Part shown: positions 1 through 52,781 of the stretch, piece after piece
Layout of the letters: every line of letters begins with the position of its first letter
Position numbering within the stretch: position 1 is the stretch's first letter
Origin: a virus
Length of the DNA stretch: 52,781 bases
Direction: 5' to 3' (one strand)
Virus record (IMG/VR): IMGVR_UViG_3300047201_000122
Span: 1-52,781 of that record
Program-made: the position numbers and the translations under genes
Notes under the pieces: generated by a model
Seen by the model: the letters and a program-made list of their open reading frames with translations, nothing else
Database searches by the model: none
Told to the model about the DNA's origin: nothing

Positions 1-1
1 A

Positions 2-820
2 TATACTGGAGCTGACTATGAGCAATTAGGATTAGGAAGCAAACCAAAATTGGAGGCGTTAATCTTGAAATGGCTTGGACAAGTAGCCAGTTTAATCAAT
101 GCTAATCGTAATCGGGATATGATAATGGATTTAACCTTCGGAGATAGAAAGATAATTGATTATGGCATAAACCTCTGGGATGCTTATGAAGTTACAGGGG
201 TAGAGGTTACTATCGATAATGATAAGGAAGAACTTCCTGACTATGATACTTTCGCAATGAATAAAATAGAAATAGAAAATACTGTAATAGCTGAGACTGT
301 AATTGCAGGAAGAGATATTGATACTATCTTTCAGGATTTTTCTGATGCAAAACTATTGATGATTAAAGTTAAACCTTATAATTTAGTTATTGCTGGAGAT
401 TTGCAGTTGATATTGTACGGCGGAGAGAATTCAGAAACAATATTAAAGACTTTAGATTTTCCAGAATTAGAAGAATATGAATGGAAATTATGTAAATTTT
501 ATTTAGGGTGTGATGATACTTTAGCAGAAGTAAAGAGAATAGGAATTAAAATGATTGCTTCAATCGGTTCTTGTTTATGGGTATCTGACATAAGGAAGCT
601 GATTATTCCAGAAGGAATTACCAATATTGCTATGCGTGCGTGTGCGAATATGGTTATTTTAGCTTATACTCATAGGGAATCTCCTGTAATCAAAATAGAA
701 GGAATGGATGCTAAGCTTATGAAGGATGAAGTTCTAACTGCTCCTTTGAAAAATGAATTGAAGCAGTATGGAGCGAAACCAAGTTTTAGATTTACAAGGG
801 TGGAAAGTCTTGATGATTAA
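2..820 (+). CDS. Head-tail connector (gp6-like), body of the gene; N-terminus lies at 52733-52781
   Basis: The frame is open from base 2. Joining the window ends through their shared ATATA adds residues from 52733 and gives a protein of about 287 aa. Across the join it reads DEVLEY-TGADYEQLGLG followed by an LEALILKWL...LINANRNRD helix, the pattern known from gp6-type connector proteins that bind the portal ring (family knowledge). The long beta-rich remainder makes it larger than a minimal connector. It lies between capsid and head-closure genes, as expected. An internal TTG at 50 could be mistaken for the start. The connector call rests on the N-terminal pattern and synteny. Confidence 0.6.
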   Translation, partial: YTGADYEQLGLGSKPKLEALILKWLGQVASLINANRNRDMIMDLTFGDRKIIDYGINLWDAYEVTGVEVTIDNDKEELPDYDTFAMNKIEIENTVIAETVIAGRDIDTIFQDFSDAKLLMIKVKPYNLVIAGDLQLILYGGENSETILKTLDFPELEEYEWKLCKFYLGCDDTLAEVKRIGIKMIASIGSCLWVSDIRKLIIPEGITNIAMRACANMVILAYTHRESPVIKIEGMDAKLMKDEVLTAPLKNELKQYGAKPSFRFTRVESLDD

Positions 821-1613
821 ATATGATTATTGTCCTATATGCGAAAGTAAGGATATAAAAATAATAAAAGAAGAAATTTATCAATATCCTAAATCCGAAG
901 GTATTGGTTGGGAAGAAATAATCAATACGAGATTAAGAAAATTATTTGATGTTATTTTAAAGAGCAGGGAAGAAATAATCTTTAATGTTTTTAAATGTAA
1001 TAAATGTAGTTTTATCTTTCGGATGCCGAGATTAAATGAGGAAGAAATAAATTCAAAATACAATTTAGATAATAAAGGGTTACCATATTTTTGGCCTATT
1101 AAAAGACCACCAGATAAGACTATTCCTATTAGAGAAGAGAGAATATATCAAATTATAAAGAAATATGGCAAAGGAATAGATTTACTTGATATTGGTGGTT
1201 GTGATGGAGCAATGTGTAGAAGGTTAAAAGATGAATATAAATGTTCTATTATTGATAAAGTAACTTATGAAAAGATTGGTAATATTGTTCATCTTGGAGA
1301 TGACATAGGAAATAATAATATAAAATATGATGTAATAATGATGGTACATATTTTAGAACATCTTTCTTATCCTCTGGAATTTTTGGAGAAATATAAAAAT
1401 TACCTAAAAAAAGATGGGATATTGTTAGTTGCTACCCCCAGAGGATATATTAAAGAATGGAATGTTTGGAATGATCCGACTATGCACTGTAATTATTTTA
1501 GTATGGAGACATTAAAAAAAGCTATTATCACAGCAGGATATAAGACAATATATGATATTGAATATGATAAGGATTACGAAGAATTATATGTGGTAGGTAA
1601 ATCAAATGATTAG
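813..1613 (+). CDS. Class I SAM-dependent methyltransferase with N-terminal zinc-binding region
   Basis: 266 aa. Residues 7-10 (CPIC) and 62-65 (CNKC) form a likely zinc site. LLDIGGCDG at 124-132 is motif I, which binds S-adenosylmethionine, and YDVIMMVHILEHL near 172-184 is the motif IV region. This architecture occurs in sugar and small-molecule methyltransferases. The ATG overlaps the end of the connector gene, and the stop overlaps the next start, so it is translationally coupled inside the neck module. Together with the dehydrogenase and glycosyltransferase at 50465-52448 it may modify a surface sugar (inference). The substrate cannot be read from the sequence. Confidence 0.8.
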   Translation: MIKYDYCPICESKDIKIIKEEIYQYPKSEGIGWEEIINTRLRKLFDVILKSREEIIFNVFKCNKCSFIFRMPRLNEEEINSKYNLDNKGLPYFWPIKRPPDKTIPIREERIYQIIKKYGKGIDLLDIGGCDGAMCRRLKDEYKCSIIDKVTYEKIGNIVHLGDDIGNNNIKYDVIMMVHILEHLSYPLEFLEKYKNYLKKDGILLVATPRGYIKEWNVWNDPTMHCNYFSMETLKKAIITAGYKTIYDIEYDKDYEELYVVGKSND

Positions 1614-2061
1614 CGTTGAGATAGACCAGGAACAACTTAATAGAATAATGCAAATCCCTTTAAAGGCAAGTAAGAAAGCTTTTAAATATTTAATTACAGA
1701 AGTATGGGGAGGAATGAGAGAAGAGCCACCTGTCCAACACGGAAGATTAGCAGGTAGTTTTGATTTTGACCCCAGCACACTAAAAGATTTTGAAGCTCAT
1801 ATCGTTAGTGGTGTAGAATATGCTGCACACGTAGCTTTTGGAACTGGACTTTATGGACCGTGGAAGCAAGAAATTGTTATTTATCCGAGAATAAAAAAGT
1901 GTCTACATTTTATCTGGCAGGGGAAAGAAATATTTACCAAGAGGGCAGTGGTAAAAGGTATGCATCCTAATCCTTATCACGAGAGGGCAATAAAAAGAGG
2001 AGAAGATAGGATTGATGAATTTTGTGCCAGAGCATTAAGAGAAACAGAACAGGGGGTTTAA
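1606..2061 (+). CDS. HK97 gp10-like head closure / neck protein
   Basis: 151 aa. It has the family pattern: an N-terminal helix, VQHGRLAGSF (the usual TG-L-S segment), VSGVEYAAHVAFGTG (the usual YA-x-x-x-x-GT segment), then a C-terminal PNPYHERAIKR helix. Members seal the portal channel or form the neck before tail attachment. The start overlaps the upstream stop and the next gene begins one base after its own stop, in standard neck-module order. Confidence 0.75.
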   Translation: MISVEIDQEQLNRIMQIPLKASKKAFKYLITEVWGGMREEPPVQHGRLAGSFDFDPSTLKDFEAHIVSGVEYAAHVAFGTGLYGPWKQEIVIYPRIKKCLHFIWQGKEIFTKRAVVKGMHPNPYHERAIKRGEDRIDEFCARALRETEQGV

Positions 2062-2062
2062 T

Positions 2063-2530
2063 ATGGAAGAAAAATATTTTAGTGAAGCAATTGAAGAGAT
2101 TTTAAATGCTATTCAAACTAAGTTAGAAAATGCTACTCAAGACGGAGAATTATTACAGGATGTAAAGGTAATAATAAGAGGAGACAGAACATCAGTTAAA
2201 CCAGTTACTCCTGCTATCTGGATATTTTCTGGAATAGCAGTTCCCTCGCCTGCGACATTACATACTATTGTGGAAAGGTGGGAATTAGATGTACAAATAA
2301 TAAGCGTAGCCTATAATATCAAGACAGAAGAAGGTTATAAAAATGCGAATGATGTTGCAGCCAGGGCAAAAAGGATATTATTAAAGGATAGGACTTTAGG
2401 ATTCGGACACGGGACTTTTTTCGCAGACATAAGAAGCAAATCATTTGACTGTTCAAATCCTGCCTTTGCAAATGGAAATTTTTATTCAGCAATATATACT
2501 GCAACCGCAGTTTTCTGTATTCGGGAGTGA
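2063..2530 (+). CDS. Probable tail terminator / tail completion protein
   Basis: 155 aa. An amphipathic N-terminal helix is followed by alternating strands, including VERWELDVQIISVAY, and a helix with AARAKRILLKDRTLG. This resembles tail-terminator proteins that cap the tail tube and meet the neck. The position directly before the tail tube gene supports the call. Identification is by pattern and synteny rather than by a diagnostic motif. Confidence 0.6.
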   Translation: MEEKYFSEAIEEILNAIQTKLENATQDGELLQDVKVIIRGDRTSVKPVTPAIWIFSGIAVPSPATLHTIVERWELDVQIISVAYNIKTEEGYKNANDVAARAKRILLKDRTLGFGHGTFFADIRSKSFDCSNPAFANGNFYSAIYTATAVFCIRE

Positions 2531-2534
2531 ATTT

Positions 2535-3092
2535 ATGAACAGATTAGATAGAAATCAGTATATGGGAAAGTGGCGAAAGAAGAATAAAGAAGAATGGTCA
2601 AAGTATAATAGTAAATGGAAACAAGAGAATAAAGATAAAGTTAAAAAACATAATAAGAAATATTATCAAGAAAATAGTAATAAAGTATTAGAATTAAATA
2701 AACAATGGCGGAAAGAAAATAAAGAATATTTTTTAAAATATATGGAAGGATATTATATAAATAATAAAGATGGGAGGAAAGAATGTATAAAAAAATATAA
2801 TAAAACAGAAAATGGGAAAGCAACTAAACAAAGGGCTACTTATAAAAGACGAATTAAAATAAAAAATATTATTAATACCTTAAACTCTCAAGAATGGTTA
2901 GATATATTAGAAGCATATAATTATAAATGTGCCTATTGCGATGTAGAATTCGATTGTGAAAATTTACCTACCAAAGACCATATTATACCTATAAGTAAGG
3001 GCGGAGATAATATGAAAGAAAATATAGTCCCTGCTTGTAGAAGTTGTAATTCAAAGAAAAATAATAAAATATTATCAAAAGAAAGGAGATGA
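2535..3092 (+). CDS. Free-standing HNH homing endonuclease, group 1
   Basis: 185 aa, start ATG 2535, four bases after the previous stop. The N-terminal two-thirds is a Lys/Asn-rich repeat (units like KWRKKNKEEW and QWRKENKEYF) that probably binds DNA. The C-terminus carries a zinc-braced HNH core: CAYC, KDHIIPISKGG, then CRSCNSKK. It is closely related to the genes at 4201, 40324 and 44092. It sits in the gap between two structural genes and interrupts neither, the usual free-standing arrangement. No promoter of its own is visible. Confidence 0.85.
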   Translation: MNRLDRNQYMGKWRKKNKEEWSKYNSKWKQENKDKVKKHNKKYYQENSNKVLELNKQWRKENKEYFLKYMEGYYINNKDGRKECIKKYNKTENGKATKQRATYKRRIKIKNIINTLNSQEWLDILEAYNYKCAYCDVEFDCENLPTKDHIIPISKGGDNMKENIVPACRSCNSKKNNKILSKERR

Positions 3093-3099
3093 TTTTACG

Positions 3100-4104
3100 A
3101 TGACAGAGCCAAGACGTTATGCTGGGTTTGCGGAAGAAGCTATTTTTAATCCTGCTACCGCACCAGAAGCGGTATTCCATATTGATATTGCATCAGCCTC
3201 TCTTGATGTTCCTTCTGATCCTAACTTACATTTTGAAGGTGGTATGAGCAGAGGAAGGAAAATAATCAGACCGGGATATTACGTTCCCGCGGGGAATATT
3301 GTTTACGCTATTGATATCAGGTCAATAGGATATTTCTTTAAATGGGCATTAGGTTTATATAAATTTACTGAAGGAGAAGGAACTAATACCCACGAAATAT
3401 ATCCGACAGAGGATATAGTATTACCTTCTTATACGGTAAGGTTAGGTAAGGATAACTTTGAACACGTATTTAGAGGTTGTGTAATGAATAGTTTGGAACT
3501 AAAAATAGAAGACAATTTCATATTTGCTACATTAGATAATATTGGAGCAAAAGACACTAAAGCGACCTTAAAAGAAATCGCTGCTTTAACTTTATTTAAT
3601 GAAAATAACTTGACCTTTATTGACGCTTCTCTTGCTTTAGGAGATGCAGTTAATTATAACTGTAAAATAAAAGGATTAACCCTCTCTATTACTAATGGAG
3701 CAAATGCAGCAGCAGGAAAGGGAATAGGTTCAAGGCATCCTTGCCGAATACCAGTGGGGAATAGAAACATAGATATTAAAGGCAATTTGTGGTTTGAAGA
3801 TGGTGTCGAATATGCTAAATTCTGGGGTGCGGCAGGCGGAGTTAGTGCAACCGGAAGTATTTCTGAATTGATGATTATTACCATTGATTCAGGAGCGGAT
3901 GGTAGTATGGAATTAAAGTTACCTGCATTAGTATATACCGATTTAAAAACACCGCCATCAGGAAGAGGAGAAATTGTGCAAGCGTTTAGTGGGGTAGCTT
4001 TGATAGATACCATTGCTCTTGCCGATGATACTGAAATAGAAGCTGAATTGTTAGTAACTATAGAAAACAAAAATGACGATATGGATGAAGATATTATATC
4101 TTAA
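3100..4104 (+). CDS. Major tail tube protein
   Basis: 334 aa. Beta-rich, with an N-terminal PRRYAGFAEEAIF segment and a long Gly/Ala-rich middle. It precedes the frameshifted chaperone and tape measure genes, the fixed place of the tube protein in long-tailed phages. A strong SD (AAAGGAGATGATT) and a hairpin directly after the stop fit a highly expressed gene. It is longer than a minimal 150-200 aa tube subunit, so an extra domain is likely. No catalytic motif was seen. Confidence 0.75.
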   Translation: MTEPRRYAGFAEEAIFNPATAPEAVFHIDIASASLDVPSDPNLHFEGGMSRGRKIIRPGYYVPAGNIVYAIDIRSIGYFFKWALGLYKFTEGEGTNTHEIYPTEDIVLPSYTVRLGKDNFEHVFRGCVMNSLELKIEDNFIFATLDNIGAKDTKATLKEIAALTLFNENNLTFIDASLALGDAVNYNCKIKGLTLSITNGANAAAGKGIGSRHPCRIPVGNRNIDIKGNLWFEDGVEYAKFWGAAGGVSATGSISELMIITIDSGADGSMELKLPALVYTDLKTPPSGRGEIVQAFSGVALIDTIALADDTEIEAELLVTIENKNDDMDEDIIS

Positions 4105-4174
4105 CCTATCGAAGTATAAAGGGGCTTCAAATAAGTAGGAAATTCTTCCAAATTGAAGCCTCTTTGAAGGTTAA
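4101..4174 (+). terminator. Strong hairpin after the tail tube gene (terminator or processing site)
   Basis: Outer stem TTAACCT (4101-4107) with AGGTTAA (4168-4174); inner 13-pair stem 4118-4130 with 4153-4165, one G-U; small GGAA/TTCC tip. The U tract is weak, so it may reduce read-through or stabilise the tube mRNA rather than end transcription. Confidence 0.55.
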
Positions 4175-4200
4175 TTGTAAAAGTTTGTTAGGAGAGAATT

Positions 4201-4761
4201 ATGTTTGATAGAAAAACATATAATAAACAATGGTTAAAAGATAACCCAGAATATAAAAAAAATTATTATCAAAAAAATAAAGGAAAAATATCAATACAAT
4301 TTAAAAAACAGTATAAGGATAATCCAGAATATCATAAAAAAAATAATAAAAAATGGAGAAAAAATAATTCAGAATATATAAAAGAATATAATAATAAATA
4401 TAATATAAATAATCCTGAATATAAAAAAGAATATTATCGAAAAAACATAAAGAATATTTTAGAAGGTTGTAGAAAATATTATAAAACAGAAAAAGGAAAA
4501 GCATCTGACCAAAGAAAGCGTTTTAAAAGAAGAGCAAGAGAAAAAGAAATAATTAATACTTTGACAGCAAAAGAATGGTTAGATATTCTCAGACAGCATA
4601 ATTTTAAATGTATTTATTGTGGAAAAGATTTATTTGACTTATTTAATAAACCTACCAGAGACCATATAATTCCTATAAGTAAGGGAGGGAATAATACAAA
4701 GGAAAATATCGTTCCCGCTTGTAGAAGTTGCAATAATAGAAAATATAATAAAATACTATAA
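4201..4761 (+). CDS. Free-standing HNH homing endonuclease, group 1
   Basis: 186 aa. Same architecture as the gene at 2535: a Lys/Asn/Tyr-rich N-terminal repeat, then TEKGKA, INTLTAKEWLDIL, CIYCGKDL, RDHIIPISKGG and CRSCNNRK. The Cys pairs and DHI give the zinc-stabilised HNH site that cuts DNA for homing. It is inserted between the tail tube gene and the chaperone gene. It has its own RBS (TTAGGAGAG) but no clear promoter. Confidence 0.85.
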   Translation: MFDRKTYNKQWLKDNPEYKKNYYQKNKGKISIQFKKQYKDNPEYHKKNNKKWRKNNSEYIKEYNNKYNINNPEYKKEYYRKNIKNILEGCRKYYKTEKGKASDQRKRFKRRAREKEIINTLTAKEWLDILRQHNFKCIYCGKDLFDLFNKPTRDHIIPISKGGNNTKENIVPACRSCNNRKYNKIL

Positions 4762-4779
4762 ATGAAGGAGTTTTGAAAA

Positions 4780-5214
4780 ATGACAGAAACCAAAATATCA
4801 ATCAAAGAACGGATACTTAAAGGAAAGGAATATACCGAAAAAATAATAATTAAAGAATTGGGTGGAGAAATAGAGATTAGACCATTAACCGAAGAACAAT
4901 GGGCGACTATTAGCACCAGGGCAATGAGGTCAGCGAAAACTGAATTCACTCCAGTAATAAATAAGAAAGGGGAAGTAGATAAAGACAAGACCAGAGAAAC
5001 GATTAGATTTAGTGTCGATGTAGAAACAATCAATAAAGCAAATTTTGAGAAAAATGTGTTAACTTGTCTTTATGGAATAGTAGAAGAAGGATTAACTGAA
5101 CAGGAATTAAGGAATATATCCCCACCAGGCATAATCGAAAAGATTGCAAAGGAAATATTCAAAGTTAGTGGGATTGGAGAAGAGCAGTTGAAGGAACTGC
5201 AATTTTTTCGCTGA
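4780..5214 (+). CDS. Tail assembly chaperone, short form (gpG-like)
   Basis: 144 aa, mostly helical with the segment IEIRPLTEEQWATI. It lies between tube and tape measure, where long-tailed phages encode a chaperone made in two forms by ribosomal frameshifting. The frame ends at 5205-5214 as TTT CGC TGA, and a second open frame continues to 5362. The short form coats the tape measure protein during tail assembly (family role). No sequence homology was tested; position and the overlap carry the call. Confidence 0.75.
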   Translation: MTETKISIKERILKGKEYTEKIIIKELGGEIEIRPLTEEQWATISTRAMRSAKTEFTPVINKKGEVDKDKTRETIRFSVDVETINKANFEKNVLTCLYGIVEEGLTEQELRNISPPGIIEKIAKEIFKVSGIGEEQLKELQFFR

Positions 5215-5362
5215 AAGCGATGAAGGTCAAGAGTTAATTATTTTCCATATTTCTGGGATACGATTTATAGATAAATTTCAAGATATGACTATTGCACAAA
5301 AGATATTTTTCAGATTAGCTTATGAGGAATATAATAGAAAAGTGCAAAAGGAGAACAATTAA
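5210..5362 (+). CDS. Frameshift extension of the tail assembly chaperone (gpGT-like T domain)
   Basis: No start codon of its own. At 5203-5209 the sequence is TTT TTT C, followed by GC TGA. A +1 slip of the Phe tRNA from UUU to UUC (or a -2 slip) continues into AESDEGQELIIF and a 50-codon tail ending at the TAA at 5360-5362, which overlaps the tape measure ATG. The fused product is about 193 aa. A -1 slip would stop after nine codons. The rare CGC codon followed by TGA would favour pausing. Confidence 0.7.
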   Translation, partial: AESDEGQELIIFHISGIRFIDKFQDMTIAQKIFFRLAYEEYNRKVQKENN

Positions 5363-7659
5363 TGGCTTCTATAATGGAAGTTATAGTAAAAGGGATAGAT
5401 GAAATAACTCCCGTAATAAATAAAGTAAGTAGCGAAACTGCGAAAGTTAATGCCGAGATGCAGAAAAATTGGACTACAACAGGAAAACAAATGCAGGGGG
5501 TAGGAATAGCCTGCACCGCCTTAGGTGCTGGGATAGAATTATTAGCCAGAAGTAATGCCCCATTAATAGAATTAACTCAAAGATTAGCGAGCAATTTAGG
5601 AATAACTGAAAAAGCAATGCGGGATTTAGTTATTTCAACTTCTGATGTTACCTTACCTTTAAATGAAGTTCTTACTCTTATGGATTTAGGAACGAAGCAG
5701 GGTTTAGAAAGTGCAGAAGCATTAAAAGAGTATGCTTTATTTTGGGATATGGTAGGAGATGCTACCGGAGAAAGTTCAACCGCTTTAGCTGGAGCAGGAG
5801 TTGCTTTGAAGGCTTTAGGAATTACCGCAGGAGAAGAAGGTCAAACTTTATCTGCTTTTGGATTTATTCAAAAAAATACCACAATGCAGTTAAGCGAATT
5901 CATTAATATGGTAGGTAGATTAGGACCGCAAATGCGGGCAATGAATATGGATATAAATGATGCAGCTATAATAATGGGAATTCTACAACAAGAATTTGGT
6001 ATGACTGCCAGAGTATCGATAGCAGAATTTAGAAAAGCAGTTACTGAATCAGGTGGAGATATAGAGAAATTAAAGACATCATTAGGAATAACTTCAGAAA
6101 TGTTTTCTACCTATACCGCAAAGTTGGAAGAGAGTTCAACTGTAATAAAAGAAAACTCAGATAGACACGCTGAACTTTCTACAAATGTACAAAAATTACA
6201 GCATTGGTTGTCAGAATTAAAATATGGATTTAGTAATACTATCGCATCGGCAGCAGGATTCGCACCATTACTTACCGGAATAGGCTCGGCAATGACTATA
6301 TTGGGAACTATAATGAAAACCCAATTATATGCTAATCTAATGTTATCTATTCAAGGAATACAAGCGATGGGAATAAGCGTATTAGGGTTAGTAGCTAATT
6401 ATGCTATGGCAGGAGTTGCTCTTGCTATTTGGGTTAAGGTTTATCAAGGGGTAATCCAAGTAATAAATGATGCTAAAATAATTAGAGAAGCGGAAGCTGC
6501 ATCAATAATAGCTCAAGCTGATGCTAATGATAAACTACAAAAAGCTTATAATTTAACTTCAGAAGAAATGATAAAAGTTAATCAAAATTTAAAAGATGGA
6601 AAAAATAGTCTTGATGGGATAAGAGAACCTATGGATGTGGTTACTACCTCAACCGTTGCTCTTGGAACATCAGCAGGGGAAGCGACGCCAATCTTGGATG
6701 AGTTCGGAAATGCTATCGAAGGAGTAGGCACAAAGGCAGCCGCGGTCCCAGCTAAATTAGATGAAGTTCATAAAGTCTGGGATGAGTTTGGTAGAAAAGC
6801 TAATGAGGTAACGTTAGAATGGACGGAATCTTTTGATGATTGGGCTGCCAGAATGGACGAGAATAGAAAAAAAGTAGTAGCAGCAGCAAAAGAAACATTC
6901 GGAGCTTATACTGATGCAATGAAACCTGTAAAGGATAGAATAGATGAATTAACACTTTCAGAAGGAGAGTATGCTCTAAAGATATTAAATACAACTGATG
7001 CATTGAAGGAAAGAAGGAAAGAATTAGAAAGTAATGTTAAAGCAGCGGATTTGTCCGCGGAAGAAGAAAAAAAAGCAATGGAAGATATAGCTGAATGGTA
7101 TGACCTTGAGATAACTGAAATATTAAAAAAATTAAAAGAGAAGAGAGATGCATTAATAGCGACAGCGAAGCAAGCGGGTTCAAGTGCTTCAGTAGAATAT
7201 GCAGCCATAAAAAAGATTACTGATGCTTATAATAACCAGATAGGAACATTAGGAGCATTAGCATCAGCAAAAGCGAAAGCGGCAGCCACTGCGGCAACTA
7301 AAATATATAAAGTTGTAGATAAAGAAGGAAACATTCTTGGACTCAGAAGTCAAAATATACTCAGTAAAGCGGAAAGCGATGCAGGAATTAAATTAATAGC
7401 TATGCATTCAGGTGGGCAGGTGAGAACTACCATTCCAGGTGGAGAAGGTTTAGCTCTTTTAAAAGATGAGGAAATAGTTAGAACTCCCAAAGAAGAAAAT
7501 GGAAAAAGCAATCAGATTAATTTAGTAATTCAAGAAGGGGCTTTCAAATTTACTGGTAGTAAGATAGATGAAAGTTCAATTAAGAATTCAGGTAAAATAA
7601 TATTTGACGAATTTATTAGCCAATGTAGAGCACATAACATTATATTGGCAAGAGGATAA
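5362..7659 (+). CDS. Tape measure protein
   Basis: 765 aa, long and Ala/Lys/Glu-rich. It has a helical N-terminus (ITPVINKVSSETAKVN), hydrophobic stretches near residues 300-360 and long coiled-coil segments around 490-630. It follows the frameshifted chaperone and precedes the baseplate genes. At about 1.5 angstrom per residue it suggests a tail near 110-115 nm (rule of thumb). No peptidase or lysozyme domain is obvious. The start overlaps the upstream stop (TAATG). Confidence 0.85.
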   Translation: MASIMEVIVKGIDEITPVINKVSSETAKVNAEMQKNWTTTGKQMQGVGIACTALGAGIELLARSNAPLIELTQRLASNLGITEKAMRDLVISTSDVTLPLNEVLTLMDLGTKQGLESAEALKEYALFWDMVGDATGESSTALAGAGVALKALGITAGEEGQTLSAFGFIQKNTTMQLSEFINMVGRLGPQMRAMNMDINDAAIIMGILQQEFGMTARVSIAEFRKAVTESGGDIEKLKTSLGITSEMFSTYTAKLEESSTVIKENSDRHAELSTNVQKLQHWLSELKYGFSNTIASAAGFAPLLTGIGSAMTILGTIMKTQLYANLMLSIQGIQAMGISVLGLVANYAMAGVALAIWVKVYQGVIQVINDAKIIREAEAASIIAQADANDKLQKAYNLTSEEMIKVNQNLKDGKNSLDGIREPMDVVTTSTVALGTSAGEATPILDEFGNAIEGVGTKAAAVPAKLDEVHKVWDEFGRKANEVTLEWTESFDDWAARMDENRKKVVAAAKETFGAYTDAMKPVKDRIDELTLSEGEYALKILNTTDALKERRKELESNVKAADLSAEEEKKAMEDIAEWYDLEITEILKKLKEKRDALIATAKQAGSSASVEYAAIKKITDAYNNQIGTLGALASAKAKAAATAATKIYKVVDKEGNILGLRSQNILSKAESDAGIKLIAMHSGGQVRTTIPGGEGLALLKDEEIVRTPKEENGKSNQINLVIQEGAFKFTGSKIDESSIKNSGKIIFDEFISQCRAHNIILARG

Positions 7660-7661
7660 AT

Positions 7662-8009
7662 ATGGATATAAGTCTGGGAATTTTAGGAAACGAAACCACT
7701 TTTGAATATGCCTTAATAGATTATGGTTATCAATTACAGGGGACAGTTCATACCACTCCAAGCGGAGCTAAAAGGGTGCAGTATGCTAAAGAGGATAAAT
7801 ACCTCTTTAATATAAAACTAACTTATGTTACCGATGAAGTCTGGGACGATTTAATGATAGAAGTGAATAATAGTAAAGAAAATGACCTTAATTTAATAAT
7901 CGGAGAAGATAATTATACGGTTAGAATTGTACCCGAAACAATACCGAAAAAACCTATCATAGGGACTGCGGAAGGATACGATATTAGCTTTAATCTGATA
8001 GAAGTATAG
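7662..8009 (+). CDS. Small tail-tip / baseplate protein
   Basis: 115 aa, all-beta in appearance (alternating hydrophobic residues in YLFNIKLTYVTDEVWDDL and GYDISFNLIEV). It starts two bases after the tape measure stop and precedes a large baseplate protein, so it probably belongs to the distal tail. No family was recognised with certainty. Confidence 0.55.
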   Translation: MDISLGILGNETTFEYALIDYGYQLQGTVHTTPSGAKRVQYAKEDKYLFNIKLTYVTDEVWDDLMIEVNNSKENDLNLIIGEDNYTVRIVPETIPKKPIIGTAEGYDISFNLIEV

Positions 8010-8020
8010 AGGTGTAATAA

Positions 8021-9388
8021 ATGCAAGATTTGAAGGGTTTAGTGGTAAAAGATTTTGAAAAATCCGCAACAATAGTTTTAGGTAAAGCGGAAATTGATAT
8101 TGATGGAACAGGTAATTTTGTTGAATTGCAGGATGTTAAAACCTTTAATATTCAATCGAATATAACTAATATCTTTCAAAATACCTGTGCAATATCTTTT
8201 AATATTAATCTTCTTAATACTAAAGACCGTTATTCTTTTTACGATAAAGGTGCAAGTTGTTATGGTTATATTAAAGAAGGCAGGAATGTAAGGTTATATT
8301 TGGGAGCAAGATTAAAACCCGAAGTAGGAGAATTTGATGATTATTACTGGAGTTGGATATATGGAATAATAGATAAAGCTGATATGCAATATAGCGAATC
8401 AGGAGAGATATGTAATATAAGTGGTAGGGATTATATCGCTTATTTATCTGAAACCTATTTAAAAAAGATATGGTGGGGTAAAAATAAAAAATATGATATT
8501 GTAGCAGACCAAGAGCATTATGTAATGGAAGATGATTGTAAAGGAATTTATCGAGCTTTTTTAGATGATTCGGGAATAGGAACAGGATTCAGAGAAATAT
8601 GGCTTAACAGTGAATGGACTTATGATTGGGATATTAATGAATTTGTTTTTCTGAAACCGAATGTCCCCAAAGTGGGTGGAGTAGGTTGTCTATGGCTATA
8701 TTATTTTACTCCTCAAGTAGTTGAAAATGTTGTGGCTGACCTATTGACGGAAGTAGGGATATTGAATTTATCAGAAAGATTTTTATGGTTAAACAATCCT
8801 AATTTATGTATCCCTACAGGAAAAGAGATTGATAGGGTATGGTTTGATTCAGGAACTTCCTATATTAGAGCACTGGATATGCTAACTGAAACGGTGTTAT
8901 ATAGATTTTATATTAATGGAAATAAAGAACCTTGCTTTAAACCAGCACCACCTGAATTAAGTGAAACAATTAAAAGGATTGATGATAATGAATATCTTAT
9001 CAGGAAAACAGAAGAGAGATTGGACGAACTTTATAATCATTTTATCATCAATGGTGAAAAAAGAGAGATGAGAAGGAATTGGTTATCAGTAATGGCCTAT
9101 TCCTCTATCTATAATCTAACTGAAACAAGCGGGAAATTTAGAGGAGCAGTTACTGACGATGGTGGGAATCTGGTAACCAAGAGAGGTTTTATATGGCAAA
9201 CTGGAGAAGAAGCGGAGCAGACTTGGAATGAAGCAGGAGCGGATTTAGGCATCGGATACTTTGAGCATATTATAACTGATTTAACTCCTGATACTAATTA
9301 TAAATTTCAAGCCTTTGCAGAAGATGACAAAGGCAATAAGAGATATTCATCTTGGTATTATTTTAGAACAGAAGAGGAGTTATCATAA
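8021..9388 (+). CDS. Baseplate / tail-tip protein with C-terminal fibronectin-III-like domain
   Basis: 455 aa. The N-terminal two-thirds is rich in Trp and Tyr and contains GEICNISGRDYIAYL, a segment common in baseplate hub proteins. The C-terminal 90 residues fit a fibronectin-III-like fold ending GYFEHIITDLTPDTNYKF and AFAEDDKGNKRYSS. Such proteins form the tail tip and carry host-contact domains. Its final base overlaps the next start. Confidence 0.65.
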   Translation: MQDLKGLVVKDFEKSATIVLGKAEIDIDGTGNFVELQDVKTFNIQSNITNIFQNTCAISFNINLLNTKDRYSFYDKGASCYGYIKEGRNVRLYLGARLKPEVGEFDDYYWSWIYGIIDKADMQYSESGEICNISGRDYIAYLSETYLKKIWWGKNKKYDIVADQEHYVMEDDCKGIYRAFLDDSGIGTGFREIWLNSEWTYDWDINEFVFLKPNVPKVGGVGCLWLYYFTPQVVENVVADLLTEVGILNLSERFLWLNNPNLCIPTGKEIDRVWFDSGTSYIRALDMLTETVLYRFYINGNKEPCFKPAPPELSETIKRIDDNEYLIRKTEERLDELYNHFIINGEKREMRRNWLSVMAYSSIYNLTETSGKFRGAVTDDGGNLVTKRGFIWQTGEEAEQTWNEAGADLGIGYFEHIITDLTPDTNYKFQAFAEDDKGNKRYSSWYYFRTEEELS

Positions 9389-11649
9389 TGTCTGAACCTA
9401 TAGAAATAAGTCTTTATGGATATTATATTGATTATCAAAGCTTAGATGGTTATTTAGAAAGTGATGGTGCAGATACTTATTCATATGTCCGAAGTGGTAG
9501 TGGCATAATAACTAAAAATGATTATTCTGCATATATGGATGTAGGACAATATCATACTTATGGAAGTCCATTTCCACCTATGCCTGAACATAATTTTTAT
9601 GGTATATGGAGAGGATTTTTATTCTTTAATACCTCTATCATTCCTGCAAATGCTTCAATTATTAGTGCAGTCTTAAAATTATATTCAGAAAGTAATAATA
9701 GCGAACTACCCGATATTAATTTTAATTTAACTATTCAGAAATTTTCGCATTATCCTTTTTCTGAAGATGATTGGCCAGAAGAGAATTATGAAGGAAATGG
9801 AGGTTCTTTGAATACCTCATTATGGGTTTTAGATGCATATAATGAAATAGAATTTAATAATGATGGGCTTAATATGATAATTAAAAGTGGTATTACCTGT
9901 ATCAGTTTAAGAAGTGATAAAGATATCAATTCAATACCACCTAATACAAATACGAATGAAATGTTATTTATATGCACACAGGATAATGATGAAGAATTAC
10001 ATCGACCAGTGTTAGTTCTTACTTATATAGTTCCTGAAATAATAAATATAAAAGCAGAGCCAGATTCGACACAAACTGCAATAAGATTATATGGAGAAAT
10101 ATTATCAGGAGAGAATATAATTGAAAAGGGATTTGAATATCTCATACAAGACGAAGAGCCAACAGAAGAAGCAATAGGGATAGAAGTTATAAAGGAAAAA
10201 CCAACGTGGATGGAGTTTTGGGAGATTGGAGAATATTGGGCATACGAATATGAGGGTAATAATGTAGATTTCTGGGATAGGTTATATCATCTTTCAGAAG
10301 ATGAATATAAATATGAACATCATACAATCTGGTGGTTTAGAGCATATTGTAAAATTGGAGAAGATAAATATATTGCTGAAACTTGGATAAAAAATATTTC
10401 TACCGTTACGACTTTTGAATGCACGGAAGTATCCGCACAAAGAGCAATAGGCAACGGTGAATTAATAAATAAAGGTGCTAATATCGTAACGAGATTAGGA
10501 TTTAGGATAATAAAAGAATATAGTGGAGATTTAATGGGAGCAAATAGTTATACTAGAGAATGGGATGGCTATTTGGTTGCGGTCCCTCTTGAAGAGCATC
10601 CTATTTATGATGTAAATGGAATCTTTATAACTGGTTGGTATTATACTGGAACTTTTTATCGAGATGCCTTCTTTCCAAAATCTCAAACTGAAGGGGATTT
10701 TGATTTAGGTATTTATTTAAATATTTTAGGTGGTGGTTTTAATGGAGAAGGATTCGGATATTATCTAAAACCAAATGATACTTTAAAAATTCAAGCGATA
10801 GCCAAAAATGATTTAGGAGTAGGATATGGTGACGATATTTTTGAAATAACTACTGGACAAAATTTACTTTATGAACCAGTTCCACCAATTGTTTCTCCGA
10901 CTTCGGTAGAAAAATCAGTTACTATTCGTAATGTTCCAGAAGGAGAGATAGCCACCAGAGTAGGAATAAGACTTGGAAGAACTTCAGGTTGTAATGAGAT
11001 AGATGTTTTTGAGGATGGGGAATGGGGAAATGATGATAAGATAATTTTCTTTATTCCTGACCTCGTTCCCGGTGAGAAATATTATGAAGAACCTTATATG
11101 GTTTTAAAAGATATTGATTCTGAAACCGGAGAAGAATGGGAAGAAGAAATAATTGATGAAGAGGAAGATTTTTTTGTAATTCCAGATTGGGATGAAGATT
11201 GGGATTATGATACGACTATACCAACTTATGAAGAATATAATTATAAGATAGTCATAAGAGAAATAAGATGTGAAAAAATGTCTGACCAAAGTTTTATTGA
11301 CAAAGCAGGTAGAAGAAGAAGTATAACTTTAAACAATCATTTGATTCAGACTGAAGAAGTTAATAAGGAAGTTATAAATGATTATCTGAATAAATTTCAG
11401 ATAATAAAATTAAAAGTTTCCATTGATTATGATATACCAATACCCTTTGAACGAGGGGATGTTATTTTAATAGGGGATGGAAAGCATAAATTTAAAGAGG
11501 ATGGAGAAGGGGAGATATTATCATTATTCAAAGCAGATGGAATGGGAGAGATATTATTTAGGATAGCTATATTAGCTAAAATTAGGAAAATTGATGGTAA
11601 TTATGTTTCGGGGAATGAATTATTATTAAGTTTAGAATTGGAGGTATAA
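9388..11649 (+). CDS. Large tail fibre / host-contact protein (CBM-like and FN3-like domains)
   Basis: 753 aa. The N-terminal 210 residues resemble a DNRLRE/CBM-type beta sandwich (RGFLFFNTSIIPANASIISA, later RPVLVLTYI), a fold that binds carbohydrate. Several Ig/FN3-like modules follow, each ending in sequence like KIQAIAKNDLGVGYGDD. The extreme C-terminus (RERGDVI-like FERGDVILIGDG) is a different small beta domain. It probably contacts the host surface. It is translated together with the preceding baseplate gene. Confidence 0.65.
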   Translation: MSEPIEISLYGYYIDYQSLDGYLESDGADTYSYVRSGSGIITKNDYSAYMDVGQYHTYGSPFPPMPEHNFYGIWRGFLFFNTSIIPANASIISAVLKLYSESNNSELPDINFNLTIQKFSHYPFSEDDWPEENYEGNGGSLNTSLWVLDAYNEIEFNNDGLNMIIKSGITCISLRSDKDINSIPPNTNTNEMLFICTQDNDEELHRPVLVLTYIVPEIINIKAEPDSTQTAIRLYGEILSGENIIEKGFEYLIQDEEPTEEAIGIEVIKEKPTWMEFWEIGEYWAYEYEGNNVDFWDRLYHLSEDEYKYEHHTIWWFRAYCKIGEDKYIAETWIKNISTVTTFECTEVSAQRAIGNGELINKGANIVTRLGFRIIKEYSGDLMGANSYTREWDGYLVAVPLEEHPIYDVNGIFITGWYYTGTFYRDAFFPKSQTEGDFDLGIYLNILGGGFNGEGFGYYLKPNDTLKIQAIAKNDLGVGYGDDIFEITTGQNLLYEPVPPIVSPTSVEKSVTIRNVPEGEIATRVGIRLGRTSGCNEIDVFEDGEWGNDDKIIFFIPDLVPGEKYYEEPYMVLKDIDSETGEEWEEEIIDEEEDFFVIPDWDEDWDYDTTIPTYEEYNYKIVIREIRCEKMSDQSFIDKAGRRRSITLNNHLIQTEEVNKEVINDYLNKFQIIKLKVSIDYDIPIPFERGDVILIGDGKHKFKEDGEGEILSLFKADGMGEILFRIAILAKIRKIDGNYVSGNELLLSLELEV

Positions 11650-11652
11650 AAT

Positions 11653-12012
11653 ATGGCTAAACATTTTTACTCACAGCAAAGTGCCGGGGATGGAAGAGTA
11701 AGTACTGAAGATAATTATGATGAATTAAATATAATAAATGAATTAAGACAGATTGTAGAAGACTTGGCCACTATCATAGGGCAGGTTAAATTAGGGAATG
11801 GACAGTATCCTGCCGATAGCAGTATTGGAATATTAGCAACTAATGTAGTAAAGAATAACTTTGAAGCGATAACTTATCCTTTAGTAACTGATGATGAAAC
11901 TTTAGGATACAGCAAGGGAAGTATCTGGGTATATGAAGATGCTTATATCTGTACCGATGCAACTGAAGGATTTGCAATATGGAAATTGATTACTTATGAA
12001 TATATATCATAG
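11653..12012 (+). CDS. Small tail-associated protein, unknown
   Basis: 119 aa. A helical middle (ELRQIVEDLATIIGQVKLG) is followed by a beta segment ending SIWVYEDAYICTDATEG and IWKLI, a type often seen at the end of fibre or appendage proteins. It starts four bases after the fibre gene. Exact function not recognised. Confidence 0.5.
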   Translation: MAKHFYSQQSAGDGRVSTEDNYDELNIINELRQIVEDLATIIGQVKLGNGQYPADSSIGILATNVVKNNFEAITYPLVTDDETLGYSKGSIWVYEDAYICTDATEGFAIWKLITYEYIS

Positions 12013-12031
12013 GAAGGAGATGAATTAAGAT

Positions 12032-12412
12032 ATGAAGAAAATTATTTTAATAATTATTGCAGTATTGATATTTAGTTTGAGTTCGGGAATTGGTTATGCT
12101 CAAATAGAATTAACTGAAAGGGAATTATTAATTCAGTTAAATGAGAAGGTAACTTATATTAATGAGAGTGCATTAAGGATTGAAAAAAATCTCATTACCA
12201 CTACAGAGAAAGCGAATACTTTAGAAAGTAGAGTAACTGTAACTGAACAAGGTATAATATCTTTATGCAATAAGATTGAAGGTTTAACAGGAAGCTGGAA
12301 TTGGACATTAGGACTTTTTGGAATACTTATAATTAGCGTAACTGCTTATATTTGGAAAGGGATTTATGGGAATAGAAAGACGAATAATAAGACTAATCAA
12401 GTCTCTGGATAG
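12032..12412 (+). CDS. Exported coiled-coil membrane protein of the lysis module
   Basis: 126 aa. A signal-like N-terminus (MKKIILIIIAVLIFSLSS ending GYAQ) is followed by about 70 residues of coiled coil and a C-terminal transmembrane helix (TLGLFGILIISVTAYIW). The coiled-coil plus C-terminal helix layout recalls XhlA-type lysis proteins or spanins. It is directly upstream of a holin candidate and an endolysin. The stop lies inside the next gene. Confidence 0.5.
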   Translation: MKKIILIIIAVLIFSLSSGIGYAQIELTERELLIQLNEKVTYINESALRIEKNLITTTEKANTLESRVTVTEQGIISLCNKIEGLTGSWNWTLGLFGILIISVTAYIWKGIYGNRKTNNKTNQVSG

Positions 12413-12677
12413 GATTATGGATACTTGGGATAATTTAACTTTGCGTAGGACGATAGTAAGTTTTTTTACAACTATTATTCTTATACAAATGGTAATTACT
12501 ACTATTTTATTAATATTTGGTAGAGAGATTTCAGAAACTTGGTTAGGAATAATAATAGCAGAACTTGGAGCATGGGGAGTAATATCAGCTTATTATTTTA
12601 ATGTAAGAAGCAAAATGGATGGGCATAATATTAGAAATAATATTGAAAAAGAAGGAGAAAAAAATGAGCGAGAATAG
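12366..12677 (+). CDS. Putative holin (two transmembrane helices)
   Basis: 103 aa from ATG 12366, or 86 aa from ATG 12417, which starts just after the upstream stop; the shorter form fits holin length. Two hydrophobic helices (TIVSFFTTIILIQMVITTI and LGIIIAELGAWGVISAYYF) are followed by a charged tail. Holins make the inner-membrane lesion that releases or activates the endolysin. The call rests on topology and position before the M15 peptidase. Having two in-frame starts recalls dual-start holins, but this is untested. Confidence 0.55.
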   Translation: MGIERRIIRLIKSLDRIMDTWDNLTLRRTIVSFFTTIILIQMVITTILLIFGREISETWLGIIIAELGAWGVISAYYFNVRSKMDGHNIRNNIEKEGEKNERE

Positions 12678-13101
12678 ATACATAAGCATTATCAAGAAAT
12701 GTGGCTGTCCATGCAATATTTGCAAAGGAAAAGAACAAAAGATGAATGTCAGTCTTATTGAAGAATTGATAGTTTTGGAAGAATATCTCCAAAAGGAAGT
12801 TATCATTAATAGCGGTAGAAGGTGTCCTGCTGAAAATGCAAGGGTCGGTGGATACCCTAATTCTCCACATGTATTTGGGGAAGCAGTAGATATTAAAGTT
12901 ATTGGGATAGAATTAATAGCATTGGCTTTGATATGTGAGAAGATGGCTTTTTTAAGAATAGGGATATATCCCAATCATATACATTTAGATATGATAAAAC
13001 CTAATCCTTCAAGATTTTGGTATATCAAAAAATACGGAGAAGCTCTGGTATATTCAGGGAGCATAAAAAATCTGGATGAATTTTTAAAAAAAGTGAGGTG
13101 A
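12664..13101 (+). CDS. Endolysin: M15-type zinc peptidase
   Basis: 145 aa, start ATG 12664 behind AGAAGGAG. Metal ligands are visible: H69 and D76 in SPHVFGEAVD, and H107-L-D109 in YPNHIHLD, the M15 pattern for D-Ala-D-Ala or L-Ala-D-Glu cleavage of peptidoglycan. A Cys-rich N-terminus (C13, C15, C17, C20) could bind metal and is unusual. No separate cell-wall-binding domain is present. It overlaps the holin gene end. Confidence 0.85.
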   Translation: MSENRYISIIKKCGCPCNICKGKEQKMNVSLIEELIVLEEYLQKEVIINSGRRCPAENARVGGYPNSPHVFGEAVDIKVIGIELIALALICEKMAFLRIGIYPNHIHLDMIKPNPSRFWYIKKYGEALVYSGSIKNLDEFLKKVR

Positions 13102-13106
13102 TAAGA

Positions 13107-13547
13107 ATGAATAGCAATACATTTTTTATCATAATACTAACTATATGGATATTGGTAGGATTATATATTCTATATTCAAGATACATGAAGAAAGAGAAAA
13201 CTAAACCAGTTGAGCCATTAGAAGAAGAAATAAGAATCCTGCATGTATTCCCAGACTATATTAAAAATATGCCTTATGAATGCAAATCTATGGAGAGATT
13301 ACATTTCATAGTAAAGGGATATGCTGATATAAATGAAATTAGAGAAGTGCCTATTAATGGAGATAAAATTATTTGGAAGCATACTTTTGGTAATGGCGAA
13401 TTTAGAGGGAATCGGAATCTTAAAACTGGTAACTATACAGGGAATTCTATTGATTATATAACTCCTAATAAAGAAATTCTGATATTTATTTCAGCATGTT
13501 ATTTAGGTCTTATGGATGCTACTTGGATTAAAGTAATTAAAAAATAA
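13107..13547 (+). CDS. Membrane-anchored protein of unknown function
   Basis: 146 aa from ATG 13107 (SD GAGGTGAT). One N-terminal transmembrane helix (TFFIIILTIWILVGLYILY) is followed by a soluble beta-like domain with IWKHTFGNGEF and a C-terminal ATWIKVIKK. The next gene has the same plan, so the two may be old duplicates. It lies in the lysis region. No known family was recognised. Confidence 0.6.
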   Translation: MNSNTFFIIILTIWILVGLYILYSRYMKKEKTKPVEPLEEEIRILHVFPDYIKNMPYECKSMERLHFIVKGYADINEIREVPINGDKIIWKHTFGNGEFRGNRNLKTGNYTGNSIDYITPNKEILIFISACYLGLMDATWIKVIKK

Positions 13548-13566
13548 TAAAAGGAGATGGTTTTAA

Positions 13567-13995
13567 ATGGCAGTTTGGATTATTATAATTTTAGCGGTAT
13601 TGCTTACTCTTTATGGTATAAATGTAAATAAGAAAAAGGAAAAGGAAACAGTGGGAGAAGCGGAAGTCCTTTTATCTGATATAGAATTAAAACATTTAAA
13701 AGTATATTGTTCTACTTGCGGAGATACAGAAGTAAAAGCAGGAAGCACAATAAAAGCAATAGAAAATAAAGGATGCTTTTCAGTAAAGGGATTTAATGCA
13801 GAAGGAAAAGAAACAGTATTACTCGCTTCAAAAGTAAGTTGGAATTCCAGTTGTCAAGTATGCAAATGGGAAAATGACATTGGAATAAGAAATTGTGTAT
13901 CCTGTAATAATGGTTTAATAAGGTCAGTATGGATAAAGTATAGCAACGGGGTTACCTTCAATTGGAAAATAGACTTTGGGAAACAGAATAAATAA
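13567..13995 (+). CDS. Membrane-anchored Cys-rich protein of unknown function
   Basis: 142 aa. An N-terminal transmembrane helix (WIIIILAVLLTLYGI) is followed by a domain with CSTC, CQVC and CVSC pairs that could bind zinc or form disulphides. The C-terminal SVWIKYSNG matches the style of the preceding protein's end. It is well spaced behind its own RBS (AAAGGAGATGG). Function unknown. Confidence 0.6.
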   Translation: MAVWIIIILAVLLTLYGINVNKKKEKETVGEAEVLLSDIELKHLKVYCSTCGDTEVKAGSTIKAIENKGCFSVKGFNAEGKETVLLASKVSWNSSCQVCKWENDIGIRNCVSCNNGLIRSVWIKYSNGVTFNWKIDFGKQNK

Positions 13996-14021
13996 TTAAA
14001 TATGGTAGATTATAATAATAG

Positions 14022-14067
14022 TTGATGACTGGAAAGGCTTATGATATAATAGTTACAGGAGATTATT
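14022..14067 (+). promoter_or_regulatory. Homing-endonuclease promoter cassette (copy 1)
   Basis: TTGATG (14022-14027), 17-bp spacer, extended -10 TGA-TATAAT (14045-14050), then an RBS and ATG. From -35 to ATG it matches the stretch at 15570-15618 with about two differences, although the genes that follow are unrelated. Confidence 0.85.
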
Positions 14068-14862
14068 ATGTTAAAATTATATCAAAATAAAAAATGGTTA
14101 GGGGATAAATATATAAAAGATGAATTATCTATATCTCGAATTTCTGAATTATATAAAATAGATAGGAGTTCACTTTATAGAGAATTAGTAAAATTAGATA
14201 TTCCTTGCCGTTCTTATAATGAAGCGAATCATTTGAGACGAAAAAATCATTGTAATTTATCCCAAGAAGCAATCGAATGGTTAAATGGCGAACTTTTAGG
14301 AGATGGGTGTTTGGATTCACGCTCTATTTATTCGGCAAGATTTATGTATGGTTCTAAATATCTTGAGTATGTTGAATATGTAAAAGATACTTTAAATTCT
14401 TTTGGTATAAAACAAGTAGGCAAAATAAACAAAAGAATAAATACAAGACAAGGGAATATTTCTTATTTTTATGCTTCTCGTTGTTATGTAGAATTATTGA
14501 ATATTTATGAAAGATTTTATCCAGAAGGCATAAAAATAGTCCCTAAAGATATTGAATTGACTCCTTTAACTTGCCGTCAATGGTATATTGGAGATGGTTG
14601 TTTGATACATAATAAAATAGGAGATAGTAAAAATGGTAGAGCACATATTACATTATATACTTGTGGATTCACTATTTCAGATGTAGAGTGGTTATTGGAG
14701 CAATTAAATAAATTAAGTTTCAAAGTTACTCGTCAAGTATCAAAAAATTCAATTAATATTTCTGCTTATTCTACTGAAAGATTTTTAAATTATATCGGGT
14801 CTTCTCCAGTTAAATGTTATGATTATAAATGGAGTTACTTTGAGTTGGAAGATAAATTTTAA
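14068..14862 (+). CDS. LAGLIDADG homing endonuclease with N-terminal HTH
   Basis: 264 aa. Residues 1-55 look like a helix-turn-helix (DELSISRISELYKIDRSSLY). Motif 1, WLNGELLGDG, is at 71-80 and motif 2, WYIGDG, at 172-177; each gives the acidic residue of a single-chain, two-motif enzyme. It is the only LAGLIDADG gene here. It has its own promoter and a structured RNA directly downstream. No split gene surrounds it, so it is free-standing rather than intron-borne. Confidence 0.85.
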   Translation: MLKLYQNKKWLGDKYIKDELSISRISELYKIDRSSLYRELVKLDIPCRSYNEANHLRRKNHCNLSQEAIEWLNGELLGDGCLDSRSIYSARFMYGSKYLEYVEYVKDTLNSFGIKQVGKINKRINTRQGNISYFYASRCYVELLNIYERFYPEGIKIVPKDIELTPLTCRQWYIGDGCLIHNKIGDSKNGRAHITLYTCGFTISDVEWLLEQLNKLSFKVTRQVSKNSINISAYSTERFLNYIGSSPVKCYDYKWSYFELEDKF

Positions 14863-14875
14863 CAAATAAATAAAA

Positions 14876-14972
14876 CAAGCCTCCGCAAGGTTTAATTCAA
14901 GTTTTATTAACAGGTGGTGACTGGTAACCTCCTACCCATAACTTGTTTGATAGAAACCTAAACGGGGGCTTG
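14876..14972 (+). other. Nested multi-helix RNA region between LAGLIDADG gene and protease gene
   Basis: P1 is ten pairs: CAAGCCTCCG (14876-14885) with CGGGGGCTTG (14963-14972), one U-G. P2 is AGGTTT (14888-14893) with AAACCT (14954-14959). P3 is CAAGT (14898-14902) with ACTTG (14941-14945). The helices are coaxial in order. No U tract follows. It may be an mRNA leader or a small RNA; no known class was recognised. Confidence 0.45.
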
Positions 14973-14992
14973 ATAAGAAAGGATATGATGTT

Positions 14993-15358
14993 ATGAAATA
15001 TCTATGGCAATTACCTCAGAATATATTAGCTATGCTCATTTATTTTATTTATAAAAAATCTTTACCACAAGTACGGATATATAAGGATTCTGTTGTATAT
15101 TATATCGTAGGATTCCCAGGTGGATTATCTTTAGGACATTATATATTCCTACAATATGATTGCGATATGAATATGGTTAATCACGAATATGGGCACACCT
15201 TACAGTCAAAAATGTTAGGGTGGTTATATCTACCAATAGTATCTTTACCGTCTTTCATAATGGCTGGTTTAACAAATTTACACATATTAAAGATAGAAAA
15301 TTATTATAAACATTTCCCTGAAAATTGGGCGGATAAATTAGGTGGAGTAAAGAGATAA
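14993..15358 (+). CDS. Membrane-associated HEYGH metalloprotease-like protein
   Basis: 121 aa. Hydrophobic helices lie near residues 10-20 and 74-92. HEYGH at 64-68 matches the HExxH zinc site of zincins, within NHEYGHTLQS. Phage proteins of this short type are rare; it may process a membrane or wall target. It sits in the lysis/host-interaction block. The third zinc ligand cannot be assigned with confidence. Confidence 0.6.
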   Translation: MKYLWQLPQNILAMLIYFIYKKSLPQVRIYKDSVVYYIVGFPGGLSLGHYIFLQYDCDMNMVNHEYGHTLQSKMLGWLYLPIVSLPSFIMAGLTNLHILKIENYYKHFPENWADKLGGVKR

Positions 15359-15384
15359 TACTATTAGAAAGGAGAATATAAAAT

Positions 15385-15564
15385 ATGTTATATCTGAAAA
15401 TGATTTTCTTTGTATTCCTAACGATGGCAGGAATATATACAATCTTTCATATTAACGATTTTATTCAAGATTGGTATAAGTGGTTTATAGCTTTAGTTAA
15501 AGGTATTGGAAAAACAATCCTCTGGATAGCGAATAAAATCATAAGTATATTTAGAAGGAAATAA
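15385..15564 (+). CDS. Small membrane protein
   Basis: 59 aa. The N-terminal helix LKMIFFVFLTMAGIYTIF is strongly hydrophobic, followed by an amphipathic, Trp-rich segment and a basic end (IFRRK). Good RBS (GAAAGGAG). It could be a small lysis or membrane effector; no family recognised. Confidence 0.6.
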   Translation: MLYLKMIFFVFLTMAGIYTIFHINDFIQDWYKWFIALVKGIGKTILWIANKIISIFRRK

Positions 15565-15569
15565 TAATC

Positions 15570-15615
15570 TTGATAACAGGAAAGGCTTATGATATAATAG
15601 TTACAGGAGATTATT
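15570..15615 (+). promoter_or_regulatory. Homing-endonuclease promoter cassette (copy 2)
   Basis: TTGATA (15570-15575), 17-bp spacer, TGA-TATAAT (15593-15598), then the same spacer and RBS as at 14022-14067, ending at the ATG of an HNH gene. Confidence 0.85.
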
Positions 15616-16188
15616 ATGGGTAAATTTATAGACTTAACTGGTAATATCTTTGGAAGATTAACAGTAATCAAAAGAGTTAATAATAAATGTAATAAAACAA
15701 TGTGGTTATGCAGATGTAATTGTGGGATGGAAAAAATTGTTTATGCAATTTCTTTAAGAAGTGGTGGCACTCGAAGTTGTGGTTGTCTACATAAAGAAGG
15801 AAACCATAAATTGGATTATGGACTTGCAAGTACGCGAACAAGAATAGGAATGTATAAAGCAAGTGCAAAGAAACGAGGGTTTGAATATAAATTAACAGAA
15901 AAACAATTTAAGGAATTGACAAGACAGGATTGTTATTATTGTGGAGCGAAACCAAATAATATACAAAAAAATAGACATAATAATGGAGCTTACATTTATA
16001 ATGGTATTGATAGAGTTGATAATTCCAAAGGATATACAATAAAAAATATTGTTCCTTGTTGTATAAAATGTAATACAGCAAAAGGAATATCAACAATGAA
16101 AGAATTTAGCGACTGGATAAAAAAGATTTATAAAAATATACAGAAGGAATATCTAAAAGAAGGTGATAATATTGAAAAAGATATTTAG
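15616..16188 (+). CDS. HNH homing endonuclease with N-terminal SCGCL domain (group 3)
   Basis: 190 aa. The N-terminus (LTGNIFGRLTVIKRV, WLCRCNCG, SCGCLHKEG) is the Cys-rich module common in phage HNH proteins. The C-terminal core has CYYCGAKP, GIDRVDNSKGYT and NIVPCCIKCN, a zinc-braced nuclease in which the first His is replaced, then a closing EFSDWIKKIY helix. The gene at 27142 and the fossil at 37139 are its relatives. It is driven by the cassette promoter upstream and overlaps the next gene. Confidence 0.85.
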   Translation: MGKFIDLTGNIFGRLTVIKRVNNKCNKTMWLCRCNCGMEKIVYAISLRSGGTRSCGCLHKEGNHKLDYGLASTRTRIGMYKASAKKRGFEYKLTEKQFKELTRQDCYYCGAKPNNIQKNRHNNGAYIYNGIDRVDNSKGYTIKNIVPCCIKCNTAKGISTMKEFSDWIKKIYKNIQKEYLKEGDNIEKDI

Positions 16189-16984
16189 ATTTATTTTTGT
16201 TATATTGATTATTATGGCTTTGATTTTTGTTGGATTTAAAGGTTGGCAATTTTATAAAGAATGGAAGGAGCGAGGGATAAAGACCAGTCAAGAATTAAAA
16301 ACAATTGAACTATTACAAAAACAACAAGGGATTATCCTAACCTTATCTACTGAATTAGCGGAAATACAGAAAAAGGTAGTAGGAGAAACTTTAAAGGAGA
16401 AAGTAACGGTAAAAGTAGAAACTCCAACCTATGAATCAAAAAAAGCAGAAATAATAGAACTTAAAAAAGAGCCGGAAGTTAATCAGGAAAAGATTGATGT
16501 AGCAAGGGCAGAATTTGAAGAAAGGATTAATGAATTTCAAGCGAGTCCTGATAAAATATTAATTAATACAGGAGATGGAAAAATCGTTCTATATGAAGAT
16601 ACAAAAGGTAATCTTGTTTCTTTGGAAAGCGGAGTTACTATAACCAGACATCGAAATGTGGAAGAAGTAATCGGAGATTTGCAAGCGGGGAATAAGATTG
16701 AAGTAATTAAAGGAAAAGATTATAATTTAAGTTTTAATCTTATTTATGATTCTACTGATAAGGATTTTTATCCCGGTGTGAGTTATCAGTTATGGGATTG
16801 GAAAAAGTTCAGCTTTAATGTTACGGGATATGATTTTAGCAATGTCAAAGCAGGAATAGATTTATGCTATAATATAAGCGATAATATTGTAATTGGAGCA
16901 GGATTAAATCTATTTAATGCAAAAGATTTTGAATTTGCTTTAGATAAATATTATCTAAAAGCAGGAATTGAATTTAGTTTTTAA
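16172..16984 (+). CDS. Membrane-anchored coiled-coil protein with outer-membrane-like C-terminal beta domain
   Basis: 270 aa from TTG 16172 (SD GAAGGTGAT). A transmembrane helix (FRFIFVILIIMALIFVGF) is followed by about 90 residues of coiled coil and then alternating-residue strands (SFNVTGYDF, GIDLCYNI, IVIGAGLNLF) ending in Phe. A terminal Phe and amphipathic strands are hallmarks of outer-membrane barrel proteins, and the linker could span the periplasm. That would suit a spanin-like or envelope role in a two-membrane host (inference). Too few strands for a large barrel. Confidence 0.55.
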   Translation: MKKIFRFIFVILIIMALIFVGFKGWQFYKEWKERGIKTSQELKTIELLQKQQGIILTLSTELAEIQKKVVGETLKEKVTVKVETPTYESKKAEIIELKKEPEVNQEKIDVARAEFEERINEFQASPDKILINTGDGKIVLYEDTKGNLVSLESGVTITRHRNVEEVIGDLQAGNKIEVIKGKDYNLSFNLIYDSTDKDFYPGVSYQLWDWKKFSFNVTGYDFSNVKAGIDLCYNISDNIVIGAGLNLFNAKDFEFALDKYYLKAGIEFSF

Positions 16985-17002
16985 AAGAAAGGAGATGATT
17001 CT

Positions 17003-18004
17003 ATGGGAATTCCTATTTTATCAAATTACGTTGTGAACAAGATGCTTGACCACGTGCTTAAAGTAGCAGAGTATACTCCGACAACCCATTTATATTTTAC
17101 TCTTTACAAAGGGAATCCTGAAGATGGTGGTGTAGTATGTCCTGGTGCAACCTATGCACGAGTGTTATGCGATGCTTGGAATGCGGCTGTTGCGGCTACC
17201 AGAAGTATAACCAATACCGCTCAATCGGATTTTCCTGAAGCGGGTGCGGATTGGAGTTTTATAGATTTTGTGGGAATTGAAGATGAAGCGGCTAATTTAA
17301 TTGGTAAGTTCGATTTAGCTCCCCCTATTGCAGGAACAAGAACGGGGGATACTATTTTTACCAGAACAGCAGGGACCTGGACTGTGGATACAGAGATCGG
17401 AAAGTATGTTTGGGCTTATGTGGAAGGAAGTTATAATGGCGGAGCTTGGTTTCCAATTGCTGATAATGATACTACTACTATTACTATTACAGGTAGTTTA
17501 ACCGCAAGTTGTAATCGAATAAAAATAGCTATGAACGTCACGCTGGGAATGAATCTATATATTGAAGCGGAAGCAGTAGAAGTAGAATGGGTAACTGGTG
17601 GAGTTTGTAATACTTGGGCAGCTTTAATGTTAGACCATATCTTTATGAATACACCGTTAAGCGTTCCGACAAATCTTTATTTGGGTTTATCGACAGCAGA
17701 TCCGACTGATGATGCTTCGGGAATTGCCGAACCAGTAGCAATGAATTACAGTAGAACAGTTTGCAACACTTGGCATACATCAACCGCGAAGATTTCTACT
17801 AATGATGGGGTAATAGATTCACCTGTGGCTTCAGGACCGTGGGGAGAGATTACTCATTCATTTATTTCTGATGAAAATGATGAAGTGACAATAGACCATA
17901 TTATATTCTATGGTGAATTAGAGACTCCTCTTACCATTGGAGATGGTGATAACTTGAGATATCCTGATGAAGATTTGCAGATTAAGGTTGATGTAGTAGC
18001 ATAA
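17003..18004 (+). CDS. Tail fibre-type protein with two related halves
   Basis: 333 aa. Residues about 10-110 and 205-330 share a plan: a start like LDHVLKV or LDHIFMN, then THLYFTLYKGNPED or TNLYLGLSTADPTD, TYARVLCDAW or NYSRTVCNTW, a D-F-P/S-P-V segment and a WSFIDFVGI or WGEITHSFI strand. This is an internal duplication of a domain common in phage fibres and appendages. Strong RBS (AAAGGAGATGATT). It opens the second fibre block. Confidence 0.65.
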   Translation: MGIPILSNYVVNKMLDHVLKVAEYTPTTHLYFTLYKGNPEDGGVVCPGATYARVLCDAWNAAVAATRSITNTAQSDFPEAGADWSFIDFVGIEDEAANLIGKFDLAPPIAGTRTGDTIFTRTAGTWTVDTEIGKYVWAYVEGSYNGGAWFPIADNDTTTITITGSLTASCNRIKIAMNVTLGMNLYIEAEAVEVEWVTGGVCNTWAALMLDHIFMNTPLSVPTNLYLGLSTADPTDDASGIAEPVAMNYSRTVCNTWHTSTAKISTNDGVIDSPVASGPWGEITHSFISDENDEVTIDHIIFYGELETPLTIGDGDNLRYPDEDLQIKVDVVA

Positions 18005-18020
18005 TATTATAAAGAAATAA

Positions 18021-18057
18021 AAGGATAGTTTCATTGATAAATAGTGGAGCTATCCTT
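18021..18057 (+). terminator. Hairpin after the first fibre gene
   Basis: AAGGATAG (18021-18028) pairs with CTATCCTT (18050-18057); a T/A-rich stretch follows. Possible partial terminator. Confidence 0.5.
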
Positions 18058-18084
18058 CTATATATATTTGAAGGAAGTGATGAT

Positions 18085-18792
18085 ATGGATACAATGTATG
18101 CTGGGAAAGTAAATTCTCCTGCAACTACTTTGGATGGAGCTATTAATGATTCTGTTCAGACAATTAATGTAATAGATGGTTCGATTTTGCCGGCTGCTCC
18201 TAATCTTGCAGTAATCGGAACAGGAGAAGATGCTGAAACAATACTATACGGAGTTAAGACGGATAATGCATTAACTACCGTTACCAGAGGATTTCAGGGA
18301 ACTGCAAAGGCGTGGGATTCTGGAACAGCAATTGCAAGAATGTTTACTGCTTATGATTATGATACTTTGAAGGCGAATATCAGTGAACTTGATAGTGTGA
18401 AAATAGAAAGCGTAGTAGAAGACACTACTCCAGAATTAGGTGGAGAAATGGATGCAGGTGCTCATTCCATAGGGTTTACTCAACAAATAGCGACTGGGGA
18501 CGGAACGACTACAATAGATTGGAAGCTAGGTATAAAATTCTATTTCACCTTTGGAGCATTTAATGAAGTTTTCACCTTTACTGCACCTTCTAAACCTTGC
18601 AATCTAACTTTAATTTTAAAGCAAGATGCGACAGGTTCAAGGACTGCGACTTGGCCTGCTACGGTAATGTTTCCAGCTGGGACGAAACCTACTTTATCTA
18701 CGGGTGCTAATAAAATTGATATGATTTGTTTTTATTGGGATGGCACTAATTATTTTGGTGCATCACTTTTAGCTTTCGCAGTACCTGCATAG
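18085..18792 (+). CDS. Fibre / structural protein, unknown
   Basis: 235 aa from ATG 18085, which has a good SD (AAGGAAGTGATG); an upstream in-frame TTG at 18034 lies inside the hairpin and is unlikely. The N-terminal domain (AGKVNSPATTLDGAINDSV, LYGVKTDNALTTVTRG) resembles phage virion modules; the C-terminal part is beta-rich with WDGTNYFGASLLAFAVPA. It probably belongs to the fibre complex with its neighbours. Confidence 0.6.
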   Translation: MDTMYAGKVNSPATTLDGAINDSVQTINVIDGSILPAAPNLAVIGTGEDAETILYGVKTDNALTTVTRGFQGTAKAWDSGTAIARMFTAYDYDTLKANISELDSVKIESVVEDTTPELGGEMDAGAHSIGFTQQIATGDGTTTIDWKLGIKFYFTFGAFNEVFTFTAPSKPCNLTLILKQDATGSRTATWPATVMFPAGTKPTLSTGANKIDMICFYWDGTNYFGASLLAFAVPA

Positions 18793-18806
18793 AAAGGAGT
18801 AAATTA

Positions 18807-19472
18807 ATGATTATCTGGAAAAAGAAATTAATAAAATGTTGTAGATGTCATAAAGATTATTCCTTTGATAATAATTTATTTTATTATTTACAAGAGTATA
18901 TTTTGATTTGTCCTAAATGTAATTTGATGCATAAGGTTGATATAAAATTATTAGATGATAAATATAAAGAATTAAAAAAGATAGATAGATTAAATTTGGC
19001 TGCTATTGATATAGGTAGTGCGGCTATTAATGGGGATTTCAGACAAGGTAGTGGTTATACTTATGTAAATGCAAACAATCCTGCAAATGATACTGGTAAA
19101 ATAACTTCAGTAGAGATTTGGGCTGAGTCGAATATGAGTAAGGTTGAAGTTGCTATCTTTTATATAGTGTCAGGTAATACTCTTTCTACCCGTAGTTATA
19201 CTTCCATTGGTTCTGTAACTAGTGGATCAAAGCAAACCTTTCCTGTTAACCTTGATGTGGTTGCTGGGAATTATATCGGGGTGTATTTTACTTCGGGGTG
19301 GATAGAGGTAAATCAAGATGCAAGTACTGGTCTCTGGTGGAAAGTAGATGATCAAATACCTTGCACAAATGCTAATTTTACAGTGACTGCCCATCTTTCT
19401 CTGAGTCTTTATGGCACAGGGGCAACTGCAGAAGTAGGTGGCAATGCGATTATGATGGGAACTAATTTTTAG
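18807..19472 (+). CDS. Zinc-ribbon / beta-sandwich fusion, probable appendage protein
   Basis: 221 aa. Residues 1-55 hold CCRC and CPKC about 30 residues apart, a likely zinc ribbon. Residues 65-221 look like a lectin- or CBM-type beta sandwich (WAESNMSKVEVAIFYI, LDVVAGNYIGVYFTSG) ending with a Gly-rich tail. Joining these domains in a fibre block is unusual. The zinc ribbon could anchor it to the virion and the sandwich bind sugar (inference). Confidence 0.55.
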   Translation: MIIWKKKLIKCCRCHKDYSFDNNLFYYLQEYILICPKCNLMHKVDIKLLDDKYKELKKIDRLNLAAIDIGSAAINGDFRQGSGYTYVNANNPANDTGKITSVEIWAESNMSKVEVAIFYIVSGNTLSTRSYTSIGSVTSGSKQTFPVNLDVVAGNYIGVYFTSGWIEVNQDASTGLWWKVDDQIPCTNANFTVTAHLSLSLYGTGATAEVGGNAIMMGTNF

Positions 19473-19485
19473 ATGAGGAATCTCA

Positions 19486-20844
19486 ATGTTTAATAGAAAT
19501 TATTTTAACCGAAGCCTATTTAATAGAGGTAACATAGTTTTAGGAGAAACCAAAGAAGCTATTTCTGTTTATTTCTTGCAGACTGATATATCTGGAACAT
19601 TAAGCAAGGGGAAGATTAAAGAAAGGGCATCGGTTTATTCCTTATCTACTTTAATAATTGGAATATTATCTAAAGGAAAGATAAGTGAAACTTTCTCAAT
19701 TTATTCTTTAACTTCTCTTATTAATGGTGAACTGTTAAAAGGTAAAACCGAAAATGCTTTATCAACTTACAATTTAGAAACTTCAATATTAGGAATATTA
19801 GCAAAGGGAAAAATTGAAAGTATTTCTTCTATCTTCAATCTGGAAACTTCAATATCAGGATTATTATATAATAAATTCTTAACTTTATCGATTTATTCCT
19901 TGATGACTTCTATAATCGGGGAATTGAATAAAGGGAAAATAGAAAATGCCTCTTCTATATTTGATTTAAAAACTTTGTTATCGGGAGCTTTATCTAAAGG
20001 TAATATAGAAGAGGCGATTTCTGCTTTTAATTTACAAACCTCAATTTCAGGTGAATTGGCTAAGGGTAAGATAGGGGAAGTTTCTTCAATTTATAATCTG
20101 GCTTCCCTAATCGGTGGAGAATTATCGAAGGGAAAGATAGAGGATGCTTTATCGATTTATGGCCTACAGACAATAATATCTGGAATACTCATCAAAGGAA
20201 AGATTGAGAATGCAATTTCTGCTTACCAATTATCTACTCAATTATTAGGAATATTAAATAAGGGCAAGATAGAAATTGTTTCAACAATTATTAATATAAC
20301 TTCTAATCTTTCAGGAACGTTGGCCAGAGGAGAAATAGAACAAGCGAGCTCCAATTATCAATTAGTTACTAATATAATTGGATTATTAAATAAAGGTAGG
20401 ATTGAAGAAACTTCTCAAGATATAGATTTATATACTAATATTGAAGGAGAATTAAGTAAGGGTAAAATTAAAGAAACTTCCGAAACTATATTTATCTATA
20501 CTAATATAGAAGGAATATTAGCCAGAGAGGCCAGGGAAACTTCCACCACCTATGAATTAATATCTGAAATTTTGGGACAGTTATCAAAAGGGAAAATAGA
20601 AGAAGCGAGCAGTCAGTTTATTATGGCAACTGATATTATAGGAGCTATTGCGAGAAAGCAACTTACCAAAGAAGCTTCTAGTATAATAGAATTAGAAACT
20701 AATATAAACGGAGTTTTGAGAAAGTTCTTTTTCTCTCAAGCAACTTTGGATATAATCAGAAATGAGAGTGAGTTGGCAATTATCAGAAATGAGAGTGAGT
20801 TGGCAATTATCAGAAATGAGAGTGAGTTGGCAATTATCAGATAA
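19486..20844 (+). CDS. Repeat-built fibre protein
   Basis: 452 aa. The start (MFNRNYFNRSLFNRG) resembles fibre-attachment peptides. The body is about 15 tandem repeats of 24-27 residues with consensus near SIYNLxTxISGxLSKGKIExA, each probably one strand-turn-strand unit of a solenoid or stalk. The end is three exact copies of NESELAIIR, encoded by a 27-bp DNA repeat. It probably spaces a receptor-binding tip from the baseplate; the tip itself may be the 21769 product. Confidence 0.65.
   Translation: MFNRNYFNRSLFNRGNIVLGETKEAISVYFLQTDISGTLSKGKIKERASVYSLSTLIIGILSKGKISETFSIYSLTSLINGELLKGKTENALSTYNLETSILGILAKGKIESISSIFNLETSISGLLYNKFLTLSIYSLMTSIIGELNKGKIENASSIFDLKTLLSGALSKGNIEEAISAFNLQTSISGELAKGKIGEVSSIYNLASLIGGELSKGKIEDALSIYGLQTIISGILIKGKIENAISAYQLSTQLLGILNKGKIEIVSTIINITSNLSGTLARGEIEQASSNYQLVTNIIGLLNKGRIEETSQDIDLYTNIEGELSKGKIKETSETIFIYTNIEGILAREARETSTTYELISEILGQLSKGKIEEASSQFIMATDIIGAIARKQLTKEASSIIELETNINGVLRKFFFSQATLDIIRNESELAIIRNESELAIIRNESELAIIR
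20761..20841 (+). repeat. Three exact 27-bp tandem repeats, in frame
   Basis: Units 20761-20787, 20788-20814 and 20815-20841 are identical and code for NESELAIIR. A diverged partial unit precedes them. Copy number could change by slippage without breaking the frame. Confidence 0.95.
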
Positions 20845-20860
20845 AGAAGGTAATAATAAT

Positions 20861-20889
20861 TTGATAAAAATATCTTTATATGATATAAT
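20861..20889 (+). promoter_or_regulatory. Promoter of pseudoknot-HNH cassette E
   Basis: TTGATA (20861-20866), 17-bp spacer ending TATGA, TATAAT (20884-20889), an extended -10 sigma70-type promoter. Confidence 0.85.
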
Positions 20890-20903
20890 TTTATTAAAGA
20901 AAT

Positions 20904-21006
20904 GGAACGGAAATAAAGTCGATTTTCCAAAATATATAAATGGGGAATTAAGAGATATTAAGAATATACCTTCGACTGTATATTTTCCGTTCCACTCTTG
21001 ATTCCC
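20904..21006 (+). ncRNA. Pseudoknot-type leader RNA upstream of HNH gene (element E)
   Basis: Helix A: GGAACGGAAA (20904-20913) with TTTCCGTTCC (20984-20993), extended inside by AGTCGA (20917-20922) with TCGACT (20972-20977). Helix B: 20943-20954 with 20995-21006, 12 pairs including one U-G. Order A-B-A'-B', so the helices interlock. B' is followed by a U-rich stretch, then RBS and ATG. Confidence 0.6.
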
Positions 21007-21031
21007 TATTTTATTTATTAAGGAGAATTTT

Positions 21032-21763
21032 ATGTTTGATAAGAAAAAATATATGAAGAAATATCGAAAAGATAAAAAAGGACATATTAAGAAATATAAT
21101 AAAAAATATCATAAAGAATATAGTAAAAAGAATAGAGATAAATTAACACAAGATTGTAAACAATGGCGTAAAGATAATCCCGAAAAAGTAAAGAAAATAA
21201 ATCAAAAATGTTATAGAAATCATATCGAAGAACGAAGGGAATATGGTAGACAATATTCTCAAAATAATATTGATTATTATAGAGAAGGTATTAAACAATG
21301 GAGGAAAAATAATCCTGAAAGGATAAAAAAATTGAGAGAAAATTGGTTTAAAAGTCATCCTAATTTTATGAAACAATATTGTAAAATAAAACGAAGAATA
21401 GATTTAAAATATAATCTTAATAATAAAATGCGTTTAGCAATATGGCAATCTCTAAAAGGCAATAAAAATAATAGGCATTGGGAAGGTTTAGTTAATTATA
21501 AATTAATTGAGTTGATTAAACATCTTAAATCTACAATTCCAGAATATTATACTTGGCAGGATTTTTTAAATAATAAATTACATATAGACCATATTATACC
21601 TATATCTGTTTTTAATTTTGATAAACCAGAGAATCCTGATTTTAAGAAATGCTGGGCATTAAATAATTTAAGATTATTACCAGCAAAAGAAAATCATATA
21701 AAATATAATAAATTGATTAGACCTTTCCAACCAGCATTAAAATTATTAAATATATCGAGGTGA
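21032..21763 (+). CDS. HNH homing endonuclease, group 2
   Basis: 243 aa. A long Lys/Tyr/Asn-rich repeat N-terminus (units like QWRKDNPEKVKKINQK) is followed by IDLKYNLNNKMRLAIWQSLK, then HIDHIIPISVFNF, CWALNNLRLLPAKEN and a KPFQPALK-like end. This HNH type lacks the CxxC pairs of group 1. Relatives are at 22770, 25476 and 32560. It is expressed from its own promoter through element E. It was inserted between two fibre genes. Confidence 0.85.
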   Translation: MFDKKKYMKKYRKDKKGHIKKYNKKYHKEYSKKNRDKLTQDCKQWRKDNPEKVKKINQKCYRNHIEERREYGRQYSQNNIDYYREGIKQWRKNNPERIKKLRENWFKSHPNFMKQYCKIKRRIDLKYNLNNKMRLAIWQSLKGNKNNRHWEGLVNYKLIELIKHLKSTIPEYYTWQDFLNNKLHIDHIIPISVFNFDKPENPDFKKCWALNNLRLLPAKENHIKYNKLIRPFQPALKLLNISR

Positions 21764-21768
21764 TTAAA

Positions 21769-22071
21769 ATGGAAAAATATTTAATCGGAGATAAAATAAG
21801 ATTTACTGCTTCCATTGTTAAATTAGGAAGCGTAGAACCAGATATTCCTGATGTAGTAACTATTAGTGTTTATCAAGCGGATGGGACTATTTTGTTAAAT
21901 AAAGCAAATGCAAGTTTAACAAATACACCGGGAAATTATTACTATGATTGGGTTATAGAAAGTTTATCAGAAACAATTCCATTGATTAAAAACTCCCAAT
22001 TAATTGTTTTATGGGATTGGTCTGGCTCACAAAAGAAAAAAATGAACTTTACAGTTGAACCAGTAGTATAA
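21769..22071 (+). CDS. Ig-like appendage domain protein (BppU N-terminal-like)
   Basis: 100 aa from ATG 21769 (SD GAGGTGAT). Sequence such as GDKIRFTASIVKLG, VVTISVYQADGTIL and NYYYDWVI fits the small beta-sandwich found at the N-terminus of baseplate upper proteins and in fibre subunits. It is the last gene of the plus-strand late block; a terminator follows. Confidence 0.6.
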   Translation: MEKYLIGDKIRFTASIVKLGSVEPDIPDVVTISVYQADGTILLNKANASLTNTPGNYYYDWVIESLSETIPLIKNSQLIVLWDWSGSQKKKMNFTVEPVV

Positions 22072-22085
22072 AGAAAAAATATATA

Positions 22086-22163
22086 TTATCTTATCCTTAT
22101 ATTTATCTGCAAGAATCTGCAACTTAAAGGGTTGTAGTCGCACTTTGCGTTAGTGAAATTCAT
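22086..22163 (-). CDS. Minus-strand micro-ORF with perfect SD
   Basis: 25 codons starting MNFTNAKCDYNP, preceded by AGGAGG (22171-22176) seven bases before the ATG. It lies just beyond the bidirectional terminator and could be read only if minus transcription passes it. It could be a real peptide or chance; nothing recognised. Confidence 0.3.
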   Translation of the reverse strand: MNFTNAKCDYNPLSCRFLQINIRIR

Positions 22164-22178
22164 TTTAATACCTCCTTT

Positions 22179-22210
22179 AAAAAAGCCTTCAGGTAAATGA
22201 GGGCTTTTTT
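22179..22210. terminator. Bidirectional intrinsic terminator
   Basis: AAAAAAGCC (22179-22187) pairs with GGCTTTTTT (22202-22210) around a 14-nt loop, with U runs on either strand. It separates the late operon from the convergent HNH gene. Confidence 0.85.
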
Positions 22211-22220
22211 TATGAATGAT

Positions 22221-22535
22221 TTATTTCTCAAAATAGAATTTTACAAAATGTATTTTTACTCTAAAATGTTTTAAATAAAGTTTAACCGCAGTATTATATT
22301 CTGGTAGATTGGATATTTTTTTCCTATATTGCTCAACACTAAGAGCACCTTTTGTAAAATTACAAAACGAGCAGGATGGCATTAGGTTATCAATATTACC
22401 TTTACCTCTATGAGATTTAGGAATAATATGGTCTACATTAAAATCTTCTAAATTGAGGGCATCCCCACAATAACAACATTTCCCAGAAAATTTTTCATAA
22501 ACCATTTTACGTTTATTTTTGCTTATAGATGGCAT
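22221..22535 (-). CDS. Minimal HNH endonuclease on the minus strand
   Basis: 104 aa from the ATG at 22535 (SD AAGGA). Core: CCYCGDALNLEDFNVDHIIP, then NLMPSCSFCNFTKGA, the classic McrA/Cas9-like zinc-braced HNH. It lacks the repeat N-terminus of its neighbours. It is the only sizeable minus-strand gene in the window and has its own promoter. It could be a homing enzyme or a packaging-type HNH, though the latter normally sits beside terminase, which this does not. Confidence 0.85.
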   Translation of the reverse strand: MPSISKNKRKMVYEKFSGKCCYCGDALNLEDFNVDHIIPKSHRGKGNIDNLMPSCSFCNFTKGALSVEQYRKKISNLPEYNTAVKLYLKHFRVKIHFVKFYFEK

Positions 22536-22564
22536 CACTAATTCCTTCTAATTCTTTATTAAGA

Positions 22565-22593
22565 ATTATATCATTAAAAGTGCTATAACTCAA
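22565..22593 (-). promoter_or_regulatory. Minus-strand promoter of the HNH gene
   Basis: On the minus strand TTGAGT (22593-22588), 17-bp spacer ending TGA, TATAAT (22570-22565); extended -10. Confidence 0.75.
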
Positions 22594-22653
22594 ATAGATA
22601 AACGATTGTAATGGCTTGCATACCCTTAGCATACCTTTACAGTAAAGAATAAG

Positions 22654-22698
22654 AAGAATAATAATAATAACAATAATAGTAATAATAACAATAATAAG
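22654..22698. repeat. AAT/AAC/AAG trinucleotide-rich tract
   Basis: A run of AAT units with AAC, AAG and AGT interruptions between two divergent promoters. Purely low-complexity, perhaps easily melted DNA. Confidence 0.8.
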
Positions 22699-22710
22699 TA
22701 AAATTTTTTA

Positions 22711-22739
22711 TTTACTATTCTCTTTTTATATGTTATAAT
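22711..22739 (+). promoter_or_regulatory. Promoter of HNH gene at 22770
   Basis: TTTACT (22711-22716), 17-bp spacer ending TGT, TATAAT (22734-22739); extended -10. The gene follows within 31 bases with no structured leader. Confidence 0.7.
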
Positions 22740-22769
22740 AATAAATAAGAATAAGAAAGGAGAATAGTT

Positions 22770-23492
22770 ATGAGTTATGAAAATAAAATAAAAGAGAAAT
22801 TATACCAACAGGAATATCATAAAAATAATCCTAAAAAACTTAAAAGATATATCGAAAAATTTTATAAAATACATCCCAAGAAGAATGCTGAATATCAACG
22901 AAAATTTCAGTTATTAAATAAAGGATATGGAAAAAAATATCAAGAAAAATTCCATAGAGAACATCCCGAGAAAAATGCCGAATATCAGCGAAAATTTTAC
23001 AAACAAAATAAAAATAAAATAAAAATATATATGGAAAAGTATCGTAAGGATAATAAAGAAATTTTAAATAGATATTCTAATCAATATCGAAAAAACAATA
23101 AAGAAAAACAAAATAAACGTGCAAGAAATAGAAGAAGAATAGATTTAAAATATAATCTTGATAATAGAATAAGAGTAGCAATATGGCAATCTTTAAAAGG
23201 GAATAAAAATGGTAGACATTGGGAAGGTTTAGTTGGTTATTCCTTAAATGATTTAATGAAGCATTTAATAAAGACAATCCCTGAGGGATATATTTGGCAA
23301 GATTATTTCGAAGGTAAATTACATATTGACCATATAATACCTATTTCCGCTTTTAACTTCACTAAACCAGAACATATAGATTTTAAAAGATGTTGGGCTT
23401 TAAATAATTTAAGGTTGTTTCCAGCAAAAGAAAATCATATAAAATATAATAAATTAAATAAACCATTCCAACCTTCATTAAAAATCAGTTAA
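22770..23492 (+). CDS. HNH homing endonuclease, group 2
   Basis: 240 aa. Repeat-rich N-terminus including two near-identical blocks (HPEKNAEYQRKF and HPKKNAEYQRKF), then IDLKYNLDNRIRVAIWQSLK, HIDHIIPISAFNFTKPEH, CWALNNLRLFPAKEN and KPFQPSLK. Same type as the genes at 21032, 25476 and 32560 but without a pseudoknot leader. It has its own promoter. It stands next to the early promoter region. Confidence 0.85.
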   Translation: MSYENKIKEKLYQQEYHKNNPKKLKRYIEKFYKIHPKKNAEYQRKFQLLNKGYGKKYQEKFHREHPEKNAEYQRKFYKQNKNKIKIYMEKYRKDNKEILNRYSNQYRKNNKEKQNKRARNRRRIDLKYNLDNRIRVAIWQSLKGNKNGRHWEGLVGYSLNDLMKHLIKTIPEGYIWQDYFEGKLHIDHIIPISAFNFTKPEHIDFKRCWALNNLRLFPAKENHIKYNKLNKPFQPSLKIS

Positions 23493-23611
23493 GATAATCC
23501 AAAAAATTATTTAAAAACCACCGAAATTAACAAAATATAAAAAGTAGTTTTAAACTTTATTTTTGAGCCATACATACCAACGGTTTCAAGCATTTTTTTT
23601 CACTCCAAAAC

Positions 23612-23640
23612 TTGACAGTTATAAATAAATTATATATAAT
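23612..23640 (+). promoter_or_regulatory. Perfect consensus sigma70 promoter of the early operon
   Basis: TTGACA (23612-23617), exactly 17 bp, TATAAT (23635-23640). The first early gene begins 32 bases downstream. Upstream 23493-23611 has poly-T and A/T tracts but no recognised operator. Confidence 0.9.
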
Positions 23641-23672
23641 ATTTACAATAGGATAAAGAAGGAGATGAAAAA

Positions 23673-24035
23673 ATGGACAAGTTTCAAAAAACACTCGACA
23701 CAAATCACGGAGTCAGTCTTTTAAAATTCAAATATAACGGAACAGAGTTTGATGTAAGAAGCACCGACCATTCTATTTCAAGATTTATAGAAAACGGTAT
23801 AGATGTAGATGCAGCGGTAGGCAGCATAGTTGCACTCGGAAAAGAAAGACTTTACAGATTTGCAAAAGAAAATAGTGATGTGGCAATCATAGACAGAGAA
23901 CATGGTATAGTGACCATTATTACTTTCGAAAGTAACCAGATAAGAATAAGAACTATAATTCCAAATTCAAATGCCTTCATTAAATCAGGAACAAAAATAT
24001 ATAATCTAAATCAAAAGAGTTTTGGAAGGAGATAA
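23673..24035 (+). CDS. DUF4258-like early protein
   Basis: 120 aa. The segment DHSISRFIENGIDVDAAV followed by GKERLYRFAKENSDVAI and GIVTIITF resembles DUF4258, a small fold related to RelE-type and colicin-type RNases, where an early His-x-x-x-R is conserved. A host-takeover toxin role is possible but only inferred. It is the first gene behind the perfect early promoter, a typical place for such genes. Confidence 0.55.
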   Translation: MDKFQKTLDTNHGVSLLKFKYNGTEFDVRSTDHSISRFIENGIDVDAAVGSIVALGKERLYRFAKENSDVAIIDREHGIVTIITFESNQIRIRTIIPNSNAFIKSGTKIYNLNQKSFGRR

Positions 24036-24038
24036 AAA

Positions 24039-24242
24039 ATGGGGATAAGAATAAGTCATAAAAGATTAAATGAGAAAGTAAATTGGTTTGAAGAAAAAAT
24101 CCATCATAGACAATTTTGGACTTGGTATGGATTGGATTATACTGAAATCCAAATCGATGGAGTAAGTACAATATTTCGAAATAATAAAGATGCTTATAAT
24201 TATTTAGATAATTATGGAAAATCGAAAGGAGATAAAAGATGA
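24039..24242 (+). CDS. Early protein, unknown
   Basis: 67 aa, many aromatic residues (RQFWTWYGLDYTEIQI) and a helical C-terminus. SD GAAGGAG, four-base overlap with the next gene. No family recognised. Confidence 0.55.
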   Translation: MGIRISHKRLNEKVNWFEEKIHHRQFWTWYGLDYTEIQIDGVSTIFRNNKDAYNYLDNYGKSKGDKR

Positions 24243-24382
24243 GAGCACTAAAGAATATAAACAAAAAAAGCAGAGAAGAGAAGGAAAGATTATTTAAAGA
24301 CAAGTTATCCTTTGATATATATAAATATACAAGGAAGTTATACAAGAGGAGACAAAAGGATAGGAAGTGTGATGCGGTCTAA
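24239..24382 (+). CDS. Small basic early protein
   Basis: 47 aa, highly basic (KNINKKSREEKERLFKDK, RKLYKRRQKDRK). ATG overlaps the upstream TGA. A five-pair GCGGT/ACCGC hairpin spans its stop. It may bind nucleic acid. Confidence 0.5.
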   Translation: MRALKNINKKSREEKERLFKDKLSFDIYKYTRKLYKRRQKDRKCDAV

Positions 24383-24422
24383 AAACCGCTGGTGAAATAA
24401 AACAAGAAAGGAGTTTAAAAGA

Positions 24423-24665
24423 ATGAATAAGAAAGAAATTAAAATAGTCGTAGATGAGCTAAGAGCAAATAAAAGATATGGGACGGATACTAATATTCTG
24501 GATGGATGCGGGTTATCGGACTTCCCTAAAAGAAAAATGGTTAGGAAAGAAGTCATTGTGGATTTTCTACAATATCAATGTCGTTATCTGAATGGCGGTA
24601 TTGATGAAGAAGAATTAAGCAGTAATATCGAAACATTAAAAGTTAAGAAAGTTATAATGATATAA
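24423..24665 (+). CDS. Early protein, unknown
   Basis: 80 aa, helical, with DILQYQCRYL-like DFLQYQCRYLNGGIDEEEL. Strong SD (GAAAGGAG). No family recognised; part of the early operon. Confidence 0.55.
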   Translation: MNKKEIKIVVDELRANKRYGTDTNILDGCGLSDFPKRKMVRKEVIVDFLQYQCRYLNGGIDEEELSSNIETLKVKKVIMI

Positions 24666-24691
24666 GAAAGAAATAAAAGGAGGATTCTAAA

Positions 24692-24883
24692 ATGTTAAAA
24701 ATCAAAATTGAAACTGATAATGAAGCTTTTCAAAAAGGCAATAAAGAGATTGAACTTGTTAGATGTTTAAAAGATGTTATCGAATGGATTGAGATAGGCA
24801 GGGAAGAAAATCCAATATATGATTTAAACGGAAATAAAGTAGGATATTTTAAACTTCAAAATGATTATATCAGAAAATTATAA
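24692..24883 (+). CDS. Early protein, unknown
   Basis: 63 aa, alternating beta and helix (MLKIKIETDNEAF, LKDVIEWIEIGREE, GNKVGYFKL). Perfect SD (AAAGGAGG). Function not recognised. Confidence 0.55.
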   Translation: MLKIKIETDNEAFQKGNKEIELVRCLKDVIEWIEIGREENPIYDLNGNKVGYFKLQNDYIRKL

Positions 24884-24916
24884 TTAAGATTACTATTTAA
24901 GAAGGGGGTTTTTAAA

Positions 24917-25315
24917 ATGTTAGATGTAACAATATTAAGCGAAAAAAAGAGAAAAGAAAAATCACAAATGGGATATAAATATTTAATCCAAAATGAATAT
25001 GGACAAGGAGAAAATGCTTTCAGGACCAAAAATGGCTTTGTAAATTGGTTGAGAAAATGCAATTTAAGAATAGACCTTAATAATTTTTCAAAGTATAGAT
25101 GGATTATAAAAGGACAGAGAACTTTTAACATTATCGGAGAAGTAGAATTGATTTATAATATCAAAAAGAATGATATACCTAAAAATACAAAACCTATTGC
25201 CTGGCTATTGAATGGAAGTTACCGGATATGTTATGCAGAGAAATTAGATTATGGTTGTAAAATATACGCTCAGAATTATTCAGAGATTAAAACATTACCT
25301 TATAAATGGTATTAA
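24917..25315 (+). CDS. Early protein, unknown
   Basis: 132 aa, mixed alpha/beta with Trp/Tyr-rich segments (FVNWLRKCNLRIDL, FSKYRWIIKGQR). Last gene of the first early cluster; a promoter follows at once. No family recognised. Confidence 0.55.
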   Translation: MLDVTILSEKKRKEKSQMGYKYLIQNEYGQGENAFRTKNGFVNWLRKCNLRIDLNNFSKYRWIIKGQRTFNIIGEVELIYNIKKNDIPKNTKPIAWLLNGSYRICYAEKLDYGCKIYAQNYSEIKTLPYKWY

Positions 25316-25330
25316 AAAGGAGATTAATAT

Positions 25331-25359
25331 TTGATAATTCCAAATAAATATGATATAAT
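25331..25359 (+). promoter_or_regulatory. Promoter of pseudoknot-HNH cassette H
   Basis: TTGATA (25331-25336), 17-bp spacer ending TGA, TATAAT (25354-25359). The expected start site coincides with the first base of helix A. Confidence 0.85.
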
Positions 25360-25365
25360 TTAATA

Positions 25366-25460
25366 GGTAATAAGTGAGCAGTTTTTTTAGTTTATAAAAG
25401 GCACAAAGTAGGTTTAGGAATATTAACTGTTCCTTATTACCAACCGAAATGTGCCTTTTT
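25366..25460 (+). ncRNA. Pseudoknot-type leader RNA upstream of HNH gene (element H)
   Basis: Helix A: GGTAATAAG (25366-25374) with CTTATTACC (25433-25441), plus CAGTT (25379-25383) with AACTG (25425-25429). Helix B: AAAGGCACA (25397-25405) with TGTGCCTTT (25450-25458), then U-rich. A U7 loop (25382-25388) lies between A and B. Single-stranded AAGTAGGTTTAGGAAT and CGAAA are shared with element K. Confidence 0.7.
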
Positions 25461-25475
25461 TGTTAGGAGAAGATT

Positions 25476-26192
25476 ATGGAATTAAAACAATATTATATTA
25501 AATTAAAAAGAAAAATAAATGAGGCTGAAAAATATTATAAAGAATACCCTGATAAATTAACTCCAATATATAAAGAAAAACTTATAAAGGCAAAGGAAAG
25601 ATATAATAAGGAATATCTTAAACTTAATGGGGATAAAAAAAGAAAAGCGGCAAAAATATATCGAAATGAACATAAAAAAGATATAAAAGAGAAAAATAAA
25701 AAATATTGGAAAGAACATCTTAAAGAAAGACATGAAAATAGTAAAAGATATTATAATAAAAATTATGAAAAAATACATAAATGGCAAATGGAGTATGCGA
25801 AAAATAGACACAAAACAGATTTAAAATATAATCTTAGGATGAAAATAAGTAAAGCAATAAATCAATCTCTAAGATATTGTAAAAAAGTTAAAAGTAATAA
25901 AAATGGTAGACATTGGGAAGACCTTGTAGGTTATAAACTAAACGATTTAATTATTAGATTATTATCTACTATGCCAGAAGGTTATACTTGGGAAGACGTT
26001 AAAAGGGGAGAATTGCATATAGACCATATCATACCTATAAGTGTATTTAATTTTACTAAACCAGAGCATATAGATTTTAAGAGATGTTGGGAATTGGAAA
26101 ATTTGCGGTTATTATCCAAAAAAGATAATTTGATAAAAAATGCTAAATTAACAAAACCATTCCAACCATCATTATTATTAGAAGAATTATAA
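25476..26192 (+). CDS. HNH homing endonuclease, group 2
   Basis: 238 aa. Repeat-type basic N-terminus, then TDLKYNLRMKISKAINQSLR, HIDHIIPISVFNFTKPEH, CWELENLRLLSKKDN and KPFQPSL. It is read from its own promoter through pseudoknot element H, with RBS TTAGGAG directly after helix B'. It sits between two unrelated early genes. Same family as 21032, 22770 and 32560. Confidence 0.85.
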   Translation: MELKQYYIKLKRKINEAEKYYKEYPDKLTPIYKEKLIKAKERYNKEYLKLNGDKKRKAAKIYRNEHKKDIKEKNKKYWKEHLKERHENSKRYYNKNYEKIHKWQMEYAKNRHKTDLKYNLRMKISKAINQSLRYCKKVKSNKNGRHWEDLVGYKLNDLIIRLLSTMPEGYTWEDVKRGELHIDHIIPISVFNFTKPEHIDFKRCWELENLRLLSKKDNLIKNAKLTKPFQPSLLLEEL

Positions 26193-26368
26193 ATAATATC
26201 AAAAAGTTGCTTATGATTATACCTCTAAAGGAAAGAAACGCATCCTGGAGCGTCCTACGACATCGATATTTTTCTAAAATTGAATAAAATGTATATGTAT
26301 CAACGATTTCAAGTAAAATTCGCTTTTTCGGATTATGTATAGATATATCTTGGCAAGTATTTTGAGGG
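26193..26368 (+). other. Non-coding stretch, nothing certain
   Basis: No gene, promoter or strong hairpin seen. One plus-strand frame stays open for about 38 codons (including THPGASYDIDIFL) without a usable start and RBS, so it may hold a decayed gene. The complementary open frame is hydrophobic and looks like a shadow. Confidence 0.4.
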
Positions 26369-26500
26369 ATGAAAACCTCTTCTAAGGGCAAAATTATAGC
26401 AATTAGGGGATATTTGGAAATGAATTTAATATTAATCGGAGATAATCTTGTTAGGGTTGATATTAAAACTAAATTAATACACCTTATCAGAAACAATTAA
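26369..26500 (+). CDS. Possible small protein
   Basis: 43 codons (MKTSSKGKIIAIRGYLEM, then INLILIG-like NLILIGDNLVRVDIKTK). A GAGGG precedes the ATG by one base, which is too close; an internal ATG at residue 18 is an alternative. It is followed directly by the RBS of the next gene. Weak case. Confidence 0.35.
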   Translation: MKTSSKGKIIAIRGYLEMNLILIGDNLVRVDIKTKLIHLIRNN

Positions 26501-26513
26501 GAGAGGAGATTGA

Positions 26514-26927
26514 ATGAAAGTTATCAACGAAACGGATTATGATACTAAAGAATTAAAAGAATTATTTACGAGATGTTGCCAGGAGAAGTTAAGCGATCAT
26601 AACAAGTTGCTGGTAAAAGTTAGATACACTACAAGTAGATTTATCTTAGGATGGGCGTGGACAAAGATTGAGATAGCATTACCTAAAAAATATTTAGATA
26701 TAGATTTTATAAAGAAGAGATGGAGAGATACTTATGAAAACCATTTAATATTTTTAAATTTTAATCGAGTTTTAGCTTTTGTGTTTATACACGAAACCTT
26801 TCATATTCTTCATCAGCATCATAGTGATATGAGAGGAAGTTATTATAGCGGTTGGAATAAATTCCTTGCAAATTCAAGTAGATTAAGTTTCGCTGATAGT
26901 TTTAATATCTTAAAGAAAGGAGATTAA
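26514..26927 (+). CDS. HETFH zinc metalloprotease-like protein (SprT/zincin type)
   Basis: 137 aa. HETFH at 93-97 matches HExxH within a hydrophobic helix (VLAFVFIHETFHILHQHH), the zinc site of minimal SprT- or WLM-type metalloproteases; H100 is a possible third ligand. The N-terminal half has strands expected ahead of the site. Such proteases process DNA-bound proteins or host targets; the substrate here is unknown. It starts a four-gene run in the early region. Confidence 0.6.
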   Translation: MKVINETDYDTKELKELFTRCCQEKLSDHNKLLVKVRYTTSRFILGWAWTKIEIALPKKYLDIDFIKKRWRDTYENHLIFLNFNRVLAFVFIHETFHILHQHHSDMRGSYYSGWNKFLANSSRLSFADSFNILKKGD

Positions 26928-26928
26928 A

Positions 26929-27111
26929 ATGGATATAATTAAAAAAGATAATTACGCACCATTTAATGAAAGCAGAATAAATTTTATACAGTTTGCAAGA
27001 GAAGTAGAACATTATACCGGTTGTAAACAAAATAGAAGCAGGTTAAAATTTAGGTTACTTGACCATCAGAATATATTCACCACTGAATTCACTTATTTCC
27101 TTAAAATATAA
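26929..27111 (+). CDS. Small protein, unknown
   Basis: 60 aa with a basic middle (YTGCKQNRSRLKFRLLDHQN). It begins one base after the protease gene, so is probably co-translated with it. No family recognised. Confidence 0.5.
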   Translation: MDIIKKDNYAPFNESRINFIQFAREVEHYTGCKQNRSRLKFRLLDHQNIFTTEFTYFLKI

Positions 27112-27141
27112 TAAACAATAATTATATGAGGTAAAAAATAA

Positions 27142-27705
27142 ATGTCAAAATTAATAGATATAACAGGGCAAAAGTTTGGGAGATTAACGGTAATTAGAAG
27201 AGAACCTAACGATAAGTGGGAAAATACAAGATGGTTGTGTAAATGTTCTTGTGGCAAAAGCAAAATTATTTTGGTAACAAGTTTAACAAGTGGAGCTACT
27301 AAAAGTTGTGGTTGTTTACAAAAAGAAATTATAGGGAATATCAGAAGATTAAAATCGGGACTTTCCACCATAAGAGCGATAATAAATAATTATAAAGGTG
27401 GAGCAAGAAGTAGAGGATATAATTTTAATTTAACAGAAAAACAATTTATTGAATTAACACAAAAAGATTGTTTCTATTGTGGAACAAAACCAAATACTAT
27501 AGCTAAATGGGGACATTGTTATGGAGAATATATTTATAATGGATTAGATAGAATAGAAAACAATAAAGGATATACGATAGATAATGTCGTTCCTTGTTGT
27601 TTTGTTTGTAATCGAGCAAAAGATACAATGACATTACAAGAATTTCAAAATTGGATTAAGAAAGTTTATAGTAAAACGTTTACTAAAAAAGGAGAAATAA
27701 AATGA
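27142..27705 (+). CDS. HNH homing endonuclease with N-terminal SCGCL domain (group 3)
   Basis: 187 aa. N-terminal ITGQKFGRLTVIRREPND, WLCKCSCGKS and SCGCLQKE, then CFYCGTKP, GLDRIENNKGYT, CCFVCNRAKDTMT and EFQNWIKKVYS. It is a close relative of the gene at 15616 but lacks that gene's promoter cassette; the -10-like TATAAT at 27107 has no good -35. The stop overlaps the next ATG. Confidence 0.85.
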   Translation: MSKLIDITGQKFGRLTVIRREPNDKWENTRWLCKCSCGKSKIILVTSLTSGATKSCGCLQKEIIGNIRRLKSGLSTIRAIINNYKGGARSRGYNFNLTEKQFIELTQKDCFYCGTKPNTIAKWGHCYGEYIYNGLDRIENNKGYTIDNVVPCCFVCNRAKDTMTLQEFQNWIKKVYSKTFTKKGEIK

Positions 27706-27908
27706 AGTGCTGGGAATGTAAAAAGAAAATTGACCATTGCCATAGGGTTTTTTATTGTGATAAGTTTGTAGAAAAAGGAAGAGATGTTTGCGATAATTGT
27801 TATAAACAATTAAAATTTAATCCTTGCCATTTTGCAGAAGTTAAGAAGATAACTGGAAGACAATTAGATTTGAAATTTTATAAAGTTAAAATTATGCACT
27901 GGTTATGA
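27702..27908 (+). CDS. Small zinc-finger protein
   Basis: 68 aa with CWEC, a His/Cys-rich middle (HCHRVFYC) and CDNC, suited to two zinc ions, LIM-like. ATG overlaps the upstream stop. Probably a nucleic-acid or protein adaptor; no family recognised. Confidence 0.55.
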   Translation: MKCWECKKKIDHCHRVFYCDKFVEKGRDVCDNCYKQLKFNPCHFAEVKKITGRQLDLKFYKVKIMHWL

Positions 27909-27920
27909 AAGGAGAAGAAA

Positions 27921-28049
27921 ATGCCAAAGGCGATTTGTAAAAAATGCGGAAAGATATTTTGGGGTTGGGCTTTGAAATACAAAGATAGTTATTGTGATTG
28001 TTGCGGAGAGAAATTAGAAATAACTGAAATCCCTGACCCGAGAGATTAA
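27921..28049 (+). CDS. Small zinc-ribbon protein
   Basis: 42 aa with CKKCG near the start and CDCCG 19 residues later: a minimal rubredoxin-like or zinc-ribbon knuckle pair. Strong SD (GAAAGGAG). Follows another zinc-finger gene by 12 bases. Confidence 0.6.
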   Translation: MPKAICKKCGKIFWGWALKYKDSYCDCCGEKLEITEIPDPRD

Positions 28050-28102
28050 AAATGTTAAGGAGCAGATGTAAATTAACTTTTATTAGAAATTAATTGCTTT
28101 TT

Positions 28103-28187
28103 AATCTCTATCAAAATATCGGGATTGGGGACGTTAGAATATATCTGTGATTAATTTAATCATTGGAGATTTAGTGCTTCCCAATCC
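28103..28187 (+). other. Possible structured RNA between two early genes
   Basis: AATCTC (28103-28108) with GAGATT (28166-28171) interlocks with GGATTGGG (28122-28129) and CCCAATCC (28180-28187); a perfect TGATTAA/TTAATCA hairpin (28148-28162) lies inside. No promoter was seen before it and the helices are short. The rest of 28050-28201 shows no gene. Confidence 0.3.
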
Positions 28188-28201
28188 TCATAAAAAATAT
28201 G

Positions 28202-28230
28202 TTGACTTTTATTTATAATTAGTATATAAT
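28202..28230 (+). promoter_or_regulatory. Promoter of the radical SAM / tmRNA-like transcript
   Basis: TTGACT (28202-28207), 17-bp spacer, TATAAT (28225-28230); the gene starts 33 bases on. It probably also drives the small RNA at 29076. Confidence 0.85.
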
Positions 28231-28262
28231 TTATATAATAAGCAAAAAGGGGTAAAAAAGAG

Positions 28263-29072
28263 ATGGGTATAATCTATAAACCTCAAGGCAAAGCGAAGGA
28301 ATACAGTCCTTACGCATTGAATATCTATATTGGATGTGACTACGCTTGCAGATATTGCTATATCAAAAATCTCTATGTTAATAACGAAAAGGTAAAACTT
28401 AGAGAAAATCTTATTTCGGGACTAGAGAATCAACTAAAAAAGCAGGAAATAAATAAACAAGTATTATTAAGTTTTCTCGGAGACCCCTATTGTATTGCAG
28501 ATATAGAATACAAAAAAACAAGAGAAACTCTGGAAATACTTAATCAATATGATGTTCCTGTCGCTATCCTATCTAAAGGCGGGAATCGGATACTAAGGGA
28601 TTTGGATTTATTCAAAAAATTTAAGAAGATAAAAGTAGGAGCTACTTTAACCCTCTTAGATAAAAAACAAAATGAATATTACGAGCCTAAAGCTGCATCA
28701 ACTGGAGAAAGAATATGCGTATTAAGAAAATTACATCAAGAAGGTATTCGGACTTGGGTTAGTTTTGAACCAGTTATAGATCCAGAGCAAACCTTAAAAA
28801 TATTGGAATTAACTAAAGATTTTGTAGATGAGTTTAAAGTGGGGAAAATGAATTATTTCCAATTACCGCAAAGTATAAATTGGGGAATATTTGGCGAGAG
28901 TATATCTAAGAGATTATTAGAAATACAAAAAGATTTTTATATTAAAAAAGATTTATATAAGTATATGGATTATAAGTTACAGCCAAAATATATAGACCAA
29001 GATTACCTGGCATTAAAAGACGATACGGAAACGATTAAAGAAAAAGATATAGAGCAACAAATATTATTTTAA
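28263..29072 (+). CDS. Radical SAM enzyme, SPL-like
   Basis: 269 aa. C25, C29 and C32 in GCDYACRYC form the CxxxCxxC site for the 4Fe-4S cluster. The opening NIYIGCDYACRYCYIK, followed by LLSFLGDPY, resembles the spore-photoproduct-lyase-like branch (SplB/Rv2578c type). The substrate is unknown; a DNA- or RNA-modifying role is possible. It has its own promoter and ends three bases before the tmRNA-like RNA, so both are probably on one transcript. Confidence 0.8.
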   Translation: MGIIYKPQGKAKEYSPYALNIYIGCDYACRYCYIKNLYVNNEKVKLRENLISGLENQLKKQEINKQVLLSFLGDPYCIADIEYKKTRETLEILNQYDVPVAILSKGGNRILRDLDLFKKFKKIKVGATLTLLDKKQNEYYEPKAASTGERICVLRKLHQEGIRTWVSFEPVIDPEQTLKILELTKDFVDEFKVGKMNYFQLPQSINWGIFGESISKRLLEIQKDFYIKKDLYKYMDYKLQPKYIDQDYLALKDDTETIKEKDIEQQILF

Positions 29073-29075
29073 TAT

Positions 29076-29204
29076 GGGGGCGACAGGTTTCGATAGTTAT
29101 CTTCCAACGGGCGGGTCCCTCCTAAAGATAAATAGATTTATAACCTTGGAGTCTTTAGATAGGAAAGATGCTATACTCGGGTTCGATTCCCGACGCCTCC
29201 ACCA
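29076..29204 (+). ncRNA. Miniature tmRNA-like RNA (tRNA-like domain without tag region)
   Basis: 129 nt. Acceptor stem GGGGGCG (29076-29082) pairs with CGCCTCC (29194-29200), with G-U at the third pair, the alanine identity mark. Discriminator A and CCA (29201-29204) are encoded. T stem TCGGG/CCCGA (29177-29181, 29189-29193) closes TTCGATT. The 5' GGTTTCGA (29087-29094) is the conserved tmRNA D-loop analogue. P2 pairs ATAG, ATCTT and CC (29093-29105) with 29162-29174. The interior holds two short hairpins (29122-29128 with 29152-29158; 29128-29133 with 29136-29141) and no convincing tag frame. Bacterial tmRNAs are about 260-430 nt. There is no anticodon arm, so it is not a tRNA. Confidence 0.85.
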
Positions 29205-29318
29205 ATATTTGAAGTAGCTATATTATAATATACCAGAAAAATTAACTACGCGAAAAAGAGTGTTTTCTTAGGTATTCAAGGCATACCAAAAATAAAAAAA
29301 AGAAAGGAGAGGATATAT

Positions 29319-29489
29319 ATGCTACATCCAGCAATAATAAGACAAAGAGCAAGAAATAAAACAATATGGATAGCCAGAGAATATCATAAACCCTTACAAT
29401 TGAAGGCGAGGGAGTTGGGATGTTCGATGACTTTTTTACTAAATCAGATACTTAAAAAATATTTTGAAAAAGGAGTAAAAAATGAATAA
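29319..29489 (+). CDS. Small RHH-like DNA-binding protein
   Basis: 56 aa. Basic N-terminus (IIRQRARNKTIWIAREYHK), then LQLKARELGCSMTFLLNQIL, which fits the helix-turn-helix part of a ribbon-helix-helix domain. Strong SD (AAAGGAGAGG). Stop lies inside the next gene. Could regulate the exonuclease operon. Confidence 0.5.
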   Translation: MLHPAIIRQRARNKTIWIAREYHKPLQLKARELGCSMTFLLNQILKKYFEKGVKNE

Positions 29490-30402
29490 GAAAGAAATCG
29501 ATAATGTAAAAGTTAGATTTGATACATTATTGAGTGAATTGTTACAAAATATGAACGAGAAAGAGGACCTGCTGTCAAATAGAGTAATGGAAATTAATAT
29601 GGGAGTTAGTGGGACTATTAGCACGGCCAGTTTTGAGAATTGGAAACCGGGGTTTGGTATGAAGGTGAATACCGAAGGATTAACTAAAGAGCAAATAAGA
29701 GAAGCATATTTACAAGGCAAGGCAGAATTAAAAGGGCAGTTTAATCTGGAGAAGAATAATTGCAGGGCAGAAGCAGTATCGGAGAAATTTAAGAATATTG
29801 GATTTACTATAGTAAATAATATCGCCTATGTTTGGATTACCAGCGTTTGCAATTATGATAAAATATTTATGATTCCAGAATTTGAACTTAATCAATATTC
29901 CAGCAGGGGCAAAATTATCCACGAATTGATATATGAATTTATTAAGACAAAGAAGTGGATAGAAAATATCACTATTTTTTGTGAGGAGAAAGGGTTGATT
30001 GAGGATTTAGCCATAGTTCAGAAAGGAAATTTGAAATTAAGTATAGAGGATTGCAGTTATAAAAAAGTTATGGAAAATTGTATTGACAAAATAGAAGAAC
30101 CAGAATTTGAAGTTGAAGTAATAAATGATGAACATCTTTATAAGGGGAGAGCCGATTTCTTCTGCAAATGGGAAAAAATTCCCACAGTAGTAGATATAAA
30201 GGTAGGTTCAGCAAGGGATATGATGCAATTAGGAGCTGAGGCAGTATGCAAATTTGGAACAAAAAAGATGATTATAATTCCCGCTGGAGAATCTGATACC
30301 AAACAAGGATATTCAAAACCAATTGAGAATGAAAATGTTACAGAAGAATTTAAAAGATTTATTAAAAAGAGAGATAAATTTTTTAAAAAGTTTGGATTTT
30401 AA
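29482..30402 (+). CDS. PD-(D/E)XK exonuclease of the recombination module
   Basis: 306 aa. Catalytic residues are visible: E148 in GKIIHELI, D225 in GRAD (222-225), and D238-x-K240 in VVDIK, with MMQLGAEAV after it, the Cas4/RecB-like order. The N-terminal 130 residues are family-specific and include a basic helix. Such enzymes resect phage DNA ends for recombination and concatemer formation. The partner ATPase is at 31162, separated by a homing endonuclease. Note D in place of E in the last motif. Confidence 0.75.
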   Translation: MNKKEIDNVKVRFDTLLSELLQNMNEKEDLLSNRVMEINMGVSGTISTASFENWKPGFGMKVNTEGLTKEQIREAYLQGKAELKGQFNLEKNNCRAEAVSEKFKNIGFTIVNNIAYVWITSVCNYDKIFMIPEFELNQYSSRGKIIHELIYEFIKTKKWIENITIFCEEKGLIEDLAIVQKGNLKLSIEDCSYKKVMENCIDKIEEPEFEVEVINDEHLYKGRADFFCKWEKIPTVVDIKVGSARDMMQLGAEAVCKFGTKKMIIIPAGESDTKQGYSKPIENENVTEEFKRFIKKRDKFFKKFGF

Positions 30403-30417
30403 TCGGAAGGAAATAAG

Positions 30418-31017
30418 ATGAGAATAAAAGGAACATATCATCATTCTGAAAAAACGAAAGAAAAAATAAGTAAATCACATATTGGAAAACATTTATCAGA
30501 AGAATCAAAAAGAAAAATAAGTATATCTAATCTTGGAAAATCTCCTAATCGTTTAGGAATATCTCATACAGAAGAGACAAGAAAAAAAATGAGCAAATCT
30601 CATCTTGGGAATAAATCTACCTTAGGCAAACATCTTTCAGAAGAACATAAAAATAAAATAAGTAAATCTCTTAAAAAGGAAAAACATCCTAATTGGCAAG
30701 GAGGTATTTCATATCAAAAAGGATATGGTAATTTTAAAACTAGAAGAAGAAATATTAAGAAATATAATAATGGAGGTTTCCATACCATTGGAGATTGGGA
30801 GAATTTAAAAGCACAATATAATTGGATTTGTCCTTGTTGTGGGAAAAGAGAACCTGAAATAAAATTATCAGAAGACCACATAATACCAATAACGAAAGGG
30901 GGTAGTGATAATATAGAAAATATACAACCACTTTGTAAGTCTTGTAATTCAAGAAAATTTACAAAGATAATTAGATATAATGAAGGGAGATATATAAAAT
31001 GTATAGAAGTCAATTAA
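30418..31017 (+). CDS. HNH homing endonuclease with NUMOD3 repeats (group 4)
   Basis: 199 aa. Three to four NUMOD3 modules ([58 protein letters not shown]) bind DNA along the minor groove; the nuclease has [36 protein letters not shown] and CKSCNSRK. It separates the exonuclease and ATPase genes. The C-terminus overlaps the next start. Confidence 0.85.
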
Positions 31018-31175
31018 AAAGAAAGATTAATAGCGTAATGGCAAAATATGGAAATGATAATAAATATTTAAGATGGAATATGGTCAATATGATAATGGAA
31101 TTGGTAGATTTATATTATACTAAATTCAAAATTAAATATGATGAAAGGAAATTAAAAGAAAATGAAAATCATTAA
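30999..31175 (+). CDS. Small helical protein
   Basis: 58 aa, basic and helical ([38 protein letters not shown]). It overlaps the HNH gene before it and the ATPase after it by a few bases, so it was probably the original partner of the ATPase. SD GAAGGGAG. No family recognised. Confidence 0.55.
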
Positions 31176-32421
31176 TTTAAAAAGTAATAATTTAAAAGGT
31201 ATCAAGGCAATAGATATAACACCAAAAGATGATATGGTAATCATATCTGGTAAGAATGGAGCAGGAAAAACTTCGGCACTTGATTCAATATGGTACGCGA
31301 CAGAGTGGAAGGCAGGCTCTAAAGGTACTCCGATGCCAATCAGAAAGGGAGAAAAATTTGCAGATGTTAGGTTAACTCTATGTGAGGATTTAACAAAAGA
31401 GCAAATCGAGCAAGGGATAAAACCTAAACCGTTATTCATCGTTTATAGAAGCTGGACTTTAACTGGGAATACATATCTAAAAGTTACCAATGCAGAAGGT
31501 TTAGCCTATGATACACCCCAGAAGTTATTAGATGGGTTTATCGGATATTTGAGTTTCGACCCCAGAATATTTGCACGTATGAATGATAAAGAGCAGAGAG
31601 ATTTATTAATTAAAATAACAGGATTCGATGTTACTGCAATAGAGGAGAAAATAGTTGAATTAAGAGAGAAAAGAAGATTGCAAGGGCAAAAGGTTAAATT
31701 GCTATCTGGAGAAAGAGAAGAAATACTCATTGAGGATTTACCGGAGAAAGAAATTTCAATAGCTGAAATGAACGATAAATTACAAAAGGCTCTCTATGAG
31801 AATCAGCAATTAGAAAGAAATATAGAAGGGTTAGAAGAGGCTAAAACAGAATTACGTAAATATGAATTAGAAGTAGAAAGATTTAAATTAATAATAAAAG
31901 GAAGAAAAGATTATATAGCAAATCATAAAAAGATTGATGTAGATGATATGAAATCTCAATTATTAAAAGCTTCGGTTATCAATGACCAGATTAAGGCTCG
32001 CAAACGAAACGAAGAATCTGATAAAAAACAAAAAGAAGCTCAGAACGTTTATGACGAGTTTACTCAAGGGATAGAAAGTTATACTACCGAATTGAAAGAA
32101 GGTCTTAAAAAATCGTGGTCTAAAATTCCTGACCAGAAATTGAGTTTGACTGAAACGGGTATTGCCTATGACGGTATCCCGTACTCTCAAATATCATTTT
32201 CTGAACAATTAATAATTGCTCTGAGAATTGGGATGGCTCTAAATACAATATTAAGAGTGATAAGAATTTCAGATTATTCATTATTAGACGAGGAAAGCAA
32301 AAAAACCATTAGGCAAATGTCTAAGGACGAGAATTATCAAATATGGGCTGAGACTGTAGACGGGACCGGGGAAATTGGTTTCTACATCGAGAATGGAGAA
32401 ATAGTTGACAAACGAAAGTAG
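31162..32421 (+). CDS. AAA/SMC-type recombination ATPase
   Basis: 419 aa. Walker A GKNGAGKTS at 30-38 near the N-terminus, a 150-residue coiled coil (about 170-300) and a short C-terminal ATPase part with ISFSEQLIIALRIGMAL (signature region) and YSLLDEESKKT (Walker B-like). This is the RecF/SbcC-like ATPase common next to phage exonucleases. The final codons contain the -35 box of the next HNH cassette. Probably works with the nuclease at 29482. Confidence 0.75.
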   Translation: MKIINLKSNNLKGIKAIDITPKDDMVIISGKNGAGKTSALDSIWYATEWKAGSKGTPMPIRKGEKFADVRLTLCEDLTKEQIEQGIKPKPLFIVYRSWTLTGNTYLKVTNAEGLAYDTPQKLLDGFIGYLSFDPRIFARMNDKEQRDLLIKITGFDVTAIEEKIVELREKRRLQGQKVKLLSGEREEILIEDLPEKEISIAEMNDKLQKALYENQQLERNIEGLEEAKTELRKYELEVERFKLIIKGRKDYIANHKKIDVDDMKSQLLKASVINDQIKARKRNEESDKKQKEAQNVYDEFTQGIESYTTELKEGLKKSWSKIPDQKLSLTETGIAYDGIPYSQISFSEQLIIALRIGMALNTILRVIRISDYSLLDEESKKTIRQMSKDENYQIWAETVDGTGEIGFYIENGEIVDKRK

Positions 32422-32433
32422 ATAATATATAAT
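32405..32433 (+). promoter_or_regulatory. Perfect consensus promoter of pseudoknot-HNH cassette K
   Basis: TTGACA (32405-32410), 17-bp spacer, TATAAT (32428-32433). The -35 lies inside the ATPase gene end. The expected start site is at the foot of helix A. Confidence 0.9.
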
Positions 32434-32440
32434 ATTAAGT

Positions 32441-32544
32441 GAGAGTAAGAGAAGCGGTTTTTTTATTATAAATATAAAAGGACGCAAAGTAAGTGTAAGA
32501 ATCTTTGACCGCTTCTTACTCTCAAACTGAAATGCGTCCTTTTT
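32441..32544 (+). ncRNA. Pseudoknot-type leader RNA upstream of HNH gene (element K)
   Basis: Helix A: GAGAGTAAG (32441-32449) plus AAGCGGT (32452-32458) pair with ACCGCTTCTTACTCTC (32508-32523), 16 pairs with a two-base bulge. Helix B: AAAAGGACGCA (32476-32486) with TGCGTCCTTTT (32533-32543). A U7 loop follows A; AAGTAAGTGTAAGAAT and CTGAAA match element H. Helix sequences differ from element H while the pairing is kept. Confidence 0.7.
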
Positions 32545-32559
32545 ATTTAGGAGAAAATT

Positions 32560-33174
32560 ATGCTTAGTAGAAAAGAGATAGATAGAAGATATTATCTTGG
32601 ACATAAAGAAAAAGTAAAAGAAAAAAATAGAAAGTTTAGAGAAGAGAATCCTTTATATTCCAAAAAATGGTGGGAAAATAATCGTAGAAAACAAAAGAAA
32701 TATCAAATGGAATGGAAAAAGAAGAATATAAAGAAGGCAAAAGAAATTTGGGATAAATATTATATGGAGAATATCACAAATATAAGAATAAGAGATAAAA
32801 AATTCAAAAAGGAAAAATATAAAACTGATTTAAGATATCATATTAATGATTTAATGAGTAGAGCAATAAGACATTCTTTAAAGGGGAATAAGAATAATCG
32901 TAGTTGGAGTATTCTCGTAGATTATAAATTGAATGATTTGATAAGACATCTCAAAAAGACTTTACCTGATGGTTATATTTGGCAAGACTATATAGAAGGC
33001 AAACTACATATAGACCATATAATCCCAGTTACTGCTTTTAACTTTACTAAACCAGAACATATAGATTTTAAAAGATGTTGGGCTTTGGGAAATTTAAGAT
33101 TATTGCCAGCAAGGGAAAATATAAAAAAGAATAATAAATTATCTAAACCGTTTCAACCTGCATTAAAAATATAA
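32560..33174 (+). CDS. HNH homing endonuclease, group 2
   Basis: 204 aa. Shorter basic repeat N-terminus, then TDLRYHINDLMSRAIRHSLK, HIDHIIPVTAFNFTKPEH, CWALGNLRLLPAREN and KPFQPALK. It is read from a perfect promoter through pseudoknot element K, with RBS TTAGGAG after helix B'. It is inserted just after the ATPase gene. Confidence 0.85.
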   Translation: MLSRKEIDRRYYLGHKEKVKEKNRKFREENPLYSKKWWENNRRKQKKYQMEWKKKNIKKAKEIWDKYYMENITNIRIRDKKFKKEKYKTDLRYHINDLMSRAIRHSLKGNKNNRSWSILVDYKLNDLIRHLKKTLPDGYIWQDYIEGKLHIDHIIPVTAFNFTKPEHIDFKRCWALGNLRLLPARENIKKNNKLSKPFQPALKI

Positions 33175-33192
33175 AAGAAAGGAGATAAGAAT

Positions 33193-33393
33193 ATGGATAT
33201 GAAATTTATCTGGATATTCCTAATATGGTCAGTTATAATGATAATCTTGGTAAGTAATAAATTGAGAAAAGAAAAGGAAGAAAAGATGACTATAAGTAAA
33301 AAAGGATTAAAGAATTATGATAAGCCATTAGAAATGAGTATTGGAGAGAGATTAAGAAGGAAAAATAATTCAAAAGGGGGATTAAAATGGTAG
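33193..33393 (+). CDS. Small membrane-anchored protein
   Basis: 66 aa. N-terminal hydrophobic helix (FIWIFLIWSVIMIILV) followed by a basic tail (KGLKNYDKPLEMSIGERL). Strong SD (GAAAGGAG). Overlaps the next gene. Unknown. Confidence 0.55.
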   Translation: MDMKFIWIFLIWSVIMIILVSNKLRKEKEEKMTISKKGLKNYDKPLEMSIGERLRRKNNSKGGLKW

Positions 33394-33554
33394 AAGAAAA
33401 ATTAGAAGAATTAAAGAAGATTTTTAAAATGGAAATAAGAGATATTATCAGTAAAGCGAAATTAAATCAAGCATATTTTATGAGTGATGATTATATACAG
33501 AAAATAACTGATAAATTAGTTTATGAAGTCAAGATAAGAATAAATAATAAATAA
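33387..33554 (+). CDS. Small helical protein
   Basis: 55 aa, helical and charged (MVEEKLEELKKIFKMEIRDI). SD AAGGGGG; overlaps upstream stop. Unknown. Confidence 0.5.
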   Translation: MVEEKLEELKKIFKMEIRDIISKAKLNQAYFMSDDYIQKITDKLVYEVKIRINNK

Positions 33555-33568
33555 GGGGGTCTGATAGA

Positions 33569-34342
33569 ATGAAATTGACGATTAAGGAAATAAAAGAGAA
33601 ATGTGAAAAGGATGATAAGGTATCCTTTAAAGGAGAAGTTAAAGCTGTTTATGCTGGGGTAGAAGCAATAACAAAGTATTCCGTCTTAAGACAAAATGTA
33701 ATAATAAAAGATGAAACTGATGAGATAAAGGTAATTATCAGTCATAAAGCGAAAGAGGATGAATATACCAAAGAAATAATTGGTAAGCAGATAGAGATAG
33801 TAAATGGAAAAGTAAGCGAATACAATAATCAGAAAAATATCTTTGTAAGCAAATTAACATTTAAAGAAGGGGAAGCTCCTCAACAGAAGGATACTTCAAC
33901 TACAATAAGACCCGCGACTACTTCAATATTACCAGCAGGAGCAGAAATAAGAAAAGTTTCTTTAATGGGAGCAATTCAATTTTGGGGTTCGCATATAGGA
34001 TTTGCAGGGAATGAAGAAGAGATAATAGTTACAGCTAAAAAGTTTGAGACTTATATTCGAGGGTCAATAGCTAAAACTAAAACTGAAATTAAACCAAAAC
34101 CTGAAGATAAACCAATCGAAAAAAAGGAACTACCAAAAGATGAATCAAGGCAAGTAATAGTTCTAGAGCAAGAAAAGATTAAATTGATAAATGAGATTAT
34201 GGAATTAAAGGAAACTCAAAATATTGACGCAGAATCTTTTGCCAGCTATTGCGATGATAAAGATATTAAAACTTTATCTATCGAAGCATTGAGGGAATTA
34301 AAAAAGAGATTAGAAAGTTTTACAGATGATATACCATTTTAA
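33569..34342 (+). CDS. OB-fold protein with SSB-type C-terminal tail
   Basis: 257 aa. Residues 1-105 fit an OB fold (VSFKGEVKAVYAG, NVIIKDETDEIKVIISHK, GKQIEIVNGKVSEY). A linker is followed by a helical C-terminus ending DDIPF, the acidic-hydrophobic tip by which SSB recruits partner proteins. It differs from classical SSB in having a middle domain and coiled-coil segment. It probably coats single-stranded DNA in recombination or replication; the tail is the strongest evidence. Confidence 0.7.
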   Translation: MKLTIKEIKEKCEKDDKVSFKGEVKAVYAGVEAITKYSVLRQNVIIKDETDEIKVIISHKAKEDEYTKEIIGKQIEIVNGKVSEYNNQKNIFVSKLTFKEGEAPQQKDTSTTIRPATTSILPAGAEIRKVSLMGAIQFWGSHIGFAGNEEEIIVTAKKFETYIRGSIAKTKTEIKPKPEDKPIEKKELPKDESRQVIVLEQEKIKLINEIMELKETQNIDAESFASYCDDKDIKTLSIEALRELKKRLESFTDDIPF

Positions 34343-34360
34343 AAAAGGCAGGTAATCAAA

Positions 34361-34534
34361 ATGAAGGGATATAATATTATCATAAGCAATGTAAAAAGAT
34401 TATTAGGATATCATCCTAAATATTATGCGATGGGATATATTTATGCTCTTTTAGATTGGAGAATGATAAATCAAGAAACTTATGAAAAATTAAAAATATT
34501 CATAGAGAAAGGGAAAAATTATGTCGATAAGTAA
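34361..34534 (+). CDS. Small protein, unknown
   Basis: 57 aa with VKRLLGYHPKYYAMGYIYAL and a helical end. SD AGGTAA weak. Overlaps the next start. Unknown. Confidence 0.5.
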   Translation: MKGYNIIISNVKRLLGYHPKYYAMGYIYALLDWRMINQETYEKLKIFIEKGKNYVDK

Positions 34535-34688
34535 ATTTAAGAAAGATAAGAAGATAAAAAAAGTAAAAATATTAAAAGAATTTGAAGCAGACTATATATT
34601 TCTAACAAAACATCCAATTCTCAAGAATACATTGATATCAGAAGTATTATATGAGGGGAGAGATTATGAAGGAGGAAATGAAGATTGA
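34521..34688 (+). CDS. Small protein, unknown
   Basis: 55 aa; basic N-terminus (KFKKDKKIKKVKILKEF), acidic end. Overlaps genes on both sides. Unknown. Confidence 0.5.
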   Translation: MSISKFKKDKKIKKVKILKEFEADYIFLTKHPILKNTLISEVLYEGRDYEGGNED

Positions 34689-34855
34689 TAAATGAAAAAG
34701 AAAAAGATTTATGGTTTTATAATCTTGAGGATTCAAAGAAGCAAGAAATACTTGAAAATATTTATATAGGAGAAATTATTTATGATTTAGATAACGATTG
34801 GAAATATCTTGATTGGAAGATAAAATTGGAAGCATATATGGAAAATAATCCATAG
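34685..34855 (+). CDS. Small acidic protein, TTG start
   Basis: 56 aa from TTG 34685 behind GAAGGAGG. Trp-rich and acidic (DLWFYNLEDSKK, YDLDNDWKYLDWKIKLE). Possibly a DNA mimic or adaptor; unknown. Confidence 0.5.
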   Translation: MINEKEKDLWFYNLEDSKKQEILENIYIGEIIYDLDNDWKYLDWKIKLEAYMENNP

Positions 34856-34868
34856 AAAGGAGTTGGGG

Positions 34869-35099
34869 ATGAAAAAAAAGGAGATTGAGATGACTAATTT
34901 AGAATGGTTAAAAAAGATGAAAAAAGAAGATATAAAATATCCTCTTTACGATGAGGATATAACTGAAACGCAATATAGAATTAGAATAATGAAAGCAACT
35001 GAAATTATTGCAGAGCAAATAATAAATTTGGATAATACTTTGGCATGCATAGTATCCACTTTAGAGAATATAGAAACTGCTATTAAGCAAGGGGGTTAA
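34869..35099 (+). CDS. Small helical protein, unknown
   Basis: 76 aa from ATG 34869 (AAAGGAG six bases upstream). C-terminal amphipathic helix (IIAEQIINLDNTLACIVSTL). Unknown. Confidence 0.55.
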   Translation: MKKKEIEMTNLEWLKKMKKEDIKYPLYDEDITETQYRIRIMKATEIIAEQIINLDNTLACIVSTLENIETAIKQGG

Positions 35100-35104
35100 A
35101 AGAA

Positions 35105-35296
35105 TTGATAATTATTGAAGAAGATATGAAATTAGGGACTAAAAGAAAAGTAACTTTTAGGGAAACATATTGTAATTTATTAAATACTAACAAATTAACA
35201 AAAGTTAAATTAAATTACCTTTTATTAAGTAATATCAAAATATTAAATGAAAGATTTGCATATCAAAGGCAAATAACAGAGGAAAGGAAAGAATGA
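35105..35296 (+). CDS. Small protein, TTG start
   Basis: 63 aa from TTG 35105 behind GGGGG. Basic with LNTNKLTKVKLNYLLLSNIK. Overlaps the disrupted HNH gene. Unknown. Confidence 0.5.
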   Translation: MIIIEEDMKLGTKRKVTFRETYCNLLNTNKLTKVKLNYLLLSNIKILNERFAYQRQITEERKE

Positions 35297-35807
35297 AAAC
35301 AAAAGTGGAGAGAAAAGTAAAAAATATTGTAATTATAAATGTCGAGGAAATAATGATAGAGGGAAGGAACATTCGGAAGAAACTAAAAATAAAATAGGTT
35401 TATCAAATATAGGTAAGCACAATAGACCTCACACAGATATAGAAAAAGGAAAAATAGGGTTAGCAGGGATTGGAAGAATATGGTCTATTGAAAGAAGGTT
35501 AAAATTTTCAGAAGGAAGGAAAGGAAGTTGGAGTCATTTATGGAAAGGAGGGAAAGATAGAAATAATTACAAACATTATAGTAATGCAGAATACAAGATA
35601 TGGAGAGAGCAAGTATTTAAAAGAGATAATTATACTTGCCAAATATGTGGGACAAAAAGCCAAATAGGAAACAGAATTTATCTACATCCACACCATATTA
35701 AATCCTATACATATTATCCCGAATTAAGATACGATGTAAACAATGGGGAAACCTATTGTAAGAAATGTCATTTAGAAAAACACTTTAAGATGAAAGGAAG
35801 TGATTAA
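35293..35807 (+). pseudogene. NUMOD3-HNH homing endonuclease with a broken or shifted frame
   Basis: The frame holding the nuclease (35277-35807) has no ATG, GTG or TTG. The only well-placed start, ATG 35293, is in the +1-related frame and ends after 34 codons. The two meet at a run of six A (about 35321-35326); one added A or a -1 slip gives MKTKVERKVK joined to KYCNYKCRGNND. The rest is intact: NUMOD3 (HSEETKNKIGLSNIGKH), CQICGTKS, LHPHHIKSY, NNGETYCKKCH. Either a fresh pseudogene, a programmed shift, or an assembly error. Confidence 0.7.
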
Positions 35808-36609
35808 AATCGCTAAGTATAGATTCGTCGAAACTGTTTTTTGGGAGGACCCCGATGTAGCATTGCTTACTCCCGAACAAAAATATTTTTACTTATATTT
35901 ATTAACCCGCCCCCAGAGTAGTCAATGTGGAGTGAGTCCATTTAATATCACCCTCGTATCTGCTCATACTGGTTATAATTATGAAACAATTCAAAAATTA
36001 TTAAGTATCTTCGAGAAGGACTTAAAAAAGATTAAATATAATTCGGTGACTAAAGAGGTGGCTATTAAAAATTGGGGCAAATATAATTATAGAACGGATT
36101 TTGAAGATGGTAAGAATGAGAAGATGAGGAAGCACATACAAACAGAATTACAAAAAGTAAAGGATAAAAGTTTAATAAATTTCTTAGAAGGAATAGATAA
36201 AGAAATAATAGAAGAGACAGAAGGATTTAATGATGAGAAAAGTAAAACTTTAAACGAAATTGCAGAAAAGATATTTGAATTCTGGAAGATAAAGATGACA
36301 CATCCAAGTGCTAAATATGGAAAAGAAAGAGCAATAAAAATAAAGGCCAGATTGAAAGAAGGTTATACTGAAGAAGATTGTAAGGATGCTATAACTGGAT
36401 GCTCTATGAGTGATTATCATATGGGAAGAGATTTTAAACATAATTTAACAAATACTGTTTATGACTCGATAGACTTGATATTCAGGAACGGAGAACATAT
36501 CGAAAAATTTATCTCTTACAAGAAGAGAGGGGATAAAGCTAAAACTATAAAGGATAAAGTCGAGCAGGATAAATTTGACTGGCAGGAAGCCATAGGAGAT
36601 AGACAATGA
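35800..36609 (+). CDS. Replisome organiser / replication initiation protein
   Basis: 269 aa. N-terminal winged-helix pattern (LLTPEQKYFYLYLLTRPQSS, GVSPFNITLVSAHTGYNYE), a charged middle, and a conserved phage C-terminus (IKARLKEGYTEEDCKDAI, SDYHMGRDFKHN). This layout binds the phage origin and recruits the helicase loader. GTG 35800 is only one base from AAAGGA; the position that fits the AAGTGATTAAA spacing seen elsewhere is an ATC at 35809. It overlaps the disrupted HNH gene and the helicase loader gene. Confidence 0.7.
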   Translation: MIKIAKYRFVETVFWEDPDVALLTPEQKYFYLYLLTRPQSSQCGVSPFNITLVSAHTGYNYETIQKLLSIFEKDLKKIKYNSVTKEVAIKNWGKYNYRTDFEDGKNEKMRKHIQTELQKVKDKSLINFLEGIDKEIIEETEGFNDEKSKTLNEIAEKIFEFWKIKMTHPSAKYGKERAIKIKARLKEGYTEEDCKDAITGCSMSDYHMGRDFKHNLTNTVYDSIDLIFRNGEHIEKFISYKKRGDKAKTIKDKVEQDKFDWQEAIGDRQ

Positions 36610-37127
36610 ACAAAGCAGACACAATAAAAAAATGTTTTAACATCCTCGAGTCCGAATATGGTATACAAACTGAATATAAAAAAGAGGTTTGGGCTAATAT
36701 TTTAAGAGGATATCCTGCTGAAAAAATAATGAGAGCTACAATTAAATATCTCGAAACATCAAGATTTTTTCCATTTGTTTCAGATATTATTAAATTAATT
36801 GAAGGGAATAGGGCGGGAGAGGCCGAAAAAGCCTGGAGTAATTTAATTGAGGATATTATTGATATTGGTTATTATGGAACGCCTTCAAAATGGAAAAAAG
36901 ATAAAATTGTGGAAGAAATTGTAGAGATATTAGGTGGATGGCAGAAGGTATGCGATATTAAAGAGGATGAAATAAAATGGGTAAGAAGAGAATTTATAGT
37001 TCTTTATAAGACTATCAAAGAACAAAAACAAATTGGAAGAGAAGAAATATTAGCATTAGAAAAACGAGAACAGAACAGAAATCAGATAGAAGTTCTTGAT
37101 AAGAAAGGAGAGGAAAATGGTATTTAA
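36606..37127 (+). CDS. Helicase-loader-like protein (G39P type)
   Basis: 173 aa. The N-terminal helical domain has VWANILRGYPAEKIMRATIK and SRFFPFVSDIIKLIEG, the pattern of small loader proteins that deliver DnaB-type helicase to the organiser. A charged C-terminal tail follows. It overlaps the organiser gene by four bases. No helicase gene is visible in the window, suggesting host DnaB is the cargo. Confidence 0.65.
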   Translation: MNKADTIKKCFNILESEYGIQTEYKKEVWANILRGYPAEKIMRATIKYLETSRFFPFVSDIIKLIEGNRAGEAEKAWSNLIEDIIDIGYYGTPSKWKKDKIVEEIVEILGGWQKVCDIKEDEIKWVRREFIVLYKTIKEQKQIGREEILALEKREQNRNQIEVLDKKGEENGI

Positions 37128-37138
37128 ATTTGCTTTAG

Positions 37139-37219
37139 GAGCACAAGTTAAAGAGAAATTATACAATGCAAGATTTTAAGGATTGGATTGAGATGGTTTA
37201 TAATAATATGTTTTTATGA
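37139..37219 (+). pseudogene. Fossil C-terminus of a group 3 HNH homing endonuclease
   Basis: 26 codons open after a TAG: the piece YTMQDFKDWIEMVYNN matches the ends of the genes at 15616 (STMKEFSDWIKKIYKN) and 27142 (MTLQEFQNWIKKVYSK). The rest of the gene, including the nuclease core, is gone. It marks an old insertion site from which the endonuclease was deleted. Confidence 0.65.
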
Positions 37220-37253
37220 GATAAATTTATCATAATTTAAAGAGGTAAAAACA

Positions 37254-37733
37254 ATAAAGAGATTAATTATCTTTTTTGAATTTTTAATTATTCTATACCT
37301 AATTACAATACCAAAAACAAAAATAGAAGCGAATACAGAAGCGAAAGAAGAAATAATAATAGCATCAAAAGAAGAAGAAATTAAAAAAATAAAAGCAGAA
37401 AAATATTTTATAATGACTTGCACAGCATATGCGATACATTCTAAATGCACTCCGGATAATAAAGGAATTACTGCAATTAATACTAAAGTCAGGGAAGGTA
37501 TTGTAGCAATAAATGTGGATTGGATTAATGATGAATGGATAATTAAAAGCCCTTTAAGTTTAAGACAGAAAATATATATTGAAGGATTAGGTTATTTTAT
37601 AGTTGAGGATACAGGATATTTCACTGAAGAAGATTTTCATTTTGATTATTGGAATATAGATATTTATTTCGATAATTATAATGAAGCAGTAGAATGGGGT
37701 ATAAGACTGGTTAAGATTTATATTATAGAATAG
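37254..37733 (+). CDS. Exported 3D-domain protein, ATA start likely
   Basis: 159 aa from ATA 37254 with AGAGG eight bases upstream; no ATG, GTG or TTG precedes the hydrophobic segment (LIIFFEFLIILYLITI). The C-terminal 105 residues match the 3D domain: TCTAYAI, TAINTKVREGIVAIN, LRQKIYIEGLGYFIVEDTG, ending D-D-Y-x-N. The three Asp-containing motifs occur in wall-acting lytic enzymes. An internal ATG at 37413 would remove the signal and is less likely. It lies in the replication block, away from the lysis genes. Confidence 0.65.
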   Translation: MKRLIIFFEFLIILYLITIPKTKIEANTEAKEEIIIASKEEEIKKIKAEKYFIMTCTAYAIHSKCTPDNKGITAINTKVREGIVAINVDWINDEWIIKSPLSLRQKIYIEGLGYFIVEDTGYFTEEDFHFDYWNIDIYFDNYNEAVEWGIRLVKIYIIE

Positions 37734-37742
37734 GAGGTAAAT

Positions 37743-37925
37743 ATGGTTAATACAGATAAAATTCAAAACTGGTGGCTCACTATACCAGAAGAAAAAAGAA
37801 TAGAAATATATAAAAAAAGAAATTCTGATTGTGTTGATGTTTATAACAATTCTGACTGGAGTTCCTGGTGGTATTATCTGAGTAATAAAGAGCAAGAAAA
37901 AGTATATAAGGAAAATAAATGTTAA
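37743..37925 (+). CDS. Small Trp-rich protein, unknown
   Basis: 60 aa with WWLTIPEEKRIEIYKKR and SDWSSWWYYLSNKEQE. Perfect SD (AGGAGGT). Overlaps the next start. Unknown. Confidence 0.55.
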   Translation: MVNTDKIQNWWLTIPEEKRIEIYKKRNSDCVDVYNNSDWSSWWYYLSNKEQEKVYKENKC

Positions 37926-38620
37926 AAGGAGCATATCATTCAAAACAGGTAAAGGAAAAAATAAAATTAGCACAAATTGGCAAACATTCTTTGGAAAATG
38001 AAGGTTGGATAAAAAAAGGACAAAAACTTCGTGAAGGGAAATTAGGATATAAGGAAACAAAAAATCATAAAGAGAATATAAGTAAAGCATTAAAGGGTAG
38101 AATTCCAAAAAATCTTTCATTAATAAATGCTAATAGATTCGGAGAAAACAATCCTTTCTTCGGAAAGAAAAGAACTGATAAATGGAAAAAAGAACATAGC
38201 GAAAAAATGAAAGGTAGAATACCAACAATGAAAGAGGGGAAATGGGGTAATGTCAAAAGAGGTTGGTATGATGTTAATAGTAAAAGAATGTTTTTTAGAA
38301 GTAAGTGGGAAGTCAATATAGCATTATATTTAGATTTTCTTATTAAGCAAAAACAGATAAAAAGCTGGACTTATGAAAAGAAAGTTTTTATATTTGAAAA
38401 AATTAAGTTTGGGATAAGGTCTTATAGACCTGATTTTGAAATTATAAATAATGATGATAACTGGGAATATTGGGAAGTTAAGGGATATATGGACGCGAGA
38501 AGTAAAACAAAGATAAAGAGAATGGCTAAATATTATCCTGATATTAAATTGATAATTATAGATAGTGAAATTTATCAAGAGATTAAAAAGAAATTAGGCA
38601 AAATGTTAAAGTTTTATTAA
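37919..38620 (+). CDS. PD-(D/E)XK homing endonuclease with NUMOD3-like repeats
   Basis: 233 aa. Residues 5-100 hold NUMOD3-like DNA-binding modules (KQVKEKIKLAQIGKH, KENISKALKGR, KKEHSEKMKGR). The nuclease has E131 in RSKWE, P171-D172 in YRPDF and E186-x-K188 in WEVKG, the PD-(D/E)XK triad. Only one gene of this nuclease class is present. Such fusions show that the targeting module is exchanged among nuclease types. Confidence 0.8.
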   Translation: MLKGAYHSKQVKEKIKLAQIGKHSLENEGWIKKGQKLREGKLGYKETKNHKENISKALKGRIPKNLSLINANRFGENNPFFGKKRTDKWKKEHSEKMKGRIPTMKEGKWGNVKRGWYDVNSKRMFFRSKWEVNIALYLDFLIKQKQIKSWTYEKKVFIFEKIKFGIRSYRPDFEIINNDDNWEYWEVKGYMDARSKTKIKRMAKYYPDIKLIIIDSEIYQEIKKKLGKMLKFY

Positions 38621-38642
38621 AGAAAGAAGGGAATAAAAAAGA

Positions 38643-38876
38643 ATGGATACCAAATTTAAAACTTCTGAATTGATAGAATATTTAGATGAGCTTTTAAGTT
38701 TTCATCGAACCAATGTTAATAGTAAACATAAAGATGATAAGTTAAATGAAATCAAAAGAATATTGCTTGAGGATGAAGCCAGAAGGAATTATGCAAATCA
38801 TTTAGAAAATTTTGAAACTGATGGAGTTAGCAATTATATACCCGATATTGATAGTGATGAAAATGAATTACATTAA
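38643..38876 (+). CDS. Acidic small protein, unknown
   Basis: 77 aa, helical then acidic (SNYIPDIDSDENELH). SD AAGGG. No family recognised. Confidence 0.5.
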   Translation: MDTKFKTSELIEYLDELLSFHRTNVNSKHKDDKLNEIKRILLEDEARRNYANHLENFETDGVSNYIPDIDSDENELH

Positions 38877-38916
38877 CCAAATTATTTTAGGAAACGCTTT
38901 TTTTTGAGGCAAATAA

Positions 38917-39327
38917 ATGAATAAAAAAACTTTTATCAAAAATGGAAATAATTTATTAGAAGTATTATATTCTGAAACTCTAAATAAATTGTTGAAGCAT
39001 TGTATTGATGGTTATTTTCCAGAACTTAAAGAGCAGGATATTAAGATAGGCTATGTAATAAGCCTAAATGATTTTGGAGGAGCTAAAGCTGGAAGATGGG
39101 TAATTTTATTTCTTCCTAATTGTCCCAACTCTGTAACAGTAGAATATGCAAAATTCAAGTGGATTGTAATGCACGAACTTTGTCATTTTGTTAATCTGCA
39201 CCATCCAGATAAAATATTTAAAAAGAAAGTCCCGAATGATGTTTGGAAGTTGTGGAAAAAATTAGAAAAAGAAAAGGAGTTGAAATGTGATGAAGGAAGG
39301 ACAGAAAATATTAAGAGTCTTTATTAG
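38917..39327 (+). CDS. HELCH metalloprotease-like protein (SprT/WLM type)
   Basis: 136 aa. HELCH at 86-90, inside KWIVMHELCHFVNLHHPD, matches HExxH followed by a His-rich segment; this is the compact SprT/WLM zinc site. The N-terminal half carries the expected strands. It is unlike the gene at 26514 outside the site, so the two are probably separate acquisitions. It overlaps the radical SAM gene that follows. Confidence 0.65.
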   Translation: MNKKTFIKNGNNLLEVLYSETLNKLLKHCIDGYFPELKEQDIKIGYVISLNDFGGAKAGRWVILFLPNCPNSVTVEYAKFKWIVMHELCHFVNLHHPDKIFKKKVPNDVWKLWKKLEKEKELKCDEGRTENIKSLY

Positions 39328-40132
39328 AAGAACAAGCCAAACTCCTGATGATAATTATGTCAGAATTGGAATGCCTGATTTATTTATGCCTAAAGATGTT
39401 GATAAAGTTCATATATCCACTATCTTCTCTTGGGATAAAGAAGAAGCACTTAGATTACAAAAAAATTATTTACAATATTATTCTAAAGTTATTGTTGGAG
39501 GTCCAGCATTCGCTAATGGCTCTTATAATCCCAAATTTATATCAGGTAAATATGTTAAGAAGGGAATTACAATAACTACAAGGGGTTGTAATTTTAGTTG
39601 TCCTTGGTGTCTAGTTCCAAAATATGAAGGTAGATTTAAGGAAATAAATATAGAGGCAGGCAATATCGTACAAGATAATAATATTCTTTTGGCCAATAGA
39701 GAACATCTTTGTAAAGTATTTCAAATGTTGCGAACACAAAAACAAATAAGATTTTTAGGGGGATTAGACAAGAGACTTTTATTGGATTGGCATATTGAAG
39801 AATTAAGATCGCTTAGAATTAAAGAATTATGGTTTTCCTTTGATAGTTGGAGTAGCAAAATATCTTTCATAAGAGTTATGGAAAGATTGAAAAAGGCAGG
39901 ATTCAGTAGGAATCAAATAAGATGTTATGTTTTAGTTGGATTTAATGAACTAATACAGGCAGGAGAAGATAGATTAAGGTTTGTTTATAATTGTGGTGCT
40001 TTACCTTATGCTCAAGTTTATCAACCGATAAATGAAAAGAAAAGATTTGCTGGAGAAAATTCAAGAGAGGATAATCTATTCGCAAGACGATGGTCAAGAC
40101 CTGCAATTATAAAATCCATTGGAGGATTATAA
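39287..40132 (+). CDS. Radical SAM protein
   Basis: 281 aa. C101, C105 and C108 in RGCNFSCPWCLVPKYEG form the CxxxCxxC cluster site, preceded by about 95 residues that may be a small B12-like or substrate domain (KVIVGGPAF). GTG 39287 has the better SD spacing; ATG 39290 is the alternative. Second radical SAM gene in the genome, unrelated in detail to the one at 28263. Substrate unknown. Confidence 0.75.
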   Translation: MMKEGQKILRVFIRRTSQTPDDNYVRIGMPDLFMPKDVDKVHISTIFSWDKEEALRLQKNYLQYYSKVIVGGPAFANGSYNPKFISGKYVKKGITITTRGCNFSCPWCLVPKYEGRFKEINIEAGNIVQDNNILLANREHLCKVFQMLRTQKQIRFLGGLDKRLLLDWHIEELRSLRIKELWFSFDSWSSKISFIRVMERLKKAGFSRNQIRCYVLVGFNELIQAGEDRLRFVYNCGALPYAQVYQPINEKKRFAGENSREDNLFARRWSRPAIIKSIGGL

Positions 40133-40134
40133 AA

Positions 40135-40269
40135 ATGGAGATTAAATTAGACAAAGAAAGCCAGAAGTTATTGGAAAAATTAATTAAGCAGATTAGTATA
40201 TTCAATGAGAATATAGGAGATATAAAAGAGATGATAGCTCCCTTATTAGGTTTTAAAGTGAAAAAGTGA
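40135..40269 (+). CDS. Small coiled-coil protein
   Basis: 44 aa, one amphipathic helix (LDKESQKLLEKLIKQISIF). SD GGAGG. Begins two bases after the radical SAM gene. Unknown. Confidence 0.5.
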   Translation: MEIKLDKESQKLLEKLIKQISIFNENIGDIKEMIAPLLGFKVKK

Positions 40270-40323
40270 TATTATAAGGAAGAATATAAAAATAAGAAAT
40301 GGAATTGAATAAGGCGATTAAAT

Positions 40324-40767
40324 ATGTTTGATAAAAAAAAATATATGGAAAAGTGGCGAAAAGATAATAAAAAACATAAAATAAAATATGATAAACAATG
40401 GAAAAAAAATAATCCAGAATATATGAAAAAATGGCTTAAAGAAAATCCTGAATCTAATAGACCAGCTATAAAAAGATATTTCAAAACAGAAAAAGGTAAA
40501 GCTTGTAATCAAAGAGGACATTTTAAAAGACAAGCAAGATTTAGAGAAATTATTAACACCTTGACAGCAGAAGAATGGTTGAATATTTTAAAAGAGAATA
40601 ATTTTAGATGTATTTATTGTGGTAAGGATTTATTAAATTTATTTGATAAACCTGTGAGAGACCATATTATTCCTATAAGTAAAGGTGGGAATAATACAAA
40701 GGAGAATGTAACCTCCGCTTGCAGGAGTTGTAATGCAAAAAAATATAATAAAATTATAGTAAAATAA
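40324..40767 (+). CDS. Free-standing HNH homing endonuclease, group 1 (short)
   Basis: 147 aa, the shortest of its group because only about three N-terminal repeat units remain (KWRKDNKKHKIKYDKQWKKN). Core: TEKGKACNQRGHFKRQA, INTLTAEEWLNIL, CIYCGKDL, RDHIIPISKGG, CRSCNAKK. It is nearly the same as the gene at 4201 in its C-terminal half, which suggests recent copying between sites. Confidence 0.85.
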   Translation: MFDKKKYMEKWRKDNKKHKIKYDKQWKKNNPEYMKKWLKENPESNRPAIKRYFKTEKGKACNQRGHFKRQARFREIINTLTAEEWLNILKENNFRCIYCGKDLLNLFDKPVRDHIIPISKGGNNTKENVTSACRSCNAKKYNKIIVK

Positions 40768-40786
40768 AATTATGAAAGGAGCAGAT

Positions 40787-41278
40787 ATGTTAATAGATAA
40801 AAAGGATAGAGTAGATGAAATAAGAGAATTAGCCAGAATAAGACAGCAGAAACATCGTATGTCTGGAAAAGATATCTATTCAAGAAATGAGCATATACAT
40901 AAATGGTTAACTGAAAACGCAAAAAAAATAGTGAATATGTATGAAGAAAAAATATCAATTAAAAAAATTGCAGAAGAGATGGGAGTAGGTTTTACCGCTA
41001 TTTATTCTTTATTGATTAAAAATAATGCTCTTGGTAACAAGAAGAAAAAAGAAGAAACCGGACAAAGAAAAATCTATCCCTCAAAGAGAAAAGAGGAAAA
41101 CCTGAAACCATTTTATGAACGCATAAGTCCAGAATTACAAATGATGCTTAAAAGGAATCAAGAAATAAATAATATACATATGAAAAGATATGATTATGAT
41201 ACACACGAAAAAGAGGAAAATGTAATGGTAGGAAATGTAGTCGAAATGAAAGAAACAATGTTACAACCGAAAAAATAA
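40787..41278 (+). CDS. Putative DNA-binding protein with HTH
   Basis: 163 aa from ATG 40787 behind AAAGGAG. A helix-turn-helix-like stretch (MYEEKISIKKIAEEMGVGFTAIYSLLI) lies in the first half, with a basic C-terminal half. It could be a late regulator or a packaging accessory, as it opens the terminase block. No family was matched. Confidence 0.5.
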   Translation: MLIDKKDRVDEIRELARIRQQKHRMSGKDIYSRNEHIHKWLTENAKKIVNMYEEKISIKKIAEEMGVGFTAIYSLLIKNNALGNKKKKEETGQRKIYPSKRKEENLKPFYERISPELQMMLKRNQEINNIHMKRYDYDTHEKEENVMVGNVVEMKETMLQPKK

Positions 41279-41288
41279 TAAAGTGAAA

Positions 41289-41301
41289 CTCGGGGCCCGA
41301 G
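41289..41301. other. GC-rich perfect palindrome upstream of terminase genes
   Basis: CTCGGG-G-CCCGAG, the most GC-rich stretch in its AT-rich surroundings, about 0.7 kb before the small terminase. A candidate packaging (cos or pac) or regulatory site; the sequence alone cannot decide. Confidence 0.4.
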
Positions 41302-41328
41302 CCAATAAGAAAAAAATAGAGGTAGAAT

Positions 41329-41388
41329 ATGAATATAAATGATATAAAAATAAATCCAAATAATCCGAGAAGTATTAAAGATGGATAA
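41329..41388 (+). pseudogene. Remnant of a ParB-like N-terminus
   Basis: 19 codons reading MNINDIKINPNNPRSIKDG then stop. The pattern I-x-x-I-x-x-N-P-x-N-P-R is the opening of ParB-type nuclease domains, often fused to DNA methyltransferases. Good SD (AGAGGT). It stops where the conserved domain would continue, so the gene is probably truncated by a deletion. Confidence 0.45.
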
Positions 41389-41629
41389 CAAAGAGATTAA
41401 TCAAATAATAGAAAATTATAAACCACATCAAGGTTTTTTTGACTTATCGGTAAAACCTAAAACCTTAAATAAAATCGAGTATGCGAAAATATTAAATACA
41501 CAAAACATTTTAGTAGAGCAGGGGAATAATATAGAATATTTAAAGAAATTTACACCTATACAATATGAGGATTGGAAAGAAATATCAGCGATATATCAGG
41601 CGATTGTTTATCAATATTGGGGGATTTAA
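41381..41629 (+). CDS. Small protein, unknown
   Basis: 82 aa. ATG overlaps the ParB-like stop and has a poor SD, so it may begin elsewhere or be read by coupling. Tyr/Ile-rich helical end (YEDWKEISAIYQAIVYQY). Unknown. Confidence 0.45.
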   Translation: MDNKEINQIIENYKPHQGFFDLSVKPKTLNKIEYAKILNTQNILVEQGNNIEYLKKFTPIQYEDWKEISAIYQAIVYQYWGI

Positions 41630-41631
41630 TA

Positions 41632-41835
41632 ATGGCGTGGAAAGAGAAACATAATTTTATATTAAAAAATAAAATAGATATTATCAAAAAATATAAAGAG
41701 AATATCCCTATCAAGAAAATATCTGAAATATATAATGTATCCAAAGGTTGTATAAGTAATAATTTAAGATTATGGGGTGCGATTCAAAGGCACGGGATAA
41801 AATATTTATTAGGCAAAATTTATGAAAAACAATGA
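41632..41835 (+). CDS. Small HTH protein
   Basis: 67 aa from ATG 41632 (GGGGG upstream). ENIPIKKISEIYNVSKGCISNNLRL is a clear resolvase/homeodomain-like helix-turn-helix. It may be a terminase-associated DNA binder or regulator. Confidence 0.6.
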   Translation: MAWKEKHNFILKNKIDIIKKYKENIPIKKISEIYNVSKGCISNNLRLWGAIQRHGIKYLLGKIYEKQ

Positions 41836-41989
41836 AATTCCAGTATATTGTTGGTATTGTGGAAAAAGATTTTATATTGAGATTAAAAATGTTTATGCAG
41901 GTCATTTGTTTTGTAGTGATGAATGTAGAGAGAATAATTTAAAAGAAGAAATGAAGTTAGAAAAAGGTGAACAGAATGGCAGGAGATAA
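41822..41989 (+). CDS. Small zinc-binding protein
   Basis: 55 aa with CWYCGKRF and CSDECREN 20 residues later, a treble-clef or zinc-ribbon type often encoded near terminases. It overlaps the HTH gene before it and the small terminase after it. Confidence 0.6.
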   Translation: MKNNEIPVYCWYCGKRFYIEIKNVYAGHLFCSDECRENNLKEEMKLEKGEQNGRR

Positions 41990-42503
41990 TAAAGTAGATA
42001 GTAAAACAAAGCAGGAAAGAGTATATAAGGTTAGTTTAATGTTAAGAAGGAAATCTATCTTTTTTATATTAGATTATATTAGATTAAATTGGGGATTGGA
42101 AAGAGCTCAAGCCTTTAATTATATTAAAGAAGCAAAAAATGAATGGCAAAAATATTTTTCACAAATAAAAAAATGTGGGAAAAGTTATTATGTAGCTCAA
42201 TTGAGAGATTTAAAAGACGAAGCCTATGAAAGAAAAATAGTAATAGGTAAAGGTGATAATAAAGAGGCAGTTACCGTTGCTGATTTAGGATTAGTCTTTG
42301 AAATAACCAAAGAAGAAGCTAAATTAATGGGTATATACCCTTCTACTAAAGAAGATATAACTGTAAAGCATTCAGGCGAAATTAATAGTCAATTAACTCA
42401 TATATTAAAAATGGAAGATGAGGAACTTAATGAACTTATTAAAAGACTTTCAAAAACGGGAATTGGCGACAGCCCTACTGGAACAGAAGAGAAGAGAAAT
42501 TAA
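41976..42503 (+). CDS. terS: Terminase small subunit
   Basis: 175 aa from ATG 41976. Helical N-terminus with basic residues (LRRKSIFFILDYIRLNWGLER), then a central helix pair and a C-terminus ITVKHSGEINSQLTHILKME plus DEELNELIKRL, typical of small terminases. It recognises the packaging site and docks on the large subunit. It overlaps the large subunit gene by about 70 bases. Evidence is pattern and position. Confidence 0.75.
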   Translation: MAGDNKVDSKTKQERVYKVSLMLRRKSIFFILDYIRLNWGLERAQAFNYIKEAKNEWQKYFSQIKKCGKSYYVAQLRDLKDEAYERKIVIGKGDNKEAVTVADLGLVFEITKEEAKLMGIYPSTKEDITVKHSGEINSQLTHILKMEDEELNELIKRLSKTGIGDSPTGTEEKRN

Positions 42504-43851
42504 GAAAGACCCCTGGCTATTAGCTGAGATATTGTATCCTAAATATGAATTCAAAGATTTTCATAGGGAATGGTTTTATAATGCTTTAAGTGAAGAAGAG
42601 GATTTATGTTTAGCACCGAGAAAATTTGCTAAAACTACAGTGAGGGCTATAATAAATTCAATATGGGATATGATAAGAAATCCCAATATACAGATTGGCC
42701 TCTGTTCGGATACTAATTCCCAAGCAATACATTTTGGAAGAGAAACTAAAATGCATTGTGAAAGAAATAAAGATTTAATTACTTTATATCCTTATTTAAC
42801 ATCAGGCAGGATATGGGCGGATAATGAATTTACTATAATCGGGGCAACGGAAATTCAGAAGGGAGCAACGATTACTGCTTTTGGTTATGGACAGGCCACA
42901 GGATATGAATTTGATAAACTAATAATTGATGATATAGTTGATTTTGAGAATGTCAGAACAAAATATCAAAGGGATAAATTAGAAGATTGGGTAGGAATGG
43001 GATTGAGGCCGATGCTGAAATCAGGAGGTAAGATAAGTTGGAGCGGTACTCGTTATAATCAGAATGACCAGTATGGCAGGTTGTTAGAAAAAGGGATAAA
43101 GACAAATACAAATTCTCATAAAGCTATACTTGACAATGGAGAATCTATGTGGCCAGAATTATGGCCAATAGAAAAATTATTAGATAAAAAAGAAAAAATG
43201 GGTTCGATGAGTTTTGATGCTCAATACCAAAATGATGTTAAGTTGATGGCTTTAGGAAAGATATTCAAGCGGGAATGGTTTAAATATATCCGAAAGAATC
43301 CTAATGACCCTTCTGAATTTATTAGAGATGACGGAGCGAGAATAAATATAAAAGAACTGGCTATATACCAGACCTGTGATTTAGCGATAAGTAAAGAAAC
43401 GACCGCAGACTATTTTGTGATATTGACTTTTGGAATGGATAAAGAGGGAAATATATATATATTGGATATCCTAAGAGGTAGATATGATTGGCCAGAACAG
43501 AAGAAAATTAGCAGACAGAATTATTTGAAATGGAAAGAATTAGGTTTAAGATGGAGAGGGATTGAAAAAGTTCAATATCAGGCGGTATTATTACAGGAAT
43601 TAAATACCTTTGTAGATATGTCCATAATACCTCTTATTACTATGGGATTAGATAAAATAACCAGAGCAATGCCGATGAGTGCAAAGTATGAAAGTGGGAA
43701 AGTTTATCATAATGCTAATATGGAAATATTGCAGGATTTTGAAGATGAAATGACTTCTTTTAATGAAGGAGAAAATGACGATATGGTAGATTGCACAAGT
43801 TATATACCCCAATGCGTAACCAGAGAGAAATTAAAGGTAAGGGTGAGGTGA
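42430..43851 (+). CDS. terL: Terminase large subunit
   Basis: 473 aa from ATG 42430 (SD GATGAGGAA); ATG 42418 is the alternative. Deviant Walker A LAPRKFAKTT, Walker B LIIDDIVD, and a C-terminal nuclease with CDLAISKETTADYF (first Asp) and NDDMVDCTSY (last Asp pair) identify the packaging motor. It translocates DNA into the prohead and cuts concatemers. Followed by a small gene, an HNH gene and the portal gene. Confidence 0.9.
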   Translation: MNLLKDFQKRELATALLEQKRREIKKDPWLLAEILYPKYEFKDFHREWFYNALSEEEDLCLAPRKFAKTTVRAIINSIWDMIRNPNIQIGLCSDTNSQAIHFGRETKMHCERNKDLITLYPYLTSGRIWADNEFTIIGATEIQKGATITAFGYGQATGYEFDKLIIDDIVDFENVRTKYQRDKLEDWVGMGLRPMLKSGGKISWSGTRYNQNDQYGRLLEKGIKTNTNSHKAILDNGESMWPELWPIEKLLDKKEKMGSMSFDAQYQNDVKLMALGKIFKREWFKYIRKNPNDPSEFIRDDGARINIKELAIYQTCDLAISKETTADYFVILTFGMDKEGNIYILDILRGRYDWPEQKKISRQNYLKWKELGLRWRGIEKVQYQAVLLQELNTFVDMSIIPLITMGLDKITRAMPMSAKYESGKVYHNANMEILQDFEDEMTSFNEGENDDMVDCTSYIPQCVTREKLKVRVR

Positions 43852-43859
43852 AGTAAAAA

Positions 43860-44099
43860 ATGTTTATGAGTCTGAAATTAGAAAGTAAAATTAAAAAGGA
43901 AATTGTAGAAGGTTATAATAGAGGAGATATATTACAAAGGGTTAGGAAGGAATTCGGTTTAATAAGAGGAATCGAATTTTGGTATGATATATGTTATAAT
44001 ACTATATGTTCTGAGATGGGTATTAATCGAAAAAGGGGAGAAGAATTGAAACCGACGAAAGTAAAATTAATACCAAGAAGAGAAGGGGATAATGATTAA
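43860..44099 (+). CDS. Small protein, unknown
   Basis: 79 aa. Helical, basic C-terminus (KPTKVKLIPRREG) and FGLIRGIEFWYDICYN. SD GAGGTGAAG. It lies between terminase and portal; overlaps the HNH start. Confidence 0.5.
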   Translation: MFMSLKLESKIKKEIVEGYNRGDILQRVRKEFGLIRGIEFWYDICYNTICSEMGINRKRGEELKPTKVKLIPRREGDND

Positions 44100-44721
44100 T
44101 AAAAAGGAATACAATAAACAATGGCGGGATAAAAATAAAGAACACATTAAGAAATATAATAAAAAATGGTGGGAAGAAAATCCAGACTATAGAAATGAAT
44201 ATTATGAAAGAAATAAAAAGAAGGTAAAAGAACAAAATAAAAATTGGAGGAAAGGACATCCAGAATATGATATAATATATCTGGGAAAATATAGAGAAGA
44301 GAATAAAGAAAGATTATCAATTCAGCATAAAAAATGGAGAGAAAATAATCCAGAACACCATAAGAAATGGCAAGAAAATAATCTTGATAAACTTCAAGAA
44401 ATTATAAAAAAATACAATAAAACAGAAAAGGGGAAAGCAAACGCTCAAAGAGTCCAATCTAAAAGACGTGCAAATGAGAGAGAGATTATTAATACTTTAA
44501 CCTATCAAGAATGGTTGGACATTTTAAAAGGATATAAATATGAATGTGCTTACTGCAATAAGAAATTTGATTTATTCAATAAACCAGAAAGAGACCACGT
44601 TATCCCTATTTCAAAAGGCGGAAACAATATTAAAGAAAATATCGTTCCTGCTTGCAAAAGTTGTAATAGCAGTAAACAAAGTAAAGATTTAATTATTTTT
44701 AATAAAAACAAAGGAAGGTGA
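44092..44721 (+). CDS. Free-standing HNH homing endonuclease, group 1
   Basis: 209 aa, the longest of its group, with about six N-terminal repeat units (KWRENNPEHHKKWQENN and similar). Core: TEKGKANAQR, INTLTYQEWLDIL, CAYCNKKFDLF, RDHVIPISKGG, CKSCNSSK. Inserted between terminase and portal genes. Its ATG overlaps the preceding stop. Confidence 0.85.
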   Translation: MINKKEYNKQWRDKNKEHIKKYNKKWWEENPDYRNEYYERNKKKVKEQNKNWRKGHPEYDIIYLGKYREENKERLSIQHKKWRENNPEHHKKWQENNLDKLQEIIKKYNKTEKGKANAQRVQSKRRANEREIINTLTYQEWLDILKGYKYECAYCNKKFDLFNKPERDHVIPISKGGNNIKENIVPACKSCNSSKQSKDLIIFNKNKGR

Positions 44722-44727
44722 TGATAG

Positions 44728-46302
44728 ATGAGTAATCGGCCTTTTTGTATAGTCACAAAGGCAGGTAATACTGTCAGGGCAGAAATACTCGATAAATATA
44801 CTCTATCCGGCGAAAGTAAACAATTGGAATCTGATGTATTTGCAGATAGATATGAAAAATATGAATTACAAACTCCACTATACAATCCAATCATAATGGC
44901 CAAACTTATGGAATATTCGACATATCATATGCGTTGTTGCAAAGTAAAGGCAGGTGATTGCGTAGGACAAGGGTGGAGTTTATACCCTTTAGTAGAAAAT
45001 CCAAATGATGCACAAAAGAAAACGATAGAAGAATTCTTTAAGAAGCTACCTGAACCAATAGAAAATACCATTGAAAAAGCACAATTAGATAAAGAACTAA
45101 TTGGTTATTTATCGATAGAAATAGTCAGGGAATATAATAAATTTGATGGTATTATTAGTCTAATAAAACATATTCCAGCTCATACCGTAAGGATTCATAA
45201 GAGCGGGAATAAATTCTGTCAATTATGGCAGGGTGGATTAGGAACTGAAGAAAGAGTATGGTTTAGAAAATTAGGATACGGAAAGGATATTGAAAAAGTA
45301 AATGGATTAGAAAAGGAATCAGGGGAATATACTAAAGAAGAGAGAGCAAATGAATTATTCTGGGATGTAAATTATACCCCCAGAAGTTATTTTTATGGAA
45401 TTCCTGATATAACACCTGCAATAGGAGCTATTACTGGAGATATATCCAGAAGGGATTATAACATAGACTTCTTTACTAATTATGGAGTCCCCGCTTATAT
45501 GGTATATATCACTGGAGATTTTGACCCTGGAGAAGAGAACCCTGAAACTAAAAAGACTCCAATGGAAGAAGAAATAAATGAGAAATTTAAAGAAATCGCT
45601 AAAAATCCTCATTCAGTTATGATTTTAAGTGTTCCAAAAAGAGAAGGTGGTATGGGTGAAGTAACCATTGAAGTAAAACCATTATCAATTGAAGTAAAAG
45701 AAGCAAGTTTTAGAATGTATCGAATAGATAATAGAAACGAAATAATATCTGCTCACGGTATACCCCCATACCGTATAGGGGTATATGAAACAGGAGAATT
45801 GGCAGGTAATTTAGGGCAAGAATCCACTATTATATATAATGAGAGCATAATAAAACCAAGACAAAGGGTATATAAGAATTTAATTAATTTTTACGTCTTG
45901 CCTTCCTTAGGAATAACCGATTGGGAATGGGAACTAAATTCTATTGATATAACTGATGTGGATAAAGAATTAGACCGGGTAGGGGTATTAATTGATAAGG
46001 CAATGGCCACTCCAAACGAAGGGATTGCTTTTATTGGAGATTATTTTGGGATAGAAGTTAAAAGCGATAATCCGGCTATGGATTTACATTATTATATGGG
46101 ACAACCGATAGATTTAGGCGGATATGTTCCTGCTTCTGATATTACCAATGTATTACAAGGTATGAAAGAAAAATTAATTGAGGTGTTTATAGCTAATGTT
46201 ACAAAATCAAGCGGGAGTGATGCTATTCGAGATAGAAAACTTATTAAAGCGATTGCAGACCTTCAAAAAGATTCCAGCAGAAGTAATCAGAGAAGAAAAT
46301 AG
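44728..46302 (+). CDS. Portal protein
   Basis: 524 aa. Segments typical of PBSX/SPP1-like portals: PLYNPIIMAKLMEYSTYHMR, LIGYLSIEIVREYN, HIPAHTVRIHK, YGIPDITPAIGAI and a YNIDFFTNYGVPAYMVYI wing helix. The dodecameric ring is the door for DNA entry and the base for head assembly. It is followed by an overlapping MuF-type gene in the standard order. Confidence 0.85.
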   Translation: MSNRPFCIVTKAGNTVRAEILDKYTLSGESKQLESDVFADRYEKYELQTPLYNPIIMAKLMEYSTYHMRCCKVKAGDCVGQGWSLYPLVENPNDAQKKTIEEFFKKLPEPIENTIEKAQLDKELIGYLSIEIVREYNKFDGIISLIKHIPAHTVRIHKSGNKFCQLWQGGLGTEERVWFRKLGYGKDIEKVNGLEKESGEYTKEERANELFWDVNYTPRSYFYGIPDITPAIGAITGDISRRDYNIDFFTNYGVPAYMVYITGDFDPGEENPETKKTPMEEEINEKFKEIAKNPHSVMILSVPKREGGMGEVTIEVKPLSIEVKEASFRMYRIDNRNEIISAHGIPPYRIGVYETGELAGNLGQESTIIYNESIIKPRQRVYKNLINFYVLPSLGITDWEWELNSIDITDVDKELDRVGVLIDKAMATPNEGIAFIGDYFGIEVKSDNPAMDLHYYMGQPIDLGGYVPASDITNVLQGMKEKLIEVFIANVTKSSGSDAIRDRKLIKAIADLQKDSSRSNQRRK

Positions 46303-47128
46303 ACTCTATGAAAAGCTAAAGGCTCTCTTTACCAAAAGATTTAAGAAGATAATGAGTCAACTTAAAAAAGATGGGTTGCCTTCTTCTGATTCGCAAAGGA
46401 AAATATTATTACATCCTATAATTGAAATGAAGAAGGAATATGCAGATACAGTCATTGAGGGAACGACGGAAGCTTTAAGATATGGAAGGCGAAAAACCTT
46501 TGATGAATTAAAGAAATCAAAATATCTGAAAGTAAAAAAGGCAAAAGGGAAAATCCCGAAACTTCCTATAACCCCAATATTGGAAGTAGAATTTTCTGAT
46601 TTTTCTCCAGAATTGTCAAGAATAATAAGAGATAAAACCTTCGTAGCATCTGAGGCAACTATGGACAGGATAATAGGGGATATAATGAAAAATCTGAAAG
46701 ATAGTTATGAACAGGGGTTAGGGATTGATAATGCCGCAGATAGATTAAAAGAAGTAACTACCAGTATGGAAGATTATGAATTGGTAAGAGTCGCCAGAAC
46801 GGAAATAAACCAAGCACAAAACAAAGGTGCATATTATACTGAGTTGGAATTAGAGCTTGAATATCATAAGTGGTGGACAGCACAAGATGATAAAGTAAGA
46901 GGAAACGACCCTAAAGATAAGGCAGACCACGTTTATTTGCACGGACAAATAGTTAGAGTAGGAGAACCTTTTAGTAATGGATTATTATATCCTGGAGATA
47001 CTTCAGGACCTATATGGGAATGGATAATGTGCCGATGTAGACCTTCTCCTTTCTTGATGCCAGAAGGATATATTGTTCCACCAGGAATGAAATATTTTTA
47101 TGAAGAAGATTTAATACCGATAGGATAA
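46196..47128 (+). CDS. MuF / SPP1 gp7-like minor head protein
   Basis: 310 aa. The C-terminal 110 residues hold the MuF core: VARTEINQAQNKGAYY, HKWWTAQDDKVR, DHVYLHGQIVRVGEPF and MCRCRPSP. An N-terminal helical domain precedes it. These proteins bind the portal and are packaged or ejected with DNA. ATG 46196 has SD GAGGTG at 11 bases; ATG 46220 is also possible. It overlaps the portal gene by about 100 bases. Confidence 0.8.
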   Translation: MLQNQAGVMLFEIENLLKRLQTFKKIPAEVIREENRLYEKLKALFTKRFKKIMSQLKKDGLPSSDSQRKILLHPIIEMKKEYADTVIEGTTEALRYGRRKTFDELKKSKYLKVKKAKGKIPKLPITPILEVEFSDFSPELSRIIRDKTFVASEATMDRIIGDIMKNLKDSYEQGLGIDNAADRLKEVTTSMEDYELVRVARTEINQAQNKGAYYTELELELEYHKWWTAQDDKVRGNDPKDKADHVYLHGQIVRVGEPFSNGLLYPGDTSGPIWEWIMCRCRPSPFLMPEGYIVPPGMKYFYEEDLIPIG

Positions 47129-47140
47129 AGGAAGGATATT

Positions 47141-47323
47141 ATGGGAAAAATAAAAGAAGTAAGATGTGGGGAATGCGGGGATTTACTTTTTAAAGTTATT
47201 GATGAAGAATATATAGAAATAATATGTGAAAGGGAAGGGCACAAGACTTTATGGAGAATACCAGAAACCCACTTGACAAATAAAAAAGAACCTGATAAAC
47301 TTTATATTGAAAATATTAAATAA
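47141..47323 (+). CDS. Com-like small zinc-binding protein
   Basis: 60 aa. EVRCGECGDLLFKVIDEEYIE resembles Mu Com-type zinc knuckles; the second pair is degenerate (CEREGH). In Mu, Com activates a DNA-modification gene by binding mRNA. Here no mom gene is seen next to it, so its target is unknown. A strong terminator follows. Confidence 0.5.
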   Translation: MGKIKEVRCGECGDLLFKVIDEEYIEIICEREGHKTLWRIPETHLTNKKEPDKLYIENIK

Positions 47324-47350
47324 ATAAAAATTCTCGTGTGAGAACCTTTT

Positions 47351-47383
47351 AGAGAACCTGAGCGAGTAGGTTCTCTTTTTTTT
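47351..47383 (+). terminator. Intrinsic terminator before the protease/scaffold gene
   Basis: AGAGAACCT (47351-47359) pairs with AGGTTCTCT (47368-47376), then eight T (47376-47383). A weak promoter-like TTGACA-17-TAAACT (47273-47301) lies just upstream. Confidence 0.85.
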
Positions 47384-47402
47384 GGGAAAGAGGTGATGAT
47401 AT

Positions 47403-49334
47403 ATGCCTACACATACAGGATATGATAGTAGTAATAAACCTCCTTGTTTTGCACAGTGGGGCAATTCAGGAAAGAAATATTATTATACCTGTGGAGATAA
47501 AGGAGCAATGGACGAAGCAAAGGCAAAAGCCAATGCACAAGGGCAGGCAATAAGAGCAAGCGGTTGGACAGAAAGTAAAAAATTTAATGAGAAAGGAGAT
47601 GAAAACAATTTGAAAGTAATTAAAGATAAAGCTGCTATTGAATCTTATGAGGAAAAAATACAAAAAGTAAGGAATGCTTTTGAAGGGAATAATACATCAC
47701 AACCTATGGAAGCGGAAGTTAGTAGCATAATGGTAGTATATACTTTTGATAGTTCAGTTATCTTAAAAGATTATAATACCCAGAAATATTATGAAGCTGA
47801 TTATTCTATTTTACCAGATGGGAATATAGTCAAAGGAGTACCAAAAGAAGTAGAATTAACCTATGTCCAAAAACGATTATTTGCAGAGAGTCTTGATTTT
47901 TCAAGTATCAAGAATATTGATGATATCAAAAATGCTTTGGATGAGGTTAAAAAGTATGATTGGAGTTGGGCAGGAAGTTTTACTAAATGTGTAGAAATAT
48001 TAACAGATAAACCGGGTATAGATAATCCAGAAGGTTTATGCTCTTGGTTACATCACGAAGCAGAAGGAAAATGGCCAGGCGAAAAAGCAAGAGAAGAAAT
48101 AATAACTAAAGAAAAAGGTTGCGAATTAACTGGTCCAATAGTTATGAAAAATGAAGCACAAAGAATTGTTTATGCCGCGGTTTTAGTTCCCGGTGAACCT
48201 GATTATGATTATGACAAAGGAGAAAAAATATTAACTAGAGAAGAAATAGAAAGGGTTGCACATAAATGGATGCTGGATTATATGAATATTGATGTTATGC
48301 ATTCTCTAAATAACGTAGCTAAACCTGTAGAAACTTTCCTTCTACCTATGGAATGGAATGTCGAAGCTTATGGCCAGAAATTGAAATTACCCATAGGAAC
48401 TTGGGTAATGGCTTCGAAAGTTGTTGATGATATTACTTGGAAAAAAGTAGAGAGTGGAGAACTGACTGGCTATTCAGTAATGGGAATAAGGAATACAGCT
48501 TTGAAGAGTCTATTGGATAGTGCCTCCAAAGGAAAAGATATTCTGGAAGAAATAAAAGCTGTTTTGAAAAAGACTTTAATAAAAGATTTAGGAGAGGATT
48601 GGATTGTGCCGTTTGTCAGTCTAGTTGATGAAGCTTGTGTTCCTAAGTCAAAATTCTTTGCTATTAAAGGTAAAGATAAGAATGATACGGAAGGGGTGAT
48701 AAATAGGTTAATAAATTTTGTGAAAGGTAAAAAGGAAGAATCTGAGAAAGGTATATTAGATATAGCAAATTCATTAAAAGATATAGTAGAAAAAAAAGGT
48801 AGAACAATAAGTGATGCTACCTATACTCAATTAAGAAATGCGATTACAGCTTTAAATAAATTGGTGGAAAAAGCAGATAGGGAAAGAGAAGAAAATTCTG
48901 ATAAAAATAAAAAGAAAGAAGGTGATACAAAAATGACCGAACAAGAAGTCAAGAAATTAAAAGATGAAATATTAGTAGAAGTTACGACTAAAGTAGGGGA
49001 GCAATTAAAACCTCTAATTGAAGCATTGAAAGTTCTTATTCCAGAGAAGAAAGAGGAAGATAGTAAAGAGCCAACGAATAAGGATGAAAAAGTTGAACTA
49101 GTAATAAAAACTAATGTAAAGGTCGATGATAAAGAAACTCTTACCAAAACCATTGGGGAATTGCAGGAAACGATAAGGAAATACAAAGAAGAAAAAGAAG
49201 GCAAATCTAATTCTTTAAAGGGACAGGATGATGCTAAAGATAAGGAAGATTATACTTATAAAGACCATATGGATGATTTAGATAGAGATGGTTATGGTAG
49301 ACGTAAAAAGAAAAAAGAACCTGAGAAGAAATAA
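47403..49334 (+). CDS. Capsid maturation protease fused to scaffold (XkdF-like)
   Basis: 643 aa. The N-terminal 60 residues (FAQWGNSGKKYYYTCGDKGA) are a small domain seen on phage head proteins. The centre (AAVLVPGEPDYDYDKGEKIL, AHKWMLDYMNIDVMHSLNNV, GTWVMASKVVDDITW, GELTGYSVMG) fits the XkdF-type protease that trims capsid proteins. The C-terminal 135 residues are coiled coil with a basic end, scaffold-like. An in-frame TTG (47610) behind AAAGGAG and an ATG (48933) behind GAAGGTGAT may give shorter forms. Confidence 0.75.
   Translation: MPTHTGYDSSNKPPCFAQWGNSGKKYYYTCGDKGAMDEAKAKANAQGQAIRASGWTESKKFNEKGDENNLKVIKDKAAIESYEEKIQKVRNAFEGNNTSQPMEAEVSSIMVVYTFDSSVILKDYNTQKYYEADYSILPDGNIVKGVPKEVELTYVQKRLFAESLDFSSIKNIDDIKNALDEVKKYDWSWAGSFTKCVEILTDKPGIDNPEGLCSWLHHEAEGKWPGEKAREEIITKEKGCELTGPIVMKNEAQRIVYAAVLVPGEPDYDYDKGEKILTREEIERVAHKWMLDYMNIDVMHSLNNVAKPVETFLLPMEWNVEAYGQKLKLPIGTWVMASKVVDDITWKKVESGELTGYSVMGIRNTALKSLLDSASKGKDILEEIKAVLKKTLIKDLGEDWIVPFVSLVDEACVPKSKFFAIKGKDKNDTEGVINRLINFVKGKKEESEKGILDIANSLKDIVEKKGRTISDATYTQLRNAITALNKLVEKADREREENSDKNKKKEGDTKMTEQEVKKLKDEILVEVTTKVGEQLKPLIEALKVLIPEKKEEDSKEPTNKDEKVELVIKTNVKVDDKETLTKTIGELQETIRKYKEEKEGKSNSLKGQDDAKDKEDYTYKDHMDDLDRDGYGRRKKKKEPEKK
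48933..49334 (+). CDS. Nested in-frame scaffold protein
   Basis: 133 aa, same frame as the protease gene. ATG 48933 has GAAGGTGAT seven to fifteen bases upstream. The product begins MTEQEVKKLKDEILVEV and is coiled coil with a basic tail. A separate scaffold from an internal start copies the lambda C/Nu3 arrangement (established there, inferred here). Confidence 0.55.
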   Translation: MTEQEVKKLKDEILVEVTTKVGEQLKPLIEALKVLIPEKKEEDSKEPTNKDEKVELVIKTNVKVDDKETLTKTIGELQETIRKYKEEKEGKSNSLKGQDDAKDKEDYTYKDHMDDLDRDGYGRRKKKKEPEKK

Positions 49335-49365
49335 TAAAAATTACAAATGAAAGGAGATGATATTA

Positions 49366-50403
49366 TTGTTATCACAAGAAGAACTATTAGCGTTATTAGA
49401 AAAAGCAATGACTTTGAAGGGTGGGATAATCGAAATAACCGATTTAGGTGAATCTATCTTACAACCTCAAAAATTTACTAAATTCGTGCAACAGATGCAA
49501 GAGGATACGGTTATATTACCAGAGGCTCGATATGTCAAAATGGATAGTCAGATAGTAGATATAGATAGGGTTGCTTTTCTGGGTAGAATATTAAAATCAG
49601 GAAACGACAATACCGATAAGGCAGTGCCAGTGCATAGAAATTTAACAGAAGGAGAATTTACTATACCTGTAACTTATACTAACCATTTAACCGCTTCTGA
49701 ATTTCAGGCTATTGTATCTTTACGAGATAAGATGTTAAGAAGAAACATTGAAAGAGAAGGATTCGAGAGCACTCTTATCGATATGTTGGGTTCAGCAGTA
49801 GGTAGGGATTCTGAAGAGTTATATTTATTCGGTGATACAGATTTAACTCAGGGTCAAGATGATGTTCTTAATAAATTTGATGGTTGGATTAAACTTGCAG
49901 TAGGTAAAGTTTATGGAGTAGGTGGGGATGCGGATTTTGACCCTACTGATGATGAAGTCTATCCTGAAAATATGTTTAAGGCAATGTTGGGTGCAATCCC
50001 AAAGGTATATTTGAAGAATAGAAGTGGTTTTAGATTCTGGGTAAATTATGATACAGATGATGCCTATCGAGATTTATTGAAAAAGAGAAATACCGGACTT
50101 GGGGATAGTGTTCAGACTCAATTTAATGAAATAGCTTACAAAGGTATTCCTGTAAGAAGGGTCCCAATGATTGAAAGAGCAAAGACAATTGGAAATGGCG
50201 GACCAGGGGATGTATGCTTACTCGGTTATCCTAATAACTTAGTTTGGGGTGTATTTGCACAAATAGCTATCGAGAGAGAAAGGGAAGCTAAACAACGTAG
50301 AACTGATTTTGTCTTATCTCTTGAAGTATCTTGCAATTACGAAGACGAGAACGCTGCGGTAGTTGCCTATATTGAAAAAGAAAATCCAAGTGCTGTATCG
50401 TAA
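49366..50403 (+). CDS. Major capsid protein (HK97 fold)
   Basis: 345 aa from TTG 49366, nine bases after GGAG; ATG 49357 is too close to the SD. The N-terminal helix LSQEELLALLEKAMTLKGG is followed by HK97-fold segments: TASEFQAIVSLRDKMLRRNIE (spine helix), LGSAVGRDSEELYLFGD, and a P-domain beta region ending VSLEVSCNYEDENAAVVAYI. It directly follows the protease/scaffold gene and has a strong terminator after it. High expression is expected. Confidence 0.85.
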   Translation: MLSQEELLALLEKAMTLKGGIIEITDLGESILQPQKFTKFVQQMQEDTVILPEARYVKMDSQIVDIDRVAFLGRILKSGNDNTDKAVPVHRNLTEGEFTIPVTYTNHLTASEFQAIVSLRDKMLRRNIEREGFESTLIDMLGSAVGRDSEELYLFGDTDLTQGQDDVLNKFDGWIKLAVGKVYGVGGDADFDPTDDEVYPENMFKAMLGAIPKVYLKNRSGFRFWVNYDTDDAYRDLLKKRNTGLGDSVQTQFNEIAYKGIPVRRVPMIERAKTIGNGGPGDVCLLGYPNNLVWGVFAQIAIEREREAKQRRTDFVLSLEVSCNYEDENAAVVAYIEKENPSAVS

Positions 50404-50418
50404 GATATAAGTAAAATT

Positions 50419-50450
50419 AAGAGGCAGTAGAATAATATTTACTGCCTCTT
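50419..50450 (+). terminator. Intrinsic terminator after the capsid gene
   Basis: AAGAGGCAGTA (50419-50429) pairs with TACTGCCTCTT (50440-50450), 11 pairs, ten-base loop, T/A-rich tail. Confidence 0.85.
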
Positions 50451-50464
50451 TAATAAGGAGAAAT

Positions 50465-51241
50465 ATGCAAATAGGTATTGTAGGATTAGGAGTAGTGGGA
50501 AATGTAACTTATAATATATTAAAATCAAAACATAGTTTAAGAATATTTGACCCAGATAAAGGATTTAATAATAACCTTTCCAATTGCGATATTATCTTCA
50601 TATGCATTAATGAGAAAGACCCTACTATGAAAAACCTTGATAATCTAATTGCTGTTTTAATAAAGACAAATATAAAGGCAATATTTGTTATTAGAACGAC
50701 AGTTATCCCCGGCACTACAGATAGATATATTAAAACTCACAATAGAGATTTTGTCTATATGCCTGAATTCATCAGGGAATGGAATGTGAAATATGATACT
50801 TTACATCCAGACAAAATAATCATCGGGACAGAAAATCAAGAAATATGGGGACAATTATATGGAATGTTTAGCTACCATTTTCCTAACACAATAATTATTC
50901 AGGTAAAACCAATTGAAGCAGAAATAGCAAAATTAGCTTTGAATAGTTTAGCTTTAATTAAAGTAGTTTATGCCGAGCAATTATATGATGTGGTTGAAAA
51001 ATATAAATGTGATTATGGAAACATTTATAGGATATTTAATTCAGACCAGAATGTAAATGCAAGACATTTATTTGCGGGGAAGGATGGTTATCGAGGAGCA
51101 GATGGAAAATGTCTTCCAAAGGATGCTGAATTTTTATTAAACTCTTCAGGGGCTTCTAATATGGGATTATTAAAATTAGCTATCGAATTGAATAAACATT
51201 ATTTGAAAGAAGGAAATAATGATGAAAGAAAATCCATTTAA
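50465..51241 (+). CDS. UDP-glucose/GDP-mannose dehydrogenase-like enzyme
   Basis: 258 aa. GLGVVG (7-12) is the NAD-binding turn; C216 in GADGKCLPKDAEFLL is the catalytic Cys of nucleotide-sugar dehydrogenases, which make UDP-glucuronate-type sugars. The usual 400+ residues and the C-terminal UDP-binding domain are missing, so it may be a reduced form. It overlaps the glycosyltransferase gene and lies between capsid and connector genes. Confidence 0.8.
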   Translation: MQIGIVGLGVVGNVTYNILKSKHSLRIFDPDKGFNNNLSNCDIIFICINEKDPTMKNLDNLIAVLIKTNIKAIFVIRTTVIPGTTDRYIKTHNRDFVYMPEFIREWNVKYDTLHPDKIIIGTENQEIWGQLYGMFSYHFPNTIIIQVKPIEAEIAKLALNSLALIKVVYAEQLYDVVEKYKCDYGNIYRIFNSDQNVNARHLFAGKDGYRGADGKCLPKDAEFLLNSSGASNMGLLKLAIELNKHYLKEGNNDERKSI

Positions 51242-52448
51242 AGATAAAAATATTTTATTATTTCTTCATCCTGTATGGTGCAACGGAAGTTCTTATAAAT
51301 TTACTGAATACCTTAAAAAAGAATTTGGAATTAATTCTACAGAAACAAAGGATGGAGAAAAAATTGATTTAGGAATATGTTTTGGGGATTTATTTACTGA
51401 ATATCAAAAACCTTTAAAGAGAGGAATCCCTTATTTGTTAATAGAACACGATGTAACAAGTTTAAGGTTTGGATTAAATAGAAAAGCTTGTGCTTATGAG
51501 AGAGAGAAAATAGAAAATGCTGTTGCAATAATATTTACTTCTGAAGACCACGCTTTATATTATGAAAAACTAAAGAAGGAACAGGGATGGCATATCCCCG
51601 AATATATTGTAATCCATAATAAACCTCTTAAAAAAGATATTGAGTTTATTCCTAAAAAGAAATTAGAGGGTAAAAATTTGGTTTATGCCGGTGGTATTGT
51701 AGGCAGATGGGAAGATAAAAATTCTACTTATCATTACAGAGCTTATCATCATATTTTTAAAAAATTTATTGAAGCTGGCTGGAAAGTTCATATTTATTCT
51801 GCAAATATCTCAAAAACTCAACTAACTCAATATAAAGATATTGGTTGTATTCTATATGATAGAATAGATAATAACAAAATATATGAGGAAATGAGTCAAT
51901 ATACCGCAGGATTACATTCTTATAACCGCATCGATACCCCAGAGTTAGCTTTTCAATATACCCAATTATGCAGGCCAAATAGACTATATGATTATCTTGC
52001 TTCAGGAATACCGACTATCGGTTATGATGGGGGTAATGGGATGGCAGTATATAGGGATAAATGGGGAATCGTTATTGATGACTTAGAACCTGAAACTTTA
52101 AAGGCAATTCCAGAGCGATTAAAGAAAATAAAAATAACTCAAAAGATGAGAAATGATAATATTTTAGAGAAAGAAAGGAATAAATTTGAATATATTATTT
52201 ATACCGCTTTGAAAGAAGCGGGGAATACAGATAGAAAAAGATATTATAATACTGAGAATCCCTTTATAAAAAACGATTTAGATAAATATCCTAATCGGAT
52301 AAAGGTTTTTAATAAAGGAGTAATTTCCATTTATCGAGGTGGATATTTATTCCTACCAAGGCATACTTCAGCAGAATTGGAAGTTAATATGAGGACTTAT
52401 AAGGAAATAAAATCTCACGTAAGTCTGAGAATTGAGAATATAGAATAA
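51219..52448 (+). CDS. GT-B glycosyltransferase (GT4-like)
   Basis: 409 aa. Two-domain GT-B layout: an N-terminal part with GIPYLLIEHDVTSLRFG, a C-terminal part with NLVYAGGIVGRWEDK and the donor-binding RPNRLYDYLASGIPTIGYDG. It starts ATG-ATG behind GAAGGAAA. With the dehydrogenase upstream and the methyltransferase at 813 it may build and attach a sugar to the virion or the host surface (inference). Confidence 0.8.
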   Translation: MMKENPFKDKNILLFLHPVWCNGSSYKFTEYLKKEFGINSTETKDGEKIDLGICFGDLFTEYQKPLKRGIPYLLIEHDVTSLRFGLNRKACAYEREKIENAVAIIFTSEDHALYYEKLKKEQGWHIPEYIVIHNKPLKKDIEFIPKKKLEGKNLVYAGGIVGRWEDKNSTYHYRAYHHIFKKFIEAGWKVHIYSANISKTQLTQYKDIGCILYDRIDNNKIYEEMSQYTAGLHSYNRIDTPELAFQYTQLCRPNRLYDYLASGIPTIGYDGGNGMAVYRDKWGIVIDDLEPETLKAIPERLKKIKITQKMRNDNILEKERNKFEYIIYTALKEAGNTDRKRYYNTENPFIKNDLDKYPNRIKVFNKGVISIYRGGYLFLPRHTSAELEVNMRTYKEIKSHVSLRIENIE

Positions 52449-52458
52449 AGGAGAAGCA

Positions 52459-52728
52459 ATGATAAAATATAAATTGAAAATCAGAAATAATAAAGAAGAA
52501 ATGATTTATAGAAGAAAGAATGCCTTCCCACCTGAAAGTGTAAAAGATATAATTATTGATGAGATAGGTTTTAAAGAGATAAAAGCTTGCAGTGCTTTGA
52601 AAATTGAGAAACTTATTTGTATCTGTCCCTTCTGTAATAAGGAATATTACAATAAGCACGGATTATTAACTCATATCTCCAAAATGCATCCTGATGAAAA
52701 GTATAGAATATTTGGGAAAGGGAAGTGA
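52459..52728 (+). CDS. Small protein with C-terminal C2H2 zinc finger
   Basis: 89 aa. CPFCNKEYYNKHGLLTHISK plus MHP gives a classical Cys2-His2 finger. The N-terminal 55 residues are alpha/beta and include AFPPESVKDIIIDEIGFKEI. It lies directly before the connector gene, so it could be a virion-linked adaptor or a DNA binder; C2H2 fingers are rare in phage neck modules. Confidence 0.65.
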   Translation: MIKYKLKIRNNKEEMIYRRKNAFPPESVKDIIIDEIGFKEIKACSALKIEKLICICPFCNKEYYNKHGLLTHISKMHPDEKYRIFGKGK

Positions 52729-52732
52729 TTAA

Positions 52733-52781
52733 ATGGCCAGAAAATTATATTATTCTACCGTTGATGAGGTTTTGGAATATA
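52733..52781 (+). CDS. Head-tail connector, N-terminal end (continues at base 2)
   Basis: ATG 52733 with SD GGAAGTGAT codes MARKLYYSTVDEVLEY and runs off the end. Joined through the shared ATATA it continues in frame into 2-820. A plain end-to-end join without overlap would hit a stop after eleven codons. Confidence 0.75.
   Translation, partial: MARKLYYSTVDEVLEY

Follow-up and report, generated by a model that had tools for sequence, protein, structure and literature searches.

Putative mobile cassettes of promoter, pseudoknotted leader RNA and HNH nuclease gene in viral genomes

Introduction

Homing endonuclease genes have spread through phages though they are potentially hazardous, and to our knowledge it is poorly known how the dose of free-standing genes of this kind is set once they have reached a new site. 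The window analyzed here, the whole of viral IMG/VR record IMGVR_UViG_3300047201_000122 (positions 1-52,781; 52,781 nt), holds three HNH genes that each follow a promoter and a pair of interlocking RNA helices, which raises the question of what this RNA is and what it does for the gene behind it. A preliminary description had offered an attenuator, an RNA part of a mobile element or a ribozyme-like unit. The elements appear to be mobile, self-contained cassettes in which a sigma70-type promoter is followed by a pseudoknotted leader of 95-120 nt and an HNH gene, and we find it about evenly balanced whether the leader gates the nuclease.

Three elements of one design

The features of the window, all on the plus strand, are:

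20861-20889, +: element 1 promoter (TTGATA, 17 nt, TATAAT)
20903-21009, +: element 1 pseudoknot RNA, type 2 (crossing-helix search, strand permutation, 0/1000 shuffles)
20903-20913 and 20917-20922, +: element 1 helix A, pairing with 20972-20977 and 20983-20994
20940-20954, +: element 1 helix B, pairing with 20995-21009 (A' abuts B' with zero gap; exact register set by eye)
21032-21763, +: element 1 group-2 HNH gene, endonuclease VII-like (phrog_1035)
22770-23492, +: fourth group-2 HNH gene of the window, a contrast without leader RNA
25331-25359, +: element 2 promoter (TTGATA, 17 nt, TATAAT)
25366-25459, +: element 2 pseudoknot RNA, type 1 (pseudoknot search, permutation, covariation, model R1)
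25366-25374 and 25379-25383, +: element 2 helix A, pairing with 25425-25429 and 25433-25441
25396-25405, +: element 2 helix B, pairing with 25450-25459
25406-25424 and 25442-25449, +: element 2 loop motifs
25465-25469, +: element 2 Shine-Dalgarno AGGAG, immediately 3' of the U-run
25476-26192, +: element 2 group-2 HNH gene
32405-32433, +: element 3 promoter (TTGACA, 17 nt, TATAAT)
32440-32543, +: element 3 pseudoknot RNA, type 1 (pseudoknot search, permutation, covariation, model R1)
32440-32449 and 32452-32458, +: element 3 helix A, pairing with 32508-32514 and 32515-32524
32476-32486, +: element 3 helix B, pairing with 32533-32543
32549-32553, +: element 3 Shine-Dalgarno AGGAG
32560-33174, +: element 3 group-2 HNH gene

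These coordinates confirm the order that the preliminary description had reported three times over, namely a promoter with a 17-nt spacer, strands A-B-A'-B', a U-run, a Shine-Dalgarno and an HNH gene. Its claim that the helices interlock also holds: the best pair of crossing helices has a summed stacking energy of -41.2, -42.2 and -55.5 kcal/mol in elements 1, 2 and 3, against means of -23.9, -22.0 and -22.3 kcal/mol for 1000 dinucleotide shuffles per element, and the observed value was reached in 0/1000 shuffles for each. Upstream of the contrast gene at 22770-23492 the same search gave no comparable pseudoknot; the best value there, -28.1 kcal/mol, is dominated by one helix and lies within a simple-sequence stretch. 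The unpaired motifs said to be common to elements 2 and 3 (U7, AAGTARGTNTARGAAT and GAAATG) are all present in both, while element 1 has none of them, as the preliminary description had implied. Model R1 scores elements 2 and 3 at 102.9 and 94.8 bits, both copies being members of the model. The energy scan for crossing helices is imperfect, since high ranks also went to GC-rich coding sequence and to a tandem repeat (L352). In a reversed-sequence control the top two matches were the reversed element 3 and the reversed copy from contig L082, the next standing at -33.2, and a smaller scan gave one reversed-sequence match at -42.9.

Copies in other viral contigs

At least 13 distinct leader copies were found, the three window elements and at least 10 in other viral contigs; this count is a lower bound, two later pattern scans having given at least 77 stretches each. 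True copies were chosen by pseudoknot search from among pattern-scan matches that were mostly due to chance. Ten of the 13, with loop motifs in common, are assigned to type 1, and type 2 (element 1, L006 and L281) keeps the topology alone and lacks the type 1 loop sequences. Three matches from the first scan, L001-L003, were read as chance matches in which the structure is absent. Two candidates stand outside the 13. L043 (2190-2330) has two good helices, followed by a frame that opens only with CTG and for which no Pfam match was found; L423 (about 8930-9060) has a weak helix A and a small non-HNH gene downstream.

A pattern scan of genome contigs returned 53 stretches, with no such pseudoknot among the best 45 ranked matches listed of the loci scanned, and the best R1 match in these stretches had E = 0.4. 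R1 gave 0 matches in 391 class-level bacterial genomes, a search in which only 10 candidates were scored per genome and whose empty result is uninformative. BLASTN found no relative of element 2 among phages or of element 3 among plasmids.

Covariation and pairing

The preliminary description saw the signature of a selected RNA structure, and the larger set of copies, which would have refuted this had it shown no covariation, strongly supports it. Across an alignment of 10 of the 13 copies, both partners have changed at 18 of 26 base pairs, the observed covariation is matched by 0/500 shuffles on any of five measures, and pairing reaches 87.6% against 39-55% in slid controls. Both helices covary, helix A at 11 of its 16 pairs though the underlying model was fitted to helix B alone. 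When strands were permuted among 12 sequences, own-strand pairing was 100%, 100% and 98.6%, compared with permuted means of 52-61% (0/20000 permutations); here the B segment of element 1 was taken in a shifted register (4 Watson-Crick pairs and 1 GU of 6), and two other pseudoknot scans give it a longer B stem.

The helix sequences of type 1 vary freely in compensated pairs while the unpaired loops, AGTARGT and CYGAAA, remain fixed. This pattern speaks against a DNA-level feature, in which the inverted repeats would be a homing target or a cruciform substrate of endonuclease VII-like enzymes. Such a feature would suit the resemblance of group-2 genes to endonuclease VII through phrog_1035; strand and promoter geometry are nevertheless invariant and the same leader precedes an HNH_3-type gene in L076, and we give this reading almost no credence. 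Invariant loop residues within a pseudoknot would be expected of a self-cleaving ribozyme or a riboswitch aptamer, but type 2 occupies the same position without those residues, and cmscan against Rfam 15, run on the whole window at gathering score and on 20700-33300 at E<=5, gave no ribozyme or riboswitch match. The ribozyme-like unit of the preliminary description thus finds no support, and we regard a ribozyme or aptamer as very unlikely. At the gathering threshold the only match in the whole window was a tmRNA at 29076-29204, none falling on a leader, and no description of the leader RNA was found in the portion of the literature covered.

Nested minimum free energy folds of single sequences contain helix A in some copies and helix B in others, so that coexistence of the two is putative. 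A column search of 10 sequences for helices competing with A or B gave only short matches of the invariant U-run, and thus no classical switch partner is visible. A triple helix of U-run and B stem was dropped by reasoning alone, because the purines sit on the B5' strand.

Nuclease genes and mobility

An HNH gene lies directly 3' of the RNA in 12 of the 13 copies. The encoded nucleases (157-250 aa) differ widely, with family matches to phrog_1035, PF13392 and PF14279/PF01844. Over 97 ungapped columns the leaders of element 2 and L346 share 95% identity, and their genes have no BLASTP match to each other. As judged from these comparisons, the same knotted RNA heads quite different nuclease genes and is swapped between them, and it therefore looks like a portable control module moving with them. 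The nuclease of element 2, modeled with a mean pLDDT of 75 and a pTM of 0.45, had zero structural matches in the PDB at E<=0.001, and PDB sequences searched by profile gave zero at E<=1, so the link to endonuclease VII consists of the PHROG matches.

Since the RNA is structured and, within a mobile unit, directly precedes an HNH gene, it might instead be the partner of the nuclease in a ribonucleoprotein, as the RNA of IscB is. Two of the nucleases do have weak HNH-domain matches to the IscB model (L341, 19.5 bits; L346, 12.9 bits), but none of 10 downstream proteins compared with NCBIfam is of IscB type, the best score being far under the cut-off of 175. With nucleases this short and diverse, no match to the HEARO covariance model in either cmscan search, and, among the matches listed between element 1 and its genome, none that is guide-like and exceeds shuffles, we consider this most unlikely.

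The promoter, RNA and gene of the L341 unit are jointly missing at the homologous intergenic site in two relatives, L402 and L403, where the flanking genes lie 10 and 26 nt apart. L076 is antisense to its flanking genes and must therefore be served by its own promoter, and GC content is unlike that of the flanks. From these sequence comparisons the three parts appear to have been gained as one unit, which supports the earlier suggestion that the RNA is part of a mobile element.

Promoter, U-run and ribosome-binding site

All 12 leaders tested have a promoter-like -35/-10 pair, with a spacer of 17 nt in 11 and of 16 nt in L076. Helix A begins 4-7 nt past the -10 box in 10 of the 12 and 4-13 nt past it in all (6 nt in elements 2 and 3, 13 nt in element 1), and transcription is predicted to start at or just before its first base. 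In 12/12 leaders the stem is followed by a U-run, as in intrinsic terminators, the 8 nt after the B core holding 6-8 T (counted by eye). In those HNH-bearing leaders that were inspected, the Shine-Dalgarno falls 3' of B' and belongs to neither A nor B; some nested minimum free energy folds do include it in pairings that are not part of the conserved helices.

The RNA is bounded exactly by its promoter and a terminator-like end, as would be an independent trans-acting or structural small RNA, a stable transcript of about 100 nt behind which the nuclease gene merely rides. The copy at L082 9233-9342, the one without an HNH gene, suits such an RNA, since its helices are fully paired and show compensated differences from element 3; it may represent either an ancestral state, the RNA with no gene, or what a deletion left behind, and the stretch downstream of it is short. 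L423 would be a possible second nuclease-free case, its weak helix A notwithstanding. Against this, 12 of the 13 firm copies directly precede a nuclease gene, element 1 has no match to the rest of the window above shuffles among the matches listed, and type 2 lacks the type 1 loop motifs; we judge a small RNA unlikely but deserving of serious weight. Somewhat less likely is a passive 5' leader, one that shields the mRNA and aids ribosome loading, with helix A sealing the 5' end and a U-rich stretch before the Shine-Dalgarno. A paired 5' end stabilizes RNA in E. coli, in 10 of 12 leaders helix A starts close to where transcription is predicted to begin, and the module goes with quite different genes, but a simple hairpin would be enough for this, and a pseudoknot with the conserved type 1 loops exceeds the need.

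Proposed mechanism

We prefer to think of the RNA as a cis-acting leader, portable between genes, whose pseudoknotted, terminator-like B stem restricts or gates expression of the nuclease, a reading that seems to us as open to doubt as to belief. The structure and its place, the promoter geometry, insertion as a unit and exchange among genes are read from sequence, and the transcript start, termination, gating and its purpose are inferred from them. An RNA starting at or just before helix A would have its 5' end sealed in a long stem. Helix A would close first, because A' is made before B', and B' would then pair back into the loop of A. The resulting B stem of 7-19 bp, followed by a U-run ending right at the nuclease-gene Shine-Dalgarno, could be a conditional terminator and/or a ribosome gate, so that nuclease would come from only a fraction of transcripts and a hazardous enzyme would be kept at low dose. 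As such a gate would need no gene-specific protein, quite different nuclease genes could share it. The attenuator first proposed for the HNH gene fits this anatomy, with stem and U-run right before the Shine-Dalgarno.

Several observations count against gating. Among 72 group-2 HNH loci that have 500 nt or more of upstream sequence, 66 are without the leader. The loop closed by B, about 45-60 nt, is unusually long for an intrinsic terminator, and the compensated structure at L082 9233-9342 has no HNH gene. A strong terminator within a phage operon should also be harmful to downstream genes.

A and B do not compete for bases, and A would be an antiterminator by topology, since with both helices long A should hinder full winding of B during transcription. 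With little confidence, we extend this to a mobile promoter and pseudoknot head that captures nuclease genes of different families, in which helix A, closed first, blocks winding of the B terminator until released. Topology, and not rivalry between base pairs, would then be the means of control, and a class of mobile element would be defined by an RNA head that persists as its nuclease genes are gained and lost. A mobile promoter and RNA leader traded among different nucleases would be a general answer to dosing, and the leader a new RNA family, a long-stem pseudoknot with a directly testable folding order.

Comparison with known systems

HEARO, the omega RNA of IscB, is a structured RNA that belongs to a mobile unit and precedes its HNH endonuclease gene, and in the sources covered the leader resembles it in lying directly 5' of such a gene. 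It differs in having no Rfam HEARO match, no IscB-type protein and, for element 1, no guide segment among the matches listed, and in being used by several nuclease groups. Group I intron-homing endonuclease composites and IStrons likewise join one RNA module to differing endonuclease families, a likeness drawn from partial accounts of them; the leader matches no Rfam intron family, however, and in the cases examined the insertions are intergenic and interrupt no gene. HK022 put and other cis-acting antitermination RNAs are placed right after a promoter, and by description the leader is similar in beginning at its promoter, from where it could set the termination of its own transcript, but unlike put it ends in a stem with a U-run. 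With intrinsic terminators and attenuators it shares stem and U-run (12/12) but shows no mutually exclusive pairing in 10 sequences. The L341 unit, gained at an intergenic site that is empty in L402 and L403, resembles a free-standing homing endonuclease cassette, homing being putative.

Closest in setting are the T4-type homing endonuclease genes. According to the accessible text of PMC2988022, I-TevI, I-TevII, I-TevIII, segB and Aeh1 mobE are controlled by RNA structure, which sequesters the Shine-Dalgarno but does not form in full in late transcripts, whose starts lie inside it; for seg43(25) of Aeromonas phage 25 a hairpin of very high stability is predicted just 5' of a free Shine-Dalgarno. 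As far as that text goes, in both systems homing endonuclease genes of phages carry an RNA structure on their 5' side, beside the Shine-Dalgarno, and most have a promoter nearby (PMC2988022). Compared with the same portion of that account, the leader structure described here lies wholly 3' of its promoter, with helix A 4-13 nt past the -10 box in 12/12 leaders; it forms a pseudoknot, its helices do not take in the Shine-Dalgarno, and quite different nuclease genes have it in common.

Crossing-helix leaders of HNH genes in the window

The window, a linear virus record of 52,781 bases, contains elements 1, 2 and 3 at 20861, 25331 and 32405. Each opens with a promoter-like pair spaced by 17 nt, after which come crossing helices A-B-A'-B', a U-run, a Shine-Dalgarno sequence and a group-2 HNH gene, in that order. 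When searched for the best crossing helix pair by simple stacking energy, elements 1, 2 and 3 gave -41.2, -42.2 and -55.5 kcal/mol, respectively; in 1000 dinucleotide shuffles per element, no shuffled sequence reached the observed value. The same search found no comparable pseudoknot upstream of the fourth group-2 HNH gene of the window, at 22770. The record is unusually rich in HNH-type or HNH-like genes, with about eight further ones of several families (2445, 4201, 15616, 22221-, 27142, 30418, 40324 and 44092).

Distribution of the leader

Combining HNH relatives, loop-motif patterns and the pseudoknot search, we obtained at least 13 distinct leader copies, including the three of the window; all others lie on IMG/VR contigs (L-numbers). 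Type 1 copies have common loop motifs, while type 2 copies keep the topology only.

Distinct leader copies
Type 1, window: elements 2 and 3
Type 1, L082 (single contig): 6983 (also in L110), 9233 and 10866
Type 1, other: L041 (=L054); L043 6081; L076; L346; L340 (=L341)
Type 2: element 1; L006 (=L007, L008); L281

A covariance model, R1, was trained on eight type 1 copies, its sole annotated structure being helix B. The ten type 1 copies score 67-107 bits, eight of them being model members; the two outside the training set, L346 and L340, reach 89.6 and 67.0 bits. The type 2 copies were not recovered by R1. A promoter-plus-pseudoknot search was run on 72 of the 80 group-2 loci, those with 500 nt or more of upstream sequence (the remaining eight were dropped). 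It placed six loci, representing four distinct sequences, at or below -43.7 and the other 66 all at or above -30.9; L281 was detected solely in this way. Across all loci examined, 5060 promoter-like sites gave 13 matches at or below -41, comprising 11 firm elements, the candidate L043 2190 and a tandem repeat in L352. In a reversed-sequence control of 5058 sites the top two matches were reversed elements, and the third best stood at -33.2.

Two further loci were recorded:
L043 2185-2345: pseudoknot resembling type 2, its B stem very long; the downstream frame starts like a group-2 HNH gene, with CTG as opening codon
L423 ~8904-9075: strong promoter, then a long-loop 18-bp stem and U-run before a non-HNH gene of 57 aa; possibly a nuclease-free relative of type 2

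Covariation and anatomy

In the R1 alignment of the ten type 1 copies, 87.6% of 258 cells are paired, falling to 39-55% when the alignment is slid by 1-3 columns. Both sides change in 18 of 26 pairs (covariation score 0.526), and 0 of 500 shuffles attained any of the five measures. By helix, such changes affect 7 of 10 pairs in B and 11 of 16 in A, which lies outside the R1 fit but had its register chosen on that alignment. Hand-picked strands from 12 copies (L281 not included) pair with their own partners at 1.000 for lower A, 1.000 for upper A and 0.986 for B. Because these strands were selected for pairing, the test is the permutation rather than the percentage: permuted means are 0.587, 0.519 and 0.611, and the own value was reached in 0 of 20000 permutations each.

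The promoter spacer is 17 nt in 11 of 12 leaders and 16 nt in L076. The gap from the end of the -10 box to helix A is 4-7 nt in ten of 12 (13 nt in element 1 and L006), so that in most leaders the predicted start lies near the first base of helix A. In type 1, loop 1 carries a U-run, loop 2 AGTARGT and then a TARRA-like word, and loop 3 CYGAAA; in type 2 the A'-B' gap is 0-1 nt and helix B is longer. The U-run and then the Shine-Dalgarno follow 3' of the B core, with start codons, read from the leader sequences, some 19-32 nt past it.

Downstream genes and mobility

An HNH gene lies immediately downstream in 12 of the 13 firm copies. The exception, L082 9233-9342, is the positional ortholog of element 3, and the next operon gene stands where the HNH gene would be. 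Group 2 accounts for eight of the 12 HNH genes (elements 1-3, L082 twice, L043, L006 and L281); their named PHROG matches, where present, include phrog_1035 "endonuclease VII", and the nucleases of element 2 and L006 have no PHROG match. The L041 nuclease is a distant relative (39% identity to element 2 over 101 aa), that of L346 is kin to window genes 15616 and 27142 (53-55%), and the L340 and L076 proteins match PF14279/PF01844 and PF13392, respectively. Apart from a 20-residue match of L076, none of the L346, L340 and L076 proteins has a BLASTP match to group-2 proteins among the pairs listed. At PHROG level both L346 and L340 match phrog_1035, so remote kinship within the HNH enzymes may exist. 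Element 2 and L346 have leaders with 95% identity across 97 ungapped columns, which shows that leader and gene were recombined recently.

The L341 unit occupies the intergenic space 6037-6778, and its flanking genes are 10 nt apart in L402 and 26 nt in L403 (relatives at 46-47% identity), where the homologous site has no promoter, RNA or HNH gene. GC content is 30% in this unit against 40 and 39% in its flanks, and 27% against 45 and 42% for the L076 unit, which lies on the strand opposite to both flanking genes. The related phage L082 lacks a counterpart of element 1 at the corresponding site, and the window lacks counterparts of L082 copies 6983 and 10866 at theirs, the divergence in these comparisons being too great for exact unit ends.

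Other leader-like and RNA features

28090-28200 (+), window: long-loop inverted repeat GGGATTGGGGA/TTCCCAATCC, just 5' of the promoter-like TTGACT-TATAAT of a radical-SAM-like gene; not of the pseudoknot-leader family
29076-29204 (+), window: tmRNA family match (129 nt, 53.6 bits, above gathering), keeping both tRNA-like ends, 5' GGGGGCGAC and 3' ...CCTCCACCA, and lacking nearly all of the middle, tag region included; no ARAGORN call; either a miniature version of tmRNA carried by the phage or a remnant
L024 ~2245-2335 and L287 ~6215-6290 (same contig): common leader AGAGCTCCACTTTAGAGAGCCA...GGCTCT plus U-run, one copy preceding an HNH gene and the other a different phage gene; perhaps a further repeated leader hairpin

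Possible function and relation to known systems

Lying directly 5' of the Shine-Dalgarno, the B stem and U-run suggest that the leader gates transcription, translation or both. No gene-specific regulator would be needed, since quite different genes carry the leader. Helices A and B have no bases in common. Beyond brief matches among invariant columns, for instance the U-run with GAAA, neither meets a third conserved pairing as competitor, so no classical switch can be seen. Competition could instead come from folding itself rather than from alternative pairing: A would close first, and the long B stem would then wind through the A loop before the polymerase has released the RNA. A plain stabilising leader is a live rival to such a gate, as is an independent small RNA, which the HNH-free copy favours.

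No Rfam 15 family matches the leader RNA, and in the open-licence papers searched we found no description of a mobile pseudoknot leader common to several nucleases. RNA control of homing endonuclease genes is itself already known, because passages of PMC2988022 describe RNA hairpins at the Shine-Dalgarno that control T4-type genes of this kind.

Follow-up and report, generated by a model that had tools for sequence, protein, structure and literature searches.

The window examined here, the whole analysed stretch of 52,781 nucleotides, corresponds to a 52.8-kb IMG/VR virus contig in which portal, terminase, protease and tail genes are present. A radical SAM gene (phrog_13321) occupies positions 28263-29072 on the plus strand, and a short RNA of the same direction begins 3 nt beyond its stop codon. 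Rfam cmscan aligns this RNA (29076-29204, +) with the tmRNA model RF00023 over its full length (1-374 of 374) at 53.6 bits and E = 2.3e-18, over the curated cut-off of 47 bits, and no other Rfam match in the window passes its threshold. The first-pass annotation had read this segment as a complete tRNA-like domain (TLD) of tmRNA type within 129 nt and had proposed such a covariance search, whose outcome bears the reading out. With its 129 nt, however, the RNA lacks most of the 374-position model, that is, the pseudoknot and tag part. ARAGORN found no tRNA and no tmRNA in the window, missing the short form, so that the mini RNA is the only tRNA-like gene detected in this phage. An ordinary tRNA with an anticodon arm and a canonical D arm was considered and rejected, as neither ARAGORN nor the ordinary tRNA model RF00005 gave a match over threshold in the window.

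The acceptor stem P1 is formed by GGGGGCG at 29076-29082, with G3 at 29078, and by CGCCTCC, with U70 at 29198, in the 3' segment 29194-29204; all seven pairs with 29194-29200 are made, and ACCA is encoded at 29201-29204. The T arm (29177-29193; TCGGG-TTCGATT-CCCGA) is apparent in the sequence and in the Rfam alignment and pairs at five of five positions (29177-29181 with 29189-29193). The D-loop analogue at 29086-29093, GGTTTCGA, also written GGUUUCGA in the anatomy of the window TLD, is a hallmark of tmRNA and is identical in 29 of 33 distinct mini RNAs. A 7-bp acceptor with G3·U70, a T arm and a reduced D-loop analogue (GGNUUCGA) together satisfy the definition of a tmRNA TLD. The P2 helix expected of bacterial tmRNA (RF00023) is likewise indicated by the fold of the insert and by covariation in the family; its strands, 29094-29105 and 29162-29173, form 11 pairs with a bulge and close over 56 nt (29106-29161), which replace the pseudoknots and the tag and in which hairpins are predicted at 29109-29119 and 29122-29158. 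Every element that the first-pass annotation had listed could be located, and its estimate of about 55 nt inside P2 was close. Because the folding energy of the whole RNA is unremarkable (z = -0.73), the case rests on homology and covariation and not on stability. On these grounds, the assignment of 29076-29204 as a complete, phage-encoded tmRNA TLD of 129 nt without a tag is supported at the level of sequence.

Examination of all frames revealed no convincing tag frame in the window RNA, that is, no plausible combination of resume codon, tag and stop. The sole short frame starting from a GCN codon encodes AGPS followed by a stop and is not tag-like, in agreement with the earlier judgement of the same frame. 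Inspection by eye of the relatives of 135-140 nt disclosed no convincing hidden tag frame, and 79 of 103 distinct mini sequences are only 77-84 nt long, which leaves no room for one. The 56-nt insert folds into nested hairpins, and the usual pseudoknots are not recognisable in it, although no dedicated pseudoknot program was used. A candidate pseudoknot, CTCC/GGAG crossing CTAAAGA/TCTTTAG, was dropped because both connecting loops would have zero length. The loss of the tag and of recognisable pseudoknots is what would be expected if the RNA were a full-length tmRNA decaying after an internal deletion, a reading that can be judged from its relatives.

Such relatives were sought in IMG/VR with patterns that set the 5' and 3' hallmarks a short distance apart; the initial broad pattern was swamped by tRNA T-loops, which was remedied by changing GGN to GGW. 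A spacing of 40-69 returned 16 contigs, mostly with complete mini-TLDs, and a spacing of 70-100 returned 11, roughly half of them complete. At a spacing of 24-44, 114 contigs were obtained, with a perfect 7-bp acceptor in 108 of the 112 examined. The total amounts to 103 distinct complete mini-TLDs of graded lengths between 70 and 140 nt, in which P1, the T arm and the D-loop analogue are conserved. Pattern scans at spacings equivalent to ~146-240 nt gave no mini form of such length, so that, as far as these patterns reach, the mini RNAs form a size class of their own and are not the tail of the full-length tmRNAs. The RF00023 cut-off is exceeded in 61 of 65 carrier records, every time through mini forms. 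Neither full-length tmRNA nor SmpB was detected in any of the 65, many of which are fragments, so that absence is not proof for an individual phage; of 54 carriers tested, none has a gene for a release factor with an RF-1 domain (ArfB-like). A blastn search with the window region against 50,697 phages gave no match. In one record (L239), a second copy of the 3' end of the mini RNA (CGTCTCCACCA) lies just upstream of the mini RNA at 2008-2144 (-) and stops 4 nt short of the 5' end of that RNA, which may reflect a tandem duplication or an att-like repeat.

Mini RNAs of differing length occur in the phages that have genes in common with the window (L134, L135, L138, L139, L130 and L133). Seven related AT-rich phages are identical in the last 30 nt (ACTCGGG...CACCA) but not in the insert or in the flanks. 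When the conserved parts of 32 sequences were aligned, P2 showed two-sided changes at six of six pairs with 88% of cells paired, and the structure as a whole received a covariation score of 0.72, as against 0.16 for shuffles and ~0.11 for slid controls. Pairing in P1 and the T arm served to select the sequences and is not independent evidence, whereas P2 was not a criterion; the compact class reproduces the P2 result. Decay is very hard to reconcile with these data: all stems are intact, P2 covaries, relatives with other insert lengths keep an identical 3' end, and neither a full-length form in the relatives nor intermediates of ~146-240 nt in the scans came to light. The first-pass annotation had named a decaying full-length copy as what would refute its reading; the gene-sharing relatives contain only mini forms, and no full-length one was detected in the carrier records. 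The ssrA gene is a common integration target, and 3' fragments of it occur in phages, for example in Milly beside an integrase, so the window RNA might be an att remnant of a host ssrA. An att fragment comprises the 3' end only, however, whereas the window RNA is complete in both halves and no integrase is found among the neighbouring genes; this origin can practically be dismissed.

Base 70 is an invariant U in those sets whose search left it free. As the scan for the compact class had fixed U70, it was rerun with C70 and a looser base 69, and a single contig was recovered against 114 with U, which also indicates that a pattern of this kind is seldom matched by chance. That sole G3-C70 mini TLD (L357:7289-7356, -; GGGCCTG/CGGGCCC), whose sequence marks it as a genuine variant, is predicted not to be charged with alanine. 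The 114:1 ratio of U to C points to selection for alanylation, that is, for alanine identity, an inference from sequence conservation in the absence of any demonstration of charging. Together with the lack of a phage SmpB, selection on G3·U70 would be compatible with alanine charging and with binding of SmpB, as the first-pass annotation had inferred, the SmpB being that of the host; this support is indirect, as there are no charging or binding data. For the alanylation and the binding to SmpB and EF-Tu that characterise bacterial tmRNA, the ratio of U70 to C70 is the only pointer.

Judging from the records in which they occur, the mini RNAs come nearly all from viruses. A longer pattern run over ~85,000 species genomes yielded two complete mini RNAs, the first on a phage-like contig of small size binned with Bacteroidetes, and the compact pattern was absent from 396 Actinomycetota and 398 Pseudomonadota genomes (0 of 794 bacterial genomes in all). 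The second of the two, a mini TLD of 136 nt (L214:7676-7811), is present in a member of the candidate phylum Staskawiczbacteria that has a normal tmRNA too, with an IS30-like transposase gene at a distance of a few kb. Cultured carriers are the Streptomyces phages GiJojo and BRock, the Pontimonas phage phiPsal1 and the Stenotrophomonas virus Jojan60, in which the mini RNA either lacks annotation or has a 'hypothetical protein' overlapping it; LuckySocke, pSt2308 and Alone3 are additionally indicated by blastn. Other cultured phages, whose tmRNA is full-length or permuted, were kept apart from this set. Several compact relatives are located in phage tRNA arrays, which would suit a decoy that diverts a host defence aimed at tmRNA, alanyl-tRNA or tRNA elbows. 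To our knowledge, no defence system targets the structure of the tmRNA TLD, and we give this explanation little credence.

The genomic setting bears on how the RNA would be produced. A promoter-like element, TTGACT-17-TATAAT (28202-28230, +), precedes the radical SAM gene; it agrees with the consensus at 11 of 12 positions and rests on that match only. Since the stop codon of the gene lies so close to the RNA, co-transcription of the two and release of the mini RNA by RNase P are likely, though inferred. The gap to an upstream stop is 0-10 nt in 14 of 64 testable cases, behind unrelated genes. This arrangement, and the 3-nt gap in the window, would also suit a tRNA-like element that serves for processing or punctuation of the operon and does not act on the ribosome; RNase P and the 3' tRNA nucleases would cut it and so shape the ends of phage mRNAs. 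Many copies are not close to an upstream gene, however, and such an element would leave both the selection on U70 and the tmRNA-specific D-loop analogue unexplained, so that we regard it as improbable. In L234 (18079-18184), L127 (11846-11954), L258, L332 and L252, the upstream frame does not reach its stop codon until the initial nucleotides of the mini RNA, and RNase P cleavage would thus leave the upstream mRNA without a stop. A comparable overlap exists between smpB and ssrA in Carsonella.

The terminase and portal proteins give no clear answer as to the host. The nearest portal protein of a named phage to that encoded at 44728-46302 is from the archaeal Methanobacterium virus Drs3 (41% identity), which is odd beside a bacterial tmRNA domain. 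We know of no tmRNA in archaea, and a bacterial host is therefore assumed, not shown. The window is further characterised by numerous genes for homing-type endonucleases: one with HNH and NUMOD3 domains (30418-31017), HNH genes at 40324-40767 and 44092-44721, a LAGLIDADG gene at 14068-14862, and genes at 2445-3092 and 4201-4761, whose matches are to the same related loci as those of the HNH genes. A gene at 50465-51241, adjoining the head genes, encodes a UDP-glucose/GDP-mannose dehydrogenase-like protein of 258 aa with the NAD-binding and central domains.

A tmRNA of mycobacteriophage DS6A (Phage__Mycobacterium.9) was listed as 'TLD only' in a survey of 2014, according to which a DS6A-like molecule strongly inhibits tmRNA in E. 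coli in chargeable and unchargeable form alike, perhaps by titration of SmpB (PMC4131195). A database paper of 2025 makes the same statements and adds tag-less plastid forms of ~65 bp (PMC11915505). The underlying work (Mao et al., 2009) is known to us only through these two sources (PMC4131195; PMC11915505). The DS6A RNA shares with the window RNA a phage-encoded tmRNA TLD and the lack of a tag. It is, however, 'little more than the TLD', whereas in the window RNA a P2 of 11 bp encloses an insert of 56 nt, and the relatives are graded from 70 to 140 nt; the window RNA also stands behind a radical SAM gene in a phage of ~30% GC without detected tRNA genes. The same TLD is borne by the full-length tmRNAs of Bxz1, Wildcat, phage G, cluster M and Gordonia GMA2 and by the permuted tmRNAs of Caulobacter, Synechococcus and Stenotrophomonas phages, but those encountered in this analysis measure ~250-430 nt, and the annotation of several includes a tag, which the window RNA lacks. 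Jakobid mitochondrial and Mallomonadaceae plastid tmRNAs resemble the window RNA in having lost the tag frame and kept the TLD; they differ in being organellar, the plastid form is only ~65 bp, and some mitochondria are known to have SmpB as a partner (PMC4131195; PMC11915505). The literature searched, which left out most subscription papers, contained no account of a wider TLD-only class in phages. The window RNA is thus neither unique nor new in kind: it is a long-insert variant of a known, barely described class that is widespread in phages. Among the phages with larger tmRNAs, a permuted tmRNA of Tunturiibacter phage Tunturi_4 is situated directly behind an RF-1-domain (ArfB-like) release factor gene (L149:1116-1463, 1468-1877), so that two ribosome-rescue functions are paired side by side. 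Gordonia phage GMA2 has a Pistol ribozyme (L162:1542-1598; 56.8 bits) in its tRNA array near the full-length tmRNA.

Trans-translation is the main ribosome-rescue pathway of bacteria. The published DS6A work and the anatomy of the RNA suggest, with a probability that we put at about one half, that the mini RNA is a chargeable decoy which uses host SmpB and blocks trans-translation. It would be transcribed with the upstream gene and trimmed at its mature 5' end by host RNase P; selection on G3·U70 suggests charging by the host AlaRS, and host SmpB is presumed to bind at the elbow. The charged RNA-SmpB complex might then compete with its host counterpart, tmRNA-SmpB, both for SmpB and for access to stalled ribosomes. 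In the absence of a tag frame trans-translation could not finish, nascent chains would remain untagged for proteolysis and SmpB would be tied up, making the mini RNA a dominant-negative inhibitor of host trans-translation during infection. The structure, the missing tag, the selection on the TLD and on the alanine pair and the failure to detect a phage SmpB are the observed steps of this scheme; expression, charging, SmpB binding, an effect on tagging and the host have not been shown. The choice between blocking and replacing trans-translation, both raised by the first-pass annotation, is a matter of inference.

Titration of SmpB alone should need no charging, yet G3·U70 is kept almost without exception, which implies a role for the attached alanine and favours the main alternative, a tagless rescue RNA. 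Charged with alanine and delivered by host SmpB, such an RNA would take over the nascent chain while other factors release the ribosome, freeing ribosomes without marking phage proteins for proteolysis, as has been proposed for the tag-less mitochondrial tmRNA, which is retained alongside SmpB (PMC11915505). No carrier tested encodes an ArfB-like factor, so that hydrolysis would depend on the host, and the effect reported for a TLD-only RNA in E. coli is inhibition (PMC11915505); we consider rescue possible, but on present evidence unlikely. A wider formulation, that many phage lineages carry a dedicated family of message-less tmRNAs for which the alanine charge is essential and which actively take nascent chains from stalled ribosomes via host SmpB, as a system under phage control for tag-free rescue or against trans-translation, is offered only tentatively.

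Whether phages manipulate trans-translation is largely an open question. Where a single TLD-only phage RNA had been on record, there are now more than 100 distinct ones, nearly all viral, which have kept the alanine pair and dropped the tag. The mini RNAs allow a direct test of whether the pathway is a target and whether it is blocked or replaced, and three groups of cultured phages with named hosts (GiJojo and BRock on Streptomyces, phiPsal1 on Pontimonas and Jojan60 on Stenotrophomonas) make this test practical. The mini RNAs are probably a common means by which phages jam or take over the ribosome rescue of their hosts.
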